DNA of 64,000 nt from Aquimarina sp. AU474 (GTDB lineage: Bacteria; Bacteroidota; Bacteroidia; Flavobacteriales; Flavobacteriaceae), in assembly GCF_900312815.1 (NCBI RefSeq), contig NZ_OMPE01000006.1:248001-312000 (forward strand), given 5' to 3'. The notes under the pieces were generated by a model that worked only from the letters and a program-made list of their open reading frames with translations, ran no database searches and had not been told where the DNA came from. Shown here in pieces: positions 1 to 64,000 of the stretch. Each line of letters begins with the position of its first letter. The stretch's first letter is position 1. Made by a program: the position numbers and the translations under genes.

Positions 1-75
1 ATTAACACGCTTATTTAGCGTTCTAAAAAATTTGGCAGAATCGGCTCTGCTAAAACGTACATTAGGTGTTGTCAT
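1..75 (-). CDS. N-terminal 25 residues of a fatty acid (acyl-CoA) desaturase, cut by the window edge
   Basis: An open frame on the minus strand starts with ATG at 75 and runs off the left edge. The visible peptide begins MTTPNVRFSRADSAKFFR. From memory this resembles the conserved start of flavobacterial acyl-CoA desaturases (VRFSR...FFRTLNKRV), membrane di-iron enzymes that introduce double bonds into acyl chains. The histidine boxes lie outside the window, so the family call rests only on the N-terminus. The gene is divergent from rsmG. Confidence 0.55.
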   Translation of the reverse strand, partial: MTTPNVRFSRADSAKFFRTLNKRVN

Positions 76-88
76 GTTATTGAGGTTT

Positions 89-110
89 ATGACCAAACGT
101 TATAGGTCAT
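89..110. repeat. Short inverted repeat between the desaturase and rsmG
   Basis: ATGACC at 89-94 is answered by GGTCAT at 105-110 around a 10-base loop that contains AACGTT. It sits just upstream of the divergent desaturase start, where an operator could lie. Six-base arms can arise by chance in AT-rich DNA, so the functional reading is weak. Confidence 0.25.
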
Positions 111-186
111 CGTAATATTGGGTAAATTTAGGTATTTAAATTTTTTTAAGTTCCTAAAAAGAAGTAAAATATATCAGTTTAACATG

Positions 187-194
187 TATTTTTG
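187..194 (+). promoter_or_regulatory. Bacteroidetes -7 box upstream of rsmG
   Basis: TATTTTTG matches the Bacteroidetes -7 consensus TAnnTTTG and ends 17 bases before the ATG at 212. The implied leader is very short. No clear -33 TTG was found at the usual distance. Confidence 0.5.
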
Positions 195-211
195 CGCTTT
201 AACTTGAATTG

Positions 212-841
212 ATGAATACCATATTAAAATATTTTCCGGATTTAACCGAAGAACAACAAGATCAGTTTTCTAAGCTGAGAGAATTGTATACTGAATGGAA
301 TGCAAAGATTAATGTAATTTCTCGTAAAGACATAGAATTGCTGTATGAACGACATGTATTGCATTCTCTGGGAATAGCTAAAATACAGAGTTTTAAGCCT
401 GGATCTAATGTTTTGGATGTAGGTACGGGTGGAGGGTTTCCGGGGATTCCTTTGGCGATTTTATTCCCAGAAACGCAGTTTTATTTGATCGACGTTATTG
501 CCAAAAAAATTAAAGTGGTTAATGAAGTGGCAAATGCTTTAGAGCTCAAAAATGTAAAAGCTGAACAACGCAGAGCAGGAACTTTTGACGAACGTTTTGA
601 CTTTGTAGTAAGTCGAGCAGTTACTAATATGCCGGATTTTGTGAAATGGGTACGCAAAAATATTGCTAAAAAAAGTAATCATGAGTTGCAAAATGGGATT
701 TTGTACCTGAAAGGCGGAGATTTAACTCAGGAGCTAGCACTTTTTCCAAAAGCTGTAGAACATAATCTTTCTGATTATTTTAAAGAAGGTTTCTTCGAAA
801 CAAAGAAGGTGGTGTATCTTCCTTTAAAATATAAACTTTAA
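212..841 (+). CDS. rsmG: 16S rRNA (guanine(527)-N(7))-methyltransferase RsmG
   Basis: RsmG uses S-adenosylmethionine to methylate N7 of G527 in 16S rRNA. The 209-residue product has the family length and carries the Rossmann SAM-binding loop LDVGTGGGFPGIPLAI at about residues 68-83, followed by FYLIDV, the acidic end of the second strand. I chose the ATG at 212 over an in-frame TTG at 209 because only a codon separates them and ATG is preferred. The gene converges with the next gene and overlaps its end by 4 bases. The call is secure. Confidence 0.95.
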   Translation: MNTILKYFPDLTEEQQDQFSKLRELYTEWNAKINVISRKDIELLYERHVLHSLGIAKIQSFKPGSNVLDVGTGGGFPGIPLAILFPETQFYLIDVIAKKIKVVNEVANALELKNVKAEQRRAGTFDERFDFVVSRAVTNMPDFVKWVRKNIAKKSNHELQNGILYLKGGDLTQELALFPKAVEHNLSDYFKEGFFETKKVVYLPLKYKL

Positions 842-1299
842 CTTTTTAAATTTAACCGCATCTCAATTAAATGTTTTTTAAAGCCTGTCTTTTGGTAGGC
901 TTTTATAGCTCGCGGGTTTTTCTCATAAACTTTTAAACGAATCTCTTCAATGTCTTTAGTGCTAAACCAATTGGTAATATGTGTTATAATGGCCTGGCTA
1001 ACACCTTTTCCTCTATGTTCTTCTTTTACATACATAAAACCAATATACCCTAGCTGTTTTTGTAAAAAAAAATCTTGTCTATCTCTAATTTGACCATAAC
1101 CACTACCAATGATTTCGTCATTAATTTCGGCAACCACAACTTCCGTTTGCTTCGAAAGGATATATTTTTCAATACTATAATAACTTATTTTTTCATGTTG
1201 CTTTAAAGTGATATCCATAGGACGCTCGGCTTCTATGATTTTTTGTTCAAAATCAAGAAGGGTAGGTAAATCCTCTATTTTAGCAGTTCTAAGAATCAT
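838..1299 (-). CDS. GNAT-family N-acetyltransferase
   Basis: This 153-residue protein has the GNAT fold signature: an acidic N-terminal strand, then GFMYVKEEHRGKGVSQAII, the acetyl-CoA pyrophosphate loop (R/Q-x-x-G-x-G/A) at about residues 88-106, and KVYEKNPRAIKAYQKTGF, the typical C-terminal Asn and Tyr region. It is probably cytosolic and acetylates an amine. The substrate cannot be read from the sequence. Its 3' end overlaps that of rsmG by 4 bases. Confidence 0.85.
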   Translation of the reverse strand: MILRTAKIEDLPTLLDFEQKIIEAERPMDITLKQHEKISYYSIEKYILSKQTEVVVAEINDEIIGSGYGQIRDRQDFFLQKQLGYIGFMYVKEEHRGKGVSQAIITHITNWFSTKDIEEIRLKVYEKNPRAIKAYQKTGFKKHLIEMRLNLKS

Positions 1300-1322
1300 A
1301 TGGTATTGGTGTTAAAAGAAAT

Positions 1323-1353
1323 AAAAAAAGGATGTCTTAAGACATCCTTTTTT
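1323..1353 (-). terminator. Bidirectional-looking intrinsic terminator after pruA
   Basis: The stem GGATGTC, loop TTAA, GACATCC is flanked by an A-run on one side and a T-run on the other. It lies between the end of pruA and the start of the GNAT gene, both on the minus strand, so it most likely ends the pruA transcript. Confidence 0.85.
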
Positions 1354-1363
1354 GTTAATTGTA

Positions 1364-2992
1364 TTATTCTCCTAGAAAAGGATATCTATAATCTTTTGGT
1401 GAAACAAAAGTTTCTTTAATGGTTCTTGGAGAAACCCAACGCAATAGATTTAAATATGATCCTGCTTTGTCATTTGTTCCAGAAGCTCGAGCACCACCAA
1501 AAGGTTGTTGTCCAACAACAGCTCCTGTTGGTTTATCATTAATATAAAAATTACCAGCACTATTTTGTAATGCTTTAGTAGCTTCTGCTGCTGCATAACG
1601 ATTTGTAGAAAATATAGCTCCTGTGAGGGCATATTCGCTAGTGTTGTCAACTAATTTTAAGGTATCTGCCCATTGATTGTCATCATATACGTAAATGGTA
1701 ATTACGGGCCCAAAAAGTTCTGTACACATTGTAGTGTATTTTGGGTCTTTTGCAAGAATTACTGTAGGCTCTATAAAATAACCTTTGGATTTGTCATAGT
1801 TACCACCTGCAATAATTTCTGCATCAGGGTCATTCTTAGCTTGGTCGATATATTTTGCTAGTTTATCAAAAGATCCTTCATGGATAACCGCAGTAATGAA
1901 GTTACTCATGTCTTCTGGTGATCCCATTTTAAAAGACTTAGTGTCTTCAATTAAAAACTTTTCTACATCTGCCCATAGGCTTTTAGGAATATAAGCTCTT
2001 GAAGCAGCGCTACATTTCTGTCCTTGAAATTCAAAAGCTCCTCGAGAGATACCAGTGGCTACTTGCTTAGCATTTGCACTAGGGTGAGCGATTATAAAGT
2101 CTTTACCTCCTGTTTCTCCAACTATTCTAGGATATGTTTTGTAGTTATGGATATTGGTTCCAATTTTTGCCCAAATATCTTTAAATACATGTGTGCTTCC
2201 AGTAAAGTGAATACCCGCAAAATCAGGGCTGGCTAAAACTGTATCTGTAATCATTACAGGATCTCCATATACCACATTAATTACTCCATCAGGCACGCCA
2301 GCTTCTTTAAAGATGTCTACAATAATTTTAGCCGAAAATATTTGGCTATCACTAGGTTTCCAAACTACAGTATTACCCATTAATGCAGCACTTGCAGGAA
2401 GATTTCCTGCAATAGCAGTAAAGTTAAATGGTGTAATAGCATATACAAATCCTTCTAATGGTCGGTATTCTAATCTGTTCCATGAATCTGAGGTAGAATC
2501 TGGTTGGTCCTCATAAATTTGAGTCATAAATTCTACGTTGAAGCGTAGAAAATCTATGAATTCGCATGCCGCATCAATTTCAGCCTGAAAAATATTCTTA
2601 GATTGAGCCAACATTGTTGATGCATTAATTCTTGCTCTATATGGCCCTGCTATTAGTTCTGCTGCTCTTAAAAATACAGCAGCACGTTGTTCCCAAGCTA
2701 GATCTGCCCACTGCTCTCTTGCTTCTATGGCGGTATCAATTGCTTTTTGTACGTGTGCTTTTTCTGCCTTGTGGTATGTTCCTAATACATGCTTGTGATC
2801 GTGAGGAGGAGACATTGTGCCGGTGTCCCCGGTTTTTATCTCTTCACCATTAATATATAAAGGAACATCTATTGTGTCGCTATACATTTTTTTATAAGTA
2901 GCCAGAACTTCTTCTCTCTCTGGTGTTCCAGGAGCGTAAGACTTTACAGGTTCATTTATTGCTGTAGGAACTTGAAAAAAACCTTTTCCCAT
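1364..2992 (-). CDS. pruA: L-glutamate gamma-semialdehyde (1-pyrroline-5-carboxylate) dehydrogenase
   Basis: This enzyme oxidises glutamate gamma-semialdehyde to glutamate with NAD+, the second step of proline breakdown. The 542-residue length is typical of the stand-alone PruA family. It is an aldehyde dehydrogenase with the general-base glutamate in GETGGKDF (Glu293) and the catalytic cysteine in QGQKCSAASR (Cys327); the C-terminal GQQPFGGARASGTNDKAG segment is also characteristic of this family. Proline dehydrogenase is not in the window. A -7 box at 3056-3063 and a strong terminator at 1323-1353 suggest it is a single-gene transcript. Confidence 0.95.
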   Translation of the reverse strand: MGKGFFQVPTAINEPVKSYAPGTPEREEVLATYKKMYSDTIDVPLYINGEEIKTGDTGTMSPPHDHKHVLGTYHKAEKAHVQKAIDTAIEAREQWADLAWEQRAAVFLRAAELIAGPYRARINASTMLAQSKNIFQAEIDAACEFIDFLRFNVEFMTQIYEDQPDSTSDSWNRLEYRPLEGFVYAITPFNFTAIAGNLPASAALMGNTVVWKPSDSQIFSAKIIVDIFKEAGVPDGVINVVYGDPVMITDTVLASPDFAGIHFTGSTHVFKDIWAKIGTNIHNYKTYPRIVGETGGKDFIIAHPSANAKQVATGISRGAFEFQGQKCSAASRAYIPKSLWADVEKFLIEDTKSFKMGSPEDMSNFITAVIHEGSFDKLAKYIDQAKNDPDAEIIAGGNYDKSKGYFIEPTVILAKDPKYTTMCTELFGPVITIYVYDDNQWADTLKLVDNTSEYALTGAIFSTNRYAAAEATKALQNSAGNFYINDKPTGAVVGQQPFGGARASGTNDKAGSYLNLLRWVSPRTIKETFVSPKDYRYPFLGE

Positions 2993-3055
2993 AATGTAAT
3001 ATGTTGTTTAAAATTATTAAGATGTATTATCTAATGAGTTAGTCAATTAGGATAG

Positions 3056-3063
3056 CAAAGATA
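3056..3063 (-). promoter_or_regulatory. Bacteroidetes -7 box upstream of pruA
   Basis: On the minus strand this reads TATCTTTG, a full match to TAnnTTTG, placed 64 bases before the pruA start codon. The -33 element is not obvious. Confidence 0.5.
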
Positions 3064-3163
3064 GAAAATTAAAAAAGTTAATATCTATTTTAACCTTTTA
3101 TAAACATTGTGGGGTATGTATTTTTTTTTGTAAGTTGTCAAATATTTAGCCGACCCAAAATTT

Positions 3164-3880
3164 ATGTGTACAGTAACGTTAATTCCAACTCAAGAAAATA
3201 ATTTTATTCTAACCTCTAATCGTGATGAGGCTATTAATAGAAAAACATTACTTCCTGAGTTCTATCAAGTAAATAAAACAAGAATGCTATTTCCTAAAGA
3301 TGCTGTAGCAGGAGGTACTTGGATAGGTGTAAGTGATAAAAATACAATGATATGTTTACTAAATGGTGGCTTTGAAATTCATGAAAGGCTTTCGTCATAT
3401 AGACAAAGTAGAGGGGTTGTTGTAAAGGATTTGCTAGAAGCAGATTATTTAGAGGAGGCCATATTAGCATATGATTATAACGGTATAGAGCCATTTACTA
3501 TAGTAGCGGCAAATTGGCAATCTGATTTGGTGCTTTTTGAATTGGTCTGGGATGGTAAGAAAAAACATTTCCGTTCCTTAGAGAAAGAAACCCATATTTG
3601 GTCATCTTCTACGCTTTATAATCAAAAAATGAAGACCATTCGTAAAAAGTGGTTTAAGACCTTTGAAGAAGAAAATATCCATACTCCAGATACCTTATTA
3701 GATTTTCATAAAAATGCTGGAATTGGAGATAAGGATGTTGATCTGCAAATAGATAGAGGTTTTTTGAAAACAAGAAGCATAACGCAGATTGTTAAGAATG
3801 ATGAAGACTTATCTATGAGATATGAGAACTTACAAAACAAAGAGGTAAATACGGTTACTTTTGAAGCTATAACGGCGTGA
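3164..3880 (+). CDS. NRDE (TANGO2-like) family protein
   Basis: The 238-residue product starts MCTVTLIP and carries SNRDEA at about residues 18-23, the NRDE motif that names this family, which is related to eukaryotic TANGO2. The conserved Cys2 directly after the initiator Met would become the N-terminal residue after Met removal, as in N-terminal nucleophile hydrolases; whether it acts that way is unknown. There is no signal peptide. The stop overlaps the next start as GTGA, so the two genes are translationally coupled. The biochemical role is unproven in bacteria. Confidence 0.85.
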   Translation: MCTVTLIPTQENNFILTSNRDEAINRKTLLPEFYQVNKTRMLFPKDAVAGGTWIGVSDKNTMICLLNGGFEIHERLSSYRQSRGVVVKDLLEADYLEEAILAYDYNGIEPFTIVAANWQSDLVLFELVWDGKKKHFRSLEKETHIWSSSTLYNQKMKTIRKKWFKTFEEENIHTPDTLLDFHKNAGIGDKDVDLQIDRGFLKTRSITQIVKNDEDLSMRYENLQNKEVNTVTFEAITA

Positions 3881-4884
3881 ACTACACAGGCAAAATAATT
3901 TCGCTTGCTTTTCCTGATACCTTTGTTCGTTTTTCTGACGAGAAAAATGCATCAAACCTATTACAATTATTTGGTTTGGGTAAGAATGGAGTGATTAAAG
4001 CTGGACATGCAGCCTTTGTTCTTATTGAAAACAAAACAGGAATTGCAGAATACTATGACTTTGGACGGTATATTACTCCTCAAGGTAAAGGGAGGGTTAG
4101 AAGTGCTGTTACCGATGTGGAGTTAGAAATACCTTTTAAGGCTACATTTACCTCAGACCAAAAATTAGCAAATATTAATGAATTTTTGTTGTGGCTTGAA
4201 AAGCATCCCGAAAAAACTCATGGTAGTGGTCGATTAGTGGCTTCGGTATGTGATAATATTTTTTATGATAAGGCAAGGGCGTATGTTATAGAGACTCAAA
4301 GCAGAGGGAGTATTCCGTATAGCACGTTTAGAAAAGAAGGAAGTAATTGTTCGAGAATCGTTACTGATACCATATTGGAAAGCACAGACAATTCGAAAAT
4401 TAGAACCCCATTATTGAGAAATAAAATGTTTACACCAAGTCCTTTGGGTAATGTTGAAAAATCGCGTTTAAAAAACCCTATTTATCAAGTTGAAAAAGGG
4501 GAGTTGATAGTGTATCCAGGATCAGTTTTTAAAGAAAACCTCACAAACTACTTTGATAAGAAAATTCCTGAAATGACGAATAACCATGTGGTTAGTCCAC
4601 AAGGATTTTTAAAGAACGCTCATTTTCTGGATGGTATAGGAAGTAGTGCATACTTTGTTATGAATTCTCACGAATCCAGTCAAAATCTGTTTGAGATCAC
4701 AAGATATACAGAGTGTGGAGAGGAAGATTTTAAAGGTGTGTTTTCTGTTAAGAGCAAACACTTTGATATAGAGAAAGATTATTCTTTTGTTTATGATTCT
4801 AATTGTAAGTATTGCCATGTTGAGCAAGAAGGGAATAAAATCCGATTTGATTTAAAACATCGCATTATACCAATTAATGGCTAG
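3877..4884 (+). CDS. DUF6695-like protein, possible permuted NlpC/P60 (papain-like) fold
   Basis: This 335-residue protein starts with GTG at 3877, overlapping the stop of the NRDE gene by 4 bases. It resembles flavobacterial proteins annotated DUF6695. I see GHAAFVLI with His44, followed by an aromatic strand EYYDFGRY, and later GSNCSRIVTDTI with Cys158. A histidine in a GHxxF strand before a cysteine at a helix start is the order found in permuted NlpC/P60 and LRAT-like papain-fold proteins. That assignment is inference. No signal peptide or membrane segment is seen. Coupling to an NRDE protein suggests a shared, unknown function. Confidence 0.6.
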   Translation: MNYTGKIISLAFPDTFVRFSDEKNASNLLQLFGLGKNGVIKAGHAAFVLIENKTGIAEYYDFGRYITPQGKGRVRSAVTDVELEIPFKATFTSDQKLANINEFLLWLEKHPEKTHGSGRLVASVCDNIFYDKARAYVIETQSRGSIPYSTFRKEGSNCSRIVTDTILESTDNSKIRTPLLRNKMFTPSPLGNVEKSRLKNPIYQVEKGELIVYPGSVFKENLTNYFDKKIPEMTNNHVVSPQGFLKNAHFLDGIGSSAYFVMNSHESSQNLFEITRYTECGEEDFKGVFSVKSKHFDIEKDYSFVYDSNCKYCHVEQEGNKIRFDLKHRIIPING

Positions 4885-4910
4885 AATATAGAATGAATAA
4901 GAATGTCTGA

Positions 4911-5297
4911 TTAATTAAGAGCAAATGGTGCGCTTAGTTTAAAGCCAGGGATTAATACCTTAAACTTTCTGGTAGAAGTGAAGTTAACCATATTATAGTG
5001 TCCTTTCATAGCACCAAATGGAGAGCTAAGAAGACATCCACTGTTATATGTGTGAGATTCTCCAGGTTTAAGAACAGGTTTTTTGCCGATAACACCTTCC
5101 CCTTCCACAACTTCAGTGCTGTTTAAGGCGTCTTTGATTTCCCAGAAACGCGAAGTGAGTTGTACAGAGTCTTTACTTTGATTTTCAATTGTGATACGAT
5201 AACCAAAGGCAAAATGAATCTTGTAGTTCTTATAGAACGTACCTTCAAAGGTGGTGTCCACCGAAATCTTTATACCTCTTGTTATTTGTTGAACCAT
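4911..5297 (-). CDS. apaG: ApaG (DUF525) protein
   Basis: ApaG is a small immunoglobulin-like beta-sandwich protein linked genetically to Co2+/Mg2+ resistance and to ApaH; its exact activity is unknown. The frame is open further upstream, but I place the start at the ATG at 5297 (MVQQITRGIKISV) because family members begin near there and the alternative would overlap the upstream gene. That gives 128 residues, the usual length. Diagnostic stretches are FGYRITIEN, FWEIKDALN, EVVEGEGVIGKKPVLKPGE and SPFGAMKGHY. The start lies one base beyond the stop of the DUF3667 gene, so the two are cotranscribed. Confidence 0.93.
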   Translation of the reverse strand: MVQQITRGIKISVDTTFEGTFYKNYKIHFAFGYRITIENQSKDSVQLTSRFWEIKDALNSTEVVEGEGVIGKKPVLKPGESHTYNSGCLLSSPFGAMKGHYNMVNFTSTRKFKVLIPGFKLSAPFALN

Positions 5298-5298
5298 C

Positions 5299-6450
5299 CT
5301 AAAAAATAAAAATCGAACCTGCAATAGTAATGGCGGAGCCAATACCTGCTAAGATAAAAAATAAAACATTCAATAATAGAAATTTAACAATAGTTTTGCC
5401 TCTACCTTGATTATAGAATTTTCGCATTGCTCTATAAAGGTAAAAAAGAAATATCCATATGGCAATCCCCGAAGCTGCTTTGCTTTTTATGATTTGATCA
5501 ATTAGTATAGATATTCCGATAAGTATAAAAAACATGGTTTGCGTATGAAACGTAAATACTAAATGCTCCATGTAAGTAAAAGGCCTTCTAACATAGAGTA
5601 GCCATATACTTAATGCAAAGAAAGGAAGGAAGAAGAATATAATAAAAGGCAATTTGTTAAATATAAACTCTAATAGTTCACGGCCATAATTATCGTTAAT
5701 ACTATTTGTTTTTATAGCTCTGTGGTAGATATATTTATTAAATCTATTTTTTTTATGATTTAATTCTGTAAGGGCTCGAATAGCTGAGACTTCCCCTGTT
5801 TTGTCATAATGATCATCGTACATTGTCCATAGTTTTGTACTTTTCTTAAAAAAGCCCATAGAATCAATTTGTTCTTGCGAATAATAAATGATTTTTTCAG
5901 GTTCTTGTTCTTCTGTAAAGAAAGGTGAGGTGTTTTCTATTTCTGCTATATTTTTGGCGATTTCTTCTTTTTGTGATACCGAAAGCCCTTTGTTTCCTTT
6001 AATGTCTTTAGTGATTTTCTGTTTTAGAGAATCTACATCAACATTTTCTTTTATTTCATTAACAGCATCTTTTCCAAAAGATATCTTGTCTTCTACTCCT
6101 GTGCTAAAATCATCAAAATCAATAAACAACCCATTGATGATAAAAAATATTATAGAAACACTAAGGTAAAATCGAAAAGGATTAGCATACTTCACTCTAA
6201 TGCCTTCTACATAATCTTTAGAGATTTTTCCAGGGCTAAATAGTAAAGCAATTATAGTGTGCCTTAATCGAGAATCGTATGAAAAAATACTGGCAAAAAA
6301 CTCACCAAAAAAATCTTTTAATGATAGTTTTTTTGTGGTGTTGATTTGTCCGCAATTATGGCAATACCGATCAATCATATCTAAAGGAACGCCGCAATTA
6401 AGACATTCGTTTCCCCGATACTTTTTTAAAAATCTCCCCTTATTTTTCAT
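5299..6450 (-). CDS. DUF3667 membrane protein with N-terminal zinc ribbon
   Basis: The protein has 383 residues. A zinc-ribbon-like pair CLNC and CHNC (Cys16, Cys19, Cys30, Cys33) is followed by the DUF3667 core (LSLKDFFGEFF...SRLRHTI...LFSPGKISKDYVEGIR). Five or so hydrophobic segments follow, one near residue 95 and four in the C-terminal third, with a charged lysine/glutamate-rich stretch of about 150 residues between them. It is predicted to sit in the inner membrane with the ribbon in the cytosol. The function of the family is unknown. It is cotranscribed with apaG. Confidence 0.85.
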   Translation of the reverse strand: MKNKGRFLKKYRGNECLNCGVPLDMIDRYCHNCGQINTTKKLSLKDFFGEFFASIFSYDSRLRHTIIALLFSPGKISKDYVEGIRVKYANPFRFYLSVSIIFFIINGLFIDFDDFSTGVEDKISFGKDAVNEIKENVDVDSLKQKITKDIKGNKGLSVSQKEEIAKNIAEIENTSPFFTEEQEPEKIIYYSQEQIDSMGFFKKSTKLWTMYDDHYDKTGEVSAIRALTELNHKKNRFNKYIYHRAIKTNSINDNYGRELLEFIFNKLPFIIFFFLPFFALSIWLLYVRRPFTYMEHLVFTFHTQTMFFILIGISILIDQIIKSKAASGIAIWIFLFYLYRAMRKFYNQGRGKTIVKFLLLNVLFFILAGIGSAITIAGSIFIF

Positions 6451-6528
6451 GAATGGTTAGTTTGTCCCAACTAGGTGACTAAAATAATAGGAGTTTATTA
6501 CAATGCCAAAAATGAATAACTAAATATT

Positions 6529-7800
6529 CTAATTTGTAATAGTCGAAGAGTTTCCTGTACCTTTTCCGATAGCACGATCATACCGAGCTCCCGGAGCTCG
6601 GTAGTATGGGATAACGGTATATTCGTTTTCAGTTTCGTCATAATTACCGCTAATAATCCCAGGATCCAGAGTTCCGTCTGGGCGTAAAAGAACGTATTTA
6701 TAGTTGTAAAAACCTTGTTTAAATAACCTCGTAGCACTATAAAAACCAGTTTCTTTATTGTATTGTAGTTTTGTGGAATCGTCTAGCGTATAATTATTAA
6801 AATTACCATATATATGAAGTTCTCCATCCCCTATACCTTCATAAGATTCTAATAAAAAATGCATCCAGACATAATCAGCTTCAACATTGTTGTTATCATT
6901 AGCATTAATATTTCGAATTACAAAGTTTCCATTAATATCGGGGTTGTACGTGTATCTTCTATTTGCCCTTGTGATATTACGATGTAGATAATTATGGTAA
7001 ATATCTTTTAGTTCTATTTTGGCGATACTTGCATAGGCAGCACGTATATCTTTACTGTCAAATGATAAATATTCGTTTCCTCCCCAAAAACTGGATTCTT
7101 GATCGTATTTGTACACCAGTTTGTTGGCAATAGTAAATTGCGGTATAAGGTTGGTTATAGCTTCTTTAATATCATTATTTTGAATGACTAGGGTTTGTAC
7201 TGTTTTTTTAGGATTTCTTAGAATTTGGTTAGGTGAGTTTATTTCGAATTGAACGGATTGTCTGGTATCGATATATTTAAAATCTCTTGATCTTTTGGTG
7301 TATACCTTTACAGTTGTTAATGGTTCGTAAATGATGAATTTGCGAGAAAATACGGTTTCGTCATCATCATTATAAATTTCTAGTATGTAATTTCCGCTTA
7401 CTTTTAATCCTCTTGTGTCTTCATTTGGGATACTTAATGTATAATGACTATACATTTGCAAGGTGTTAAATGAGTTTTCGTAATTAACTATTCGAATTTC
7501 ATCAAATCCATCCATGAATTCATTTTTATATAAAACCGATGGAGTCCAATCAAAATTATAATGCGTAATTCTATAATAGTAATCGGCCTCATCACCATGA
7601 ATATCATCAAAAGTAATTCTAAGAGGTTCTCCTAGTTTAATAATTGGGATTCCTGCGAATTCTTGATTGCCAGTAAATTGTATGGTCCGGATATAATCAA
7701 CTGCGGGAGTTTCTTCAACAATAGACTGACCAAATAGAGTAAGATTAATATTGGTAAGAAATACAAGTAAAAGTGTAGTTTGTTGAAGTTTTTTAAACAT
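6529..7800 (-). CDS. Type IX secretion system plug protein (DUF5103)
   Basis: DUF5103 proteins include the Plug that caps the periplasmic side of the SprA outer-membrane translocon of the type IX secretion system. The start is placed at ATG 7800 (MFKKLQQTTLLLVF), which begins a clear signal peptide ending near FGQS; an upstream in-frame ATG at 7833 would add an implausible leader. The 423-residue mature architecture is all beta, with family motifs DEADYYYRITHYNFDW, YSHYTLSIPNEDTRGLKVSGNYIL and, near the C-terminus, GFYSATRLFKQGFYNYKYV. It matches the T9SS type B cargo found elsewhere in the window. Neighbours are not T9SS genes. Confidence 0.85.
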   Translation of the reverse strand: MFKKLQQTTLLLVFLTNINLTLFGQSIVEETPAVDYIRTIQFTGNQEFAGIPIIKLGEPLRITFDDIHGDEADYYYRITHYNFDWTPSVLYKNEFMDGFDEIRIVNYENSFNTLQMYSHYTLSIPNEDTRGLKVSGNYILEIYNDDDETVFSRKFIIYEPLTTVKVYTKRSRDFKYIDTRQSVQFEINSPNQILRNPKKTVQTLVIQNNDIKEAITNLIPQFTIANKLVYKYDQESSFWGGNEYLSFDSKDIRAAYASIAKIELKDIYHNYLHRNITRANRRYTYNPDINGNFVIRNINANDNNNVEADYVWMHFLLESYEGIGDGELHIYGNFNNYTLDDSTKLQYNKETGFYSATRLFKQGFYNYKYVLLRPDGTLDPGIISGNYDETENEYTVIPYYRAPGARYDRAIGKGTGNSSTITN

Positions 7801-7945
7801 TATTAAGGTTGTTGAGGGTATAAATATAAACAAAATACGTGCCTAAATGATAAAGTTGGTTTCTTTGAGAGTAAAACCTTTATTTAGAAACGTTATAAAT
7901 AAAATCTTATAACACAACCAGCTTTCACTTACGTGTTTTAATTAG

Positions 7946-7953
7946 TAAATTTG
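7946..7953 (+). promoter_or_regulatory. Bacteroidetes -7 box of the nqr operon
   Basis: TAAATTTG fits TAnnTTTG and ends 36 bases before the nqrA ATG at 7990. No other promoter-like element is seen between the divergent plug gene and nqrA. Confidence 0.55.
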
Positions 7954-7989
7954 CACGATTTTTTTAGTTAATTAACATAGACTACAAAT

Positions 7990-9345
7990 ATGTCAAAAGA
8001 CATTCGTATCAGAAAAGGCTTAGACATTAAGCTTGTTGGTGAGGCAGAGAAGAAGACTTCAAAAGCTACCAGAAGTAATGTTTACGCAATTAAGCCTGAC
8101 GATTTTCACGGTATTGTGCCAAAAGTTATTGCAAAACAGGGTACAGAAGTAAAAGCCGGCGAACCACTTTTTCACTCTAAATCTAATGAAAAAATACTTT
8201 TTCCTTCTCCTGTAAGTGGAGAAATAGCGGAAATTGTTCGTGGTGCCAAAAGAAAGATTTTAGCCTTTAAAATCCTTAGTGATAAGGAGCAGAAGTATGC
8301 AGATTTTGGAGCTAAAGACGTAAGTGCTATGAGTGGAGATGAGGTTAAAACTCATCTATTAGCATCTGGTTGCTGGCCATTCATTAAACAACGTCCTTAT
8401 GATGTAATTGCAAATCCCGATGTTGCTCCAAAGGCAATATTTATTTCTGGATATGCAACTGCACCCTTATCGGCAGATTATGATTATATTCTAGAGGGTA
8501 AAGAGCAAGAAATTCAAGTTGCTATAGATGCACTTGGCAAATTAACCGATGGACAAGTTCATGTGTCGATTGGTAAAAATGGAAACTCTCCTCTTGCAAA
8601 ACTTAATAATGTAGTACTTCATAATGTTTCTGGTCCACATCCGGCAGGAAATGTTAGCGTACAAATAGCAAAACTTGATCCTATTAATAAAGGAGAAGTT
8701 GTGTGGGTAGTAAATCCACAAGATCTTATTATTATTGGGGAATTATTGCTAACTGGGAAATTTAATGCAGAAAGAAACATTGCTTTGGCAGGTTCTTCGG
8801 TTAAAAATCCACAGTATTACACAACCAAAATAGGAGCTCAAGTATCAAGTGTTGTATACGATTCTGGAGTATATGATGAAGGAAATATACGTGTGATTAG
8901 TGGTGATGTACTTACCGGAGAAAATGTAAAACCTGATGGTTATTTAGGATATTATCATAGTAGTATCTCTGTGATTCCAGAAGGAGATGATTATGAGTTC
9001 TTTGGATGGAACAAGCCAATTTTTAATAAAATATCTCCATCAAGAGCACTTACTTTTTCTTGGTTATTTCCAAATAAAAAATATAGTCTTAATACAAATA
9101 CTAATGGTGAGCATAGAGCTTTTGTAGTTACAGGAAACTATGAGAGTGTATTCCCTTTTGATATTTATCCATTACAACTGCTTAAAGCATGCGCGGTAAA
9201 TGATTTGGATGCTATGGAGCAGTTAGGGATGTATGAAGTTGCTCCCGAGGATTTTGCCCTTACAGAATTTATATGTGTTTCTAAGCAACCACATCAGCAA
9301 ATTATACGAGAAGGGTTAGACTTAATGTTAAAAGAAATAGGATAG
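7990..9345 (+). CDS. nqrA: Na+-translocating NADH:quinone reductase subunit A
   Basis: NqrA is the peripheral cytoplasmic subunit of the six-subunit Na+-NQR complex, which oxidises NADH, reduces quinone and pumps sodium out of the cell. The 451-residue length and the opening IRIRKGLDIKL are typical. The N-terminal biotinyl/lipoyl-like beta-hammerhead (KVIAKQGTEVKAGEPLF...SPVSGEIAEIVRGAKRKIL) and the GEVVWVVNPQDLIIIGELLLTG region are recognisable. It opens the operon nqrABCDEF, with 4 bases to nqrB. Confidence 0.96.
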   Translation: MSKDIRIRKGLDIKLVGEAEKKTSKATRSNVYAIKPDDFHGIVPKVIAKQGTEVKAGEPLFHSKSNEKILFPSPVSGEIAEIVRGAKRKILAFKILSDKEQKYADFGAKDVSAMSGDEVKTHLLASGCWPFIKQRPYDVIANPDVAPKAIFISGYATAPLSADYDYILEGKEQEIQVAIDALGKLTDGQVHVSIGKNGNSPLAKLNNVVLHNVSGPHPAGNVSVQIAKLDPINKGEVVWVVNPQDLIIIGELLLTGKFNAERNIALAGSSVKNPQYYTTKIGAQVSSVVYDSGVYDEGNIRVISGDVLTGENVKPDGYLGYYHSSISVIPEGDDYEFFGWNKPIFNKISPSRALTFSWLFPNKKYSLNTNTNGEHRAFVVTGNYESVFPFDIYPLQLLKACAVNDLDAMEQLGMYEVAPEDFALTEFICVSKQPHQQIIREGLDLMLKEIG

Positions 9346-9349
9346 TGCT

Positions 9350-10576
9350 ATGGGATTAAAAGATAAATTACATAAACTAAAACTTAAGTATAAGGGTAAA
9401 AAGATGGCTCCAGCTTTTAATGCTATCCATACATTTTTGTATTTACCCAATGAAACTACACATTCTGGTTCTCATGTTCGAGGAGCAGATGATTTAAAAC
9501 GAACCATGAATACTGTTATCATGGCTTTATTGCCATGTTTAATATTTGGGATGTTTAATGCTGGATATCAACATAATCTTGCCGAAGGAAATATAGAAGC
9601 TGTTGCTAATGGTTTTTTTAGTGCAGGTTTTTGGGCCTTTGATAACCTTACTATTGGACTATGGAAAGTATTACCATTAGTGATTATTTCTTACGGAGTT
9701 GGACTTGGCGTAGAATTCTTATTTGCGGTTATTAAAGGACACGAAGTTGAAGAAGGGTATTTGGTTACTGGGATGTTAGTACCTTTAATAGTACCGATAG
9801 ATACTCCATTATGGATGCTAGCAGTAGCCGTAATCTTTGGTGTGGTTATAGGAAAAGAAGTCTTTGGAGGAACAGGAATGAATATTCTTAACCCTGCATT
9901 AACGATTAGAGCATTTCTATTCTTTGCATATCCAACATGGATGTCTGGAGATAAGGTTTGGGTGCATGGTGCTGTAGAAAGAGCAAATGAAATTGCAGAT
10001 GGTGCAAAATTAGATGCGATATCGGGAGAAACCGTTTTAGGAGCTTTGGCTCAAGGAAAAGATCTTTCGTATTCTGTTTCTGATATGTTCCTTGGGTTTA
10101 TTCCTGGTTCTGTTGGAGAAACTTCTGCACTTTTGATATTATTAGGAGGATTGTTTTTGATCTTTACTAAGATTGGAAGCTGGAGAATTATGTTAAGTGC
10201 TACACTAGGAGCATTAGCAATGGGATTAATTTTTAATGGTATTGTAAATGCCGAATGGATTAGTCAAGGAAGTAAATTCTATAGTTTGATGAGCACAGAG
10301 TTTTGGCATCATTTAATTATTGGTGGTTTTGCTTTTGGTGTTGTTTTTATGGCAACTGATCCTGTGACAGCTTCACAAACTAATAAAGGAAAATGGATAT
10401 ACGGATTTTTTATAGGATTTATATCTATACTAATTCGCGTATTCAACCCAGCATACCCAGAAGGAGTAATGTTAGCAATTTTATTGATGAATGTATTTGC
10501 TCCAACCATTGATCATTATGTGGTTCAGGGTAACGTGAAGAAAAGAATGAAACGTTTAAAACTTAAAACGGCTTAA
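9350..10576 (+). CDS. nqrB: Na+-translocating NADH:quinone reductase subunit B
   Basis: NqrB is a polytopic membrane subunit carrying covalent FMN and, in characterised enzymes, riboflavin and part of the sodium channel. The 408-residue product has about ten hydrophobic segments. The flavinylation site is DAISGETVL, with Thr228 as the predicted FMN acceptor; the family form is usually SGAT, and here the residue before Thr is Glu. FGGTGMNILNPALTIRAF and VFMATDPVTASQT are further family marks. ApbE encoded at 15460-16461 would attach the FMN. Confidence 0.96.
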   Translation: MGLKDKLHKLKLKYKGKKMAPAFNAIHTFLYLPNETTHSGSHVRGADDLKRTMNTVIMALLPCLIFGMFNAGYQHNLAEGNIEAVANGFFSAGFWAFDNLTIGLWKVLPLVIISYGVGLGVEFLFAVIKGHEVEEGYLVTGMLVPLIVPIDTPLWMLAVAVIFGVVIGKEVFGGTGMNILNPALTIRAFLFFAYPTWMSGDKVWVHGAVERANEIADGAKLDAISGETVLGALAQGKDLSYSVSDMFLGFIPGSVGETSALLILLGGLFLIFTKIGSWRIMLSATLGALAMGLIFNGIVNAEWISQGSKFYSLMSTEFWHHLIIGGFAFGVVFMATDPVTASQTNKGKWIYGFFIGFISILIRVFNPAYPEGVMLAILLMNVFAPTIDHYVVQGNVKKRMKRLKLKTA

Positions 10577-10578
10577 TC

Positions 10579-11334
10579 ATGGCGATTAATACAGATAAAA
10601 ATTCATATACAATCATATTTGCTATCGCGATGGTAGTTGTGGTTGGTTCATTATTAGCATTTACTGCTTCTTCGTTAAAAGGAAGGATAGATGCAAATAA
10701 ACGTACAGAAAAGCAGCAGAACATACTTTTTGCAATGGGGGTTACTGATACCGAAGATCCTAACGAATTTGTGCCTGCAGAGCAAGCTCAGGAATTATTC
10801 GATAAGTATGTAGGTGAAGAACAATACATCATTGTTGGAAGTACAGCTCAAAAAACTACAGATGCATTTGATATCGAAGTTAAGAAAGAGAATGACAAGG
10901 TAAAACAAGATGATAGTTACGAAAGAAAATTACCTATGTTCATCGGTAAAAAAGATGGTCAAGAATTTTATGTAGTGCCTATGAGAGGAAATGGTCTTTG
11001 GGATGCTATCTGGGGATATGTTTCTTTAGATAAAGAATTTAAAACGGTTAAAGGAGCGTTTTTTGATCATAAAGGTGAAACTCCGGGATTAGGAGCTAAT
11101 ATCAAAGAAGCTTATTTTAGAGATGACTTTATTGGTGAACGCATTGTAGATGCTTCTGGCACTTATAAAGGGATTACAGTAAAGAAAGGTAATGCAGATC
11201 CTAAAAATGTAAGAAAAGATGATAATGCAGTTGATGCTATGGCTGGAGCTACAATTACTGGAGACGGTGTAACAGCAATGGTAAAGAAAGGAATAAAGAT
11301 GTATCAACCTTATTTCGAAACTTTAAAAAAATAA
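10579..11334 (+). CDS. nqrC: Na+-translocating NADH:quinone reductase subunit C
   Basis: NqrC has one N-terminal membrane helix (SYTIIFAIAMVVVVGSLLAF) and a periplasmic FMN-binding domain. The acceptor is Thr225 in DAMAGATITGDGV, which matches the (S/A)GAT recognition motif of ApbE. The stretch KGETPGLGANIKEAYFRDDF is typical of the family. At 251 residues it is of normal length. It lies 2 bases after nqrB and 3 bases before nqrD. Confidence 0.96.
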   Translation: MAINTDKNSYTIIFAIAMVVVVGSLLAFTASSLKGRIDANKRTEKQQNILFAMGVTDTEDPNEFVPAEQAQELFDKYVGEEQYIIVGSTAQKTTDAFDIEVKKENDKVKQDDSYERKLPMFIGKKDGQEFYVVPMRGNGLWDAIWGYVSLDKEFKTVKGAFFDHKGETPGLGANIKEAYFRDDFIGERIVDASGTYKGITVKKGNADPKNVRKDDNAVDAMAGATITGDGVTAMVKKGIKMYQPYFETLKK

Positions 11335-11337
11335 CAA

Positions 11338-12030
11338 ATGGCTGAAGTAACAGAAGAAAAAGTAAAAGCAAAAGAGCCTAAAGAGCCTTTGTTTTCGAAG
11401 AAAAACAAAAAATTACTTACAGATCCACTAGCAGATAATAATCCGATTACTATTCAAGTATTAGGTATTTGTTCTGCGCTAGCAATTACAGCTCAATTAA
11501 AGCCATCAATTGTGATGGCCATTTCGGTAATTTTTGTATTAGGGATTGGTAATGTGGTTATTTCTTTAATGAGAAACATAATTCCTTCAAAAATTAGAAT
11601 TATCGTTCAGCTAGTTGTTGTAGCTGCTTTAGTTATTGTTGTTGATCAAGTACTGAAAGCTTTTGCATATACACTTAGTAAAGAACTTTCGGTATTTATT
11701 GGATTGATTATTACTAACTGTATAATCATGGGACGTTTTGAAGCTTTTGCTTTGGGTAATGGACCATGGAAATCATTTTTGGATGGTATTGGTAATGCTG
11801 CAGGTTATGGTGTTTTATTGGTAATTGTGGCTTTCTTTAGAGAGTTATTGGGATCAGGAACATTATTTGGAGCTAAAGTATTAGGTGATCCAATAGATAA
11901 AACAGGATTGTATGCTTATGGTTACGAAAATAATGGTTTCATGGTATTAGCACCTATGGCGTTAATAACTGTAGGAGTTATTATTTGGATTCAGAGAAGT
12001 AAAAATAAAGCATTAATCGAAGATCATTAA
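11338..12030 (+). CDS. nqrD: Na+-translocating NADH:quinone reductase subunit D
   Basis: NqrD is an integral membrane subunit homologous to RnfE; with NqrE it binds an intramembrane iron centre. The 230 residues contain about six transmembrane helices. The conserved [16 protein letters not shown] segment carries the cysteine ligand in TNC, and [10 protein letters not shown] is a family mark. The N-terminal 25 residues are unusually rich in Lys and Glu and lie in the cytoplasm. Confidence 0.95.
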
Positions 12031-12041
12031 AATAAAGAAAC

Positions 12042-12758
12042 ATGGAATATTTAGAATTATTTTTAAAATCGATCTTTATAGATAATATGGTATTCGCATT
12101 CTTTTTAGGAATGTGTTCATACCTTGCTGTATCCAAAAAGGTATCAACTGCTGTTGGTCTTGGAGCAGCGGTTATATTCGTTTTGGCAATCACAGTACCA
12201 TTAAACTTCTTACTTGATAAGTATATCTTAAGAGAAGGAGCTTTGGTGTGGTTAGGGCCTGAGTATGCAGATTATGACTTGAGTTTCTTAACGTTTATTT
12301 TGTTTATTGCTACGATAGCAACTATGGTGCAATTGGTTGAGATTATTGTTGAGAAATTTTCACCATCATTATATAACTCATTAGGTATTTTCTTACCATT
12401 GATAGCTGTAAACTGTGCAATCTTAGGTGGTTCATTGTTTATGCAACAAAAAGAATTTGCTACGATTACTCATGCAGGTGTGTATGGTATCGGTTCAGGA
12501 ATCGGATGGTTCTTAGCGATTCTGGCAATTGCTGCTATTAGAGAAAAAATAAGATACTCTAATGTACCAGCTCCATTAAGAGGATTAGGAATAACATTTA
12601 TTCTTACAGGATTAATGGCGATTGGTTTTATGAGTTTTGGAGGTATGTTGACAGGTGGTGATGAAGAAGAGAAAAAAGAATCTAAAGCGGTTCAAGTTGA
12701 AAAAGAAGAGACTACAAAAGAAGTAGCCGAAAATACTAACGTTACAATACTTAAATAA
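12042..12758 (+). CDS. nqrE: Na+-translocating NADH:quinone reductase subunit E, with charged C-terminal tail
   Basis: NqrE is the RnfA-like partner of NqrD. The opening [29 protein letters not shown] and the [14 protein letters not shown] cysteine motif identify it; six membrane helices are visible. Characterised NqrE proteins have about 200 residues, whereas this one has 238: after the last helix (GGMLTGG) there is a soluble tail of about 33 residues dominated by Glu and Lys. Similar tails may be common in Flavobacteriia, but I cannot check. The gene ends one base before nqrF. Confidence 0.95.
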
Positions 12759-12759
12759 C

Positions 12760-14067
12760 ATGATATTTTTAGCATCAACACTGGGAACAATTGTTATAAC
12801 CATTATTTCGTTTTTGGTTTTAACCTTAGTTTTAGTAGGGATTTTATTATTTGCAAAAGATAAATTATTACCATCAGGACCGGTTAAGATTACTATAAAC
12901 GGTGAAAAAGAGATAGAGGTGGCCTCAGGAGGAACATTACTATCTACTTTAGGTAATGAAAAGATATTTTTACCATCGGCATGCGGTGGTGGTGGAACCT
13001 GTATTCAATGTGAGTGCCATGTACTTGAAGGAGGAGGAGAAGCATTACCAACAGAAACACCTCATTTTTCTCGTAAAGAGTTACAACATGGGGCAAGATT
13101 AGCTTGCCAGGTAAAGGTAAAACAAGATATGAATATCGAGGTTCCTGAAGAAGTATTCGGAATCAAGAAATGGGAAGCAGAAGTAGTACGTAACTATAAT
13201 GTAGCTTCTTTCATTAAAGAATTTGTGGTACGTATTCCTGAAGATATGGGATATAAAGCAGGAGGATATATCCAAATCGAAATCCCACAATGTGAGATTA
13301 AATATGAGGATATAGATATTACTGCTCATCCCGAAGAACATGAAACTCCTGATAAATTTCAGGCAGAATGGGATAAGTTTGGTTTATGGCCTTTAGTAAT
13401 GAAGAATAACGATACTGTAGAAAGAGCATATTCTATGGCTTCTTACCCTGCAGAAGGAAGAGAGATCATGCTTAATGTGCGTATTGCTACTCCGCCATGG
13501 GACAGAGCAAAAAATGGATGGATGGATGTTAACCCTGGAGTTGCATCATCGTATATTTTTGCTCAAAAACCGGGAGATAAAGTAGTAATTTCTGGACCTT
13601 ATGGTGAGTTCTTTATTAATGAATCTGAAGCTGAAATGTTATATGTAGGTGGAGGAGCTGGTATGGCACCAATGCGTTCACACTTATACCACTTATTCAA
13701 AACATTGCAAACTGGTAGAAAGGTAACATACTGGTATGGTGGTCGATCTAAAAGAGAATTATTTTACTTAGATCATTTTTATGATTTAGAAAAAAACTTC
13801 CCTAATTTCAAGTTTTATTTGGCACTATCTGAGCCATTAGAAGAAGATAACTGGAAAGTGAAAGAAAATATTGATGCCGATGGAGATGGTTTTGTTGGAT
13901 TTATACATAATTGTGTAATCGATAATTACCTTAATCATCACGAATCTCCAGAAGATATAGAATTATATTTCTGTGGTCCTCCATTAATGAACAAAGCTGT
14001 TCAGAAAATGGGAGAGGATTTCGGAATTCCTGATGAGAACATTAGATTTGATGACTTTGGTGGATAG
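12760..14067 (+). CDS. nqrF: Na+-translocating NADH:quinone reductase subunit F
   Basis: NqrF is the NADH-oxidising subunit. The 435-residue product has an N-terminal membrane helix, a ferredoxin domain with [2Fe-2S] ligands Cys75, Cys81, Cys84 and Cys116, an FAD domain with RAYSMASYP, and a C-terminal NADH-binding domain with VGGGAGMAPMRSH and YFCGPPLM. It ends the operon; a strong terminator follows at 14094-14127. Confidence 0.97.
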   Translation: MIFLASTLGTIVITIISFLVLTLVLVGILLFAKDKLLPSGPVKITINGEKEIEVASGGTLLSTLGNEKIFLPSACGGGGTCIQCECHVLEGGGEALPTETPHFSRKELQHGARLACQVKVKQDMNIEVPEEVFGIKKWEAEVVRNYNVASFIKEFVVRIPEDMGYKAGGYIQIEIPQCEIKYEDIDITAHPEEHETPDKFQAEWDKFGLWPLVMKNNDTVERAYSMASYPAEGREIMLNVRIATPPWDRAKNGWMDVNPGVASSYIFAQKPGDKVVISGPYGEFFINESEAEMLYVGGGAGMAPMRSHLYHLFKTLQTGRKVTYWYGGRSKRELFYLDHFYDLEKNFPNFKFYLALSEPLEEDNWKVKENIDADGDGFVGFIHNCVIDNYLNHHESPEDIELYFCGPPLMNKAVQKMGEDFGIPDENIRFDDFGG

Positions 14068-14093
14068 ACATAAAGGTCTTTCAAGGATATAAT

Positions 14094-14127
14094 AAAAACC
14101 GATACAAATTAATTTGTATCGGTTTTT
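14094..14127 (+). terminator. Intrinsic terminator of the nqr operon
   Basis: ACCGATACAAAT is mirrored by ATTTGTATCGGT with a minimal TA loop and is followed by a T-run. It lies 27 bases after the nqrF stop. Confidence 0.9.
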
Positions 14128-14128
14128 A

Positions 14129-14136
14129 TATTTTTG
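14129..14136 (+). promoter_or_regulatory. Bacteroidetes -7 box for the DUF4846 gene
   Basis: TATTTTTG fits TAnnTTTG and starts two bases after the nqr terminator, 17 bases before the ATG at 14153. Transcription of the downstream gene would therefore be largely separate from nqr. Confidence 0.45.
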
Positions 14137-14152
14137 AATATAAATTAATCAT

Positions 14153-15031
14153 ATGAAAAAGTATGTTTTTTTCTCTGCTGTAATTGTAATATTAGTAATT
14201 CTACTAAGAAACACAATTATTAATCATAAGGTTGTGCAACCTGTAAAAGGGGTGTTTTCTATGGGTAAAAGTGCCCCCGATTATATTAATAAAAAAGGAG
14301 ATTCAATTTCGACCAGAGTAATTGTACCAGACGGTTATAAAAGAGTATCCTATGAAAAGGGATCTTTTCAGGAATACCTTCGTCATTATCAATTAAAACC
14401 TTACGGGAGTAATATTATTAACTATGATGGCAGTACTTATTTTGCGCAGGATTGGCATGAAGCTATTTTAGAAGTTCCTGTACCATCAAATGGATTACAA
14501 CAATGCGCAGATGCTTTGATGAGGATGCGATCAGAATATTTGTGGGATCAAAATAGAAAGAATGAAATAGGATTTAACTTCACTTCAGGACATTATTGTT
14601 CGTGGGCAAAATATGCCCAAGGATATCGACCAAAAATTAGAGGTAATAAAGTAACCTTTCACAAAACGGCTTCGACAAATACTTCTACATCTAATTTTTA
14701 TAAATATCTTAATTTAATTTATACTTATGCTGGTACTTTATCGATGTATACAGAGCTTGAAAAAATAAAGGTAAAAGATATAAAAATAGGGGATATGCTC
14801 ATTAAACCAGGTTCTCCTGGACATATAGAAATTATAGTTGATGAAATTATAAATGATCAAGGAGAGAAAATGTATCTTTTGGCACAAGGAAATACTCCTG
14901 CTCAAAACGTATGTTTACTCAAGAATTTTGAGAATACTTCGACTTCTCCTTGGTATACATTTGATGAGAATACATCTGTAGATACTCCAAGTTATTACTT
15001 TGACAAAGCTAGATTTATACGGTTTAAATAA
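14153..15031 (+). CDS. DUF4846 domain protein, membrane-anchored or secreted
   Basis: The 292-residue product begins with an N-terminal hydrophobic segment (VFFSAVIVILVILL) that anchors it or acts as an uncleaved signal. The body fits DUF4846: RVIVPDGYKRV, GSFQEYLRHYQLKPYG, QQCADALMRMRSEYL and, near the C-terminus, GDMLIKPGSPGHIEIIVDE. The GSPGHIEIIVD and SGHYCSWAKYA segments hint at a papain-like or transglutaminase-like Cys/His pair, but this is only a suggestion. It is predicted to face the periplasm. It has its own promoter-like box and no clear tie to nqr. Confidence 0.75.
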   Translation: MKKYVFFSAVIVILVILLRNTIINHKVVQPVKGVFSMGKSAPDYINKKGDSISTRVIVPDGYKRVSYEKGSFQEYLRHYQLKPYGSNIINYDGSTYFAQDWHEAILEVPVPSNGLQQCADALMRMRSEYLWDQNRKNEIGFNFTSGHYCSWAKYAQGYRPKIRGNKVTFHKTASTNTSTSNFYKYLNLIYTYAGTLSMYTELEKIKVKDIKIGDMLIKPGSPGHIEIIVDEIINDQGEKMYLLAQGNTPAQNVCLLKNFENTSTSPWYTFDENTSVDTPSYYFDKARFIRFK

Positions 15032-15067
15032 TTTAACGTAGTAGATTTAAATTCTTCAATTTGATTG

Positions 15068-15075
15068 TATCTTTG
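15068..15075 (+). promoter_or_regulatory. Bacteroidetes -7 box of the small-protein/apbE pair
   Basis: TATCTTTG fits TAnnTTTG. It ends only 7 bases before the ATG at 15083, so the transcript would be leaderless or nearly so. Confidence 0.5.
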
Positions 15076-15082
15076 CACCGCT

Positions 15083-15460
15083 ATGACTAGGATACTTAAT
15101 CAACAAGAACTACATAACCTTGCAATGAATATTGTTGGGGAAGAATTAGAGAAAAAAGGATTCGAATTTATTGCCATCAATAGCAAATTGGGGAAACATC
15201 CACAATTTGTTTGTGTTGATAAATCAAATCAACGCTATTTTGTATTGGTTAAAGCGATTTCGCATCCTGATAATCCCCATAACTATGATGTAATCTGGAT
15301 GGAAGCTTTTAAAAAACATGCAATAGAACAAGAAGCTAAGGTGTTTTATGCTGGAGTTGGTTTACAAAATGCCGAAAATCCGAATAAACCTGTATTTCTA
15401 AACGAAGAGTATATATTAGAATATGCCGGATTACAGCTTATAGAAACGAATCTAAACTAA
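15083..15460 (+). CDS. Conserved small flavobacterial protein next to apbE (unknown function)
   Basis: The start is the ATG at 15083 (MTRILNQQELHNLAMN), giving 125 residues; an in-frame TTG at 15065 lies within the promoter box and is rejected. The protein looks like a small alpha/beta soluble domain with a pattern reminiscent of restriction-endonuclease-like or VRR-type cores (GKHPQFVCVDK, YFVLVKA), though no catalytic triad is evident. To my recollection relatives are often labelled 'NqrF' in databases, which the sequence does not support: it has no ferredoxin cysteines, FAD or NAD motifs. Its stop overlaps the apbE start by one base (TAATG), so the two are coupled. Confidence 0.75.
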   Translation: MTRILNQQELHNLAMNIVGEELEKKGFEFIAINSKLGKHPQFVCVDKSNQRYFVLVKAISHPDNPHNYDVIWMEAFKKHAIEQEAKVFYAGVGLQNAENPNKPVFLNEEYILEYAGLQLIETNLN

Positions 15461-16461
15461 TGCAGATGATCAAGAATATAGTAGTTTTAGCAATATTTAC
15501 ATTGTTGCTTTCTTGTAATGAAACATCAAAAACACACCTCAATTATGCAACTGGTAATGCTTTTGGAACCACATTTACAGTTCAGTTTATTGATAATAAA
15601 GAAGTAGATTTTTCAAAATCATATGATAGTTTGATCAATGTAATTAATGCCTCTATGTCGACGTATATCAAGGACTCTGATATATCAAGAATAAATAAGG
15701 GGGATACATCGGTAACGATAGATCAACATTTTAAAAATGTATTCGCTGCGTCAAAGAGAATTCACAGAGAGACTGAAGGGGCTTTTGATCCAACTATTGG
15801 TGTTTTGGTAAATGCATGGGATTTTGGGCCAAAGGGAAAAGTTGTGGCTTTAGATAGTCTTAAAATAGATAGTTTGCTAGTAGCTGTAGGATTAGATAAA
15901 GTGAAATTAAACAGCGGTAAAATTATAAAAGTACACACCAATACATTTATAGATTTTAATGCATTGGCCAAAGGTTATGCTGTGGATGTATTTGCAGAGT
16001 TTTTAGAACACAAAGGGTATGACAATTATTTGGTTGAAATAGGAGGCGAAATACGAGGTAAAGGGAGTAATTTGTTAAAGCAAAAACCATGGAGGATAGG
16101 AGTAGAAGATCCCAATTTTGATGATACGCAATCTTATAGCAAAGTTGTAATATTGAAAAATCAAGCAATGGCAACTTCAGGGAGCTACCGTAAATTTAAA
16201 CTAGATGAGAACGGAAATCGCTATGCCCATATTATTGACACCAAAACTGGATATCCTCATAAATCTAATTTATTAAGCGTGTCTATTCTTGCCAATACTT
16301 GTATGGATGCTGATGCATACGCGACAGCTTTAATGTCTATGGGCTTAGAAAGATCTAAACGATTTTTAGAAACTCATCCTGGATTAAAAGCTTTTTTTAT
16401 TTATGAAAATGAAAATAAGGAGTTACGAACCCTTGCTGTTAATGGATTTCCAGAGGGTTAA
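15460..16461 (+). CDS. apbE: FAD:protein FMN transferase (ApbE) lipoprotein
   Basis: ApbE transfers FMN from FAD to a threonine in target flavoproteins. The 333-residue product has a lipoprotein signal ending LLLSC (Cys at about residue 19), which places it on the periplasmic face. Family motifs are GNAFGTTFTVQF, GAFDPTIGVLVNAWDFG, DFNALAKGYAVD, IGGEIRGKG, AMATSGSYR, HIIDTKTGYP and CMDADAYATALMSMG, the last providing Mg2+ ligands. Its obvious substrates are NqrB (Thr228) and NqrC (Thr225), encoded a few kilobases upstream. The start at 15460 overlaps the upstream stop; ATG 15466 is an alternative. Confidence 0.95.
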   Translation: MQMIKNIVVLAIFTLLLSCNETSKTHLNYATGNAFGTTFTVQFIDNKEVDFSKSYDSLINVINASMSTYIKDSDISRINKGDTSVTIDQHFKNVFAASKRIHRETEGAFDPTIGVLVNAWDFGPKGKVVALDSLKIDSLLVAVGLDKVKLNSGKIIKVHTNTFIDFNALAKGYAVDVFAEFLEHKGYDNYLVEIGGEIRGKGSNLLKQKPWRIGVEDPNFDDTQSYSKVVILKNQAMATSGSYRKFKLDENGNRYAHIIDTKTGYPHKSNLLSVSILANTCMDADAYATALMSMGLERSKRFLETHPGLKAFFIYENENKELRTLAVNGFPEG

Positions 16462-16531
16462 TACATATTTTTTCTCATTTAAATATAAACTGTATCGAAT
16501 AAGACTATATTTTCTTTATGATATATAATTA

Positions 16532-17035
16532 TCAAAAACGTATACCTTCTTTTTTCTTAAAATGTGAAGCGGTGATAGTCTCACCTGCAATGGCTGTAGT
16601 ATCCCAATCTTGAGTGATTTTCCATTGGCCATCAATTTTTTGTAATACGATATGAAATTGACCATAACTATATTCAGTTTTTCCGTCTAAGGTAAATCCA
16701 ATACGATAAAACCCTACTTCGTAGGATGTAGTCTCATTTGTTTTTCTGTCATCAAACCAAAAATCTAAACTAATGGCATTCCCCTTTTCTTTCATACCCA
16801 TAAAACGTTTTATATTTCCTTTCTTAAAAACATTTTTGGTGTCAATTTTTTCTGGAGTAACCCGTAATACATTAGCGGCATACGTATTGTTTAAGGCCTC
16901 TGCATCCAAAGTCTCAAACGCTGTTTGAAAAGGTTTCCATACAGTTTGATCTATTTCTTTCTGTATGGTATCAATACTGGTTTGTGCGTTCGTTTGCATT
17001 ATGACCAATGCAAAAAAGAGATACATATATTTCAT
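16532..17035 (-). CDS. Secreted NTF2-like (SnoaL/DUF4440-type) protein
   Basis: The 167-residue product starts with a signal peptide (MKYMYLFFALVIMQTNAQ) and then resembles the NTF2-like alpha+beta barrel: an N-terminal helix VWKPFQTAFETLDAEALNNTY and strands ending YSYGQFHIVLQKIDGQWKITQDWD. Such domains bind small ligands or act as isomerases; no catalytic residue can be assigned. It lies 21 bases before the methyltransferase gene in the same direction but downstream in transcription. Confidence 0.65.
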   Translation of the reverse strand: MKYMYLFFALVIMQTNAQTSIDTIQKEIDQTVWKPFQTAFETLDAEALNNTYAANVLRVTPEKIDTKNVFKKGNIKRFMGMKEKGNAISLDFWFDDRKTNETTSYEVGFYRIGFTLDGKTEYSYGQFHIVLQKIDGQWKITQDWDTTAIAGETITASHFKKKEGIRF

Positions 17036-17056
17036 ATACTTTGATTTAAAATGTAC

Positions 17057-17824
17057 TTAGTGCTTTCTACACACTGGTAAAATTTCTCCTTGTGCTAATC
17101 TATATAAATCTACTTCTCTAGAAGAAAGTATAGTTGTATAATCAATTTCATCAACCGCAAAACCAATAGTTCTAAGTTTATCAAAATAATCCCTACCATA
17201 TACTCTCACATGATCGTATTGCCCAAATATCTTGGCTCTTTCTTTAGGATCAGTAATACTATCATCTTCAAAAGTAATGGCTCTATTAAGATCTTGGGGA
17301 ATCTGTAAAATGGCCATTCCACCAGGTTTTAAAACTCGGTACATCTCTTGCATTGCCTTAGTGTCATCAGGTATATGTTCTAATACATGATTACAAAAAA
17401 TAATATCGTATTGATTATCCTTAAAAGGAAGATTACAAATATCTGCTTTTATATCGGCTAGTGGCGAATTAAGATCTGTTGTAGTGTAATCAAGATGAGA
17501 TAATTTCCTAAACCTTTTGTAAAAAGCTTGCTCGGGAGCAAAGTGCAATACTTTTGCCGGAGCAGTAAAAAAATTAGTTTCACTTTTTAAATATACCCAT
17601 AGCAATCGATGGCGCTCTAAGGATAGCGTAGAAGGGGAGAGTACATTATCTCTTTGCGTACCATATCCATAAGGCAAAAATTTAGAAAAACTTTTACCAT
17701 CAATAGGATCTGTATATGTATTTCCTCTTAAAAAAAGAGCAATAATGGGTCTAGCCAGATAACTTAAACGAATAAGTAATGGCCTCGGGATCGTATTTAA
17801 TATAAGTTTAAAGAGTTTTTTCAT
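17057..17824 (-). CDS. Class I SAM-dependent methyltransferase
   Basis: I place the start at the ATG at 17824 (MKKLFKLILNTIPRP), giving 255 residues; the frame opens slightly earlier at 17848. The core fits a Methyltransf_11-type enzyme: VLHFAPEQAF in place of the canonical glycine loop, a second acidic strand DYTTTDLN, DICNLPFKDNQYDIIFCNHVLEHIPDD and VLKPGGMAILQIPQD. The glycine-rich loop is atypical (FAPEQ rather than GxGxG), as in a known subset of these enzymes. The N-terminal 40 residues are basic and hydrophobic and may bind membrane. Substrate unknown. It follows map by 45 bases and is probably cotranscribed. Confidence 0.8.
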   Translation of the reverse strand: MKKLFKLILNTIPRPLLIRLSYLARPIIALFLRGNTYTDPIDGKSFSKFLPYGYGTQRDNVLSPSTLSLERHRLLWVYLKSETNFFTAPAKVLHFAPEQAFYKRFRKLSHLDYTTTDLNSPLADIKADICNLPFKDNQYDIIFCNHVLEHIPDDTKAMQEMYRVLKPGGMAILQIPQDLNRAITFEDDSITDPKERAKIFGQYDHVRVYGRDYFDKLRTIGFAVDEIDYTTILSSREVDLYRLAQGEILPVCRKH

Positions 17825-17869
17825 CCTGAAAAGCTGTAAAAGCTTCAATTTTTACATAGGAAGTACTGT

Positions 17870-18688
17870 CTAAACGGTTAGTACTTCTTGTCTAAAAGCA
17901 TCTTCTTCATCAGATTCAATGCCTAAAGCTTGGTAAATATATTTAAAGGTAGAAAGGATTTCTGGTTTGCCATCCACAATCGCTACATCATGTTCAAAAT
18001 GTGCGCTGGGTTTTCCATCGGCAGTAAGAATAGTCCAACCGTCACGCAATTGCTTAATACGATGTGTGCCCATATTTGTCATAGGCTCTATAGCGACTAC
18101 CATTCCTTCAATAAATTTTTTACCTCTTCCGCGACGGCCATAATTTGGCATTTCGGGATCTTCGTGCATTTTACGCCCCAGACCATGACCCACTAATTCT
18201 CGAACTACGCCATAACCTGCATCCTCAGTAAATTTTTGAATGGCATATCCAACATCTCCTACTCGGTTTCCAACTTTCAGTTCGGCAATACCTACGTATA
18301 AAGATTCTTTAGTAATACGAAGTAACCGCTGAGCATCTTCAGATACTTCTCCAACAGGAAATGTATAGGCATGATCTCCATAAAAATCATTTTTAATGGC
18401 TCCACAATCGATAGATATAATGTCACCTTCTTTAAGAGGGGTGTTGTTAGGAATCCCGTGTACTACTTGTGCATTGGGGCTCATGCATAGTGTATTCGGG
18501 AAATCGTATAATCCTAAAAAACCAGGAATTGCACCATGATCTCTGATAAATTCTTCGGCAAGTTTATCCAAATGTAAAGTAGTCACCCCTGGTTTAACCT
18601 CTTTGGCTAACATACCTAGTGTTTTGGATACAACTAATGCACTTTCACGCATTAATTCAATTTCTTCTCTTGTTTTAGTAATAATCAT
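17870..18688 (-). CDS. map: Type I methionine aminopeptidase
   Basis: MAP removes the N-terminal methionine from nascent proteins. The 272-residue product has the five metal ligands of the family: the two Asp in DIISIDCGAIKNDFYGDHAYTF, His in GHGLGRKMHEDP, Glu in VAIEPM and Glu in HFEHDVAI; VHGIPN contains the substrate-binding His. A consensus -7 box lies at 18721-18728. The C-terminus carries about 15 extra residues compared with E. coli Map. Confidence 0.96.
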   Translation of the reverse strand: MIITKTREEIELMRESALVVSKTLGMLAKEVKPGVTTLHLDKLAEEFIRDHGAIPGFLGLYDFPNTLCMSPNAQVVHGIPNNTPLKEGDIISIDCGAIKNDFYGDHAYTFPVGEVSEDAQRLLRITKESLYVGIAELKVGNRVGDVGYAIQKFTEDAGYGVVRELVGHGLGRKMHEDPEMPNYGRRGRGKKFIEGMVVAIEPMTNMGTHRIKQLRDGWTILTADGKPSAHFEHDVAIVDGKPEILSTFKYIYQALGIESDEEDAFRQEVLTV

Positions 18689-18720
18689 AAGCTTGTGAAC
18701 AATTCCGTATTAAAAGAAGG

Positions 18721-18728
18721 CAAATTTA
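18721..18728 (-). promoter_or_regulatory. Bacteroidetes -7 box of map
   Basis: The minus strand reads TAAATTTG, a TAnnTTTG match, 32 bases before the map start codon. The inverted repeat at 18737-18767 lies directly upstream. Confidence 0.5.
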
Positions 18729-18736
18729 CGAAGAAT

Positions 18737-18767
18737 ATTAAGATACATCTAATAGATGCATCTTAAT
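18737..18767 (-). repeat. Inverted repeat between gpmI and map
   Basis: Arms of 14 bases (ATTAAGATRCATCT type) flank a 3-base loop; the only imperfection is an A/C pair on the plus strand that becomes a G-U wobble in minus-strand RNA. It may end the gpmI transcript, although no T-run follows, or act as an operator just upstream of the map -7 box. Confidence 0.55.
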
Positions 18768-18868
18768 CCTTATAAGAACATCTATATGATATCTTTTTTG
18801 GACTCTTTCACATATTTCTACGTACATGAAATTATGCATTAAACACTTTATAATAAATAGGTCTTTTG

Positions 18869-20389
18869 CTATTGATCGAGTAAAGAATGTTGTGTCATAG
18901 CCTCTGGCTGATTTACCCCGATAAGCTGCAAGATCGTAGGAGCAATATCACCTAACACACCATCTTTTATTTCTATTTGATCCTTATCAATTAATATAAT
19001 AGGAACCGGATTAGTCGTATGTGCCGTATGTGGAGAGCCATCTGGGTTAATCATGGTTTCACAATTACCATGATCAGCAATAAGAATAGTAGTATATCCA
19101 TGCTCAAGTCCAGTTGTTACTACATCCTTTACACATTCATCAACGGCTTCGCAAGCTTTAATAGCGGCGTCCATAACTCCTGTATGGCCTACCATATCCC
19201 CATTAGCAAAATTTAAACACACAAAATCTACTGCTCCCTTTTGTAATTCAGGTACTAGAGCATCTCTTAATTCAAAAGCGCTCATCTCTGGTTTAAGGTC
19301 GTATGTTGCTACTTTAGGTGAGTTTCTTAAAATTCTTGATTCACCATCAAAAGGTTCTTCTTGTCCTCCTGAAAAGAAAAAAGTAACATGCGGATATTTC
19401 TCTGTTTCGGCAATTCGAATTTGTGTTTTACCAGCTTCAGATAACACTTGTCCTAAAGTTTCGGTAATATTTTCTTTATCATAAACAACATGAATATCTT
19501 TGAAGGTATCATCATAGTTAGTCATAGTAACATAATACAGTGGGAGTTTATGTGTATTGTATTCGTGCATATCGTTTTGAGATAACATTTCGGTTAATTC
19601 TCTCCCCCTGTCTGTTCTGAAATTGAAAAAAATTATAACATCATCTTCTTGTATGGTAGCTACGGCAGTATTATTTTCCTCAAGTACAATTGGTTTGATA
19701 AACTCGTCAGTAATATCATTGTCATAACTAGTCTGAATACTTTCTGCGGCATTACTACTAGATGTTCCAACACCATTAACCAAAAGATCATAAGCTAATT
19801 TTACACGTTCCCATCTTTTATCTCTATCCATGGCATAGTAGCGACCAATAATAGAAGCTATTTTACCTGTGGTTTTACTCATGTGTTTTTGAATATCCAG
19901 GATATGCCCTTTTCCAGATTTTGGATCTACATCACGACCATCGGTAAAAGCATGTAAAAACACATTGTCTAATTCATAAGCATGTGCAGCATCTAATAAA
20001 CCTTTAATATGGTTAATATGTGAGTGTACACCACCGTCGCTTACCAGGCCGAGTAAATGGATATTTTTATTATTTTCTTTGGCATATTTGAAAGCTTCGG
20101 TAAGTGCTAATTCATCTTTTAGCGTATTTTTTTCGACAGCCAGATTAATTTTAGCCAAATCTTGATATACAATCCTACCTGCACCTAAATTCATATGCCC
20201 AACTTCACTATTTCCCATTTGTCCATCGGGTAAGCCTACATGAAGACCATCAGTACGTAAAGAGGCATTGGGATAAGTATTATATAAATTATCGATAAAT
20301 GAGGTTTTTGCATGATCAATCGCAGATACTTTAGGGTCTGGCGATGTTCCCCATCCATCAAGTATCATTAAAATAACTTTTTTATTCAT
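18869..20389 (-). CDS. gpmI: 2,3-bisphosphoglycerate-independent phosphoglycerate mutase
   Basis: GpmI interconverts 3- and 2-phosphoglycerate in glycolysis and gluconeogenesis using two Mn2+ ions and a phosphoserine intermediate. The 506-residue length is standard. DGWG (Asp11) and GNSEVGH with the nucleophile Ser61 open the alkaline-phosphatase-like domain; FTDGRDVDP belongs to the phosphotransfer domain; and DMVGHTG and IADHGNCETM carry the C-terminal metal ligands. A full -33/-7 promoter lies upstream at 20455-20486. Confidence 0.97.
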   Translation of the reverse strand: MNKKVILMILDGWGTSPDPKVSAIDHAKTSFIDNLYNTYPNASLRTDGLHVGLPDGQMGNSEVGHMNLGAGRIVYQDLAKINLAVEKNTLKDELALTEAFKYAKENNKNIHLLGLVSDGGVHSHINHIKGLLDAAHAYELDNVFLHAFTDGRDVDPKSGKGHILDIQKHMSKTTGKIASIIGRYYAMDRDKRWERVKLAYDLLVNGVGTSSSNAAESIQTSYDNDITDEFIKPIVLEENNTAVATIQEDDVIIFFNFRTDRGRELTEMLSQNDMHEYNTHKLPLYYVTMTNYDDTFKDIHVVYDKENITETLGQVLSEAGKTQIRIAETEKYPHVTFFFSGGQEEPFDGESRILRNSPKVATYDLKPEMSAFELRDALVPELQKGAVDFVCLNFANGDMVGHTGVMDAAIKACEAVDECVKDVVTTGLEHGYTTILIADHGNCETMINPDGSPHTAHTTNPVPIILIDKDQIEIKDGVLGDIAPTILQLIGVNQPEAMTQHSLLDQ

Positions 20390-20454
20390 GTGGCGTTTAA
20401 TTTAATTCCTGGTTGGTTTTTTTTTGGTTAAAAGCTTTAAAAATGGACAAGAGA

Positions 20455-20486
20455 CAAAGTTACAACTTCACTGGCAAGTACACAAA
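20455..20486 (-). promoter_or_regulatory. Complete Bacteroidetes promoter of gpmI
   Basis: On the minus strand TTTG (20486-20483) is followed after 20 bases by TAACTTTG (20462-20455), the -33/-7 consensus with normal spacing. The leader to the ATG at 20389 is about 60 bases. Confidence 0.65.
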
Positions 20487-20874
20487 AACCACAAGTTATT
20501 CATTAGTGATTTAAACCTTTTCTTAAGATTATCCAATAGCCCTTTTTTGTGAAACTATTAACGGATTTGTATACAGAAGGTTAAAAGTAGGTTATTCTTA
20601 AAATTACTAGCTTTTTTATGTAGATAATGTAATTCATTTGCCAAAGTAAAAAATTAGTGAAAGAGAGAAATTAACGATATGTTAGAAAGAGTAATGCGAT
20701 TTTGGGTAATGGGTTTCAAATTGTTGAAAATGAGTTAATTATTAAGTTTAACGATACTGGTATTATGTTGACCAAAGGTTAATATTATGTTATTTACGTT
20801 TTTATATGTAACAAATGACCTAGATGGAAGGTCTTATTAATTATAAATCAATTTTTAACTTAAATTCATTCATC
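20487..20874. other. Noncoding stretch between gpmI and the ankyrin gene
   Basis: There is no convincing open frame here and no recognised RNA. The stretch is AT-rich. I see a short GACCT...AGGTC inverted repeat at about 20817-20833 ahead of the ankyrin gene but no full TAnnTTTG box for it. Confidence 0.4.
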
Positions 20875-21255
20875 ATGAAAAAAACATTTTTATTTACCTT
20901 AATGGTAGTATTTATCTCTTCAATGAGTTTTGCTACAGAAGCTAATATTGCAAATGACACCAACGAGTTTGAAACCGTAGTACCACAAACGAGCCCATTT
21001 TGTATGGCAATTGTAAAAGGTGATACTGATACAGTAAAGAAACTGATCGAACTTGGAACTGATGTTAATCAAAAATCGAATGGGATGACCCCATTAATGT
21101 ATGCAGCGCGCTATAACAAAGTAGACATTATCAAACTACTTGTAGAAAAGGGAGCAAAAATTAAGGCTAGAAATGATAAGGGATATACTGCATTGAAGTT
21201 TGCTAAACTATCAAATGCAAAAGAAGCAGTTGCTATTCTTGAGGAAATGTCCTAA
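20875..21255 (+). CDS. Small secreted ankyrin-repeat protein
   Basis: I choose the ATG at 20875 because it begins a clean signal peptide (MKKTFLFTLMVVFISSMSFA); the frame is open upstream to 20824. The 126-residue product then has about two and a half ankyrin repeats: an N-cap with CMAIVKGDTDTVKKLIELGTDVN, a full repeat GMTPLMYAARYNKVDIIKLLVEKGAKI and a last repeat GYTALKFAKLSNAKEAVAIL. It is predicted to be periplasmic and to bind a protein partner; the partner is unknown. A shared terminator follows. Confidence 0.8.
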   Translation: MKKTFLFTLMVVFISSMSFATEANIANDTNEFETVVPQTSPFCMAIVKGDTDTVKKLIELGTDVNQKSNGMTPLMYAARYNKVDIIKLLVEKGAKIKARNDKGYTALKFAKLSNAKEAVAILEEMS

Positions 21256-21272
21256 GTAATAACAATTGAAAT

Positions 21273-21317
21273 AAAAAATCCGGTATGCAGCTAATCACCT
21301 GTATACCGGATTTTTTT
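21273..21317 (+). terminator. Bidirectional terminator between the ankyrin and M48 genes
   Basis: A long stem (CCGGTATGCAG against CTGTATACCGG with one G-U pair) is flanked by an A-run and a T-run. It lies between two convergent genes and can serve both. Confidence 0.9.
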
Positions 21318-21322
21318 ATGCT

Positions 21323-22087
21323 TTATTTTCTATACTCTCGTATGGCTTCTCTTATTTTTTCTATCCTATTTTCAGGATCGGGATGTGTGCTTTGAAATTC
21401 GGGAGTACGATTTGGTCCAGCAGCGGCTTTTAATATTTTCATGACACCAATCATTTCCTCAGGATTATATCCAGAATTAATCATAAACAAAATACCGAGT
21501 TTGTCACTCTCTAGTTCATCATCTCTACCATTACCCAGAAGTACATTTTGTCCGATACCGTTTACCAAACCTCCCATGTCTGCACCAACAGATGCGCCTG
21601 TAGAAATAGTTTTCCAGAAATCATGCTCGGCAATACGTTCCGCAGAATGTCGTCCTAATACATGGCCAATTTCATGACCTAAAACACCTGCCACCTGATC
21701 CTCATTCTCTAATTTGGATAATAAAGCATAGGTGATAAATACCTGCCCACCGGGTAGAGCAAAGGCATTAATCGTATTAGGATCTGCAAGTAAATGAAAT
21801 TCATATCTATAAGGTGTTTGCTTGGCCATACTAGAATTTACCAATTTGTTGCCCACCATATCGATATAGCTCTGTAACTTTTGATCCGGGTATAATCCTC
21901 CATGCTGTTCGGCCATTGCAGGAGCACTCTGAAGGCCAATTGCAATTTCCTGATCACTAGTCATATTAATATTTTGTACTCTATCAGTATATGGGTTTAG
22001 AGTTTTATTATTACATTTTTTAATAAATGCAAAAGCAACAATTACCAAACCAATAAGTATCCTGATTTTAAGGCCACCACGTCTCAT
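21323..22087 (-). CDS. M48-family zinc metallopeptidase, membrane-anchored
   Basis: The 254-residue product has an N-terminal hydrophobic helix (ILIGLVIVAFAFIKKC), an M48 domain with HEIGHVLGRH (zinc ligands His138 and His142) and the third-ligand glutamate region DELESDKLG. The structure resembles BepA/LoiP-type proteases that act on outer-membrane proteins in the periplasm; this role is inferred from the family. A cysteine after the hydrophobic stretch could be a lipobox, but its context (KKC) is poor. Confidence 0.9.
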   Translation of the reverse strand: MRRGGLKIRILIGLVIVAFAFIKKCNNKTLNPYTDRVQNINMTSDQEIAIGLQSAPAMAEQHGGLYPDQKLQSYIDMVGNKLVNSSMAKQTPYRYEFHLLADPNTINAFALPGGQVFITYALLSKLENEDQVAGVLGHEIGHVLGRHSAERIAEHDFWKTISTGASVGADMGGLVNGIGQNVLLGNGRDDELESDKLGILFMINSGYNPEEMIGVMKILKAAAGPNRTPEFQSTHPDPENRIEKIREAIREYRK

Positions 22088-22130
22088 TAGAAATGTATTT
22101 TAATTAAAACTTAAAGTTAATAAATATAAA

Positions 22131-22175
22131 AGTTGCTTACTAATAAAATGTAAAAACACTTCTTAGTAAGCAACT
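22131..22175. repeat. 13-bp-arm inverted repeat between the CAP and M48 genes
   Basis: AGTTGCTTACTAA at 22131-22143 is matched perfectly by TTAGTAAGCAACT at 22163-22175 with a 19-base spacer. It sits downstream of the CAP gene and upstream of the M48 gene, both on the minus strand. No T-run follows the stem, so an operator or RNA element is as likely as a terminator. Confidence 0.6.
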
Positions 22176-22242
22176 ACTAGAGGTTGTGTTCTATTTATAG
22201 AACGTGAATAGTGCTAACCTAGCAGAGTTGAGTTTGCATAGT

Positions 22243-22710
22243 TTAGCGATAAAAAAGTTGTGTGTAATAATAATTTCCATTCTCATCTTTAAGAGCAGCT
22301 ATACCAGTATAGGTATAATTACCTTCAATATTGTTTCTATGCCCTTGGCTATTAATCCAACCTTCTACAACACTGGCAGCATCTGGATAAAAACTAGCAA
22401 CATTCTCGGCAGAGCCCGAGGCATTTTCTTGATCTCTTAAAACATCTCCTCTCGAAGAAAAATTATCATGACTAATTTCTGCTTGAGAAATCATGTATTG
22501 TGTGTGTTCAACAGCAAGTCGTTCTGCAGTTGCATTTTTTTCTAATGGAGATAAACCTTCACCTTGTCGGTGCGCATTTATCAAATTTAATATTTGATCT
22601 GTTATAGTTAAATCGTTTTCTGAAGCAACGGGATCTTCGTCTTCAGAACATGAAAAGGCGCTTAATAGTACTACGAAAGCGCAGAAGTAGGTAATAAAAT
22701 TAGTTTTCAT
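22243..22710 (-). CDS. CAP-domain (SCP/PR-1-like) lipoprotein
   Basis: The 155-residue protein has a lipoprotein signal ending LSAFSC, then a bacterial CAP domain: LINAHRQGEGLSPLEKNATAERLAVEHTQYM, SAENVASFYPDAASVVEGWINSQGHRNNIEG and a final YYTQLFYR strand. The two histidines (VEH and GHR) form the conserved cleft. CAP proteins are secreted, and in bacteria their function is mostly unknown. Confidence 0.88.
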   Translation of the reverse strand: MKTNFITYFCAFVVLLSAFSCSEDEDPVASENDLTITDQILNLINAHRQGEGLSPLEKNATAERLAVEHTQYMISQAEISHDNFSSRGDVLRDQENASGSAENVASFYPDAASVVEGWINSQGHRNNIEGNYTYTGIAALKDENGNYYYTQLFYR

Positions 22711-22763
22711 TAGTATGGGGTCTTTAAATAAATAACTAAAATAGTATAATTTTAGTATATAAA

Positions 22764-23489
22764 TTATAATAATTGAGGGTTAATGTCAGATATATTTTCT
22801 TTAATGTATTGATGAATAAAGTCTTCACTAAAGAAATCACTCCCTAATAATTTTGCTTTTTTTAGTTCTGTAGAGATGTCTAGTTTGCGATACTCTTTAA
22901 GCATTGGGATAGAAAGTGGTGCATATGAGTAGTGCCAAGGCTCATATTTAAATCCTTTTCTATCGATTTTATCTGTGTACACTAAATAAAATCCAAAAGA
23001 ATTGGCATGTTTGTCCATCCATTCTTTGAATTTACAAAAAGGACCTTCACCTTCAAAATTTTTGGCTAATAGTAAACCTTTAGGTTGATGGGCGTTTCCA
23101 TCTACAATATCAAGATCTGTTCCCCAATGGTGCCTTGATGTACCTGGGATTGTAGAGTATTCAATAATTTTTTTTATTGCCTGGATCGGAGATAAACCTT
23201 CGGTCGTAAATTTTTTGTATTTACGTTCCCAAATCCTGTTCTGATGCGCATAATTTCTATAACTAGAAACTACTTTAATTTTGAAACCATTTTTTGCAGC
23301 AGCAAGTTTCATTTTTATAAAAGCTTCATGAGCCTCTTTTCTAAGATGGTAACCCTCGCCAAAAAGCGAAGGGTTACTTTTTCCCATAAGGTCATCTTTG
23401 GATATTTCTTTTTGAAATACAGTGAATGAAGACAATGATAATCCAAGTATAGTTAGTGAATTTAACTTTATAAAATCTCGTCTTATCAT
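22764..23489 (-). CDS. M15-family D-Ala-D-Ala carboxypeptidase-like protein with Tat-like signal
   Basis: The 241-residue protein carries the M15B zinc site: SRHHWGTDLDIVDG (His and Asp ligands of the SxHxxGxAxD type) and PWHYSY (third His ligand). VVSSYRNYAHQNRIW is the preceding family motif. It would cleave D-amino-acid bonds in cell-wall peptides. The N-terminus MIRRDFIKLNSLTILGLSLSSF is a good twin-arginine signal (RRDFIK followed by a hydrophobic run), and TatA is encoded at 51798. No partner gene is adjacent. Confidence 0.88.
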   Translation of the reverse strand: MIRRDFIKLNSLTILGLSLSSFTVFQKEISKDDLMGKSNPSLFGEGYHLRKEAHEAFIKMKLAAAKNGFKIKVVSSYRNYAHQNRIWERKYKKFTTEGLSPIQAIKKIIEYSTIPGTSRHHWGTDLDIVDGNAHQPKGLLLAKNFEGEGPFCKFKEWMDKHANSFGFYLVYTDKIDRKGFKYEPWHYSYAPLSIPMLKEYRKLDISTELKKAKLLGSDFFSEDFIHQYIKENISDINPQLL

Positions 23490-23530
23490 AAAACCCTGTT
23501 ACTGCGTTATAAAATAGTTTGGTACGAAAA

Positions 23531-24079
23531 TTATTCCTGAATCCCGTCTACAATGCCATACTCCAATGATTCTTGAGCATCCATCCAGTAATCACGATTA
23601 AAATCTTTTAGGACTTTTTCTACATCTTGACCACAATTATCACCAAGAATTTGCGCACTTAATTCTTTTGTTTTAAGAATTTCGGCAGCTTGAATTTCTA
23701 TATTAGAAGCTTGACCTCTAGCACCACCACTTGGTTGATGAATCATTACCTTGGCATTTGGCTGGATGAATCTTCGTCCCTTTTCACCAACGCTCAAAAG
23801 AATTGATCCCATTGATGCCGCTAGGCCTGTACAAATTGTAGAAACTGGACTTTTCAAACTTTTGATAGTATCATACATAGCAAATCCCGAAGTAACATAC
23901 CCACCTGGACTGTTGATATATAGTTTAATTTCATCATTACTAATCATATCCAAATACATTAACCTGTCGATTACATGCTTGGCTGATTTGTCATCTACTT
24001 GCCCCCATAAAAAAACACTTCGTTCTTCTAAAAACTTTCTATCTATTATATCTTGGATTTTTCCTGATTTTTCTTTCAT
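23531..24079 (-). CDS. clpP: ATP-dependent Clp protease proteolytic subunit
   Basis: The catalytic triad is Ser89 (GLAASMGS), His114 (MIHQPSGG) and Asp163 (NRDYW). The 182-residue length is shorter than standard ClpP (about 195-225), with a brief N-terminus. There is no tig, clpX or lon next to it, whereas the principal clpP is normally adjacent to clpX. It may therefore be the second, stand-alone ClpP paralogue of flavobacteria; this is inference. Confidence 0.93.
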   Translation of the reverse strand: MKEKSGKIQDIIDRKFLEERSVFLWGQVDDKSAKHVIDRLMYLDMISNDEIKLYINSPGGYVTSGFAMYDTIKSLKSPVSTICTGLAASMGSILLSVGEKGRRFIQPNAKVMIHQPSGGARGQASNIEIQAAEILKTKELSAQILGDNCGQDVEKVLKDFNRDYWMDAQESLEYGIVDGIQE

Positions 24080-24134
24080 TCTAAAGGTTTTATTTTTTTA
24101 AGAATTTTTTACATCTTTGAGATAAAAGTATAAT

Positions 24135-24142
24135 TATTTTTG
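24135..24142 (+). promoter_or_regulatory. Bacteroidetes -7 box of the GNAT gene
   Basis: TATTTTTG matches TAnnTTTG 14 bases before the ATG at 24157. A TTTG at 24116-24119 lies 15 bases upstream, slightly short for a -33 element. Confidence 0.45.
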
Positions 24143-24156
24143 CAGAAAAGCATCAT

Positions 24157-24582
24157 ATGGATTTGGCATTTCACAAAATTTTAAAGCAAGACTTTCTCGA
24201 GGTTCTACCTTTGATTCAAAAATTGATGAATAATCAGTTTTCTGATCAGATCTTAATCGAACGTTTTGGAGAAATGTTTGATCAAAATTATGAATGCTGG
24301 GGGGTATATCTAGGAGAAGAACGAATTGGGATTTTTGGACTATGGTTTATGACTAGACATTATGCAGGTCGTTCGTGCGAGCCAGATCATGTGTATATTG
24401 ACGATGGTTATCGTGGTAAAGGAATAGGGAAGAAGGTATTTGCATGGATTTATGAATATACCAAAAGCAAAGGATGCGTGATGTCTGAGTTAAATAGTTA
24501 CGTAGTCAATTATCCATCTCATAAGTTCTATTTAAATGAAGGGTATGAGATATGGGGACATCACTTTGTGAAAAGATTATAG
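24157..24582 (+). CDS. GNAT-family N-acetyltransferase
   Basis: The 141-residue product has the GNAT pattern: VYLGEERIGIFGLWF, then DHVYIDDGYRGKGIGKKVFAWI, with the acetyl-CoA loop RGKGIG, then the C-terminal SHKFYLNEGYEIWGHHFVK. The closing EGYEIWGHHF is characteristic of acetyltransferases in this subgroup. The substrate is unknown. Its stop codon abuts that of the convergent gene at 24583 without a single base between them. Confidence 0.88.
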   Translation: MDLAFHKILKQDFLEVLPLIQKLMNNQFSDQILIERFGEMFDQNYECWGVYLGEERIGIFGLWFMTRHYAGRSCEPDHVYIDDGYRGKGIGKKVFAWIYEYTKSKGCVMSELNSYVVNYPSHKFYLNEGYEIWGHHFVKRL

Positions 24583-26169
24583 TTAATCTAATTTTTTTAC
24601 AGTTATGTTAGTGCCATCTGCTACTGTGTTGGCTGTACCACTAGTTGTTCCGGTTCTATTAGCGCCTAATAGTAATTCATCTCCATTACTTAAAGATATT
24701 ATAAGGTTTTTAGAAGCGCTATAATCATCCCCATTGTTATCTAAGGTAACATATGTTGACGATCCGTCGATTTCTACCAGATTTAAAAAGATAATTGTTT
24801 CTACAGTACTGTTATTATTATTTCCTGCATTAGACGCAAACGTAACAGAATATCCTATTTCATAAATCCCATCTTCAGGTATTGTTACTCTATCATTATT
24901 TAAGACAAATCCGCTTTGATTTGTTCTTTGTGTATCTAAATTTAAGATATTATAGGTGCCAAAACCTTCATTGGCAGCTGTTCCACCGGCATTGTCATAA
25001 GCTTCAAACACTCTAACATTGGGTGCGTTGTAAAAAGCTCCCCCATCGGTGCCTGTTGTAATATCATTATTGGCATCAGCACTTACAATCACACTACTAC
25101 CAGAATCACTATTGTTATTTATTTGTTGCCAGTTCGTACCATCACTTTTTATCCATAACATAGATTCGTTGGTAATGGTAGATTGATTTGAATTGGTAAG
25201 ATCAACATAGGTGCTAATTGTTCTATTTACATTAGTTCTATTTTTAATAACATACATTCTACCTTCACACGTATTGGCGGCGGGTAGAGTTATGTTATGA
25301 GTACCAGTAATCACTATGGTATGGTGATCTTCAGTTAAAGTCAGATTTCCTGTTGTATTAAGTATAGAAGTAGAAAAAGACCCTTCGAGTTGCAAAGTAG
25401 AATTTGCAATTGCAAAGCCAGCAGATGAATCATCATAATCAGCATCTACAGGAACCTCTTGTGGATTAAGATTTATACCAAACCGGGTAGTTGCATCTGC
25501 AGTGTTGTTACTTCCTTGAACCCTAAAAAACTCTCTATTAAATTGCCCTCGTCTAAAATCATATCGTTTAAATATAATGGGTTCTGCACCATCGTCGCCA
25601 ATAATAAACTCTAACCTTCCATCATTTGCTGGCCCAGCAGAACCTATTTCAAACAAATCTGAACCTCCTGTACTTCCTTTTAATCTAAAGCTTCCATTTG
25701 TGGTTGTAAAAAAAAGAGGTTTATAAAACCCGGCTCCAGAAGCAGCAAATTGTAAGGCCGAAACGTTTCCGTCTCCATTAACGAAGACTAGAGGCTGATC
25801 ATCATCGGTATAATCAGGAAATCCTTGAGTTAACCCCAGAGTTTGTCTACGTCCAAATCGCAAGAGGGGTAAATTGTTAGAGCGTATCTCCATAGCAACA
25901 TCATCAATATGTCCCAAAAAAGAAGTAGTGGGTAAACCTGTATTACCATCTACTAACCAGTTATCATTGCTAGTGGAGACCCAATTGGTACCATCATAAA
26001 CAAATATCTTACCTTCTTCAAGATTATATAAAATAGATCCTGTAGATGCAGCAGTAACAGCGTTCATTTCTATATTAGTAGCTGCGGTAGGTAATCCCAT
26101 AACCGAAAACTCGTCGATTTGAGAAAAAATAGATTGTGTAATAAGTAGTAGGAGTAATAGTTTTTTCAT
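24583..26169 (-). CDS. Large secreted protein with C-terminal C1q/TNF-like domain
   Basis: Start at ATG 26169 (MKKLLLLLLITQSIFSQ), which begins the signal peptide; the frame is open to 26199. The 528 residues include an N-terminal head with GSILYNLEEGKIFVYDGTNWVS, a motif shared with the proteins at 30123 and 31293, a middle section of beta-rich repeats with TLTEDHHTIVITGTHNITLPAAN, and a C-terminal jelly-roll (about 390-528) with EDGIYEIGYSVTFASN and LSNGDELLLGANRTG, resembling the C1q/TNF-like fold of bacterial exosporium and fibre-tip proteins. It is probably a trimeric surface fibre, which is inference. No T9SS sorting domain was recognised. Confidence 0.65.
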   Translation of the reverse strand: MKKLLLLLLITQSIFSQIDEFSVMGLPTAATNIEMNAVTAASTGSILYNLEEGKIFVYDGTNWVSTSNDNWLVDGNTGLPTTSFLGHIDDVAMEIRSNNLPLLRFGRRQTLGLTQGFPDYTDDDQPLVFVNGDGNVSALQFAASGAGFYKPLFFTTTNGSFRLKGSTGGSDLFEIGSAGPANDGRLEFIIGDDGAEPIIFKRYDFRRGQFNREFFRVQGSNNTADATTRFGINLNPQEVPVDADYDDSSAGFAIANSTLQLEGSFSTSILNTTGNLTLTEDHHTIVITGTHNITLPAANTCEGRMYVIKNRTNVNRTISTYVDLTNSNQSTITNESMLWIKSDGTNWQQINNNSDSGSSVIVSADANNDITTGTDGGAFYNAPNVRVFEAYDNAGGTAANEGFGTYNILNLDTQRTNQSGFVLNNDRVTIPEDGIYEIGYSVTFASNAGNNNNSTVETIIFLNLVEIDGSSTYVTLDNNGDDYSASKNLIISLSNGDELLLGANRTGTTSGTANTVADGTNITVKKLD

Positions 26170-26293
26170 TATAATGATTTTTGTCATACTAAAACACAAA
26201 TACCATTGAAAAACTATTATTATTCTAGGATAAAGTAGTTTTAGTAATTTATAATATTATTCCACTTATAGCTCGATAAAGTGTCATTAATTC

Positions 26294-26301
26294 CAAATAT
26301 A
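26294..26301 (-). promoter_or_regulatory. Bacteroidetes -7 box upstream of the C1q-like protein gene
   Basis: The minus strand reads TATATTTG, matching TAnnTTTG, 125 bases before the start codon. The leader length is similar to that of the collagen-like gene. Confidence 0.4.
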
Positions 26302-26324
26302 AGATTTATTAAAGTTAAATGAAA

Positions 26325-27473
26325 TTACCTATTAATATAAAGATATCCGGCTTGATCTTTTCGACCTTCGATTTTAAATACGTAGTAATAAGTTCCGACA
26401 GGTAATTCTTCACCTTTCGCGATAGTAGCTCTACCTTCAGAAACTCCTGCCCACGAATTATCATATCCTTTTTTATTATATACTTCAACACCCCATCTAT
26501 TAAAAATAGATAGTTCATTATTCGGAAATTGAGCGATACCTTGTATAATGAAAGTATCATTAAGACCATCTCCATTTGGAGATACAGCAGTAAATATCTC
26601 TAGATCACCATCCAATAGAATATCTGAAGTACCAAATGTTATTACAATATAATTGTCTGGTATCATAAGTTCTGATATAATTTGACCATTGTTTAAATCT
26701 CCTGATACAGAAGTGTTTCCAAGATTTACCCATTGTTCTAAATTTCTATCCCACCCAACAACTCTAAGATTCGTAAGATCGTTAACTAATGTTGGGATAT
26801 TACTATTGTCATCCCAAGTAAGCGTTACTCTAGTTTCTACATCTCCGTCCAAATCCCAAAATTCAAAAGTGCTTATTCCAAATAGTAAATCACCAAAATT
26901 ATTTGTATTAAAACTACCAGGAAAAAAATTAGGAGAATTTGGATCTTCAAAGTAATATGCGCCATTAGCTGTATTAACAGCTGCTTGACTTTGGATGCTC
27001 ATTGGTCTTAATCTAAAATCATCTCCTACAGGAAAAGTAAAATCCAATAACCCTGTCATAGATGCATAACCATCTACATATCGATCATCGTTTTCTCCTA
27101 AATATGGAGCGTCATCTATATAATCTAAAGAAACATTTTTTCTATCTCTTGGAGTTTGTACTCTACCATTAACAAATTCTTGAAAATTACTAACCCCCAT
27201 ACTTACTTCAAGGAAAAGATCATTAGCAACGTCAATCTCTACATCATGAAAAACTGGTCGGTTATCTCCAGAAACAGTTAGACTTTCAGTGTCACTATAA
27301 AAACCAGTGAAGCCTACGTTTTGGTCAAAAGATCCATCATTAATTACATCTACATGAAAACCGATGGCTCCTTGGTTATGGATTTGTACATCTCCGAAAT
27401 TATGAAACGCTTCTTGAGCGAAGGGAGTAAATGATGATAGAAAACAGGTTGTTAAGAATATTATTTTTTTCAT
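26325..27473 (-). CDS. Secreted protein with gliding-motility-type (T9SS type B) C-terminal sorting domain
   Basis: The 382-residue protein starts with a signal peptide (MKKIIFLTTCFLSSFTPFAQ). The C-terminal 90 residues are a textbook type B sorting domain: AVSPNGDGLNDTFIIQGI, NELSIFNRWGVEVYN, SWAG and LPVGTYYYVFKI, ending in GYLYINR. The cargo is therefore exported by the type IX system; SprA, its plug (encoded at 6529) and PorU-like functions would be needed. The N-terminal part is an all-beta domain of unknown function with FHNFGDVQIHNQGAIGFHVDV, a motif seen in other flavobacterial surface proteins. Confidence 0.88.
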   Translation of the reverse strand: MKKIIFLTTCFLSSFTPFAQEAFHNFGDVQIHNQGAIGFHVDVINDGSFDQNVGFTGFYSDTESLTVSGDNRPVFHDVEIDVANDLFLEVSMGVSNFQEFVNGRVQTPRDRKNVSLDYIDDAPYLGENDDRYVDGYASMTGLLDFTFPVGDDFRLRPMSIQSQAAVNTANGAYYFEDPNSPNFFPGSFNTNNFGDLLFGISTFEFWDLDGDVETRVTLTWDDNSNIPTLVNDLTNLRVVGWDRNLEQWVNLGNTSVSGDLNNGQIISELMIPDNYIVITFGTSDILLDGDLEIFTAVSPNGDGLNDTFIIQGIAQFPNNELSIFNRWGVEVYNKKGYDNSWAGVSEGRATIAKGEELPVGTYYYVFKIEGRKDQAGYLYINR

Positions 27474-27812
27474 GGTATTTGGGGGTAAATGCGTTTACTG
27501 TAAAACCGTACTTTTAATGAGGCTAAATTACACTAAAAAACTGTAACCAACCAATTGTTGACGATAAAAAGCGTGTTTTTTTCGACGAAATGCACTTTTC
27601 TTCCGATAAATGATTTTTTAATGAAGTGCATACATACAGTTGAATTACTAGTATGTCGATAAATTATTTAATCCTTTCGGTACAAGGAAAAAATAATATC
27701 TGATATACAAATTTACCTTTACAATAGTCTGTTTTTCGAAAATTTTAAATAGGGAAAGTTTTTCATATTTTGACGATATTTAATTTACTTTAATTTTTAA
27801 GGGGGTAATATA
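27474..27812. other. AT-rich intergenic stretch with repeated CGATAAA-like motifs
   Basis: No gene is seen in these 339 bases. The motif CGATAAA occurs at about 27562, 27604 and 27655, with a related CGACGAAA at about 27583. ATGCACTT at 27590-27597 is inverted as AAGTGCAT at 27624-27631. The stretch holds the presumed promoter of the type B cargo gene. Confidence 0.5.
27708..27715 (-). promoter_or_regulatory. Candidate -7 box upstream of the type B cargo gene
   Basis: The minus strand reads TAAATTTG (TAnnTTTG) 235 bases before the ATG at 27473, which implies a long leader. The distance makes this a weak call. Confidence 0.3.
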
Positions 27813-30116
27813 TTAATTTCTATTTACTCTATAAGTTATTTTTCTATTTGTTATTACGGTACGCACAATGACATCAAGTATACCCGTTGTTGTACCTGCT
27901 AATGGTATATTTTGGTCGTTAGTAATATCTCCAGAAGAAACTGTGTTAGACAATGTACCTCCCTGGGTTGCTATAACATCAAAGGTAAATGTACAACTAT
28001 TACCAGCTGGTAAACTCACTCCAGAAATACTAAAATTATCGGATCCACTTACTGCAGTTATAGTGCCACCACAGGAAGAACTTGGATTAGGGGTAGTCGA
28101 TATATTCATTCCTGTAGGTAAATTATCGGTAAGTGTTAAGTTAGTAAGATCCACTCCTGTAGCTGGATTTTCTAAAAGAATAGTTACTGTAGACTCTTCT
28201 CCATATCCTATTCGTGTAGGGGCAAAAGTTTTATTGGCGACAGCAGGGAAAGCCACTTCCGTTGACACTGCGAAAACACCACCCCAAATACCTTCATTTG
28301 CACTTCCTAAATCTACATCTAAAGAAGTAGCATTATTTGGTACAAGTCCCGTAGCATCAAAAATATCAATATCTAGACCCCAATTATAGCTTTGATTTGG
28401 GTTTCTACCTCCAACATCTACACCAAATTTTGAAATTGTACTGTTTAATGTATTGTTTGCGGGGTTTAATCCATTAGAAAGAGCGGTACCGTTAATAGCA
28501 ACAAAATCACCAATAAAAGCGGCACCTGCTTCACCGTCAAAACCAAAATACCCGGAGTCAGTATCGAATGCTCCTGAAGATGGGGTTAGTAAACCAGTAA
28601 CTGTAAACGAATCGTTTGCTCCAAACCCAAAAAAGTCAAAACCATCCCAGATGCTAACACTTCGTGTGATATCAGCTGGGTTTTCATATATTATAATCAT
28701 GGTCCAACCACCGAAAGGCCCGGTAAAAGCACTTCCCGTAGTTAAGGCTATGTCTGCGATAGTATAAGATCCAGAGCCGGCTCCTTGAACGAGGCTTGTA
28801 ACATCTGCATAAGATTGAAAAACGGCCCACCCATTAAAAGATGAATTTTCATAATTTGAGATGTTTGCAGTAATTGTATTATATGTGGCAGATCCAGGAA
28901 CTCTAAATCTTACTTGATCAGTACTAAGTATTGAGGGATCTGGATTGTTAATTCCTCCAAAAGAAGAACTGTAATTTCCTCCCCAATATAAACCCGCCCA
29001 TGTAACAGTGGCGCCGACGGGTAGAGTAAGATCCGCACTACTTGAGTTAACAGTGGTTCCATCAATAGATGCATATCCCATAACCACAGGTGGATTATTG
29101 GCCACAGGAGCAGCGCAATTTGCTGTACAGGTAAGATTTGTATTACCAATCATATCAAAATTACCTCGTACATTAAATGTAATTCGTTCCTCATAAGGAC
29201 GAGGATTATCGGTTTCATTATCAGTAATCGTTATTGTAGCTTGATCTGTTATGTCTACAGCGGGATCGCTGGTATTTGTAAAACCAATAGAAAATATTTC
29301 ATCAACTTCAACATCACTATCATCCACTATAGCTATATCAATAGTATCAGAATCACCTGCCGTACCCGAAAAAGAAAGACTACCAGAAACTACGTTGAAA
29401 TCGCTACCAGAAAAGGCCGTGCCATTAATTGTATTCACATCTACAGTAAACGGCCCTGAAGCGTTAGTTCCTATATGATTAACGGTTAGACTAACAGTTC
29501 CAGCAGTTTCATTAAAGGTTGCATCGGTTATAGATAATGATGGACCAAAGGTTCCAGAAATTACTAAATTATCGATAACAGCAAATTCTCCTCCTTCAAA
29601 GGTTTGATTACCACCGATTACCTGAAGTCTAAATACGGTATTTGCTGATATAAATGCCGATATATCTTGCGTGAAATTTCCATTATTTGTTCCTACTATA
29701 GTTCCTGCACCTATTTGGGTGAAAGAAACACCATTATTGTTAGACATAAAAATTCCTAATTCTTCTTGTCCACCACCAAAAACATCTAATCCATTAGCTA
29801 CCCAATCAAACGATAAAGTGACCGATGCTGCACCACTAAGATCAACTGTTCTGTTGATTCCGTGTCCAGTTCCTCCAACAAATGCCAAAACATTAGTATT
29901 GCCACTTACGGTTCCTAAAAAGATAAAGGCATCTCCAGTTGTAGGAGATCCATTATCATTGGTTTCTATCCAATTAGTGGACCAAGTACCAGTACCATCA
30001 TTTCTATTATAAGCTTGAGTAGTAAAATTATCGGCAAAAGTAGTCTGCCCAGATACAAGTAATGTACCGAACAGAAATACAATAAAGATAAGATATGTAG
30101 TGCTGGATAATTTCAT
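27813..30116 (-). CDS. Large secreted adhesin-like protein with Calx-beta and DUF11-like domains
   Basis: A 767-residue secreted protein (signal peptide ending near LLVSGQ). Regions in order: an N-terminal jelly-roll-like domain with TWSTNWIETNDNG and VTLSFDWVAN, a Calx-beta domain at about 190-300 (FNETAGTVSLTVNHIG...DSDVEVDEIFSIGF), a middle DUF3344-like part with WAGLYWGG and GGWTMIIIYENP, and a C-terminal DUF11/DUF7933-like domain (NKTFAPTRIGYGEESTVTI). It ends TVITNRKITYRVNRN, an arginine-rich tail I associate with flavobacterial surface proteins rather than a known sorting domain. It follows the gene at 30123 by 6 bases, so the two are cotranscribed. Confidence 0.75.
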   Translation of the reverse strand: MKLSSTTYLIFIVFLFGTLLVSGQTTFADNFTTQAYNRNDGTGTWSTNWIETNDNGSPTTGDAFIFLGTVSGNTNVLAFVGGTGHGINRTVDLSGAASVTLSFDWVANGLDVFGGGQEELGIFMSNNNGVSFTQIGAGTIVGTNNGNFTQDISAFISANTVFRLQVIGGNQTFEGGEFAVIDNLVISGTFGPSLSITDATFNETAGTVSLTVNHIGTNASGPFTVDVNTINGTAFSGSDFNVVSGSLSFSGTAGDSDTIDIAIVDDSDVEVDEIFSIGFTNTSDPAVDITDQATITITDNETDNPRPYEERITFNVRGNFDMIGNTNLTCTANCAAPVANNPPVVMGYASIDGTTVNSSSADLTLPVGATVTWAGLYWGGNYSSSFGGINNPDPSILSTDQVRFRVPGSATYNTITANISNYENSSFNGWAVFQSYADVTSLVQGAGSGSYTIADIALTTGSAFTGPFGGWTMIIIYENPADITRSVSIWDGFDFFGFGANDSFTVTGLLTPSSGAFDTDSGYFGFDGEAGAAFIGDFVAINGTALSNGLNPANNTLNSTISKFGVDVGGRNPNQSYNWGLDIDIFDATGLVPNNATSLDVDLGSANEGIWGGVFAVSTEVAFPAVANKTFAPTRIGYGEESTVTILLENPATGVDLTNLTLTDNLPTGMNISTTPNPSSSCGGTITAVSGSDNFSISGVSLPAGNSCTFTFDVIATQGGTLSNTVSSGDITNDQNIPLAGTTTGILDVIVRTVITNRKITYRVNRN

Positions 30117-30122
30117 AGAAGG

Positions 30123-31217
30123 TTATTTAACTACGAAAACCACATTGATTAATGTGTTGAAATCTAGAGGTGTACCTACAATATTATAGGTCATTACACC
30201 TTCGTTAACTCCATCTCCAGTACCACCAATGGTAATATTAGAAAAAACAGCGGGGTCGGCAAAAGTTACATAGTAATAAAGTTCATCTCTATTGTATATA
30301 GGAATGGTACCAGGTGCACCATTGCTAGAAGCTGAAGTTGCTGGATTTGCCAGCGTAAATTGATCAACATATTCGTCATATAAATCTTCTGTGAACCCTG
30401 TTCCTGTAGTCGATGCATTAATAGTTATCGAAGGAGGATAAAATATTCTGGCTGCTTTTGAAGTGATAGGAGCAATGTCTTGTATTACGTCTTCTACAGT
30501 GGCCTCCATTGCACCATCACCATCCACATCTACAGGAGTATCAGAATTAACCTCAGACGCATCTTGATCATCCGTGTCTACTATAGTAGAAGGATCTATG
30601 GTTACTACGTCTCCATCATTTTCAATGCCTAGAAATCGGGTAGCAGCATTATTATCAAATTGAAACGTATTTGCAGTTCCATATTGTGAAAATTCTATTT
30701 GATTGCTGTTTTGAAGGGCCAAAGTTTTATTTAAATTATCGGCATTCCCATCATTTCCTCCAGCGTAAAAATCTAATCCATTCGAGTTGCCACTGCCTGC
30801 CGAACCTAATACAATTGCAGTAGGGTAGGCGTTTCCAGAATTCCGGAAGGCAATACCAACACTATTTGCATTATTTGTTCTTCGTAAACTTAATGTTGTT
30901 CTGGTATCACTGCTTATGTCAAAATTTAATTGATTTGCAGCCATGTCTACTGTGCGCTCTCCATTTAGCGCTCCATTTGTATTATAAATATTTTCTCCAT
31001 TTACAACCTGCCAACCTGAACTGGTAAAACGATAAATTTGATCATCGGCTAGATTGTAAACCACGGCACCAATTTGTGGAGTTAAAATAGCGTTGATTTC
31101 TGTTAAATCAGTAGCATTAGGTAAACCTAACAACGCATTTGCGTCATTAGGACCTATTTGAGAATGTGCAACATTCATCAATGCTATAAATAATATGTAT
31201 AGAGGTGCTTTTTTCAT
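30123..31217 (-). CDS. Secreted protein with the shared flavobacterial head motif (unknown function)
   Basis: A 364-residue protein with a signal peptide ending VAHSQ. The segment LGLPNATDLTEINAILTPQIGAVVYN...DDQIYRFTSSGWQVVNGE matches in pattern the head of the proteins at 24583 and 31293 (GSILYN/GALVYN plus a W-x-x element). A middle region of fibre-like beta repeats (LSLRRTNNANSVGIAF) is followed by an acidic DVDGDGAMEA stretch of Ca-binding type, and the last 110 residues form a beta-rich terminal domain. No family was recognised. It lies between the collagen-like gene and the adhesin in one probable operon. Confidence 0.6.
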   Translation of the reverse strand: MKKAPLYILFIALMNVAHSQIGPNDANALLGLPNATDLTEINAILTPQIGAVVYNLADDQIYRFTSSGWQVVNGENIYNTNGALNGERTVDMAANQLNFDISSDTRTTLSLRRTNNANSVGIAFRNSGNAYPTAIVLGSAGSGNSNGLDFYAGGNDGNADNLNKTLALQNSNQIEFSQYGTANTFQFDNNAATRFLGIENDGDVVTIDPSTIVDTDDQDASEVNSDTPVDVDGDGAMEATVEDVIQDIAPITSKAARIFYPPSITINASTTGTGFTEDLYDEYVDQFTLANPATSASSNGAPGTIPIYNRDELYYYVTFADPAVFSNITIGGTGDGVNEGVMTYNIVGTPLDFNTLINVVFVVK

Positions 31218-31292
31218 TTTTTGATATTATTTACTTTGACTTATCATTTTTATGTTTTTTTTCAATAGAAAAATACGATACATTACTATTTA

Positions 31293-34200
31293 TTAAAAAT
31301 CAATAACGATAAACATAAATTCTAAATCAATATCATCTTTTTGAGTGGTACCATTATCGCTATCTCCAATATTCACTCTAAACCCAGTGGTAGACTGACT
31401 ATAATATGTGATACCAGGATCATCATAATCTTGTCCTGTATTTCCTGGACAATCACCACCACAATCTAGTATAGAAAGTTGAATGATATAATTGGCATCA
31501 GGCATAGGTGATCCAACCGGGAATAGTACTTCATAGTCACCTTCATTTAATCTAGAAACGGTTGCGTTCATTATTTTTAAAGCAGTTCCATTACCTGCGA
31601 CTTTACCCATTGCTTTTATGAATGTATCACCCATAGCTCCTGTTGGTCCTGTAGGCCCAATCGAAGTTGCACCTGTAGGTCCCGCAGGTCCTTGATTTCC
31701 TGTCGGCCCGGTAGGTCCTTGATTTCCTGTCGGTCCAGTAGGTCCTTGGTTACCTGTCGGTCCAACTGGTCCTTGATTTCCTGTAGGTCCAACTGGTCCT
31801 TGGTTACCTGTAGGTCCAACTGGTCCTTGATTTCCTGTAGGTCCAACCGGTCCTTGATTTCCTGTAGGTCCAACCGGTCCTTGGTTACCCGTAGGTCCAA
31901 CTGGTCCTTGATTTCCTGTAGGTCCAACTGGTCCTTGGTTACCTGTAGGTCCAACTGGTCCTTGATTTCCTGTAGGTCCAACCGGTCCTTGATTTCCTGT
32001 AGGTCCAACTGGTCCTTGGTTACCTGTAGGTCCAACCGGTCCTTGATTTCCTGTAGGTCCAACCGGTCCTTGGTTACCCGTAGGTCCAACTGGTCCTTGA
32101 TTTCCTGTAGGTCCAACTGGTCCTTGGTTACCTGTAGGTCCAACTGGTCCTTGGTTACCCGTAGGTCCAACTGGTCCTTGGTTACCCGTAGGTCCAACCG
32201 GTCCTTGGTTACCTGTAGGTCCAACTGGTCCTTGATTTCCTGTAGGTCCAACTGGTCCTTGATTTCCTGTAGGTCCAACTGGTCCTTGATTTCCTGTAGG
32301 TCCAACTGGTCCTTGGTTACCCGTAGGTCCAACCGGTCCTTGATTTCCTGTAGGTCCAACTGGTCCTTGATTTCCTGTAGGTCCAACTGGTCCTTGGTTA
32401 CCTGTAGGTCCAACTGGTCCTTGGTTACCCGTAGGTCCAACTGGTCCTTGGTTACCCGTAGGTCCAACCGGTCCTTGGTTACCTGTAGGTCCAACCGGTC
32501 CTTGATTTCCCGTAGGTCCAACCGGTCCTTGGTTACCTGTCGGTCCAACTGGTCCTTGATTTCCCGTAGGTCCAACTGGTCCTTGGTTACCTGTAGGTCC
32601 AACTGGTCCTTGGTTACCCGTAGGTCCAACTGGTCCTTGGTTACCTGTCGGTCCAACTGGTCCTTGGTTACCCGTAGGTCCAACCGGTCCTTGATTTCCT
32701 GTAGGTCCAACCGGTCCTTGATTTCCTGTAGGTCCAACCGGTCCTTGATTTCCTGTCGGTCCAACTGGTCCTTGATTTCCTGTAGGTCCAACTGGTCCTT
32801 GGTTACCCGTAGGTCCAACCGGTCCTTGATTTCCTGTAGGTCCAACTGGTCCTTGGTTACCTGTAGGTCCAACCGGCCCTTGATTTCCTGTAGGTCCAAC
32901 CGGTCCTTGGTTACCCGTAGGTCCAACTGGTCCTTGATTTCCTGTAGGTCCAACTGGTCCTTGGTTACCTGTAGGTCCAACTGGTCCTTGGTTACCCGTA
33001 GGTCCAACTGGTCCTTGGTTACCCGTAGGTCCAACCGGTCCTTGGTTACCTGTAGGTCCAACTGGTCCTTGATTTCCTGTAGGTCCAACTGGTCCTTGAT
33101 TTCCTGTAGGTCCAACTGGTCCTTGATTTCCTGTAGGTCCAACTGGTCCTTGGTTACCCGTAGGTCCAACCGGTCCTTGATTTCCTGTAGGTCCAACTGG
33201 TCCTTGATTTCCTGTAGGTCCAACTGGTCCTTGGTTACCTGTAGGTCCAACTGGTCCTTGGTTACCCGTAGGTCCAACTGGTCCTTGGTTACCCGTAGGT
33301 CCAACCGGTCCTTGGTTACCTGTAGGTCCAACCGGTCCTTGATTTCCCGTAGGTCCAACCGGTCCTTGGTTACCTGTCGGTCCAACTGGTCCTTGATTTC
33401 CCGTAGGTCCAACTGGTCCTTGGTTACCTGTAGGTCCAACCGGTCCTTGATTTCCTGTAGGTCCAACTGGTCCTTGATTTCCTGTAGGTCCAACTGGTCC
33501 TTGATTTCCTGTAGGTCCAACTGGTCCTTGATTTCCTGTAGGTCCAACTGGTCCTTGATTTCCTGTAGGTCCAACTGGTCCTTGGTTACCCGTAGGTCCA
33601 ACTGGTCCTTGATTTCCTGTCGGTCCAACCGGTCCTTGATTTCCTGTAGGTCCAACCGGTCCTTGGTTACCCGTAGGTCCAACTGGTCCTTGATTTCCTG
33701 TAGGTCCAACTGGTCCTTGGTTACCCGTAGGTCCAACTGGTCCTTGATTTCCTGTAGGTCCAACCGGTCCTTGATTTCCTGTAGGTCCAACTGGTCCTTG
33801 GTTACCCGTAGGTCCAACTGGTCCTTGATTACCCGTAGGCCCAGTAGGTCCTTGATTTCCTGTAGGTCCGGTAAGATTTATTGTGGTTACCGTACCATCT
33901 TCTGCAGTATATCTAAAAACTCCACCACCAAGATCTTCTAGTGTAGAGTTAGTTTCGGTAATGCTTCCTCCACCATTAGATAAAGTAATAGTATTACCGG
34001 TTTTACTTAAAATTTGTATTTCATTAGTTGGATCTGGATCAGAATCATTAATAAGGGAAGTAAGGTCAATTGAACCTCCATTTTCAAGAGTAAGAATATT
34101 AGTCGAAGAATCGAAACTAATTTGTTGATCATCATTTCCAGTACATAAGCTACTCCAAGTGTTATTGTTGTATTGAAAAATACAATTGTTTGTTGTATTG

Positions 34201-34400
34201 TATACTAACGCTCCATTAAGTGGAGTGATAGCATTCATTTGCGCAGTTGTTACTCTCGTAAGAACTAGTGTTCTGTCAGAGCTTTCTAATTCTAGTAAAG
34301 AGGATGCATCTATTAAATCAGGATTGTCACCAATCTTAACCTGAGCTTGAGCACTGGCTAAAGATAAAAATAAGATTATGAGGAGTAATTTTATCTTCAT
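31293..34400 (-). CDS. Collagen-like secreted protein with 248 Gly-X-Y triplets
   Basis: Start at ATG 34400 ([20 protein letters not shown]), a clean signal peptide; the frame opens at 34427. The 1035-residue protein has a head of about 180 residues ([34 protein letters not shown]) that also occurs in other flavobacterial fibre proteins, a collagen-like region of 746 residues and a C-terminal domain of about 110 residues ([23 protein letters not shown]) resembling tail-fibre/lectin-type beta domains with four cysteines' worth of CGGDC context. The order head-stalk-tip suggests a trimeric surface filament. Export route is not visible: no T9SS domain. The stalk has no charged residues in its repeat. 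Confidence 0.85.
31692..33869 (-). repeat. 27-bp tandem array encoding 80 nine-residue collagen-like units
   Basis: Counting from the first GPT triplet (33869) to the last GNQ (31692) gives 242 triplets: one GPTGNQ and 80 nonamers, 77 of them GPVGPTGNQ and 3 GPTGPTGNQ. With the flanking GPA, GPT and [14 protein letters not shown] part the collagen stretch totals 248 triplets with one two-residue (SI) break. At DNA level two synonymous versions alternate, GGAAATCAA and GGTAACCAA, plus CCA/CCG and ACA/ACG variants. The sequence is otherwise perfectly in phase, so slippage in whole units keeps the frame. Confidence 0.95.
31972..33440 (-). repeat. Segmental duplication of about 630 bp inside the collagen array
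   Basis: Bases 31972-32603 and 32809-33440 are identical at all positions except one (T at 32040, C at 32877; GGA to GGG, synonymous). The copies are offset by 837 bp, exactly 31 nonamers, and cover about 23 nonamers each. The surrounding units do not share the same order of synonymous variants. A second, shorter periodicity of 270 bp (10 nonamers) is visible within each copy. Confidence 0.88.
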
Positions 34401-34533
34401 ATATATAAGTTTAGAACCATGCACCATACGTATTTATGGTTTGGCCGTAATATTTATCTGTGTTTACTTGTTGTGACGTTTCACATGCATCATAAATATA
34501 AAATGTTAAGGCATTAAAACGCAATTAACAAGA

Positions 34534-34563
34534 CAAATATACATTTTTTTCGATAAAATACAA
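34534..34563 (-). promoter_or_regulatory. Complete Bacteroidetes promoter of the collagen-like gene
   Basis: On the minus strand TTG at 34563-34561 is followed after 19 bases by TATATTTG at 34541-34534, matching the -33/-7 consensus. The leader is about 130 bases. CGATAAAA and CGATTAAA, related to the motif of the 27.5 kb intergenic stretch, lie at about 34551 and 34572. Confidence 0.6.
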
Positions 34564-34672
34564 TTTTTAACGATTAAAAACACTTTGTTGCTTTTTTTAT
34601 CTTTAGAATGTTAAAATTTAAATAGTTTTAATTTAAATGAAGTTTTTAATTTTTAATTTAAAAGAAATCTAA

Positions 34673-34680
34673 TACATTTG
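34673..34680 (+). promoter_or_regulatory. Bacteroidetes -7 box of tRNA-Gly
   Basis: TACATTTG fits TAnnTTTG and ends 12 bases before the mature tRNA 5' end, leaving a short leader. The -33 region is not clear. Confidence 0.5.
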
Positions 34681-34692
34681 CCATCGCAAAAA

Positions 34693-34765
34693 GCGGGAGT
34701 AGCTCAGTTGGTAGAGCGTCAGCCTTCCAAGCTGAATGTCGCCGGTTCGAACCCGGTCTCCCGCT
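34693..34765 (+). tRNA. tRNA-Gly (anticodon TCC)
   Basis: The 73-base sequence folds into a cloverleaf: acceptor stem GCGGGAG/CTCCCGC with discriminator T, D-stem GCTC/GAGC, anticodon stem TCAGC/GCTGA around CTTCCAA with anticodon TCC, and T-stem GCCGG/CCGGT-type with TTCGAAC. CCA is not encoded. It reads GGA codons (and GGG by wobble). A terminator follows directly. Confidence 0.97.
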
Positions 34766-34767
34766 CT

Positions 34768-34798
34768 AAAGGTTTCATTAAATATGAAACCTTTTTTT
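34768..34798 (+). terminator. Terminator of the tRNA-Gly transcript
   Basis: AAAGGTTTCAT and ATGAAACCTTT form a perfect 11-bp stem with a TAAAT loop, followed by a T-run. It begins 3 bases after the tRNA. Confidence 0.92.
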
Positions 34799-34844
34799 GT
34801 TTAAGAAATTAATTTTTCCAAACTAATATTGACTTCACGATAGT

Positions 34845-35717
34845 TTACTCTTCAAATAAGTGATTAATATATTCCTTAGTTTGATTTTTTATTAAGGAAT
34901 CGATAAAAACGAATTTATACTTTATTGAAGATTTATCTTCCGATAGAACTAGTACTTTATTTTCTTTATTCTTAAACCAAAAGCCATTTCCAAGAAAAAT
35001 GATCCCATTTAGATCTTTATACTCAAAACTAGATGTTTTGTACCCTAAATCACCTCCGATCCATATTATATTTATACCCTTTTCTTTTAGTTTTACTAGT
35101 TCGGGATATATTTCATGTTGAAAATTATTTCGATTATGACAATAATCACATTTTCCTTTGGGACCATTGCATACTTTATTTATTTGCCCATCCATAATGG
35201 GATGTTGATCCATAAAAATCAACTTATGGGATATAATTATTATATTTTTAGATGAAGTATTTTTTAAAATATCTAAGAAATATTGTTTTTGTTTTCCAAC
35301 AATATTACTTAGACTGTCCTGTGTGTCTAACGTTATAAAAGTAGTGTTGTTGGTTTTGTATGAATGATATTTGTTTTTTCCTGTAAGATTCTTAAAATTT
35401 TCGTTAGTGGTTACATCATGATTACCAACACTCCATAATGTATTTTTACTTTTTAAATTAAAAATTGAATCTATATGATTTATGAAGTCGTCTTGAAAAG
35501 AGTCTACTCCTAGGTCTCCGCCTAATAAGGTCATTTCGTATAGTTCTAAATTTAAATCATATACTTTTTTGAAAATTCGATCATTAGTACTTGTTCTTGT
35601 ATGTGACAAAAAAATATATGTAGAAGATGAATTATTATTGTTTTGCGACAAAGGAGCACAGCTCAAAACACAACATAGAATTCCTGAGGACATCATATGT
35701 TTTATGAAGTTTCTCAT
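34845..35717 (-). CDS. Metallophosphoesterase-like lipoprotein with degenerate metal motifs
   Basis: The 290-residue protein has a lipoprotein signal ending VLSC (Cys20). Calcineurin-like motifs follow: GGDLG, GNHD and SHKLIF are in place. The first motif (normally SDxH) reads SHTR at residues 38-41, so both metal ligands are replaced, and the last (normally GHxH) reads GGDLGY. An insert with CNGPKGKCDYCHNR adds three cysteines and a histidine that could bind zinc or form disulphides. The enzyme may be inactive or use a different metal centre. It is the last gene of the DUF4956-CotH-VTC operon, 9 bases after the VTC gene. Confidence 0.75.
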   Translation of the reverse strand: MRNFIKHMMSSGILCCVLSCAPLSQNNNNSSSTYIFLSHTRTSTNDRIFKKVYDLNLELYEMTLLGGDLGVDSFQDDFINHIDSIFNLKSKNTLWSVGNHDVTTNENFKNLTGKNKYHSYKTNNTTFITLDTQDSLSNIVGKQKQYFLDILKNTSSKNIIIISHKLIFMDQHPIMDGQINKVCNGPKGKCDYCHNRNNFQHEIYPELVKLKEKGINIIWIGGDLGYKTSSFEYKDLNGIIFLGNGFWFKNKENKVLVLSEDKSSIKYKFVFIDSLIKNQTKEYINHLFEE

Positions 35718-35726
35718 TTGTTTGAT

Positions 35727-36452
35727 TTAAGTGATTTGATAATTAATGAAATCTACACCTCTTACATATTTAGAGTTTTTTGATAGTCTTGAATTGATTT
35801 CTTGTGTAAGTGTCCTACTTTCAATATCATGTTCTATATCATATTTTAACTCTAGAATAATTTCATCGATTTGATTTTTAATTATATTATTTTGATTAAA
35901 AGTATTTGGGTTGTAAAACTTCATATTGAAGTCTAGAGTAATTCTAAATTTTTCACAGTTTGATAAAAAATACTTTCTTTCATAACTGTTATATAGAGTA
36001 GGGTGAAGATTTTCTAGTTTTGAGACTAATTCACGATGTTCAGTTTTTTCAAGATGTTCTATTAGAGACGAATTAATTTCAGTAGCAGATACTGAATCTA
36101 AATCAATCAAGAAATCTTTTATTTTGTAACTAATCTTGTCTCCAACTTCTCCAAATTTCTGTTTAATTTCTATAGTTGGTTTTTTGACTTCAGAAAAAAC
36201 ATCATTATACCAGCGAAGTCTATATTTTTTTCGTGTTCCATCTCCGGATACATTTTCTTTGTAGAAGGAATAATTGTAATCATCAAAGTAAATATTGTTT
36301 ATTGTTCTTTTTTCAAAGATTTCATGAAAACAAAAGGAATTGGTGTTGATTTGAGTAGCTATAAGATCATCAAGATGTATGTTTTGAAAAATAAACTTTC
36401 TTTCATACCTAAAATTATGTTTACTGATTTTAGGATTATTTACTGCTTTTAC
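35727..36452 (-). CDS. VTC-domain polyphosphate polymerase-like protein
   Basis: The VTC domain makes polyphosphate from ATP in eukaryotic vacuoles; bacterial versions are found with CotH and DUF4956. I place the start at ATG 36452 (MVKAVNNPKISKHNF), which overlaps the CotH gene by 17 bases; ATG 36467 is an alternative. The 241-residue product shows the tunnel motifs: FRYERKF, NNIYFDD, KKYRLRWY, PTIEIKQK, YERKYF, RITLDFNM and IILELKYD, with the basic and acidic residues of the triphosphate-tunnel fold. Substrate and product are untested. Confidence 0.85.
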   Translation of the reverse strand, partial: VKAVNNPKISKHNFRYERKFIFQNIHLDDLIATQINTNSFCFHEIFEKRTINNIYFDDYNYSFYKENVSGDGTRKKYRLRWYNDVFSEVKKPTIEIKQKFGEVGDKISYKIKDFLIDLDSVSATEINSSLIEHLEKTEHRELVSKLENLHPTLYNSYERKYFLSNCEKFRITLDFNMKFYNPNTFNQNNIIKNQIDEIILELKYDIEHDIESRTLTQEINSRLSKNSKYVRGVDFINYQIT

Positions 36453-39400
36453 CATATTCTTTACCATACATTTGATCAATAACTTTATCCGATACTGTTT
36501 GCGCAGCAATATTGTCAACCAATAATTGTGATCCGTTTTCAATTAAATGATCTAATTCATTGTTTTTTAGGATTAACTTTGAAATATCAATTGATCCAGT
36601 ACCATATTCTGGTTTTTTTTGAAAAGAAGATAAACCTAATCTTGTATTAGAAATATGAACATCCTGTAAGGAAATTTTTGAGAGATCTTTACTTACAATT
36701 CCTATTTCTCCTCCAGATATTACTATGTCTTTACCGGTAATAGTACTTGATTCTCCTGCACTAATTGCTTTGTCTGAAGAGTTTTTAATCTCAATATTAT
36801 TTATAAAAATTGAAGACCCAGAAATATCAATACCATCATTACCATTATTTGTAAATATAGTATTTTGAATAGATCCTTCTACAAAATCACCATCAAAAGC
36901 GTCAGAAAATGTGTTTTCGAAAGAGGAATGATTAATAGAGAAATTAGATCTAATAATATTTAAGCCATCTTCACATCTGTTATTTCTGAAAGTAGAATGT
37001 GATATTTGAACATCAGTTTCATGAAAATTTACTGCACCGGATAAATCCCATACATCAGAATTTGGATTGGATAAATTAATGAATTCGCAAAATTGTAGTA
37101 TTGATTTAGTTTTGCTGCTTGAAACAAAAACTCCGGCACCAGAATTATTTGAAGAGAATATTGTAATAGGTAGTTCTTTAGTTCCCTCAGCTATGATTGG
37201 TGAATATGATATTATCGATGCATTATTTATTAGATCTAAGGAAACGCCCTTTTCTATAATCACTTTGTGATTAGCAGGAATAAAAAGTGTTTTGTTCACT
37301 TGATAATTTCCTTTTGGTAAGATTATTTGATTCTGATTAGTTTTTATAAAACCAAAATCGCTATAATTTGAACTAGATGATTTTTTATACGAAATTATAT
37401 TATTCTTAAGTTTTTTGTTGGTCGAACCATATGGTATTATAGCGCTTTTATTGTAAAAAGATACTCCTTGGAGTTTGTGTTTTATTTTTAATTTCTTGAC
37501 ATCTTTTGGGAAACGAAATCCACCCTTTTTATTTTTTTTAGAGACAAAAGCATTGTCAAAGGAATTTTTTAAATCAAATGTGATAAGTTGTTTCTCTTGT
37601 GGAGAAATAATTTGAGAAGAAGAGAACGGTTTATTTAATATTTTTCCATCTATATGTTCGAGGTTTTTTATTACTATAGGAAAGTTTGTTATGTTTGAAA
37701 TGGCAAGTTGAATCTTATTTTCATCAAATTGTACTAAGTTGGATATGATAGTGTTAGCGGGATCGATTTGTTTCTTGATAAAGTTGCTGTTATAATCCAA
37801 AACAGAAAGATTGGTGTAAGTTTTTAATTCTGTTTTTAAGCTAGCAGATATTAAGTTTAAATCCTTATAAAACTCATCAACGAAATTTTTTATAAATTTT
37901 TGACTACTTATTAATTCGAGTTTCTCGAGAAGTTTCTGTTTATATATTGGATCATTATCCGAAAACGGATAATTTATTATTTTATCGATTCTAAATCCAC
38001 CATGAGAGTCAAAAGCAATAGGTTCTAGTTTATTTGTGATAGGATTAAAGTAAATTCTTAGGTTATGATCTATTAATCCATGATGTCCTCCAAATAAATT
38101 TGACAACGCTACAAACATCGTGAGTTTATCGATATCAAATGCTTCCGAAATTTTTAGTTCTCCTTTTTTAATACCATTCAATAAATCTTTAGCAATGTTA
38201 AGTTGTTTTGATAGTTTAGGATCTGAAAGAACTCTAGATTCATCAAAAACTTTGATAGGTAAATTTTTGGCTTTTTGAAGTTTTTGATTCCAAGTTTTTA
38301 TATTAAGACCTAAATCAAATGATTTTTTTCGATCTTCCCATAGAAATGATTCGTGAAAAGAAAGTATAATGCCTTCTCTTCTTTTATTGTTTTCAATTAA
38401 ATGTTTGTCAAAGGATTCTTCAAACCCCATGATTCCTATAGGAATCAGTTTGGAGCTATTATTCTTAGTTATCTTAAGATCTACATTAATAAAATCATAG
38501 CGCAAGCCTATTAGGCCATTTCTTTTTATAACTTTGTTAAAAAGCCATTCCCATTCATTATTTCTTACTTTGGGATGTTGTATAGAAAATTTTTTCATGC
38601 CTTTTACGGTTTTATCTTCTTCAAGAATAACCCTAAAAGACCATTTTTTTTCATCTTGTAGATGATCAGTCCAGTCACCTTTTAATCTTATTTTTGAAAC
38701 GATTTTATCAGAACTGTTAAAAGAAATAAATGATTTTACAAAATCATCATCTTTTTTTGCTAGAACCCTGCTTTTCAAAGCTTCGTTTCTTCGGTTTTTA
38801 ATTTTGTCAAAATCCTTTTGATCTATGGTAATGGTAAGTTTTTCAAAAATATTTGTGGATTTGTTATTGGATAATATATCAAATTTGACATTGAACACTT
38901 GATATGATCTTCCGAGAGTAGGTTCATATCTACCCGTGTTAAAAAAGTCAATGTTATCTACTTCTATAAATTTACCTAAACTTTCGTGGGTAAATTCTCG
39001 TTGAAAAACATAATATTTTTCATTATTAATAGTGTATTCTTCCGGATCAATATCAGTAAAGTCCATATTGATGTAATTATATGGGTTTACTTTTAAAAGA
39101 TCTTGTTTGTTTTTAGGAAATACATGAATGAAAAATTTATCGTTTAATTGCCTAGGTGTTAGGCTATCTTTATATACATAATAGATTTTGGGAATACTAT
39201 TGATCTTATTAAAATGTATGGTAAACTCTGGGTCTGAGTGGATAACATTAATATTTTCTTTTAACATGTCAAGAATACCATATTCTTTGATGACAGTTGT
39301 GGTGACACTGGTGTCGTGTATACTGCTGGTTGTAATAGTTTGGCTATTATTCCTTTTATTAATTTTTACTTTTAAGCTGATTGTCAGAAGAACAAGGATA

Positions 39401-39456
39401 ATTACCCCTATAGGGATAAGAGTTATTTTTGTGTTTTCTGGTCTTTTGATTTTCAT
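36436..39456 (-). CDS. CotH kinase-family protein fused to a C-terminal parallel beta-helix
   Basis: A 1006-residue membrane-anchored protein: one N-terminal helix (ITLIPIGVIILVLLTISL), then a CotH-like domain at about 190-560 (TITIDQKDFDKI, SKIRLKGDWTDH, WSFRVILE, FSIQHPKVRNNEWEW, IGIMGFEESFDKHLIE, GGHHGLIDHNLRIYFNP, IAFDSHGG), then a long linker and a right-handed beta-helix at about 740-960 with regular INHSSFEN, IQNTIFTNNGNDGIDISGSSIFI turns. CotH proteins are atypical protein kinases of spore coats and surface structures. A beta-helix suggests polysaccharide or surface binding. It is cotranscribed with VTC and MPE genes. Confidence 0.85.
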   Translation of the reverse strand: MKIKRPENTKITLIPIGVIILVLLTISLKVKINKRNNSQTITTSSIHDTSVTTTVIKEYGILDMLKENINVIHSDPEFTIHFNKINSIPKIYYVYKDSLTPRQLNDKFFIHVFPKNKQDLLKVNPYNYINMDFTDIDPEEYTINNEKYYVFQREFTHESLGKFIEVDNIDFFNTGRYEPTLGRSYQVFNVKFDILSNNKSTNIFEKLTITIDQKDFDKIKNRRNEALKSRVLAKKDDDFVKSFISFNSSDKIVSKIRLKGDWTDHLQDEKKWSFRVILEEDKTVKGMKKFSIQHPKVRNNEWEWLFNKVIKRNGLIGLRYDFINVDLKITKNNSSKLIPIGIMGFEESFDKHLIENNKRREGIILSFHESFLWEDRKKSFDLGLNIKTWNQKLQKAKNLPIKVFDESRVLSDPKLSKQLNIAKDLLNGIKKGELKISEAFDIDKLTMFVALSNLFGGHHGLIDHNLRIYFNPITNKLEPIAFDSHGGFRIDKIINYPFSDNDPIYKQKLLEKLELISSQKFIKNFVDEFYKDLNLISASLKTELKTYTNLSVLDYNSNFIKKQIDPANTIISNLVQFDENKIQLAISNITNFPIVIKNLEHIDGKILNKPFSSSQIISPQEKQLITFDLKNSFDNAFVSKKNKKGGFRFPKDVKKLKIKHKLQGVSFYNKSAIIPYGSTNKKLKNNIISYKKSSSSNYSDFGFIKTNQNQIILPKGNYQVNKTLFIPANHKVIIEKGVSLDLINNASIISYSPIIAEGTKELPITIFSSNNSGAGVFVSSSKTKSILQFCEFINLSNPNSDVWDLSGAVNFHETDVQISHSTFRNNRCEDGLNIIRSNFSINHSSFENTFSDAFDGDFVEGSIQNTIFTNNGNDGIDISGSSIFINNIEIKNSSDKAISAGESSTITGKDIVISGGEIGIVSKDLSKISLQDVHISNTRLGLSSFQKKPEYGTGSIDISKLILKNNELDHLIENGSQLLVDNIAAQTVSDKVIDQMYGKEYGKSSK

Positions 39457-39492
39457 ATATTGTCAAACATGTATTCTAAATATCCAGATTTA

Positions 39493-40170
39493 TTAAATAT
39501 CATTACTCACAAAAGTAATGTCAATAGAATTATTAATATTAATCAACTGATCGTTGATCTTTTTAATGGTGTCTAGAGAGGATACATTGATCAAAAAATT
39601 AAAGCTGATTTCTTCTTTAGAATATTTAATTCGTTTTACATCAACTTGTTTCGAATTACCTGTTACTACAGCGCTTATTTGATCGGTAATTTTTGATCTT
39701 TCAGTCTCTTTACAATTTAGATTAATTAATAAATTTTGTGTAAAAGAATTGTTCAATTTCTTTTTACTGAAAAGAACGATGATTAATGTCAGAAAAATAA
39801 AGCCAATAATAGTTGGTAATAATTGATTTGCACCTAACCCTAGGCCAATTGAAATGGCAATAAAGAAATATCCTAATTCTTCGGGTTCCTTAATGGCAGT
39901 TCTAAATCTTACTATTGATAGTGCACCAACTAATCCTAAAGACAGAGCTAAAGAGGATTTTACAATAGAAATAATAATAAAGGTAGTAACTCCTACTAAC
40001 ATTAAAACTTTGGATAGTTGAGATCTATTGGATATCGAACCACCATATTTTATATAGATGATTCGTAAGCAAAAAAGAAGTAATCCACATATAACAATGT
40101 TTATTACAAAGTTTAGGATTGAAAAGTTTTCTTCAAAGTTTAGATTTAATTGATTAATAAAATCGTTCAT
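39493..40170 (-). CDS. DUF4956 membrane protein
   Basis: The 225-residue protein has about four membrane helices (FVINIVICGLLLFCLRIIYI, LMLVGVTTFIIISIV, FFIAISIGLGLGANQ, TIIGFIFLTLIIVLF) with the conserved cytoplasmic loop LSLGLVGALSIVRFRTAIKEPEELGYF that defines DUF4956. The C-terminal 90 residues form a soluble ferredoxin-like domain. In bacteria it is usually next to VTC and CotH genes, as here, where it starts the operon. Its function is unknown. Confidence 0.9.
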   Translation of the reverse strand: MNDFINQLNLNFEENFSILNFVINIVICGLLLFCLRIIYIKYGGSISNRSQLSKVLMLVGVTTFIIISIVKSSLALSLGLVGALSIVRFRTAIKEPEELGYFFIAISIGLGLGANQLLPTIIGFIFLTLIIVLFSKKKLNNSFTQNLLINLNCKETERSKITDQISAVVTGNSKQVDVKRIKYSKEEISFNFLINVSSLDTIKKINDQLININNSIDITFVSNDI

Positions 40171-40282
40171 TATTTTATTTTTATTGATAAGTTAGTGAAA
40201 ATAGAAAAAATTATCTTCTTGCACTGCCTTAAAAAGATATATAAATAAATTTAGTAAGTTTATCATATTAAAAATTTAATTA

Positions 40283-41158
40283 ATGACAAAAAACCTGACT
40301 GTTGTTATACCAGCATTTAATGAAGAAGAGTCTTTAGAATTGTTTTTACCAAAAGTTATACATCATTGTAAAGAGAAAAATTATAAATTAATTGTTGTAA
40401 ATGATGGGTCATTAGATAATACTTTAGAGGTGCTATCTTCTTTTTCAGCACCGGAAGAATTTTTTAAAATAGTTTCACATAAGGTTAATAAAGGATATGG
40501 AGGAGCATTAAAAAGTGGTATCAATGCTTGCGATACTGATTATGTTGTTACGATAGATGCTGATGGTCAGCACTATATGGAAGATGTAGATAGGCTTTTT
40601 TATAAAATTAAAGAAACAGATGCAGATTTGGTTGTGGGGAGTAGAAAGGGGCAATTATCTGCTTCTTGGTTTAGAGGTGTGGGTAAAAGTTTGATTCGTA
40701 CAGTTGCACGTATGCTAATGAAATTGTCAATTTATGATATCAATTCAGGAATGAAGATTTATAATACTGAACTGGCTAAGCAATATCTAAAACTCACACC
40801 TGATACGATGTCTTTCAGCGATATTATTACGTTGACTTTTGTAAATAATAAACATTTGGTTATTGAAGAGCCAATACAGATAAAAAATAGACTCAAGGGT
40901 ACAAGTACAATAGGTGTGAGGACGGCATTTGAAACTGTAATGGAGATCATTAACATTATAATATTGTTTAACCCAGCAAGAGTCTTTCTCCCAATTTCTG
41001 CTTTTTTCCTTGTTTTCGGAACGATATGGGGAGCATATTTTTTTTTCCAAGGAAAAGGGATAAGTATAGGTGCCAGTACATTGATTTTGACAGGTTTAAT
41101 TGTTTTTCTTTTGAGTTTAATTGCTGAACAATTATCTGGGATGAGAAAAAATATGTAA
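40283..41158 (+). CDS. Family 2 glycosyltransferase (polyprenyl-phosphate type)
   Basis: The 291-residue protein is a GT2 enzyme with GT-A fold: VVIPAFNEEESLELFL, LIVVNDGSLDNTLEVL, TIDADGQHYMEDVDRL (the DxD equivalent is DAD) and VVGSRKGQ. Two C-terminal membrane helices (FLPISAFFLVFGTIWGAYFFF and STLILTGLIVFLLSLIAEQLSG) resemble dolichol/undecaprenyl-phosphate mannosyltransferases. It starts a plus-strand run with the deacetylase 10 bases after it. Confidence 0.9.
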   Translation: MTKNLTVVIPAFNEEESLELFLPKVIHHCKEKNYKLIVVNDGSLDNTLEVLSSFSAPEEFFKIVSHKVNKGYGGALKSGINACDTDYVVTIDADGQHYMEDVDRLFYKIKETDADLVVGSRKGQLSASWFRGVGKSLIRTVARMLMKLSIYDINSGMKIYNTELAKQYLKLTPDTMSFSDIITLTFVNNKHLVIEEPIQIKNRLKGTSTIGVRTAFETVMEIINIIILFNPARVFLPISAFFLVFGTIWGAYFFFQGKGISIGASTLILTGLIVFLLSLIAEQLSGMRKNM

Positions 41159-41168
41159 AGTTCTATTA

Positions 41169-42014
41169 ATGATGTCTAGAAAAAAAGAAAACCTTTTCTT
41201 GTTTAGTGTTGACTTGGAAGATGTTCGTTTGAGAGTACATAAAGGCTTATCTTATCGCCCCAGAGTCGAAGAAATGATTGAATATTATTTAGATTTTTTG
41301 AATAAATATCAAGCAAAAGCAACCTTTTTTACAGTTGGAGACATTCCTAAATATTATCCCAGTCTTATCAATATGCTTGTTGAAGAAGGGCACGAGGTAG
41401 CTTGTCATTCGCACAAACATTTACCTATTACTAGTCAAACCAGTAAAGAGTTTAGAGATGACTTGTTATTAAATATGGAAAGCTTATATACTGCTGGTGC
41501 AAAGGAACTAATAGGGTACAGAGCTCCAACATATTCGCTTACAAAGGATACTCCATGGGTTTTTGAGGTTTTGACAGATTTAGGGTTTAGATATTCTAGT
41601 TCTGTATTACCGGCCCAGAATCTTTTATATGGCTGGAAGGATTTTGGTGAAAATCCCAGAAAAATGAATGCTAATTTATGGGAAATACCTGTTAGTTTAA
41701 GAAAAGGATCTTTTTTCAAAGTACCTTTTTCTGGAGGGGTATACTTTAGATTTTTACCGTTCTATTTTATAAAAAGAAGTTTTGATTTTCATTATCAAAA
41801 AAACAGAGCAGTGACAAGCTATTTTCATCCTTACGATATTGATGTGGATCAAGAAAGATTTATGCATCCCGAAATCAATAACAATTGGATGTATAATCAA
41901 TTAATGTATTTTAATAGAAAAAAAGTATTTACTAGACTTCATAAAATTATGAAGTTATACGACTCGAAAATAATAACGTATAAGAGTTTTGTGGAAGGTA
42001 TAGATAATGAATAA
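41169..42014 (+). CDS. NodB-family polysaccharide deacetylase
   Basis: The 281-residue protein has motif 1 FSVDLEDV (catalytic Asp and metal Asp), motif 2 HEVACHSHKHLP (metal His residues), motif 3 YRAPTYS and the late motif SYFHPYDID. These match the DUF3473-linked deacetylases encoded with exopolysaccharide and exosortase systems. It removes acetyl groups from amino sugars. No signal peptide is seen, so a cytosolic or peripheral role is likely. Start is ATGATG at 41169; the second ATG is an alternative. Confidence 0.9.
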   Translation: MMSRKKENLFLFSVDLEDVRLRVHKGLSYRPRVEEMIEYYLDFLNKYQAKATFFTVGDIPKYYPSLINMLVEEGHEVACHSHKHLPITSQTSKEFRDDLLLNMESLYTAGAKELIGYRAPTYSLTKDTPWVFEVLTDLGFRYSSSVLPAQNLLYGWKDFGENPRKMNANLWEIPVSLRKGSFFKVPFSGGVYFRFLPFYFIKRSFDFHYQKNRAVTSYFHPYDIDVDQERFMHPEINNNWMYNQLMYFNRKKVFTRLHKIMKLYDSKIITYKSFVEGIDNE

Positions 42015-42051
42015 TAATTACCTAGAGATAAGGTTAATGTGTTTATAAATA

Positions 42052-42894
42052 ATGAATTACAATTTTTCACCTATTCAAATTGATGACGCGGCTATTAAAG
42101 AAATAACAGATCTTCTATGTGTTACTTTTCCAAAGGCTAAGAAATATACTGAAGACTTTATAAGGTGGCAATATGCTGAGAACCCTATTCATCCTATGTT
42201 GGGATATAATGCATATTTTGATGGAGAACTTGCAGCCCATTATGCACTAATGCCTATAAAAGCTAAGATTTTTGGAAAAGAAGAAAAAGGTCTGCTCTCA
42301 TTGAACACAGCCACGCATCCGAATCATAGAGGGAAAAAACTATTTCCAACGCTTGCCAGTGAAAGCTATACATTGGCTGCGAAGCTGGGTTTTGGTTTTA
42401 TAATAGGAGTGGCTAATGCGCAGAGTACTCCAGGATTTTTGAAGAAACTGGATTTTCAGTTGGTGGGAATGTTAAAAGCTAAACTGGGCTGTGGTAAAAT
42501 TGTGCGTAAAGAAGGAAGTAATGTTTTGGATTACCAAAGGGATTGGGATACCTCTTCTTTAAAATGGCGTTTATCTAACCCTGAATTGCAATATAAAGTT
42601 AGAGATAATAGGGTTTTAGCTGCTACAGATATTTTTGGAATACAAGCCATTTTAAATGATTTTGATAGCCAATATAGTCTCGAGGATAATAAAAACTATT
42701 TAGGCTTTAGACCTATTAAACTTTGGATTGGTATAGATGATACCATTAATTGGAAAAAATCTTTTTATTTTGATATTCCTTTAAAAATGAGGCCTTCTCC
42801 TTTGAATTTAATTTTTAAGGATCTTACATCGCAAAATCGACAATTTAACTTTTCAGGAGTAAAATTTAGCGCACTAGATTTTGATGCTTACTGA
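42052..42894 (+). CDS. GNAT/FemAB-like acetyltransferase of the polysaccharide block
   Basis: The 280-residue protein has a GNAT core at about 50-140: LAAHYALMPI, GLLSLNTATHPNHRGKKLFPTLASESY with the acetyl-CoA loop HRGKKLF, and FIIGVANAQSTPGFLKKLDF. Proteins of this size with this core occur in exopolysaccharide clusters and transfer acyl groups onto sugars. The last 110 residues form a separate, unassigned domain. It is the third gene after the GT2 gene with 37 bases between. Confidence 0.75.
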   Translation: MNYNFSPIQIDDAAIKEITDLLCVTFPKAKKYTEDFIRWQYAENPIHPMLGYNAYFDGELAAHYALMPIKAKIFGKEEKGLLSLNTATHPNHRGKKLFPTLASESYTLAAKLGFGFIIGVANAQSTPGFLKKLDFQLVGMLKAKLGCGKIVRKEGSNVLDYQRDWDTSSLKWRLSNPELQYKVRDNRVLAATDIFGIQAILNDFDSQYSLEDNKNYLGFRPIKLWIGIDDTINWKKSFYFDIPLKMRPSPLNLIFKDLTSQNRQFNFSGVKFSALDFDAY

Positions 42895-42964
42895 TATCAA
42901 AACTATGTTGTAATGAGTATATGATATAGTATGTCTACAGAATAAAAAATTTTATAATTTACTA

Positions 42965-45319
42965 TTAATTGTTGCTTTTTCCTTGAGTTTCTTTTTTCAT
43001 TTTTATTGCCCAATTAAGATTGTTTTTTAGTAATTGGTTATTTGAGTTTATTTTAATACCCTTGTTTCCAACTTCAATAGCTTGGTTCCATTTCTTAAGG
43101 GCATTGTACCCTGTACAAGCATTGTTGTATAGATTATCAGAGTTAGGGAATAAACGTATGCCGTCTTTGGCAACTTTTACACATTGTTCATAAAGTTCAT
43201 AATTGTAATACAAAAGACTTAGACTTAGGTAGTTTGCTTCTGAAGGTTCTTTTGCGATGAGAGTAATGAGATTTTGTAGTTCGGATTGACGAGAAATAAC
43301 ATAATTGAGATTGTTTTGAGCCAATTGAAAATCAGGTTTTAATTCGAGAGCTTTATTACAAGCAATAATGGCATTGTCAAATTCTCCCAAAAGGTTAAGA
43401 GCAGAACAAATATTGTTGTATGCTCTATAGGATTGAGGTTGTATTTTTAACACTTCTTTTGCCGCTTCAATAGATTTGAGGTATTGCTTATTCTGATAAT
43501 ATTTAAAACTTAAATCGAGGTATTCTCCTAGAGCCGAACTATTGGATGTTAGTTTCTTTTCGGATTGATGTAGATCTACATTTTTTGTACTAGCCAATAA
43601 AAATCTTTTAGCCTTTAAATCGTTGTTGTCAATTGCCAAAGTTTCTATAGCAAGTTTCTCTAATTCTTTCCATTCACCAGTAACTGAATAAATTTGGAGC
43701 AAAAGATGTCTTGTGGGGATATGAGAAGGTGATAGTGTTTTTGATATATTCAACTTTTCGATAGCTTCAGCAGTTCTAGAATTTTGAAATAAGAAATTAC
43801 CATAATAATACCATGGCGTATAGTAATTTCCACCATAAGTAATGGCATTTTTGAAGTATTGTTCGGCTTTAGTTAAATTTCCTTGTGCATTATATAAAAT
43901 TCCTAAATTGGTATGTAAATAATGATATCTTGGAGCAAGTTTTAGAGCTCTTGTGAAGTAACCTTCGGCAATATCATATTTACCTTTTGACATTTGAGTT
44001 AACCCGTAATTCATTAAACCACGACCATTTTTAGGATTTTTTATAGTAACATCTTTCCATAATGACTCTTCAGAATCCCACACAATGTTTCTTTGATATG
44101 TTCCTATGCTATACATTAGCAGTAGAATAATAGTACTTGCCATTATATAAATGTTTTTTAGTTCATATCGCTTTTTTAAATATGCTACAAATAGCCATAA
44201 AGAATACCCTACGCTAATAATCAGACCAACATAAGGAAAAAACATACGGTGATCATTCATGACTTCGGCAAGAGGGATAATACTTGAGGTTGGAGCAAGT
44301 GAAATAAAAAACCACAATATGCCAAAACTTATAGGGTAATACTTTTTGTTTTTTGATGAGTATAAAGCGATTATTAAGAGTATTATAATAAAGAGTATTC
44401 CCAACAAAAATTTTAGAGACCAAACTGTTTGTAAAACGACCCAATCTGTATCTGCACTTAACTGAATTGGTAAAAATAAACTTCCAAAATAATAGGAGAT
44501 AGATAAAGGTTGAGTAATTAAATATTCAAATGTTTTAGACGAACCAGTGGTAAAAGATTCTGGTGTCATTGTGTTATGAAAAATGTAAACTACAAAGCAA
44601 AAAACAAATGACAACCATACTTTTTTTATAGTTTGTAGTATTGGAGTAATTGATTTTTTTGAAAAGAGGTCGAAAAAATCGAGATTTTTCTCGAATAAAA
44701 GAACGTATACAAAGAATAATGGGGCAAACATAATAGCTAAAGGTTTTGCTAAAGCTCCTATTAATATAGGTATTAAGTATAAATGATATTTTTGAGCTAT
44801 TGATGAGTATTGGTATAAAACAAATGCCAGTATAACAAAGAAAGTGGATTGTAGGTCAGAGCGTGCAATGATATAATTGACCGTTTCAGCCATTACTGGA
44901 TGTAACATATACCATAATGCAATTGCACCAGATATATAGTAATTATATGGGTTTTCAGTGGATATGTTTAAAATTTTTTTAGTAAAAAAGAAAATTAGAA
45001 TTCCTTGCAAAAGAAAGATTATAAATGTAGTGAGGTGGAAAAAGAAAGGTGTATAATCATTTCCCAACCAATAGTCAAATGCAAGCGAAGTAGTTACAAT
45101 TGGTCTGTAGGTTTGGTTTTGTGGTAAAGAACTTATGGTGCTACCATCAGTAAAGAAACTAACTATATTTTTTAAACTCCTAATGTTAGGATTTTCAGTA
45201 ATGGTATGAAAATCATCAAAATGAAAAGCATTATCAAAATGATTTAGATATGTTACTGTAGTAACAATAATCATTACGATGATGAAGAGTAGGTTTTTAT
45301 TTTTAATAAGTAATTTCAA
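42965..45319 (-). CDS. TMTC-like membrane glycosyltransferase with tetratricopeptide repeats
   Basis: The 784-residue protein has about ten membrane helices in the N-terminal half and the GT-C loop FHFDDFHTITENPN with Asp35-Asp36, then QTYRPIVTTSLAFDYWL, as in PMT and TMTC O-mannosyltransferases, followed by DUF1736-like segments. The C-terminal half carries about eight TPRs (GLMNYGLTQMSKGKYDIAEGYF, HTNLGILYNAQGNLTKAEQYF, AYNNICSALNLLGEFDNAI, TRALKLAPRYHYL). The likely activity is sugar transfer from a polyprenyl donor to protein. It converges with the plus-strand GT2-deacetylase genes. Confidence 0.85.
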   Translation of the reverse strand: MKLLIKNKNLLFIIVMIIVTTVTYLNHFDNAFHFDDFHTITENPNIRSLKNIVSFFTDGSTISSLPQNQTYRPIVTTSLAFDYWLGNDYTPFFFHLTTFIIFLLQGILIFFFTKKILNISTENPYNYYISGAIALWYMLHPVMAETVNYIIARSDLQSTFFVILAFVLYQYSSIAQKYHLYLIPILIGALAKPLAIMFAPLFFVYVLLFEKNLDFFDLFSKKSITPILQTIKKVWLSFVFCFVVYIFHNTMTPESFTTGSSKTFEYLITQPLSISYYFGSLFLPIQLSADTDWVVLQTVWSLKFLLGILFIIILLIIALYSSKNKKYYPISFGILWFFISLAPTSSIIPLAEVMNDHRMFFPYVGLIISVGYSLWLFVAYLKKRYELKNIYIMASTIILLLMYSIGTYQRNIVWDSEESLWKDVTIKNPKNGRGLMNYGLTQMSKGKYDIAEGYFTRALKLAPRYHYLHTNLGILYNAQGNLTKAEQYFKNAITYGGNYYTPWYYYGNFLFQNSRTAEAIEKLNISKTLSPSHIPTRHLLLQIYSVTGEWKELEKLAIETLAIDNNDLKAKRFLLASTKNVDLHQSEKKLTSNSSALGEYLDLSFKYYQNKQYLKSIEAAKEVLKIQPQSYRAYNNICSALNLLGEFDNAIIACNKALELKPDFQLAQNNLNYVISRQSELQNLITLIAKEPSEANYLSLSLLYYNYELYEQCVKVAKDGIRLFPNSDNLYNNACTGYNALKKWNQAIEVGNKGIKINSNNQLLKNNLNWAIKMKKETQGKSNN

Positions 45320-45380
45320 TTTACGAGATCTTTTACGTTATTTAAAATTAATAGTTTTTAAGCAGATTGTAATTACAAAT

Positions 45381-46295
45381 CTAAAAAATAGACAACCCAG
45401 TTAATGTAGTCAATCGCTCTAGCGCATACATACCTAATTCTGAGTTTCCTTTGGGGTTAAGAGGCGGACTCCACACGGTTACAGTGTATTGTCCAGGATG
45501 AATAGCTGCAATGCCACCGCCAACACCACTTTTGCCTGGTAAACCCACTCTAAAACTAAATTCCCCGGCTTCATCATAAAAACCGCAGGTTTGCATAATT
45601 GCATTAATACGTTTTATTTTTCTTGGTGCTAGAACTTGATGACCATCAGAAAGTGTTTTTCCTTGGTTTGCATATATCATAAAAGCTATCGATAATTCTT
45701 CACAAGACATCTCAATCGCACATTGAAATATGTAGAAATCTAAAACAACTTCAATGTCGTTTTTAATATTTCTGAAAGATTTCATTAGATTTAATAAAGC
45801 GGCATTGCGATGACTGTATTTCTTTTCGGATTCATATACTTCGTTATTAATCTTTATGCTATCATTATGTGCTATGCTCTGAATAAAACGTAAAAAATCT
45901 TCTTTAGGATTATCTAACAAAGAAATCAAAATGTCGGATATAACCAATGCTCCGGCATTAATAAAAGGATTTCTAGGAATACCTTGTTCATATTCTAATT
46001 GCACTAATGAATTGAATGGATCACCAGAGGGTTCTACATCTACACGTTCAAATAATTCATCGTCTAGCAAAGACATTGCTTTTGTTAGCGCAAATACCTT
46101 AGAGATACTCTGGATAGAAAAACGTTCGGTACTATCTCCAAAATTATAATGACCAGAATTAATACAATATAAATGAACCCCAAGTTTTTTGGAACTAATT
46201 TTGGATAACTCAGGAATGTAAGAAGCTACTTGACCTGTACTTTGTTTTGCCGTTAACTCTGCTTCAATTTGATTAAGTATTTTCTGATACTCCAT
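45381..46295 (-). CDS. glsA: Glutaminase
   Basis: It hydrolyses glutamine to glutamate and ammonia. The 304 residues match the serine-dependent beta-lactamase-like glutaminase family: nucleophile Ser63 and Lys66 in SIQSISKVF, PFNSLVQLEYEQGIPRNPFINAGAL, and GLPGKSGVGGGIAAI. It follows the pepE gene by 8 bases on the same strand, so the two are cotranscribed. Confidence 0.95.
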   Translation of the reverse strand: MEYQKILNQIEAELTAKQSTGQVASYIPELSKISSKKLGVHLYCINSGHYNFGDSTERFSIQSISKVFALTKAMSLLDDELFERVDVEPSGDPFNSLVQLEYEQGIPRNPFINAGALVISDILISLLDNPKEDFLRFIQSIAHNDSIKINNEVYESEKKYSHRNAALLNLMKSFRNIKNDIEVVLDFYIFQCAIEMSCEELSIAFMIYANQGKTLSDGHQVLAPRKIKRINAIMQTCGFYDEAGEFSFRVGLPGKSGVGGGIAAIHPGQYTVTVWSPPLNPKGNSELGMYALERLTTLTGLSIF

Positions 46296-46303
46296 AGAAT
46301 CAT

Positions 46304-47011
46304 CTAATGTAATTCATTTAAAGAACTTCCTGTTTCAATTTCATAAGGTGTTTTATTAGGCTCAAAAATTCTCGCAGATAAATTTCCTTCTAGAACAATA
46401 TCTTTGTTTTTTATTCTCAACCAACTGCCTTCACGTAAACCGACAACTGGTTGGGGATTTAAGTTGTGGAATTCTTTGATACGCGTTTCTCTAGTTTCTC
46501 CCTTATGTGTAGAACTAGGGTCTGGATCCAAATAATGTGCATTAATGTTGAACGAGAATACGCCTAAGGTTTTAAAACTTTCTGGATAAACAATAGGCAT
46601 ATCATTAGTCGTCTGCATGGTTAAACCGCAAATATTACTACCTGCACTTGTACCCAAATACGGTATACCGGATTGTATTGCCTTTTTTAAAGGTTCGATA
46701 CAATGATTGCGATATAATTGATCAACTAATAAAAAAGTATTACCACCACCAGTATAAATCCCTTGAACATTTTCAAAAGCCTCAGCAATACTGGTAAACA
46801 TATGTACGCTAACTACTTTCTTATTAATTTTTTTGAAAATATTATTGACTCCTATGGTATATTCATCATGAGAAATTCCTCCTGGGCGGGCATAGGGAAT
46901 AAATAATATTTCATCACTATTGCTATACAGTTCTATTAATGTATCTTTCAGGTATTCTAAGGGCTGACTTCCATGGATTGTAGAAGTACTAGCGATTACA
47001 CAATTTATCAT
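46304..47011 (-). CDS. pepE: Peptidase E-like (S51) dipeptidase
   Basis: PepE hydrolyses dipeptides with N-terminal aspartate. The 235-residue protein has the S51 elbow LGTSAGSNICGLTM, the upstream loop YTGGGNTFLLV and the His region DPSSTHKGETRETRI. No signal peptide. Linked to glsA, which suggests a scavenging role for Asp/Gln-type nitrogen sources. Confidence 0.9.
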   Translation of the reverse strand: MINCVIASTSTIHGSQPLEYLKDTLIELYSNSDEILFIPYARPGGISHDEYTIGVNNIFKKINKKVVSVHMFTSIAEAFENVQGIYTGGGNTFLLVDQLYRNHCIEPLKKAIQSGIPYLGTSAGSNICGLTMQTTNDMPIVYPESFKTLGVFSFNINAHYLDPDPSSTHKGETRETRIKEFHNLNPQPVVGLREGSWLRIKNKDIVLEGNLSARIFEPNKTPYEIETGSSLNELH

Positions 47012-47113
47012 TGACTTTTTTGTAAAGATGGTTTAACGTTTTCTTATATTGAAACAGGAAGGGAAGATAAAAAAATGTAGTATCTTAATGAAGAAAAAAT
47101 AACCCAATTTGAC

Positions 47114-47905
47114 ATGAGAATAAAATTATCGATCTTTTTAATTTGTATTGTAGTAAGCCAATCCATTGGCCAGATAACTTCTAGAGTTGTTGTAAATGGA
47201 AAGATTAGTGCTCCTATTGGAGATGATGTAGAAGGAGTAGTTGTTTATAATCGTAGTACTAATAAAGGAACCATTACGAACAAAGGAGGAACTTTTAAAA
47301 TCAATGCAGGAATTAATGATAAAATAGAGATTGTAGCCATGCAATATCAGCATTTTTTGGTATTGATTGATAAAGGGGTCGTAGATAGTAAAAGACTTCA
47401 TGTTTTTTTAAATGAATCTATAAATCAACTCGAAGAAGTTATAGTAACACCATATGATTTATTGGGTAATGTTACGGTTGATGTAAAGAAAATTGGTTTT
47501 AGTGAAAGCGGAATTACCGAAGTTTCTAAAGAGACGGGTACAAAAATTAATGATACGGATTATGATTTTAGACCTGATGAGCTTTCAACGCTAGATAATA
47601 AAGTTTTTCTTGAAGATAGAATGATCAATGGGTTAAATTTTGTGAACTTATTTAAATTGGTATACGATAATAAAAACACATCTAAAAAGAAGAAAAAGAA
47701 TGCCGATATTGATGTGAAAATTCGAAATATGTACAACGATGATTTTTTTAAAAATCATTTGGCCCTAGAAATGGATCAGATTAATGATTTTATTTTTTTT
47801 GCAGAAGATAATGGATTGAGTAACATATATTTTGAAACTGGTAAAGAACTTGATCTTCTTCAGTTCTTAGTATTTCAAAGTAAATTATATCTAGATCAAA
47901 AATAG
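47114..47905 (+). CDS. Secreted CarboxypepD-regulatory-like protein
   Basis: The 263-residue protein has a signal peptide ending SQSIGQ, then a single CarboxypepD_reg-like beta-sandwich at about 25-115 (VNGKISAPIGDDVEGVVVYN...GTITNKGGTFKIN...NDKIEIVAMQYQHFLVLI...LNESINQLEEVIV). This resembles the plug-preceding domain of TonB-dependent receptors, but no receptor barrel follows. The remaining 140 residues are mostly helical with a KKKKKNAD stretch. It is a paralogue of the next gene; the pair flanks a perfect palindrome. Confidence 0.75.
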   Translation: MRIKLSIFLICIVVSQSIGQITSRVVVNGKISAPIGDDVEGVVVYNRSTNKGTITNKGGTFKINAGINDKIEIVAMQYQHFLVLIDKGVVDSKRLHVFLNESINQLEEVIVTPYDLLGNVTVDVKKIGFSESGITEVSKETGTKINDTDYDFRPDELSTLDNKVFLEDRMINGLNFVNLFKLVYDNKNTSKKKKKNADIDVKIRNMYNDDFFKNHLALEMDQINDFIFFAEDNGLSNIYFETGKELDLLQFLVFQSKLYLDQK

Positions 47906-47962
47906 AGAAAGAAATACATTACATCAAATCCAATCTGTAACTGTATTATTTTTTTTGCGTCT

Positions 47963-48008
47963 TTATAAATGACCATATGTATATCGATATACATATGGTC
48001 ATTTATAA
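47963..48008. repeat. 46-bp perfect palindrome between the paralogous genes
   Basis: Two 23-base arms (beginning TTATAAATGACC) meet without spacer at ATCGAT, centred between 47985 and 47986; I checked each of the 23 pairs. It begins 58 bases after the upstream stop and ends 12 bases before the ATG at 48021, so as RNA it would occupy the leader of the next gene. No T-run of terminator type follows the plus strand. Confidence 0.95.
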
Positions 48009-48020
48009 TTAAGAATATAT

Positions 48021-48776
48021 ATGCGTAAGATAATTCTAGCCTTTCTCATCGTTAGCTCGTTTCAGACTTTTGGGCAAACTAAAACCCTTAAAGGAAAAAT
48101 ACTAGCGAAGTCATTAGAAGACTATGCAATAAATATTGTGAATTTCACCAATAAAACAGGAACAACTAATGATCAAAATGGAGTTTTTGAAATACCAGCA
48201 AATGTTGGAGATTCTATTACTTTTTCATCTGTTCAATATGATATAATATCTATTGTCGTTACCCCAAACCATTTTGAAGAAGAGGGAGTGAAAATTATTT
48301 TAAGACCCAAAATACAGCTACTTGATCAAGTAAAAGTAAGTAATATTAAACTTTCTGGAAATCTAGATGATGATGTAGGCAAAGTAGAGCTCAAACCTTT
48401 TGTGGATAATAAGACACTGGGTCTTCCCTTCACCGATAAACCACAACCTACACAAATAGAAAGACGAATATATACGGCTAGATCTGGAATATTAGACTTA
48501 CCTATTAACTATCTTAACGGAAAATTAAAGAGATTAAAACGAATTAAAGCACTTACAGATCTTCAGTACTTAGTTGAGAGAGCAGAAATTACTTTTGATA
48601 CTTCGTTTTTTGTAAACGATTTAGACCTCTCACAAGATTTAATTACTGATTTTATGTATTATTGTGCAGAGGATCAGTATTTTAAAAATCTATTAGAGAA
48701 CTCTAAAAAATTAACACTACTGGAGTTTTTTAAAAAGAAGGTAATATCTTATAAAAAACTTAAAGAAATTGATTAG
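48021..48776 (+). CDS. Secreted CarboxypepD-regulatory-like protein, paralogue of the previous gene
   Basis: The 251-residue protein has the same plan: signal peptide (MRKIILAFLIVSSFQTFGQ), one CarboxypepD_reg-like domain (KTLKGKILAKSLEDYAINIVNFTNKTGTTNDQNGVFEIPANVGDSITFSSVQYD...LRPKIQLLDQVKV) and a helical C-terminal domain with ...DLSQDLITDFMYYCAEDQYFKNLLEN. The ends FMYYCAED...LLEFFKKKVISYKK and the corresponding end of the partner (FIFFAEDNGL...LLQFLVFQSKLYL) can be lined up by eye. Function unknown; a periplasmic or surface role is likely. The start lies just behind the 46-bp palindrome. Confidence 0.75.
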   Translation: MRKIILAFLIVSSFQTFGQTKTLKGKILAKSLEDYAINIVNFTNKTGTTNDQNGVFEIPANVGDSITFSSVQYDIISIVVTPNHFEEEGVKIILRPKIQLLDQVKVSNIKLSGNLDDDVGKVELKPFVDNKTLGLPFTDKPQPTQIERRIYTARSGILDLPINYLNGKLKRLKRIKALTDLQYLVERAEITFDTSFFVNDLDLSQDLITDFMYYCAEDQYFKNLLENSKKLTLLEFFKKKVISYKKLKEID

Positions 48777-48828
48777 TTATTTTAAATACGTTTGTTTTAA
48801 TTACTTTTAACCTTTATAATTTTTTAGA

Positions 48829-49332
48829 ATGAAGAAAGTAGTATTAATAGCATTGATAGGGGTAGTAATCTTAAGTTCTTTTACAGCGCATAAGTTTTAT
48901 GTTAGTGTTATGCAAATAGAATATAATAAAGAAGAACAGTCGTTACAGATAATTTCAAGAGTGTTTATTGATGATTTAGAAGAAGTTTTACGTAAAAGAT
49001 ATGATGATGCTATTCGGTTAGAGGTTAATAAAGAAACTGTTGGGGCAGAGGAGTATATTAAAAAATATTTTGACCAAAAAATTAATTTTTTAATTAATGG
49101 CAAAGAGGCTTCTTTTACATACCTGGGTAAAGAATATGAAGATGATTTAATTATATTTTATCTTGAAATAGAAAATATTAGCTCTTTAGAAAGTTTAGAA
49201 ATTTCAAATCAAATCTTGATGGATCTTTTTGAAGAACAACAGAATATTGTTCACGTTAAAAAAGAAAACAACAGAAAGAGTCTTATCCTAGAGAAAAGAA
49301 GAGATTCTGGGATGTTAAAGTTTAGTGAATAA
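48829..49332 (+). CDS. DUF6702-like protein
   Basis: The 167-residue protein has a signal peptide or N-terminal anchor (VVLIALIGVVILSSFTAH), then HKFYVSVMQIEYNKEEQSLQIISRVFIDDLEEVL, the pattern of flavobacterial DUF6702 proteins. It is predicted to be periplasmic. In several flavobacteria the family lies upstream of M1 peptidase genes, as here (64 bases apart). Function unknown. Confidence 0.75.
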   Translation: MKKVVLIALIGVVILSSFTAHKFYVSVMQIEYNKEEQSLQIISRVFIDDLEEVLRKRYDDAIRLEVNKETVGAEEYIKKYFDQKINFLINGKEASFTYLGKEYEDDLIIFYLEIENISSLESLEISNQILMDLFEEQQNIVHVKKENNRKSLILEKRRDSGMLKFSE

Positions 49333-49396
49333 ATCATTAAGCTTTTAAAAAACGATTATTTTGCAAATCATTATCAATTAACTCAAAATCACTCAG

Positions 49397-51709
49397 ATGA
49401 AAAAAGTACTTTTACTTCTTTTGGCGGCTTTTATGATGTCGGGAACTATGTCATATGCTCAAAACCAAAAGGAGGCTAAAGATGCTCGCGAACTCGGGCA
49501 CACAAATCAAAATAAATTTAAGCAAATGTACGAGGAGTTTTCTACTCCTAACATGTATCGTACTGCTTCTGGGGCCCCAGGTCCAGCATATTATCAGCAA
49601 CAAGCTGATTATAAAATGGACATTGAACTTGACGATAAGAACACAAAAATTACCGGAAAGGAAACCATTACTTATACCAATAATTCACCAGATAATTTAG
49701 AATTTCTTTGGGTTCAATTAGATCAAAATATGAGAGCCAAAGATTCTAAAACTCCATTAATACAAGGAGGAGGAGTCGCTCCGGCAGATCAGCCCGGTGG
49801 TTTTGTGACTAAGTATTTGGGTGAAGCTTTTGATGGAGGTTTCAATATTACTGCGGTAAAAGATGCAAATGGAAAGCCATTAAAACATACGATTAATGCT
49901 ACAATGATGAGAGTAGAGATGCCTAGTGATTTGAAAGCAGGAGAAAAATTTGTGTTCTCTATTGATTGGTGGTACAATATTAATAATCATGTAAATGGTA
50001 GAGGAAGATCTGGATATGAAGAATTTGCAGATGGTAATAGAGCATATGTAATTGCTCAATTTTATCCACGTATGGCAGTCTATAATGATGTAGAAGGATG
50101 GCAAAATCATCAGTTTTGGGGTAGAGGAGAGTTTGCATTACCTTTTGGAAATTTTGAAGTCAACATAACTGTACCAGCAGATCACATTTTGGATGGGACA
50201 GGAGTCTTAGTAAACAGAAAAGAAATGTATACTAAGGAGATGATGAGTCGTTATGAAAAAGCAAAAAAGTCATATGATAAACCTGTTATTATTGTAACTC
50301 AAGAAGAGACTATAGCAAAAGAAAAAACCTTTTCTGAGAATAAGAAAACCTGGAAATTAAAAGCAGAGAACGTTAGAGATTTTGGATTTGCAACATCTAG
50401 AAGGTTTATTTGGGATATGATGGCAGTTAAAATTGGTGGTAAAGATATTATGGCAGTATCGATGTATCCTAAAGAAGGAAACCCTCTTTGGGAAGACTGG
50501 TCTACAAAAGCTGTTGCTAGTACACTAAAATCATATAGTCGTATGACATTTGATTACCCTTATCATAAAGCAATTTCTGTACATGCAAAGAATCAGGGAA
50601 TGGAATACCCTATGATATGCTGGAATTACGGAAGACCAAACCCTGATGGAACATATAGCGATAGAGTGAAATATGGAATGATGAGTGTTATTATTCATGA
50701 GGTTGGACATAACTTTTTTCCAATGATTGTTAATAGTGATGAGCGTCAATGGACATGGATGGATGAAGGTTTAAATACTTTTGTACAATATGTGGCAGAG
50801 CAAGATTTTGCAGAGTGGTATCCAGCTGCGGTAGCTCCTTCAAAAAAATATCCTTCTAGAAGAGGTCCTGCACCAAAAATAGTTCCTTATATGAGTGGAA
50901 ATCAGAATTTTTTATCTCCGATAATGACTCAATCTAATAATATTCATCAATTTGGACCAAATGCATATGCAAAACCTGCTACAGGTTTAAATATCCTAAG
51001 AGAAACGGTGATGGGTAGAGAACTTTTTGATTATTCATTTAGAACGTATTCGCAACGATGGATGTTTAAGCATCCAACTCCTGAAGACTTTTTTAGAACA
51101 ATGGAAGATGCATCGGCAGTAGATTTGGATTGGTTCTGGAGAGGATGGTTCTATACTACAGACTATACGGATATTGGTGTAAAAGATGTTAAGAAATTTG
51201 TAGTTTCTAAAGAACCTACTCAGAAAGCGAAAGCATTTGCTGCTGCCAGAGGAGCAAGAATTGAGGATTTTGGGCCATTAGTGTTTATGGTAGAAGAGGG
51301 TAGTGAAGAATATGCAACTATAAAAAAGAATGGTAATGTTATAGATAATGCTACAACATTGAAAGAGTACCTTATGGATAACTTCTCTATAGGAGAACAA
51401 CAAAAATTAAAAGAACCTAAGTATTTTTATGAAGTTACATTCGAAAAACCAGGAGGTTTAGTAATGCCTTTAATTGTAGAGTATACCTATGAGGATGGTA
51501 GCTCAGAAACTATAAAGTATCCTGCAGAAATATGGCGTAAAAATGATAAAAGTGTAAAAAGAGCCATAGCTTCTGATAAGAGTATCACAAAAATTGTAGT
51601 AGATCCTAATATGGAAACTGCGGATATTGATACATCAAATAATAGTTGGCCACAAAAAAATAAAATTGGAAAATTTGATAAATTTAAAAATAAAGTAAAA
51701 GGTCAATAA
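49397..51709 (+). CDS. Secreted M1-family metallopeptidase
   Basis: A 770-residue secreted zinc aminopeptidase-like protein: signal peptide MKKVLLLLLAAFMMSGTMSYAQ, N-terminal beta domain (DIELDDKNTKITGKETITYTNNS), and the catalytic site HEVGH (His434, Glu435, His438) with third ligand Glu457 in WMDEGLN, exactly 18 residues downstream. The GxMEN exopeptidase motif is not obvious; MEYPMICWNYG takes its place, which is known in this subgroup. It probably trims peptides outside the inner membrane. A terminator follows at 51736-51765. Confidence 0.93.
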   Translation: MKKVLLLLLAAFMMSGTMSYAQNQKEAKDARELGHTNQNKFKQMYEEFSTPNMYRTASGAPGPAYYQQQADYKMDIELDDKNTKITGKETITYTNNSPDNLEFLWVQLDQNMRAKDSKTPLIQGGGVAPADQPGGFVTKYLGEAFDGGFNITAVKDANGKPLKHTINATMMRVEMPSDLKAGEKFVFSIDWWYNINNHVNGRGRSGYEEFADGNRAYVIAQFYPRMAVYNDVEGWQNHQFWGRGEFALPFGNFEVNITVPADHILDGTGVLVNRKEMYTKEMMSRYEKAKKSYDKPVIIVTQEETIAKEKTFSENKKTWKLKAENVRDFGFATSRRFIWDMMAVKIGGKDIMAVSMYPKEGNPLWEDWSTKAVASTLKSYSRMTFDYPYHKAISVHAKNQGMEYPMICWNYGRPNPDGTYSDRVKYGMMSVIIHEVGHNFFPMIVNSDERQWTWMDEGLNTFVQYVAEQDFAEWYPAAVAPSKKYPSRRGPAPKIVPYMSGNQNFLSPIMTQSNNIHQFGPNAYAKPATGLNILRETVMGRELFDYSFRTYSQRWMFKHPTPEDFFRTMEDASAVDLDWFWRGWFYTTDYTDIGVKDVKKFVVSKEPTQKAKAFAAARGARIEDFGPLVFMVEEGSEEYATIKKNGNVIDNATTLKEYLMDNFSIGEQQKLKEPKYFYEVTFEKPGGLVMPLIVEYTYEDGSSETIKYPAEIWRKNDKSVKRAIASDKSITKIVVDPNMETADIDTSNNSWPQKNKIGKFDKFKNKVKGQ

Positions 51710-51735
51710 TTAAGAGCTATAAAATTTTCATAAAC

Positions 51736-51765
51736 AAAGCCATCGATTAGTATTCGATGGCTTTT
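51736..51765 (+). terminator. Terminator after the M1 peptidase gene
   Basis: AAAGCCATCGA and TCGATGGCTTT form an 11-bp stem around a 7-base loop, followed by T-rich DNA. Confidence 0.88.
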
Positions 51766-51782
51766 GTTTTGTGGATAATGCC

Positions 51783-51790
51783 TATATTTG
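51783..51790 (+). promoter_or_regulatory. Bacteroidetes -7 box of tatA
   Basis: TATATTTG fits TAnnTTTG and ends 7 bases before the ATG at 51798, so the transcript is nearly leaderless. TTTG at 51763-51766, overlapping the preceding terminator, lies 16 bases upstream as a possible -33 element. Confidence 0.5.
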
Positions 51791-51797
51791 CACTGTT

Positions 51798-52091
51798 ATG
51801 ACAACACTACCTTTGTTTATTAGCGGAACCGAAATTGCTTTTATTGTTTTTATATTAGTAATGGTCTTTGGTGCCGATAAAATCCCAGAAATCGCTCGTG
51901 GTTTGGGAAAAGGAATGCGTATCGTTAAAGATGCGACTAATGATATCAAAACAGAGATCACAAAAAGTGCCGAGAAACATGGCATCGATACCGATATCCC
52001 TTCTTCGATTACTACAGATATTAAGAAAGAAATAGACCAGGTTAAAGATGATATACATGAAATAACTGGTCCTGTTAAAAGGAAATTCTAG
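51798..52091 (+). CDS. tatA: Twin-arginine translocase subunit TatA/E
   Basis: I take the ATG at 51798 (MTTLPLFISGTEIAF) as the start, giving 97 residues; an in-frame start at 51771 would sit upstream of the promoter box. The N-terminal membrane helix IAFIVFILVMVFGADKIPEIARGLGKGM, including the FGxxKIPE hinge and the amphipathic helix, is typical of TatA. The C-terminal tail is charged and extends to KREF. It serves Tat-signal proteins such as the M15 enzyme at 22764. tatC is not in the window. Confidence 0.93.
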   Translation: MTTLPLFISGTEIAFIVFILVMVFGADKIPEIARGLGKGMRIVKDATNDIKTEITKSAEKHGIDTDIPSSITTDIKKEIDQVKDDIHEITGPVKRKF

Positions 52092-52433
52092 ATAATTTAC
52101 TTCTTCAAATTCTTATTTTGCTCAATTTTTATTGTAAATTTTGATTTTTTCGTAAAAAAATAAACTTTTTTTTAGCACTATAATAATATTATTCTCGAGT
52201 ATGGGTAAGTCTCAATGTTTACTAGTCTTTTGGGGAAATTTCAGTATAAAAAACGGTGCTATGCGAGCATAATAAATCGGTTTTCATTGCTATTCTTTCA
52301 AAAAAACGATTAAATATTTAGATAATATTTAATATATTAGCCATGAAACTAACTAAATGATAAATATTTCTGATTTTTAAGGATTTTATATTTAGTAATT
52401 ATTTACACACAAACTCATAAATCTTATTCTAAA
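52092..52433. other. Noncoding stretch before the subtilase gene
   Basis: No gene or known RNA is visible in these 342 AT-rich bases. A small AATAATATTATT palindrome at about 52181-52192 and a hairpin-like ATGCGAGCAT at about 52261-52270 are the only local symmetries I see. TATATTTA near 52387 is one base off a -7 box. Confidence 0.35.
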
Positions 52434-53930
52434 ATGAAAAAAGTTATCCTTTTTACTTTAGGGCTATTTCTTGTGTTTTCTTGTACCAAAGATGACCCTA
52501 GTGAAATTAATGATCCTGCCGTAACATCTATTGATAATCAAAAATTACTTTCGGTTGATGAAATAAATAAATATATACAAGATCAACTCAAAACTAAAGG
52601 TGATGTTGTATGGTTAGAAGCTCCTGCAGTTGTCCTTTGGAGTGCTGCCGTTCATGGTGGTAATATTGTTAGCGTTGGTTATGGTGAGAAAGGAGATAGT
52701 TTCTCTTTACAACAACGTTCTCCAGATTTGGTAGGAGCTAAAAATAATATATTCAATATTGTTCAAGATACAGAACAACAAACAAAATCTAATGTTGTGA
52801 AACATGATGATGATACATTCAATTTTGTAGATGTTGAGGTTACCAAACTCGAGACGATTATTGCGTTACAAAAAGCAGATCAAATTAGATATATTGATAC
52901 CTTTTATACTGGATACTTAAACGACGAAGCCGTTCAGCAAAAAGACTTTGGATGTGCTCAAAGTGGTGAAAATATTAATGGTAACGATTACAGAGTAATC
53001 TCTCCAAATGCATGGTTACCATGGAATTTTGATATTCATAAAGTGCCTCAAGCCTGGAACTATAGTACAGGTGCAGGTATTACAGTTGGTTTAATAGATA
53101 CAGGTATTTCGGCAAGTCAAAGTTTATTAGGAAGCAATTTTAATGACGGTGCTTCTAATGGTAGATTTGTTCAAAGGTTTGGAACGTATATCGATTCTCC
53201 TTGGTGGTGGTCTAATAATATAGATGGCCCTAATGATAGATGCGGACATGGTACTTCAATGGCTTCAGCAATTGCATCTCCTCGTAATGATGATGGTATG
53301 CCTGTCGGTGTAGCTTATAATGCTAATTTGGTGGCATATAGAGGTACATCAGATGTATTGTTGAATGATTATCATGAGCGTAAAGGGGTTACTAATGCGT
53401 TAAGAGCTTTAGGGAATCGTGGAGATGTTAAAATCATTTCTATGTCTATTGGTTGGGTTTTTAGTATTGGTAATGTAAGAGATGCTGTAAGATATGCACA
53501 TAACCGTGGTAAAATGGTAATTGCGGCAGGAGGAACTTCTACTTCAATTACAAGTTTTGTTGGTGTTATTTTTCCGGCAAATATGAATGAAACAGTAGCA
53601 GTTACAGGACTTAAAGATAACGGATATAACCGATGCAATAATTGTCATGAAGGAAGTAAAATTGACTTTACTATTGTGATGCAAAGAGCTGGAGATTCTG
53701 GTAGAAATGTTCCTGTAATAGGATTTAATTCTGGAAGTAGAAATTACGTAGGTGGATCATCTGTGGCGACTGCAACTACAGCAGGTATAGCTGCATTAGT
53801 ATGGGCGCGTAATCCAAATATGACTAGGGCACAAGTATTAGATAAGTTGAAAAGAGCTGCAGAGTTTTATCCCAACCGAAATAGTAAATTCGGTTACGGA
53901 AATATAGACGCTCTTAAGGCGGTTCAATAA
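52434..53930 (+). CDS. Subtilisin-like (S8) serine peptidase lipoprotein
   Basis: The 498-residue protein has a lipoprotein signal ending LVFSC (Cys17), a pro-region and an S8 domain with Asp222 (GLIDTGIS), His272 (CGHGTS) and Ser443 (GGSSVATA). The usual GTSMAxP reads SSVATAT here, but the serine is in place. FGYGNIDALKAV ends the domain. It would act on the outer surface or in the periplasm. No T9SS sorting domain is present. A terminator follows and the next gene is convergent. Confidence 0.93.
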   Translation: MKKVILFTLGLFLVFSCTKDDPSEINDPAVTSIDNQKLLSVDEINKYIQDQLKTKGDVVWLEAPAVVLWSAAVHGGNIVSVGYGEKGDSFSLQQRSPDLVGAKNNIFNIVQDTEQQTKSNVVKHDDDTFNFVDVEVTKLETIIALQKADQIRYIDTFYTGYLNDEAVQQKDFGCAQSGENINGNDYRVISPNAWLPWNFDIHKVPQAWNYSTGAGITVGLIDTGISASQSLLGSNFNDGASNGRFVQRFGTYIDSPWWWSNNIDGPNDRCGHGTSMASAIASPRNDDGMPVGVAYNANLVAYRGTSDVLLNDYHERKGVTNALRALGNRGDVKIISMSIGWVFSIGNVRDAVRYAHNRGKMVIAAGGTSTSITSFVGVIFPANMNETVAVTGLKDNGYNRCNNCHEGSKIDFTIVMQRAGDSGRNVPVIGFNSGSRNYVGGSSVATATTAGIAALVWARNPNMTRAQVLDKLKRAAEFYPNRNSKFGYGNIDALKAVQ

Positions 53931-53947
53931 AATATAAATTGTAATTG

Positions 53948-53983
53948 AAAAAAAATGGAAGCTCAAAAGGCTTCCATTTTTTT
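53948..53983 (+). terminator. Terminator shared by the subtilase and O-methyltransferase genes
   Basis: ATGGAAGC and GCTTCCAT flank a CAAAA-type loop with A-run and T-run on the two sides. It overlaps the end of the convergent methyltransferase gene by two bases. Confidence 0.88.
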
Positions 53984-54623
53984 ATAGTACTCTACTAATT
54001 GTTAACCCATCTCGAATAGGTAATAATACAGTTTCTACTCTATGATCTTCTAACAATAACGTATTGTATTCTAAAAGTGCTTTGGTTGAAAAATCATCCT
54101 CGGCTACAGCATCTATAACTTTACCACTCCATAATACATTGTCTGATAGTATTACTCCTCCGGGATTCATTCGATTAATAACTAAATCAAAATAGGCAGG
54201 ATAATTGGGTTTATCGGCATCGATGAATATCAAATCAAATTTTAAATCTAGTTTAGGGATAATTTGGGTGGCATCACCTACGTGTTGATGAATTTGTTCT
54301 CCGTAGGGAGATAGGTCAAAATATTTTCTTTGAAAAGTTTCAAGTTCTTCATTTATATCAATAGTATGTAATACTCCATCAGTTTGCATACCTTCGGCCA
54401 AACATAATGCAGAGTACCCTGTGTAAGTACCTATCTCGAGAATATTTTTTGGTCTAATAAGCTTAGATAATATGCTTAATACTCTACCTTGATAGGCTCC
54501 ACTGAGCATACGAGGTTGTAGTATTTTTTGATAAGTCTCTCTTGTTAACTGTTGTAGTAATTTAGGTTCTTTTTCGGTATGATTAACTACATAATTGTCT
54601 AGCTCTTCCGGTATGAAATGCAT
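53982..54623 (-). CDS. O-methyltransferase, caffeoyl-CoA type (class I)
   Basis: The 213-residue protein has the SAM fold of the Methyltransf_3 family: NILEIGTYTGYSALCLAEG, TIDINEELETF, FDLIFIDADKPNYPAYFDLV (metal-binding Asp residues) and NPGGVILSDNVLWSGKV. These enzymes methylate catechol hydroxyls using Mg2+. Its substrate here is unknown. It lies downstream of ACMSD on the same strand with a 66-base gap, so it could be cotranscribed with the kynurenine genes. Confidence 0.9.
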   Translation of the reverse strand: MHFIPEELDNYVVNHTEKEPKLLQQLTRETYQKILQPRMLSGAYQGRVLSILSKLIRPKNILEIGTYTGYSALCLAEGMQTDGVLHTIDINEELETFQRKYFDLSPYGEQIHQHVGDATQIIPKLDLKFDLIFIDADKPNYPAYFDLVINRMNPGGVILSDNVLWSGKVIDAVAEDDFSTKALLEYNTLLLEDHRVETVLLPIRDGLTISRVL

Positions 54624-54689
54624 ATATATTACTTTTTTGCAAAGCTAAATTATTTAAAAAGATAAGTTGATAAAATTGTTTTCTTAACT

Positions 54690-55790
54690 TTAATCTACTT
54701 CCATTGTTGTACCCAAGATTTTATTGGTTAGATCCTTTTTGGCATCTTCATTATCTCCAAACAACCATTGTAATACATTACACTCCCAAATATCATCATA
54801 TTCTTTTTGATTAATAATATCACGGTCTAAAGCAAGATCCAAAATTTTTCCCGGATATGATGATTGTGGTTCACTTTCCATCTCGCCAAGAGGATATGGA
54901 TCATCTAATCCCATGATGACTTGTTTACTACCCTGGCGTTCCACAGTAAGTTTCAAAGAATCTGTATCATGTACTAGGGTATCAAAATATATGTTTGGAT
55001 GCCCAACAGCTTTTCTTGGGTGTTGCTTTCCTTCAAATAAATCTGGTCTACCATCAAACCCTTGAATACGCCTACCTAAGTTCATTTGGGCTAACTGCCC
55101 TCCATGAGCGAAACATGTTCTAATATTAGGATAACGATTTTGCATACCATTAAGGGTGTAAAAATGATAAGCATCACCACATTGTGCTAACATCCATACT
55201 AAATGAAAACGCCAAGCCACATTTTCTAGTTTAATCATTTTATCACCGTCATATGGGTGAACCTCTATAGCTAGTTTATATTTATCTGCTAATTCAAAAA
55301 TAGGATCATTTTCTTCATCAAAAATACATCTCCACTGTCCAATAGAATCCATAAAGTGAGTTGGTAAGCATAATACATGCATCCCTAATTCCTCAACACA
55401 ACGCTCCATCTCCCATAATGCTCCATTTATAAAACCAGGATGCACTACAAATCCACAAGAAAACTTATCAGGATGCTCTCGTTGTACATTGGCATTAAAA
55501 TCATTTTGAAATCGCAGCGCATGTTTCATTTCTTCTAGACGTAGACCATTACCATATAATTGCGAAAGATTGAGTACTACTGCATGGTCAATTTTGTTAT
55601 GCTCCATCCATGCTAGTTTTTCATCCAGGAAAAAACTAGAGTGCGTTACAGGTCGTTTCCAACCTTTTTGTAACATATATCTGCGTTCATCATCTACCCA
55701 AAAAATTTCTTTGTCCTTCATGAATTGAGGGATCTCTTCGGGATATGGTAACAAATGCGAATGTCCGTTTATTCTAAGTTTTCTTTTCAT
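54690..55790 (-). CDS. 2-amino-3-carboxymuconate-6-semialdehyde decarboxylase (ACMSD)
   Basis: ACMSD decarboxylates 2-amino-3-carboxymuconate semialdehyde to 2-aminomuconate semialdehyde, the step after 3-hydroxyanthranilate cleavage. This amidohydrolase-fold protein has 366 residues, about 30 more than bacterial NbaD. Zinc-site residues visible are His10 and His12 (GHSH), His in AIEVHPYDGD, His in TCFAHGG and Asp in IMGLDDPYPLGE. The neighbouring genes encode the preceding and following enzymes, which strongly supports the call. It is the eighth gene of the operon. Confidence 0.9.
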   Translation of the reverse strand: MKRKLRINGHSHLLPYPEEIPQFMKDKEIFWVDDERRYMLQKGWKRPVTHSSFFLDEKLAWMEHNKIDHAVVLNLSQLYGNGLRLEEMKHALRFQNDFNANVQREHPDKFSCGFVVHPGFINGALWEMERCVEELGMHVLCLPTHFMDSIGQWRCIFDEENDPIFELADKYKLAIEVHPYDGDKMIKLENVAWRFHLVWMLAQCGDAYHFYTLNGMQNRYPNIRTCFAHGGQLAQMNLGRRIQGFDGRPDLFEGKQHPRKAVGHPNIYFDTLVHDTDSLKLTVERQGSKQVIMGLDDPYPLGEMESEPQSSYPGKILDLALDRDIINQKEYDDIWECNVLQWLFGDNEDAKKDLTNKILGTTMEVD

Positions 55791-55852
55791 TGGTATATTG
55801 TGTTGTTTAGAGAGATATTGATGAAACTTTTTTTTGGTTTTCTATCTAAATA

Positions 55853-56380
55853 TTATTGCTTCTTTTTAGGAGCGTCCATAATGGTACCGCAATTAGAACA
55901 TGTACATTTATTTCTATCACTATAATATTTGTCAAAAATGATAGGCATATCTGTTTCTATATTGTCCAAAGCAAATTCTTCTCTGTACAATAGTGTATTA
56001 CAATTTTCGCAATACCATTCTAGAGCATCCATCATTCCTTCATTTCTAGGGTATTCTATGACCATGCCAACAGTGTTTTCACCTCGTTGCGGTGAATGAG
56101 GAACTTTGGGAGGGAGTAAATAAATTTCACCTTCTTTGATATGTACATCTTCAGGAGTACCATTATTAATTATTTTTAAAACAATATCACCTTCTACTTG
56201 ATAAAAAAATTCTGGAGTTTCATTATAATGATAGTCCTTGCGATTATTAGGACCTCCTACAACCATCACAATAAAATCTCCATTTTCCCATACACACTTA
56301 TTACCTACTGGCGGTTTTAATAAGTGGCGATGTTCATCTATCCAGGCTTTAAAATTTAAGGGTGAAACTAAATTACTCAT
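55853..56380 (-). CDS. nbaC: 3-hydroxyanthranilate 3,4-dioxygenase
   Basis: HAO opens the ring of 3-hydroxyanthranilate to ACMS. In this 175-residue cupin the Fe(II) ligands are His51, Glu57 and His95, with Arg47 and Arg99 for substrate; the positions coincide with those of the characterised Cupriavidus enzyme. The second, rubredoxin-like iron site is intact with Cys124, Cys127, Cys161 and Cys164. It precedes ACMSD by 62 bases. Confidence 0.96.
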   Translation of the reverse strand: MSNLVSPLNFKAWIDEHRHLLKPPVGNKCVWENGDFIVMVVGGPNNRKDYHYNETPEFFYQVEGDIVLKIINNGTPEDVHIKEGEIYLLPPKVPHSPQRGENTVGMVIEYPRNEGMMDALEWYCENCNTLLYREEFALDNIETDMPIIFDKYYSDRNKCTCSNCGTIMDAPKKKQ

Positions 56381-56464
56381 GCGCTTGTTTTTATATGTAA
56401 ATGCTTGTTATTCTGTATTAAATTTAATCCTTTTGATTTGTTTTTAGTAATAACAAATCGTTAA

Positions 56465-57244
56465 CTATAAGGACTTTGTCCTTCCTCCATCAACTGGTAC
56501 ATTTATCCCATTGATATAGGATGCTGCTTCTGATGCTAAAAATGCAATAGCATTGGCGATCTCTTCTGGTTTAGCAAATCTTTTGGCAGGAACTTCATTC
56601 ATCATAGTTTCAGAAATTTCTTCAACTGATTTACCTGTTTTTTTTGCTTTGTTGTTAATAATTTCATTTAATCGTTCTGTTGCCGTAGCTCCGGGTAATA
56701 CGTTATTTACTGTGATTCCGTATGCGCCTAATTCATTAGCTAAGGTTTTAGACCAATTCCCCACCGCTCCACGAATAGTGTTAGAAACACCTAATCCGTT
56801 GAGAGGCTGCTTGACAGAGGTAGAAATAACATTGATGATCCTACCATAACCTTCGGTTTTCATCCCAGGAACTACTGATTGGACCAAAACATGATTGCAT
56901 TTTAAGTGTTGCGTGAATGCTCTTTCAAATTCATCCAAAGTAGCACCAAAAACAGGTCCAGCGGCTGGACCACCAGTATTATTGATTAAGATATGATAGA
57001 TATGGTTTGTCCTAGAAATTTTTTGTTGTAATTTTTCTGGATCTAGAAAATCCGCAACAACATATGTGTGAGATTGTCCTTGATCTGTGGGCAGTTCGCT
57101 AAGGACATCGTTAAGTTTTTCTTCGTTTCGAGCGACCAATGTTACATTTGCCCCTAAGGTCGCTAATTGAATAGCTGAAGCTTTTCCGATACCTTGAGTA
57201 CTACCACAAACTAGTGCATTTTTATGTGTAAGATTTAGATTCAT
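56465..57244 (-). CDS. Atypical short-chain dehydrogenase of the kynurenine operon
   Basis: The 259-residue protein is an SDR by fold: G14STQGIG20 cofactor loop, NNTGG (88-92) and NPG-like NVLPG (178-182). The catalytic YxxxK is absent: the corresponding place reads Ser154-Asn-Thr-Ile-Arg158, although an ISTS serine group (141-143) is present. A small known SDR subgroup also shows SNxxR. It lies between the dioxygenase and aldehyde dehydrogenase genes and is probably involved in the same pathway, but no step is obviously missing for it. It may be a non-redox or altered enzyme. Confidence 0.88.
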   Translation of the reverse strand: MNLNLTHKNALVCGSTQGIGKASAIQLATLGANVTLVARNEEKLNDVLSELPTDQGQSHTYVVADFLDPEKLQQKISRTNHIYHILINNTGGPAAGPVFGATLDEFERAFTQHLKCNHVLVQSVVPGMKTEGYGRIINVISTSVKQPLNGLGVSNTIRGAVGNWSKTLANELGAYGITVNNVLPGATATERLNEIINNKAKKTGKSVEEISETMMNEVPAKRFAKPEEIANAIAFLASEAASYINGINVPVDGGRTKSL

Positions 57245-57270
57245 TATTAGTGTTTCTATAATTTATGTTA

Positions 57271-58716
57271 TTATTTATAGTGTATACAAACATTTTTGGG
57301 TTCTGTAAAAAACCGCAATGCTTCCTGGCCTCCTTCACGGCCTACCCCAGAGTCTTTAACTCCTCCAAAAGCTGTACGTAAATCGCGCATCATCCATGTG
57401 TTTATCCAAACAATTCCAGCTTGAATATGTTTTGCCAAAAACATGCTTCGATTTAAATTATTTGTCCAGATTGTACTGGATAATCCATAACGAACATTAT
57501 TTGCTAGGGCAAGCGCTTCTTCGTCATTATCAAAAGGCATTATAGTCACGACTGGACCAAAAATTTCTTCTTGTGTTAACTTGCAATTGATATCGGTTAC
57601 TTCTATAACCGTTGGTTGTAAATAGTATCCATCTTCATGATCTTTTATAGTTACATACTCTCCTCCGCATAAAACTGTTCCTCCTTCTTGCTGGGCGAGA
57701 TCGATATACGATTTAACTTTTTCTATATGGGATTTAGAAACTAACGCGCCAATCTCTGTTGTAGAATCTAACGGAGGGCCAATTTTTAAAGATTTCGTTC
57801 TTTGAATAAAATCGATTTTGAATTTATCGTAGATTGTTCTTTCTACAAATATTCGCGAACCACATAAGCATATTTGCCCTTGATTGGCAAAAGAGGATCT
57901 CACTGTAGTACTGAGCATTTTATCATAATCACAGTCTGCAAAAATCAAATTTGGGTTTTTACCTCCTAATTCTAGCGATAATTTCTTAAACATTGGAGCT
58001 GCGGTTTTGGCAATGTGAGCACCCGTGGCAGTTCCGCCTGTAAAGGAAATAGCTTTTATATCTGGGTGTTCGATAATGGCCTGGCCCGTTGTGTTTCCTA
58101 ATCCGTGAACAATATTTAAAACCCCTTTTGGGAGTCCAGCTTTTGTGCAAATATCTCCTAATAAATATGCCGTCATAGGAGTTATTTCACTCGGCTTAGC
58201 AACTACGGTGTTACCCGCAGCAAGAGCCGGAGCAATTTTCCATGTGAATAAATAGAGAGGTAGGTTCCAAGGTGAAATACAACCCACTACACCAATAGAT
58301 TGCCGTAGTGTAAAGTTAATAGCATCTAGCCCAATACTCTCATGTGCTTCACTTGCAAATTGAGTAATGGCGTGGGAGAAAAACTGAAAATTAGAAGAGG
58401 ACCTGGGGATATCAACACGGGTCGCTAGAGTTAATGGTTTTCCATTATCTATAGCTTCGGCATTAGCCAGAGTATCTATATTCTCAATAATTAAGGATGA
58501 TATTCTTGATAGAATTTCACTACGCTCTTGTAAAGGAGTGTTTGACCAACTTTGAAATGCTTGTTTGGCTGCTTCATAGGCCAATTGAACATCTTTTGTA
58601 GACGAGTTAGGAATCAAACTATATATTTTTCCTGTGGATGGATTGTAATTATCAAGCCATTGATCAAGCAAAGGAGCTTTGAATTCGCCATTGATATAGT
58701 TCAATATTTTTTTCAT
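57271..58716 (-). CDS. 2-aminomuconate-6-semialdehyde dehydrogenase
   Basis: This aldehyde dehydrogenase oxidises 2-aminomuconate semialdehyde to 2-aminomuconate with NAD+. I use the ATG at 58716 (MKKILNYINGEF, 481 residues) rather than an in-frame TTG at 58725. Catalytic residues: Glu in LELGGKNPN, Cys in NQGQICLCGSR, and the late PFG-like AFGGVKDSGVGREGG. The family also contains hydroxymuconate-semialdehyde dehydrogenases, so specificity comes from the operon context. Confidence 0.88.
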   Translation of the reverse strand: MKKILNYINGEFKAPLLDQWLDNYNPSTGKIYSLIPNSSTKDVQLAYEAAKQAFQSWSNTPLQERSEILSRISSLIIENIDTLANAEAIDNGKPLTLATRVDIPRSSSNFQFFSHAITQFASEAHESIGLDAINFTLRQSIGVVGCISPWNLPLYLFTWKIAPALAAGNTVVAKPSEITPMTAYLLGDICTKAGLPKGVLNIVHGLGNTTGQAIIEHPDIKAISFTGGTATGAHIAKTAAPMFKKLSLELGGKNPNLIFADCDYDKMLSTTVRSSFANQGQICLCGSRIFVERTIYDKFKIDFIQRTKSLKIGPPLDSTTEIGALVSKSHIEKVKSYIDLAQQEGGTVLCGGEYVTIKDHEDGYYLQPTVIEVTDINCKLTQEEIFGPVVTIMPFDNDEEALALANNVRYGLSSTIWTNNLNRSMFLAKHIQAGIVWINTWMMRDLRTAFGGVKDSGVGREGGQEALRFFTEPKNVCIHYK

Positions 58717-58733
58717 TTTTCTCAAGTTTTCAA

Positions 58734-59501
58734 TTAACTGAAAATATGTTTTAACTGTTCAGCAGTATGCTTTAGGTCTCCTGTATAGGTTTGAATTTCA
58801 TTTTCATTAAATCTTGCAGAAGGACCAGATGTACTTATTGCGGCTATGAATTTGCCATTGGTGCTAAAAACAGGAACAGCTACACAAACTAGTCCTATTT
58901 CATTTTCTTCCATATCTAAGGCAAAACCTTGATTTTTTATTTTTTCTACTTCAAGGAGTAGCTTTTTTTTATTAATTATAGTGTTCTTGGTAATAGTTTC
59001 TAAGTTAATATGCTCGACAATATTGTTATAATTATGTTCTGCAAAGGCAAGCATAATTTTTCCGAGACCCGTACAGTGTAAGGGCTTTTCGGTACCAATT
59101 TGTGAATTAATTTGAAGGTCATGTCTACCTACAACTTTATCTAAGAAATATACTTTTTGATTTTTGTAAATGGCAAGATGAGCGGTCTCTCCAGCACGTT
59201 TAACCAATTCTTCCATAAACGGTCGTGCTTTGGATATAAAATTTTTGTGTATACTTACTTTTTGACTTAACTCAAATAATTTTAATCCTAGTCGATATTT
59301 TCCGTTTTCGGGATTTTGTTGAATAACATTAAGAGCTTCCATGGTTGCCAACATGCGATATACTGCACTTTTATTGGTACCCATTTGTTTAGCAATCTCA
59401 GTAACACCTAATTCCATTTTATCGATAGAAAAACAATCAAGAATTTTGAATGCTTTTTCTACAGAAGTGTTTAGAATTTTTTTGTCTGTTACTGTACTCA
59501 T
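58734..59501 (-). CDS. IclR-family transcriptional regulator of the kynurenine operon
   Basis: The 255-residue protein has an N-terminal winged helix (LGVTEIAKQMGTNKSAVYRMLATMEAL, about 28-55) and an IclR effector domain (about 80-250) with GLGKIMLAF, ENEIGLVCVAVPVF and AISTSGPSARF. IclR regulators bind palindromes near TGGAAATnATTTCCA. It is the fourth gene of the operon, not divergent from it, which implies autoregulation; TGAAACA-G-TGTTTCA at 62657 is the best candidate operator. The ligand may be kynurenine or another pathway intermediate. Confidence 0.93.
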   Translation of the reverse strand: MSTVTDKKILNTSVEKAFKILDCFSIDKMELGVTEIAKQMGTNKSAVYRMLATMEALNVIQQNPENGKYRLGLKLFELSQKVSIHKNFISKARPFMEELVKRAGETAHLAIYKNQKVYFLDKVVGRHDLQINSQIGTEKPLHCTGLGKIMLAFAEHNYNNIVEHINLETITKNTIINKKKLLLEVEKIKNQGFALDMEENEIGLVCVAVPVFSTNGKFIAAISTSGPSARFNENEIQTYTGDLKHTAEQLKHIFS

Positions 59502-59528
59502 TGTTATTTCATTTTTTTTTAGTTTTTG

Positions 59529-59945
59529 TTAGCTCTGTTTTTTGTAAGCAACTACTTTTATTTCAATTAATAAATGGGGATGAGGTAGTTGATGTACTGC
59601 AACTGTTGTCCTGGTAGGGCCATCGTAATCAAAATACTGAGCATAAACTTCATTATATCCACCAAAATCATTCATGTTAACCAAAAAAGAAGTAACATCG
59701 ACAATATCCTTTAAACTAGCGTTTTCCTCTTTTAAAATATCATTGATATTTTCTAAAACAGCTCTTGTTTGTGCTTTGATATCTAGGTTGGTTGTGCCAA
59801 ACTCATCTACTTTTACTCCTTCAAAAGAGTTGTCTGGTTTTCTAGAACTTGTGCCAGAAACATATATAAAATCACCAACACGTTTAACATGCGGAAACTT
59901 GCCTCTTGGTATTGCCTTGCCTTGTATTAGTTTTCCTTTATTCAT
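59529..59945 (-). CDS. RidA-family 2-aminomuconate deaminase
   Basis: The 138-residue RidA/YjgF-type protein fits the deaminase that converts 2-aminomuconate to 4-oxalocrotonate. It has [19 protein letters not shown]-type N-terminal strands ([18 protein letters not shown]), the arginine in [11 protein letters not shown], which anchors the substrate carboxylate, and [11 protein letters not shown] with the conserved glutamate. As in the Pseudomonas 2-aminomuconate deaminase, it is somewhat longer at the N-terminus than housekeeping RidA. Context supports the specificity. Confidence 0.88.
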
Positions 59946-59972
59946 ATTTTTTACTTAATGCATGGATTAAAT

Positions 59973-61370
59973 TTATTTTAAACCAGCTATTTTATCTTCT
60001 TGTAATATGTTGTTAGTTTCTTTTTGCACAAGTTTTAAAATTTGTTCTAAATCAGTGCTTGTATCTATTTCGCTATCAGCTATCATATTTAATAAAGCTT
60101 TATCCTGGGCTCTACCAATTTTCATCGCCTCGGCATATGTAATATTTTCATTAAATGTTACTAACGAATATTTTGAAAAATATTCATTAGGGAATGCTTT
60201 TTCTAAAGCCATTTCTAATTTTCGCTTTTCTTTAAAAATTGGATTCGCTACATGGTCACGCATTTCGTAATAATTATCGATTGCTAAATCCGCAATCGCA
60301 TCTGTATCCTTTCTTCTTTCTTTTTGATATGCCTTAAAGATAGCGCCCCAATCTCCTTCAGATTGATCTAGGATTTCGTCAAAAACGATAACATCTTCAA
60401 AAGAAGCATTCATACCTTGACCGTAAAACGGAACAATTGCATGGGCAGCATCCCCAATTAACAGGGTTTTTCCTTTATAATACCATGGAGAGCATTTTAC
60501 AGTGCCTAAGGCACCGGTTGGATTATTGAAAAATTCGTTATTAAGATCTGGAATTAATGCTAGGGCATCTGGGAATTGCGACTCAAAAAATTCTGTGACT
60601 TTTTCGATAGTTACAAGGTTATTAAAGTTGTATTCTCCTTCCTCGTAGGCCAAAAATAAAGTCACTGTAAAACTACCATCCAAATTTGGCAGTGCAATAA
60701 GCATATATTGCCCCCTTGGCCATATATGTAAATGATCTTTACTGATTCTATGATTGCCGGTTTTATTAGCAGGGATTTCTAACTCTTTATAACCGTGCGT
60801 TAGATAGTTCTGAGAATTACTGAATAAAAATTTCTTTTCGAGATAGTAACTTTTTCTAAGAGCAGAACCTGCGCCATCTGCACCAAATATAATATCGGCG
60901 TTTACCTGAAGTTTCTCTTTGGTGATATAGCATTTAAAATTGGCTACAGTATTTTCAATGTCTACGCCAATACATTTTTTGTTGAAATATAAATTTACAT
61001 TTTCATGCTTTTCTGCTTCAGTAAGTAATAACCCATTTAAAGTTCCTCGAGACATTGAGTTAATGTACTCGCCATCTCTTCCCGAATAATCAGATGCGAA
61101 GGTGTTTCCTTCTATGTCATGCATCATTCTGCCATACATAGGGATACAATAGGGAAGTACTTTATCCATAATCCCAACCATTTGTATAGCTTTTAATCCT
61201 CGATCTGATAATGCCAGATTAATCGAACGTCCGGCAGAAATATCGGTAGTTCTTAAATCAGGCCTTCCTTCATATACCGATACTTTATAGCCCCTTTGGG
61301 CCATTCTTAGTGCTAACATTGATCCACATAGACCAGCACCAATAATTAGTATGTTTTCCTTTTTTGGCAT
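59973..61370 (-). CDS. kmo: Kynurenine 3-monooxygenase
   Basis: KMO hydroxylates kynurenine to 3-hydroxykynurenine with NADPH and O2. The 465-residue flavoprotein has an N-terminal FAD dinucleotide loop (IIGAGLCGSMLALRMAQRG), the DG-type motif FGADGAGSALR and the GDAAHAIVPFYGQGMNASFED motif. A C-terminal hydrophobic helix (common in eukaryotic KMO) is absent. The gene overlaps the end of kynU by one base. Confidence 0.96.
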   Translation of the reverse strand: MPKKENILIIGAGLCGSMLALRMAQRGYKVSVYEGRPDLRTTDISAGRSINLALSDRGLKAIQMVGIMDKVLPYCIPMYGRMMHDIEGNTFASDYSGRDGEYINSMSRGTLNGLLLTEAEKHENVNLYFNKKCIGVDIENTVANFKCYITKEKLQVNADIIFGADGAGSALRKSYYLEKKFLFSNSQNYLTHGYKELEIPANKTGNHRISKDHLHIWPRGQYMLIALPNLDGSFTVTLFLAYEEGEYNFNNLVTIEKVTEFFESQFPDALALIPDLNNEFFNNPTGALGTVKCSPWYYKGKTLLIGDAAHAIVPFYGQGMNASFEDVIVFDEILDQSEGDWGAIFKAYQKERRKDTDAIADLAIDNYYEMRDHVANPIFKEKRKLEMALEKAFPNEYFSKYSLVTFNENITYAEAMKIGRAQDKALLNMIADSEIDTSTDLEQILKLVQKETNNILQEDKIAGLK

Positions 61371-62638
61371 TATAGCAAGGTTTTTAATATTTCTGTCATT
61401 CTGTATACATCTTCAAAACTATTATATAGCGGTGTTGGGGCACATCGTATTACATCAGGTTCTCTCCAATCTGTAATTATATGATGATCAGTAAGTTTTT
61501 GGTGTAGATTTTTATCTGCGTTTTTTACTTGAATAGATAACTGACAACCTCTTTCTTCTGGATTACTAGGTGTGATAATTCGAATTCTATCAGTATCTAT
61601 TTGATGAATTAGAAATTCAAAATACCCAGTAAGTGTTTTGGATTTTTTTCTTAACGTATCCATGCCTATTTCATTAAAAATATCCAGAGAAGCTTTTATG
61701 GCAGCCATAGAAAGGATAGGAGGGTTGCTTAATTGATAACCTTCTGCTCCAGGCATGAGATCAAACTCTTGGCGCATATTAAATCTTGTGTTTTTATTAT
61801 GACTCCACCATCCTGTAAAGCGTTTTAATTTTTTATTATGTGCGTGTTTTTCATGAACGAATAAGCCCCCTAGACTCCCAGGCCCAGAGTTAAGGTATTT
61901 GTAAGTGCACCACGCTGCAAAATCTACTCCTGATTTATGAAGATCAGGGGTGATATTGCCAACCCCATGGGCTAGATCTATACCCACCATGCAGTTTTTG
62001 GCATGCCCTAAGGATGCAATTTTTTTAAGATCTAAATACTGGCCGGTATAGTAATTTACCCCGCCAATTAATAATAAAGCAATTTCATCTCCTTGTTGAT
62101 CAAGAATGGTTTCTAAATCTTCTAAATGAAGTAACTCTTCTCCTTTTCTGGGTTTCCATTCTATTATTCCTTCCTTATGATCAAAACCATGAAAACGTAG
62201 TTGAGATTCTACAGCATATCGATCCGAAGGAAATGCATCACTTTCTATAACTATTTTAAATTTTGTTTTGCTGGGTTGGTAAAAAGAAACCATTAGCAAA
62301 TGTAAGTTAGTAGTCAAAGTATTCATAATTACTACTTCTAATGGTTTAGCTCCAACTACTTTGGCCATAGAATCAGTCAAGAATTCATGATATGGCATCC
62401 ACGGGTTTTTGGCTTCAAAATGCCCTTCGACACCAAGGTTAGCCCAATCCTTTAATTCTTGTAAAATGTACTCTTGAGTTGCTTTTGGTTGTAACCCTAA
62501 TGAATTACCACACATGTAAATCCAATCATTTCCTTGATCATCTTTTGGGATATGAAATTGGTTCTTGTAGTGATTTAATTCATCTTTTTGATCTTGCTCT
62601 TTTGCGTATGCTAGACTAGTTTTGAGTAGAGTTGACAT
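61370..62638 (-). CDS. kynU: Kynureninase
   Basis: Kynureninase cleaves 3-hydroxykynurenine (or kynurenine) to 3-hydroxyanthranilate (or anthranilate) and alanine using PLP. The 422-residue product has the family marks YMCGNSLGLQP, GHFEAKNPWMPYH, GIDLAHGVGN, and WCTYKYLNSGPG with the PLP lysine. It is the first gene of the operon. No tryptophan dioxygenase or kynurenine formamidase is seen, so the upstream steps lie elsewhere or kynurenine is taken up. Confidence 0.97.
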   Translation of the reverse strand: MSTLLKTSLAYAKEQDQKDELNHYKNQFHIPKDDQGNDWIYMCGNSLGLQPKATQEYILQELKDWANLGVEGHFEAKNPWMPYHEFLTDSMAKVVGAKPLEVVIMNTLTTNLHLLMVSFYQPSKTKFKIVIESDAFPSDRYAVESQLRFHGFDHKEGIIEWKPRKGEELLHLEDLETILDQQGDEIALLLIGGVNYYTGQYLDLKKIASLGHAKNCMVGIDLAHGVGNITPDLHKSGVDFAAWCTYKYLNSGPGSLGGLFVHEKHAHNKKLKRFTGWWSHNKNTRFNMRQEFDLMPGAEGYQLSNPPILSMAAIKASLDIFNEIGMDTLRKKSKTLTGYFEFLIHQIDTDRIRIITPSNPEERGCQLSIQVKNADKNLHQKLTDHHIITDWREPDVIRCAPTPLYNSFEDVYRMTEILKTLL

Positions 62639-62656
62639 TTAACGTGTTTTAATAAT

Positions 62657-62671
62657 TGAAACAGTGTTTCA
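62657..62671 (-). promoter_or_regulatory. Candidate IclR-type operator upstream of kynU
   Basis: TGAAACA-G-TGTTTCA is a perfect 7+1+7 palindrome, 15 bases long, with the same architecture as the IclR consensus TGGAAATnATTTCCA. It begins 19 bases before the kynU start codon and directly follows the weak -7 box. IclR is encoded within the operon. The identity of the binding protein is inferred. Confidence 0.55.
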
Positions 62672-62679
62672 TAAAGTTA
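62672..62679 (-). promoter_or_regulatory. Weak -7 box for the kynurenine operon
   Basis: The minus strand reads TAACTTTA, one base off TAnnTTTG. If used, the -33 region would fall inside the left arm of the hairpin at 62690-62733 and the transcription start inside the palindrome at 62657-62671. Confidence 0.35.
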
Positions 62680-62689
62680 CAAAAAAATG

Positions 62690-62733
62690 CTTATTTATAT
62701 TAAAATAATACTCGTTATTTTAATATAAATAAG
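62690..62733. repeat. 19-bp-arm hairpin upstream of kynU
   Basis: CTTATTTATATTAAAATAA at 62690-62708 is mirrored perfectly at 62715-62733, with TACTCG as loop. The arms are almost entirely A and T. It lies 52 bases from kynU, upstream of the candidate promoter, and about 150 bases after the preceding gene, which is too far for its usual terminator. Confidence 0.85.
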
Positions 62734-62886
62734 ATTATACTCTATAGTATATTAATAGTTCATTCCAGGAACCGGAAAGATGAAATTGTAGGCATTATTA
62801 AAATGGGAGAATAGAAAGATGTCAAACCATAATGTATTATTTCGTACGGTTAGATATTATTTGATACATTAAAAACGAGAATGTGT

Positions 62887-63615
62887 TTATTCTGTAATCA
62901 CTTCAATATTTGTAAAATGAAGCGTCCAATTTCCTTCATTTTTTTTATGAGTTTTTGCTATTTTAATACCATTATAAGTTTGGTAATTTTCCCATGAAGT
63001 AATAAGAGATGGTTCTTTAGTATTCTTTTCTCTAAAAACCCATTCTTTGATGATAAAATCACCCTCAAAATAAAAATCATAAGCATCGCCAGGAGTATAT
63101 CCGCCATCGGTATTGTATACGATAGTTAATTTTTGCATATTTTTTCCACTTATAGGGGCTACGGCTATGGCCTCATGTTTTGTAGTAAAACTTGCTGCAT
63201 CCCAAACCAAATTAAAAGGGGCTAATAACCAATATTTGTCATTGATAAACCCTTGATCTGCTCTTTGATTAGTACTATCTATTTTACTTCTGTTATAGGT
63301 AATAGTATCATTTACTGAAGTTAAAGAAACCATATTTTTTTTTGGTTTCCATGTCCAAGAACGTTCATAATGTGTTGTGTCTCGATCCACATTAAATGTG
63401 AATTTAATTTCTTTTACATTACTCCAATTTTGTAAACCATTGGCAGAAGCAATAGCACTAGCGGTAGTTGATATTTTTGGATTTTCTGTTTTTGTTATAG
63501 GTTGTGGGTCTCTAACTTCAACTTCATCATCATATTGGTGGTTTTCTTTTTTTACTTCGTTTTTACAGCTTAAAAAAAGCAAAGAACACATTGTATAGAA
63601 TACCAGGGTTTTCAT
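62887..63615 (-). CDS. Secreted lipoprotein of unknown function
   Basis: The 242-residue protein has a lipoprotein signal ending LLFLSC and a polar linker, then a beta-rich domain (VKEIKFTFNVDRDTTHYERSWTWKP, VWDAASFTTKHEAIAVAP, GDAYDFYFEGDFIIKEWVF). The pattern of antiparallel strands resembles LolA/LolB-like or DUF-type barrels of about 200 residues, but I cannot assign a family. It may be preceded in the same transcript by the cupredoxin gene, but a terminator separates them. Confidence 0.6.
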   Translation of the reverse strand: MKTLVFYTMCSLLFLSCKNEVKKENHQYDDEVEVRDPQPITKTENPKISTTASAIASANGLQNWSNVKEIKFTFNVDRDTTHYERSWTWKPKKNMVSLTSVNDTITYNRSKIDSTNQRADQGFINDKYWLLAPFNLVWDAASFTTKHEAIAVAPISGKNMQKLTIVYNTDGGYTPGDAYDFYFEGDFIIKEWVFREKNTKEPSLITSWENYQTYNGIKIAKTHKKNEGNWTLHFTNIEVITE

Positions 63616-63647
63616 GTTGGATTAGTTTTGGGCTAAAATATAAAAAG

Positions 63648-63680
63648 AAAAACCTTGCTAATCGAGATTAACAAGGTTTT
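63648..63680 (-). terminator. Terminator of the cupredoxin-like gene
   Basis: On the minus strand AAAACCTTGTTAAT pairs with ATTAGCAAGGTTTT (one G-U) and is followed by a T-rich tail. It lies 21 bases beyond the stop at 63702. Confidence 0.8.
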
Positions 63681-63701
63681 AGGGTTTTTATGAAAGTCAA
63701 T

Positions 63702-64000
63702 TTACTTGACAGTCAATGTATATTGTGGTGTTTTATTTAAAGGGCAGAAATATTTGTATGTTCCTTTCTTTAATGTAACTGTATTAGAACTTTCTGTCTT
63801 ACCATCTGCAACTACTTTAGTTACATAAGCAGATGTAATGTGATTCTTAGGATCAGAAGCATCTTTTCCTTCAGGTACTAATACAAATCCAACATCAGTT
63901 CCAACATTATTGTTAGTAATGTTAAAAACATAACTTCCTTCAGAAAGTGTTACTTCTTTTTCAGTAAACTCTCCTTTAGTTTGTTCAAGAGATACATTTT
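63702..64000 (-). CDS. C-terminal part of a cupredoxin-like protein, cut by the window edge
   Basis: The minus-strand frame enters at the right edge and stops at 63702; 99 full codons are visible. Strands such as VTLSEGSYVFNITNNNVG, VTLKKGTYKYFCPLN and QYTLTV match the Greek-key cupredoxin fold, and the YFCP cysteine is where the copper Cys lies. The expected His and Met after that Cys (as in CPxHxxxGM) are missing: the segment reads FCPLNKTPQYTL. It could be a copper-free relative. The N-terminus and any signal peptide lie outside the window. Confidence 0.65.
   Translation of the reverse strand, partial: NVSLEQTKGEFTEKEVTLSEGSYVFNITNNNVGTDVGFVLVPEGKDASDPKNHITSAYVTKVVADGKTESSNTVTLKKGTYKYFCPLNKTPQYTLTVK

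Follow-up and report, generated by a model that had tools for sequence, protein, structure and literature searches.

A secreted collagen-like fibre of Aquimarina with an exchangeable stalk and a co-inherited TMTC-like glycosyltransferase

Results

The 64,000-nucleotide stretch of the Aquimarina sp. AU474 genome analyzed here (the window) encodes a secreted collagen-like fibre with a head, a stalk and a tip. This description, first proposed for a surface protein in a first-pass annotation, is well supported, since the protein carries a Sec-type signal, matches Pfam Collagen, has a conserved head and tip, and belongs to a genus-wide set of stalks in which glycine is kept at every third residue. 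Our preferred reading, held with moderate confidence, is that the collagen fibre is trimeric and has a binding tip, and that threonines in the Y position of the Gly-X-Y triplets are O-glycosylated by a membrane-bound GT-C enzyme encoded upstream. A wider proposal, which we put forward more tentatively, is that the locus is modular. Its stalk would be swapped between unrelated repeats, collagen or beta, and whenever collagen was gained or lost, a dedicated GT-C/TPR enzyme would have been gained or lost with it. This bacterial TMTC-like enzyme would be specialised for sugar-coating threonines in collagen triple helices, almost whatever their repeat unit.

Anatomy of the fibre

The fibre gene (31293..34400, minus strand, as are all its parts) was delimited from its open reading frame, the repeat count, Pfam and genus-wide searches with head and tip. 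Read from the Met of MKIKLLL it encodes 1035 residues; the first in-frame ATG lies at 34427. The product begins with a Sec-type signal peptide lacking a lipobox (34344..34400), which was read from the sequence and is conserved in an alignment of relatives. An N-terminal head (33870..34343), defined by sequence comparison, follows and includes a beta-repeat portion resembling the repeats that make up whole stalks in other species. The head model was of low confidence (pLDDT 58) and was not used for fold search. Tandem Repeats Finder, triplet count and Pfam place the collagen stalk, with 80 nine-residue units and edges, at 31665..33869, and a C-terminal tip domain of ~110 residues at 31293..31631 is predicted from model, fold and profile searches to be a beta domain like the tips of phage tailspikes and H-type lectins. 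Neither head nor tip belongs to a named family in Pfam or NCBIfam.

The stalk is built from 77 GPVGPTGNQ units, 3 GPTGPTGNQ units, found at both array ends, and one terminal GPAGPTGAT. It runs for 245 uninterrupted triplets and, after a Ser-Ile break, for 3 more; the first-pass counts of both unit types, of 248 triplets in total and of one two-residue break were thus exact. Proline occupies the X position in 67% of the triplets and threonine the Y position in 35%, while Asp, Glu, Lys and Arg are absent. The stalk would be about 210 nm long if fully helical. Against Pfam Collagen (PF01391) the protein scored 350 bits (cut-off 27.2), and against NCBIfam NF038329 (Scl/SclB) 636.9 bits (cut-off 325), with the best stretch inside the Gly-X-Y region. 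The name SclB was rejected because the fibre, which ends in ...EFMFIVIDF, has no LPXTG cell-wall anchor and the NF038329 match comes through the Gly-X-Y region. No Pfam or NCBIfam model for a type IX sorting domain matched the fibre; such a domain is present on a 382-residue protein encoded downstream.

Fixed ends and changing stalks across the genus

The fibre gene was found at the same place in almost every Aquimarina genome, with a stalk unit that differs by species. Among 58 good genomes of the genus, 57 contain the head and 45 the tip, and collagen arrays are present in 43 scored genomes. Relatives with heads and tips 93-98% identical nonetheless carry different units, and the stalk of the nearest relative is plain GPT. 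Arrays that could be read completely range from 186 to 783 triplets. Over ~9,300 triplets in the genus, every third residue is still glycine while the X and Y residues change, which lends indirect support to a triple helix. Threonine in Y is as low as 16% in G035 and 21% in G034, and stalks almost without proline (GLTGRT, GATGQT) are equally long. The charge of the stalks varies from none to 25% Arg of the X/Y residues, so that the lack of charge is not a rule in the genus; the earlier remark on its absence holds for the window stalk and for some other species only. The same annotation called this stalk one of the most regular, which stands in a loose sense. Relatives are as regular or simpler, making the regularity of the window stalk ordinary within the genus, and a regular bacterial collagen is in itself not new, Bucl1 and Bucl8 being published single-triplet examples (PMC4565658).

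In several species the same kind of head and tip enclose tandem beta-type repeats, e.g. TFTEDGTNLIITDSDGSTVSIPLADIDTDTNTTNS, and tips from outside the genus are found almost exclusively on beta-type stalks. The stalk thus appears as an exchangeable spacer, in which the array expands and is homogenised and the unit is replaced between species, with a Y position mostly rich in Thr or Gln. An extreme beta stalk occurs at the same locus in L053 (G012, 2624-14293), where a 3915-residue fibre carries near-identical beta repeats (TTITENANGTFSYVDEDGSTTTVDVSNLETLTSLALNADNTNLDYVDEDGSTNQINLTTAVQNLE). Genome G053 (L066, L104, L112) contains a beta-stalk fibre together with a second gene, on another contig, with 788 triplets of the GATGQT type.

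Genes around the fibre

Four genes downstream of the fibre, all on the minus strand, recur around it in relatives. The first (30123..31217, 364 residues) has an N-terminal part like the fibre head and is conserved with collagen and beta stalks alike. Pfam and the relatives identify the second (27813..30116, 767 residues) by Calx-beta and DUF7933/DUF11 domains, and the third (26325..27473) encodes the 382-residue protein, with a type IX secretion type B sorting domain (CHU_C) supported by Pfam, NCBIfam and relatives. The fourth (24583..26199, 538 residues), characterised from relatives and Pfam, resembles the fibre head at its N-terminus and matches C1q weakly over residues 273-366, below the Pfam cut-off. 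In some species (L049, L062) its orthologues finish with the fibre tip domain, where the window protein ends differently; neighbouring genes seem to swap tip domains.

On the other side, a block at 34845-40170 (minus strand) separates the fibre from the glycosyltransferase genes and encodes a 290-residue phosphoesterase-like lipoprotein, a VTC domain protein, a 1006-residue CotH-like/beta-helix protein without a Pfam match, and a DUF4956 protein. The whole block is present in the relative G051. Of 66 genomes, only 5 carry the 290-residue gene that adjoins the fibre, and one of these copies has an internal TAA. Beyond the block lies a GT2 gene (40283..41158, plus strand), of which a close copy (62-75%) is found near the fibre in three examined relatives; by its layout the product is presumably polyprenyl-phosphate-sugar-synthase-like.

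A GT-C glycosyltransferase co-inherited with collagen stalks

The GT-C glycosyltransferase gene (42965..45319, minus strand), located 8.6 kb upstream of the fibre gene, was recognised by its motifs and by its co-inheritance with collagen stalks. Residues D35 D36, Y71 R72 P73, R153, K177/K192, D290/D292 and R358 are invariant in 14 homologues, and behind the membrane part the protein continues in C-terminal TPRs from residue ~430 on. These correspond to the layout and motifs of the TMTC enzymes (DD in the first loop, YRP, R, K, D and R, and a TPR tail; PMC7801869), while Pfam GT-C models gave no match to this protein. The enzyme would be expected to use a lipid-linked sugar.

With presence in the genus counted at E below 1e-85, the enzyme occurs in each of the 43 scored collagen-array genomes and is missing from the other 16, so that stalk and enzyme agree in 59/59; one beta-stalk genome has a 27% match elsewhere. 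In every genome where one contig holds both enzyme and head (43/43), the enzyme gene lies 3.0-15.6 kb upstream of the head in the same orientation, and the genes in between vary among genomes. Stalk types were mostly recorded before the enzyme search, G007 and G021 being scored after it from 7 and 4 triplets, and for a few genomes 4-8 triplets at the end of a contig decided the stalk state. Genomes whose collagen is short and irregular (10-18 triplets; G041, G062) were scored as "other", and G053 was scored as collagen on account of its second gene, which has a collagen stalk. With G007, G021 and G053 removed, stalk and enzyme still agree in 56/56. In a phosphoglycerate mutase tree, stalk and enzyme each change 10 times, at least 5 of them on supported branches. 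The best tree gives 10 independent pairs, only 5 of which lie on well-supported branches, and stalk and enzyme agree in all five (sign test p 0.0625, the minimum possible with five).

Outside the genus the enzyme is rare, being found in 2 of 247 other genomes sampled from the family and in none of 395 further genomes sampled from the order. In one of these two, G286, a single contig carries the enzyme, a homologue of the 364-residue gene and a collagen stalk rich in GAT; in the other, G276, both enzyme and collagen genes are present, with no collagen array within ~8 kb of the enzyme. A collagen HMM scan at E 1e-5, a threshold to be read against the ~5e-9 of single 60-residue matches in the window gene, gave a collagen match in 65 of 249 flavobacterial genomes outside the genus, 4 of which genomes have the GT-C enzyme. 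With so many collagen-bearing flavobacteria lacking it, the enzyme is not required for collagen in general.

The co-inheritance suggests that the fibre is sugar-coated. Together with the share of threonine in Y, it makes the earlier statement that the helix has to be stabilised by the bare repeat no longer the best reading. The fibre would be secreted as a homotrimer, with the head at the N-terminus, the tip at the C-terminus and a long collagen triple helix between them. Proline in X, polar residues in Y and, most likely, an O-linked sugar on the Y-position threonines would stabilise the helix. The sugar would be added outside the cytoplasm by the co-inherited TMTC-like enzyme, for which the GT2 at 40283-41158 is a candidate maker of the lipid-linked donor, perhaps.

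A helix that stabilises itself is the alternative with most in its favour, although we consider it unlikely. Proline in X and a hydration network of Thr, Gln and Asn would then suffice, with head and tip holding the trimer, and the GT-C enzyme would be merely linked, modifying a surface polysaccharide or another secreted protein. The proline content of the window stalk is in line with this, as are the polar hydration networks described for Scl and Firmicutes collagens (PMC8968730) and the melting of unglycosylated recombinant EPclA at 42 C (PMC3368898). The interval also contains further genes for sugar and surface functions (GT2, polysaccharide deacetylase, VTC). The equal length of stalks almost devoid of proline argues against self-stabilisation, and mere linkage is hard to reconcile with agreement in every scored genome across at least five supported switches. 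Linkage of stalk and enzyme in one transferred cassette could produce co-inheritance. The 290-residue gene lies nearer to the fibre and is found there in so few genomes that proximity alone does not cause it.

The tip domain

The tip was modelled with a pLDDT of 88. In the fold search its top structures were the tailspikes of phiAB6 (Z 8.8) and Pam1 (Z 8.5), values barely above the level where unrelated models also match. H-type lectins and discoidins followed at Z 6.4-6.8 (discoidin 6.8, Helix agglutinin 6.6, both in the range of common arrangements), and pyocin fibres at 5.3-5.5. The BclA tip structures, jelly rolls of the TNF/C1q type, reached 4.2-4.6, against 8.8 for the tailspike tip. Predicted viral structures matched with E down to 1.5e-7, tail fibres being among the best, and the PHROG tail-fibre profile phrog_3484 matched the window tip with E 1.5e-7 and 22 of 24 tip members (best 9.8e-13). 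The H-type lectin sequence model (H_lectin) matched none of the 24 members at E up to 10, and a sequence search of the PDB with the tip gave no match. The closest named record is that of the uncultured Aquimarina sp. isolate 2-328, whose tip is 97% identical. Weak matches of the tip profile to alphavirus E1 (E 0.0006) were taken as chance, as they cover half the domain and the fold search was unsupportive. The predicted resemblance to tailspikes and H-type lectins suggests that the tip probably binds a glycan or another surface.

The matches to tailspike tips, pyocin fibre tips and the PHROG profile would also suit a phage-tail-derived appendage, i.e. an extracellular contractile injection system or prophage tail fibre with a collagen stalk and a receptor-binding tip, and catalogues of such tail fibres reportedly exist. 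We regard this origin as very improbable: the fibre is made with a signal peptide of its own, its neighbours code for sugar enzymes and secreted proteins, the window showed no recognisable gene for a baseplate, sheath or capsid, and tblastn of the tip against phage records gave no match.

The array at the DNA level

Tandem Repeats Finder resolved the array into 81.4 copies of 27 bp (31672-33869, 91% matches), far beyond chance, and the stalk unit is encoded at one place only in the 4.84-Mb genome. The 77 core units comprise 12 DNA variants. Their six variable positions are all third codon positions and all synonymous, for which P = 2.8e-4 if six positions of the unit were drawn at random, indicating that the amino-acid unit is under purifying selection. 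In the arrays of relatives, too, identity at the repeat period is far higher at codon positions 1 and 2 than at position 3. The third bases of Gly7 and Asn8 occur in the core units as GGA-AAT (39) or GGT-AAC (38) only, the other silent sites being reshuffled.

A block of 563 bp is repeated exactly at 32041..32603 and 32878..33440 (minus strand), 31 units apart, whereas shuffled orders of the same units gave a longest repeat of 9 units. This repeat is the trace of a recent segmental duplication within the array. Together with the silent-only variation it shows an array that enlarges by copying whole blocks but is purged of replacement changes; the regularity of the stalk at the protein level is not accounted for by recent copying alone. 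Drift of a slippage-prone repeat in a dispensable spacer, with regularity from recent duplication only, would fit the 563-bp repeat, the fast turnover of units between species and the contig breaks in relatives, but is hardly credible in view of the synonymous-only variation, the codon-position pattern in relatives and the glycine kept everywhere. Array length is assembly-dependent, the contigs of most relatives stopping within the array. Long open reading frames in other frames over the array (749 residues on the plus strand, 733 on the minus strand), which arise because the 27-bp period is a multiple of three, were dismissed for want of independent support.

Discussion

We found no literature on collagen-like fibres of Aquimarina, and in the literature searched two features are new: a conserved locus at which both the type and the unit of the stalk are swapped, and a collagen stalk strictly co-inherited with a TMTC-like enzyme. 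If our reading of a glycosylated fibre is correct, the genus would provide a natural series of ~40 collagen stalks of varied unit, length and charge, with related heads and tips and one paired enzyme each, and thereby a test bed for triple-helix stabilisation without hydroxyproline. It would also offer a concrete, testable acceptor for bacterial relatives of the animal TMTC enzymes, and a surface fibre with a rewritten spacer and fixed ends.

The closest parallel is the BclA3-SgtA pair of Clostridioides difficile, where sgtA lies immediately upstream of bclA3 and SgtA puts GlcNAc on threonines of the GPT collagen region (PMC7157674). BclA3, like BclA of Bacillus anthracis, shares with the Aquimarina fibre a long Thr-rich collagen-like region on a surface protein (PMC7157674), and in both cases a glycosyltransferase gene is found upstream. 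SgtA is dedicated to the collagen-region threonines, whereas the enzyme described here is a candidate for that role. SgtA has a GT-A fold and uses UDP-GlcNAc, in contrast to the membrane GT-C/TPR enzyme, for which a lipid-linked sugar is expected. In addition, BclA3 and BclA belong to spores and Aquimarina is a Gram-negative flavobacterium, and in family searches head and tip had no sequence relation to those proteins. Glycosylation of threonine is cited as a known way to stabilise collagen in PMC3368898.

The Bucl proteins of Burkholderia likewise combine conserved non-collagen parts with a variable number of GXY triplets (PMC4565658). Each is dominated by one or two triplets, some by a single one (GAN, GAS), and the quoted stalks are short, with up to 63 repeats for Bucl3 (PMC4565658). 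Triplet usage is fixed per Bucl protein across species, whereas the Aquimarina unit is replaced between species and even swapped for beta repeats at the same locus. EPclA, an E. coli prophage tail fibre, also has a collagen stalk, and its C-terminal domain is a trimeric phage-fibre domain (PMC3368898). It is encoded by a prophage, has many charged residues and carries no glycan when produced in the laboratory, in contrast to the Aquimarina fibre with its own signal peptide and uncharged stalk. With the O-mannosyltransferases TMTC1-4, finally, the enzyme shares a GT-C membrane part followed by TPRs and the DD, YRP, R, K, D and R residues. TMTC1-4 are animal proteins, whereas the Aquimarina enzyme is bacterial and gave no match to Pfam GT-C models.
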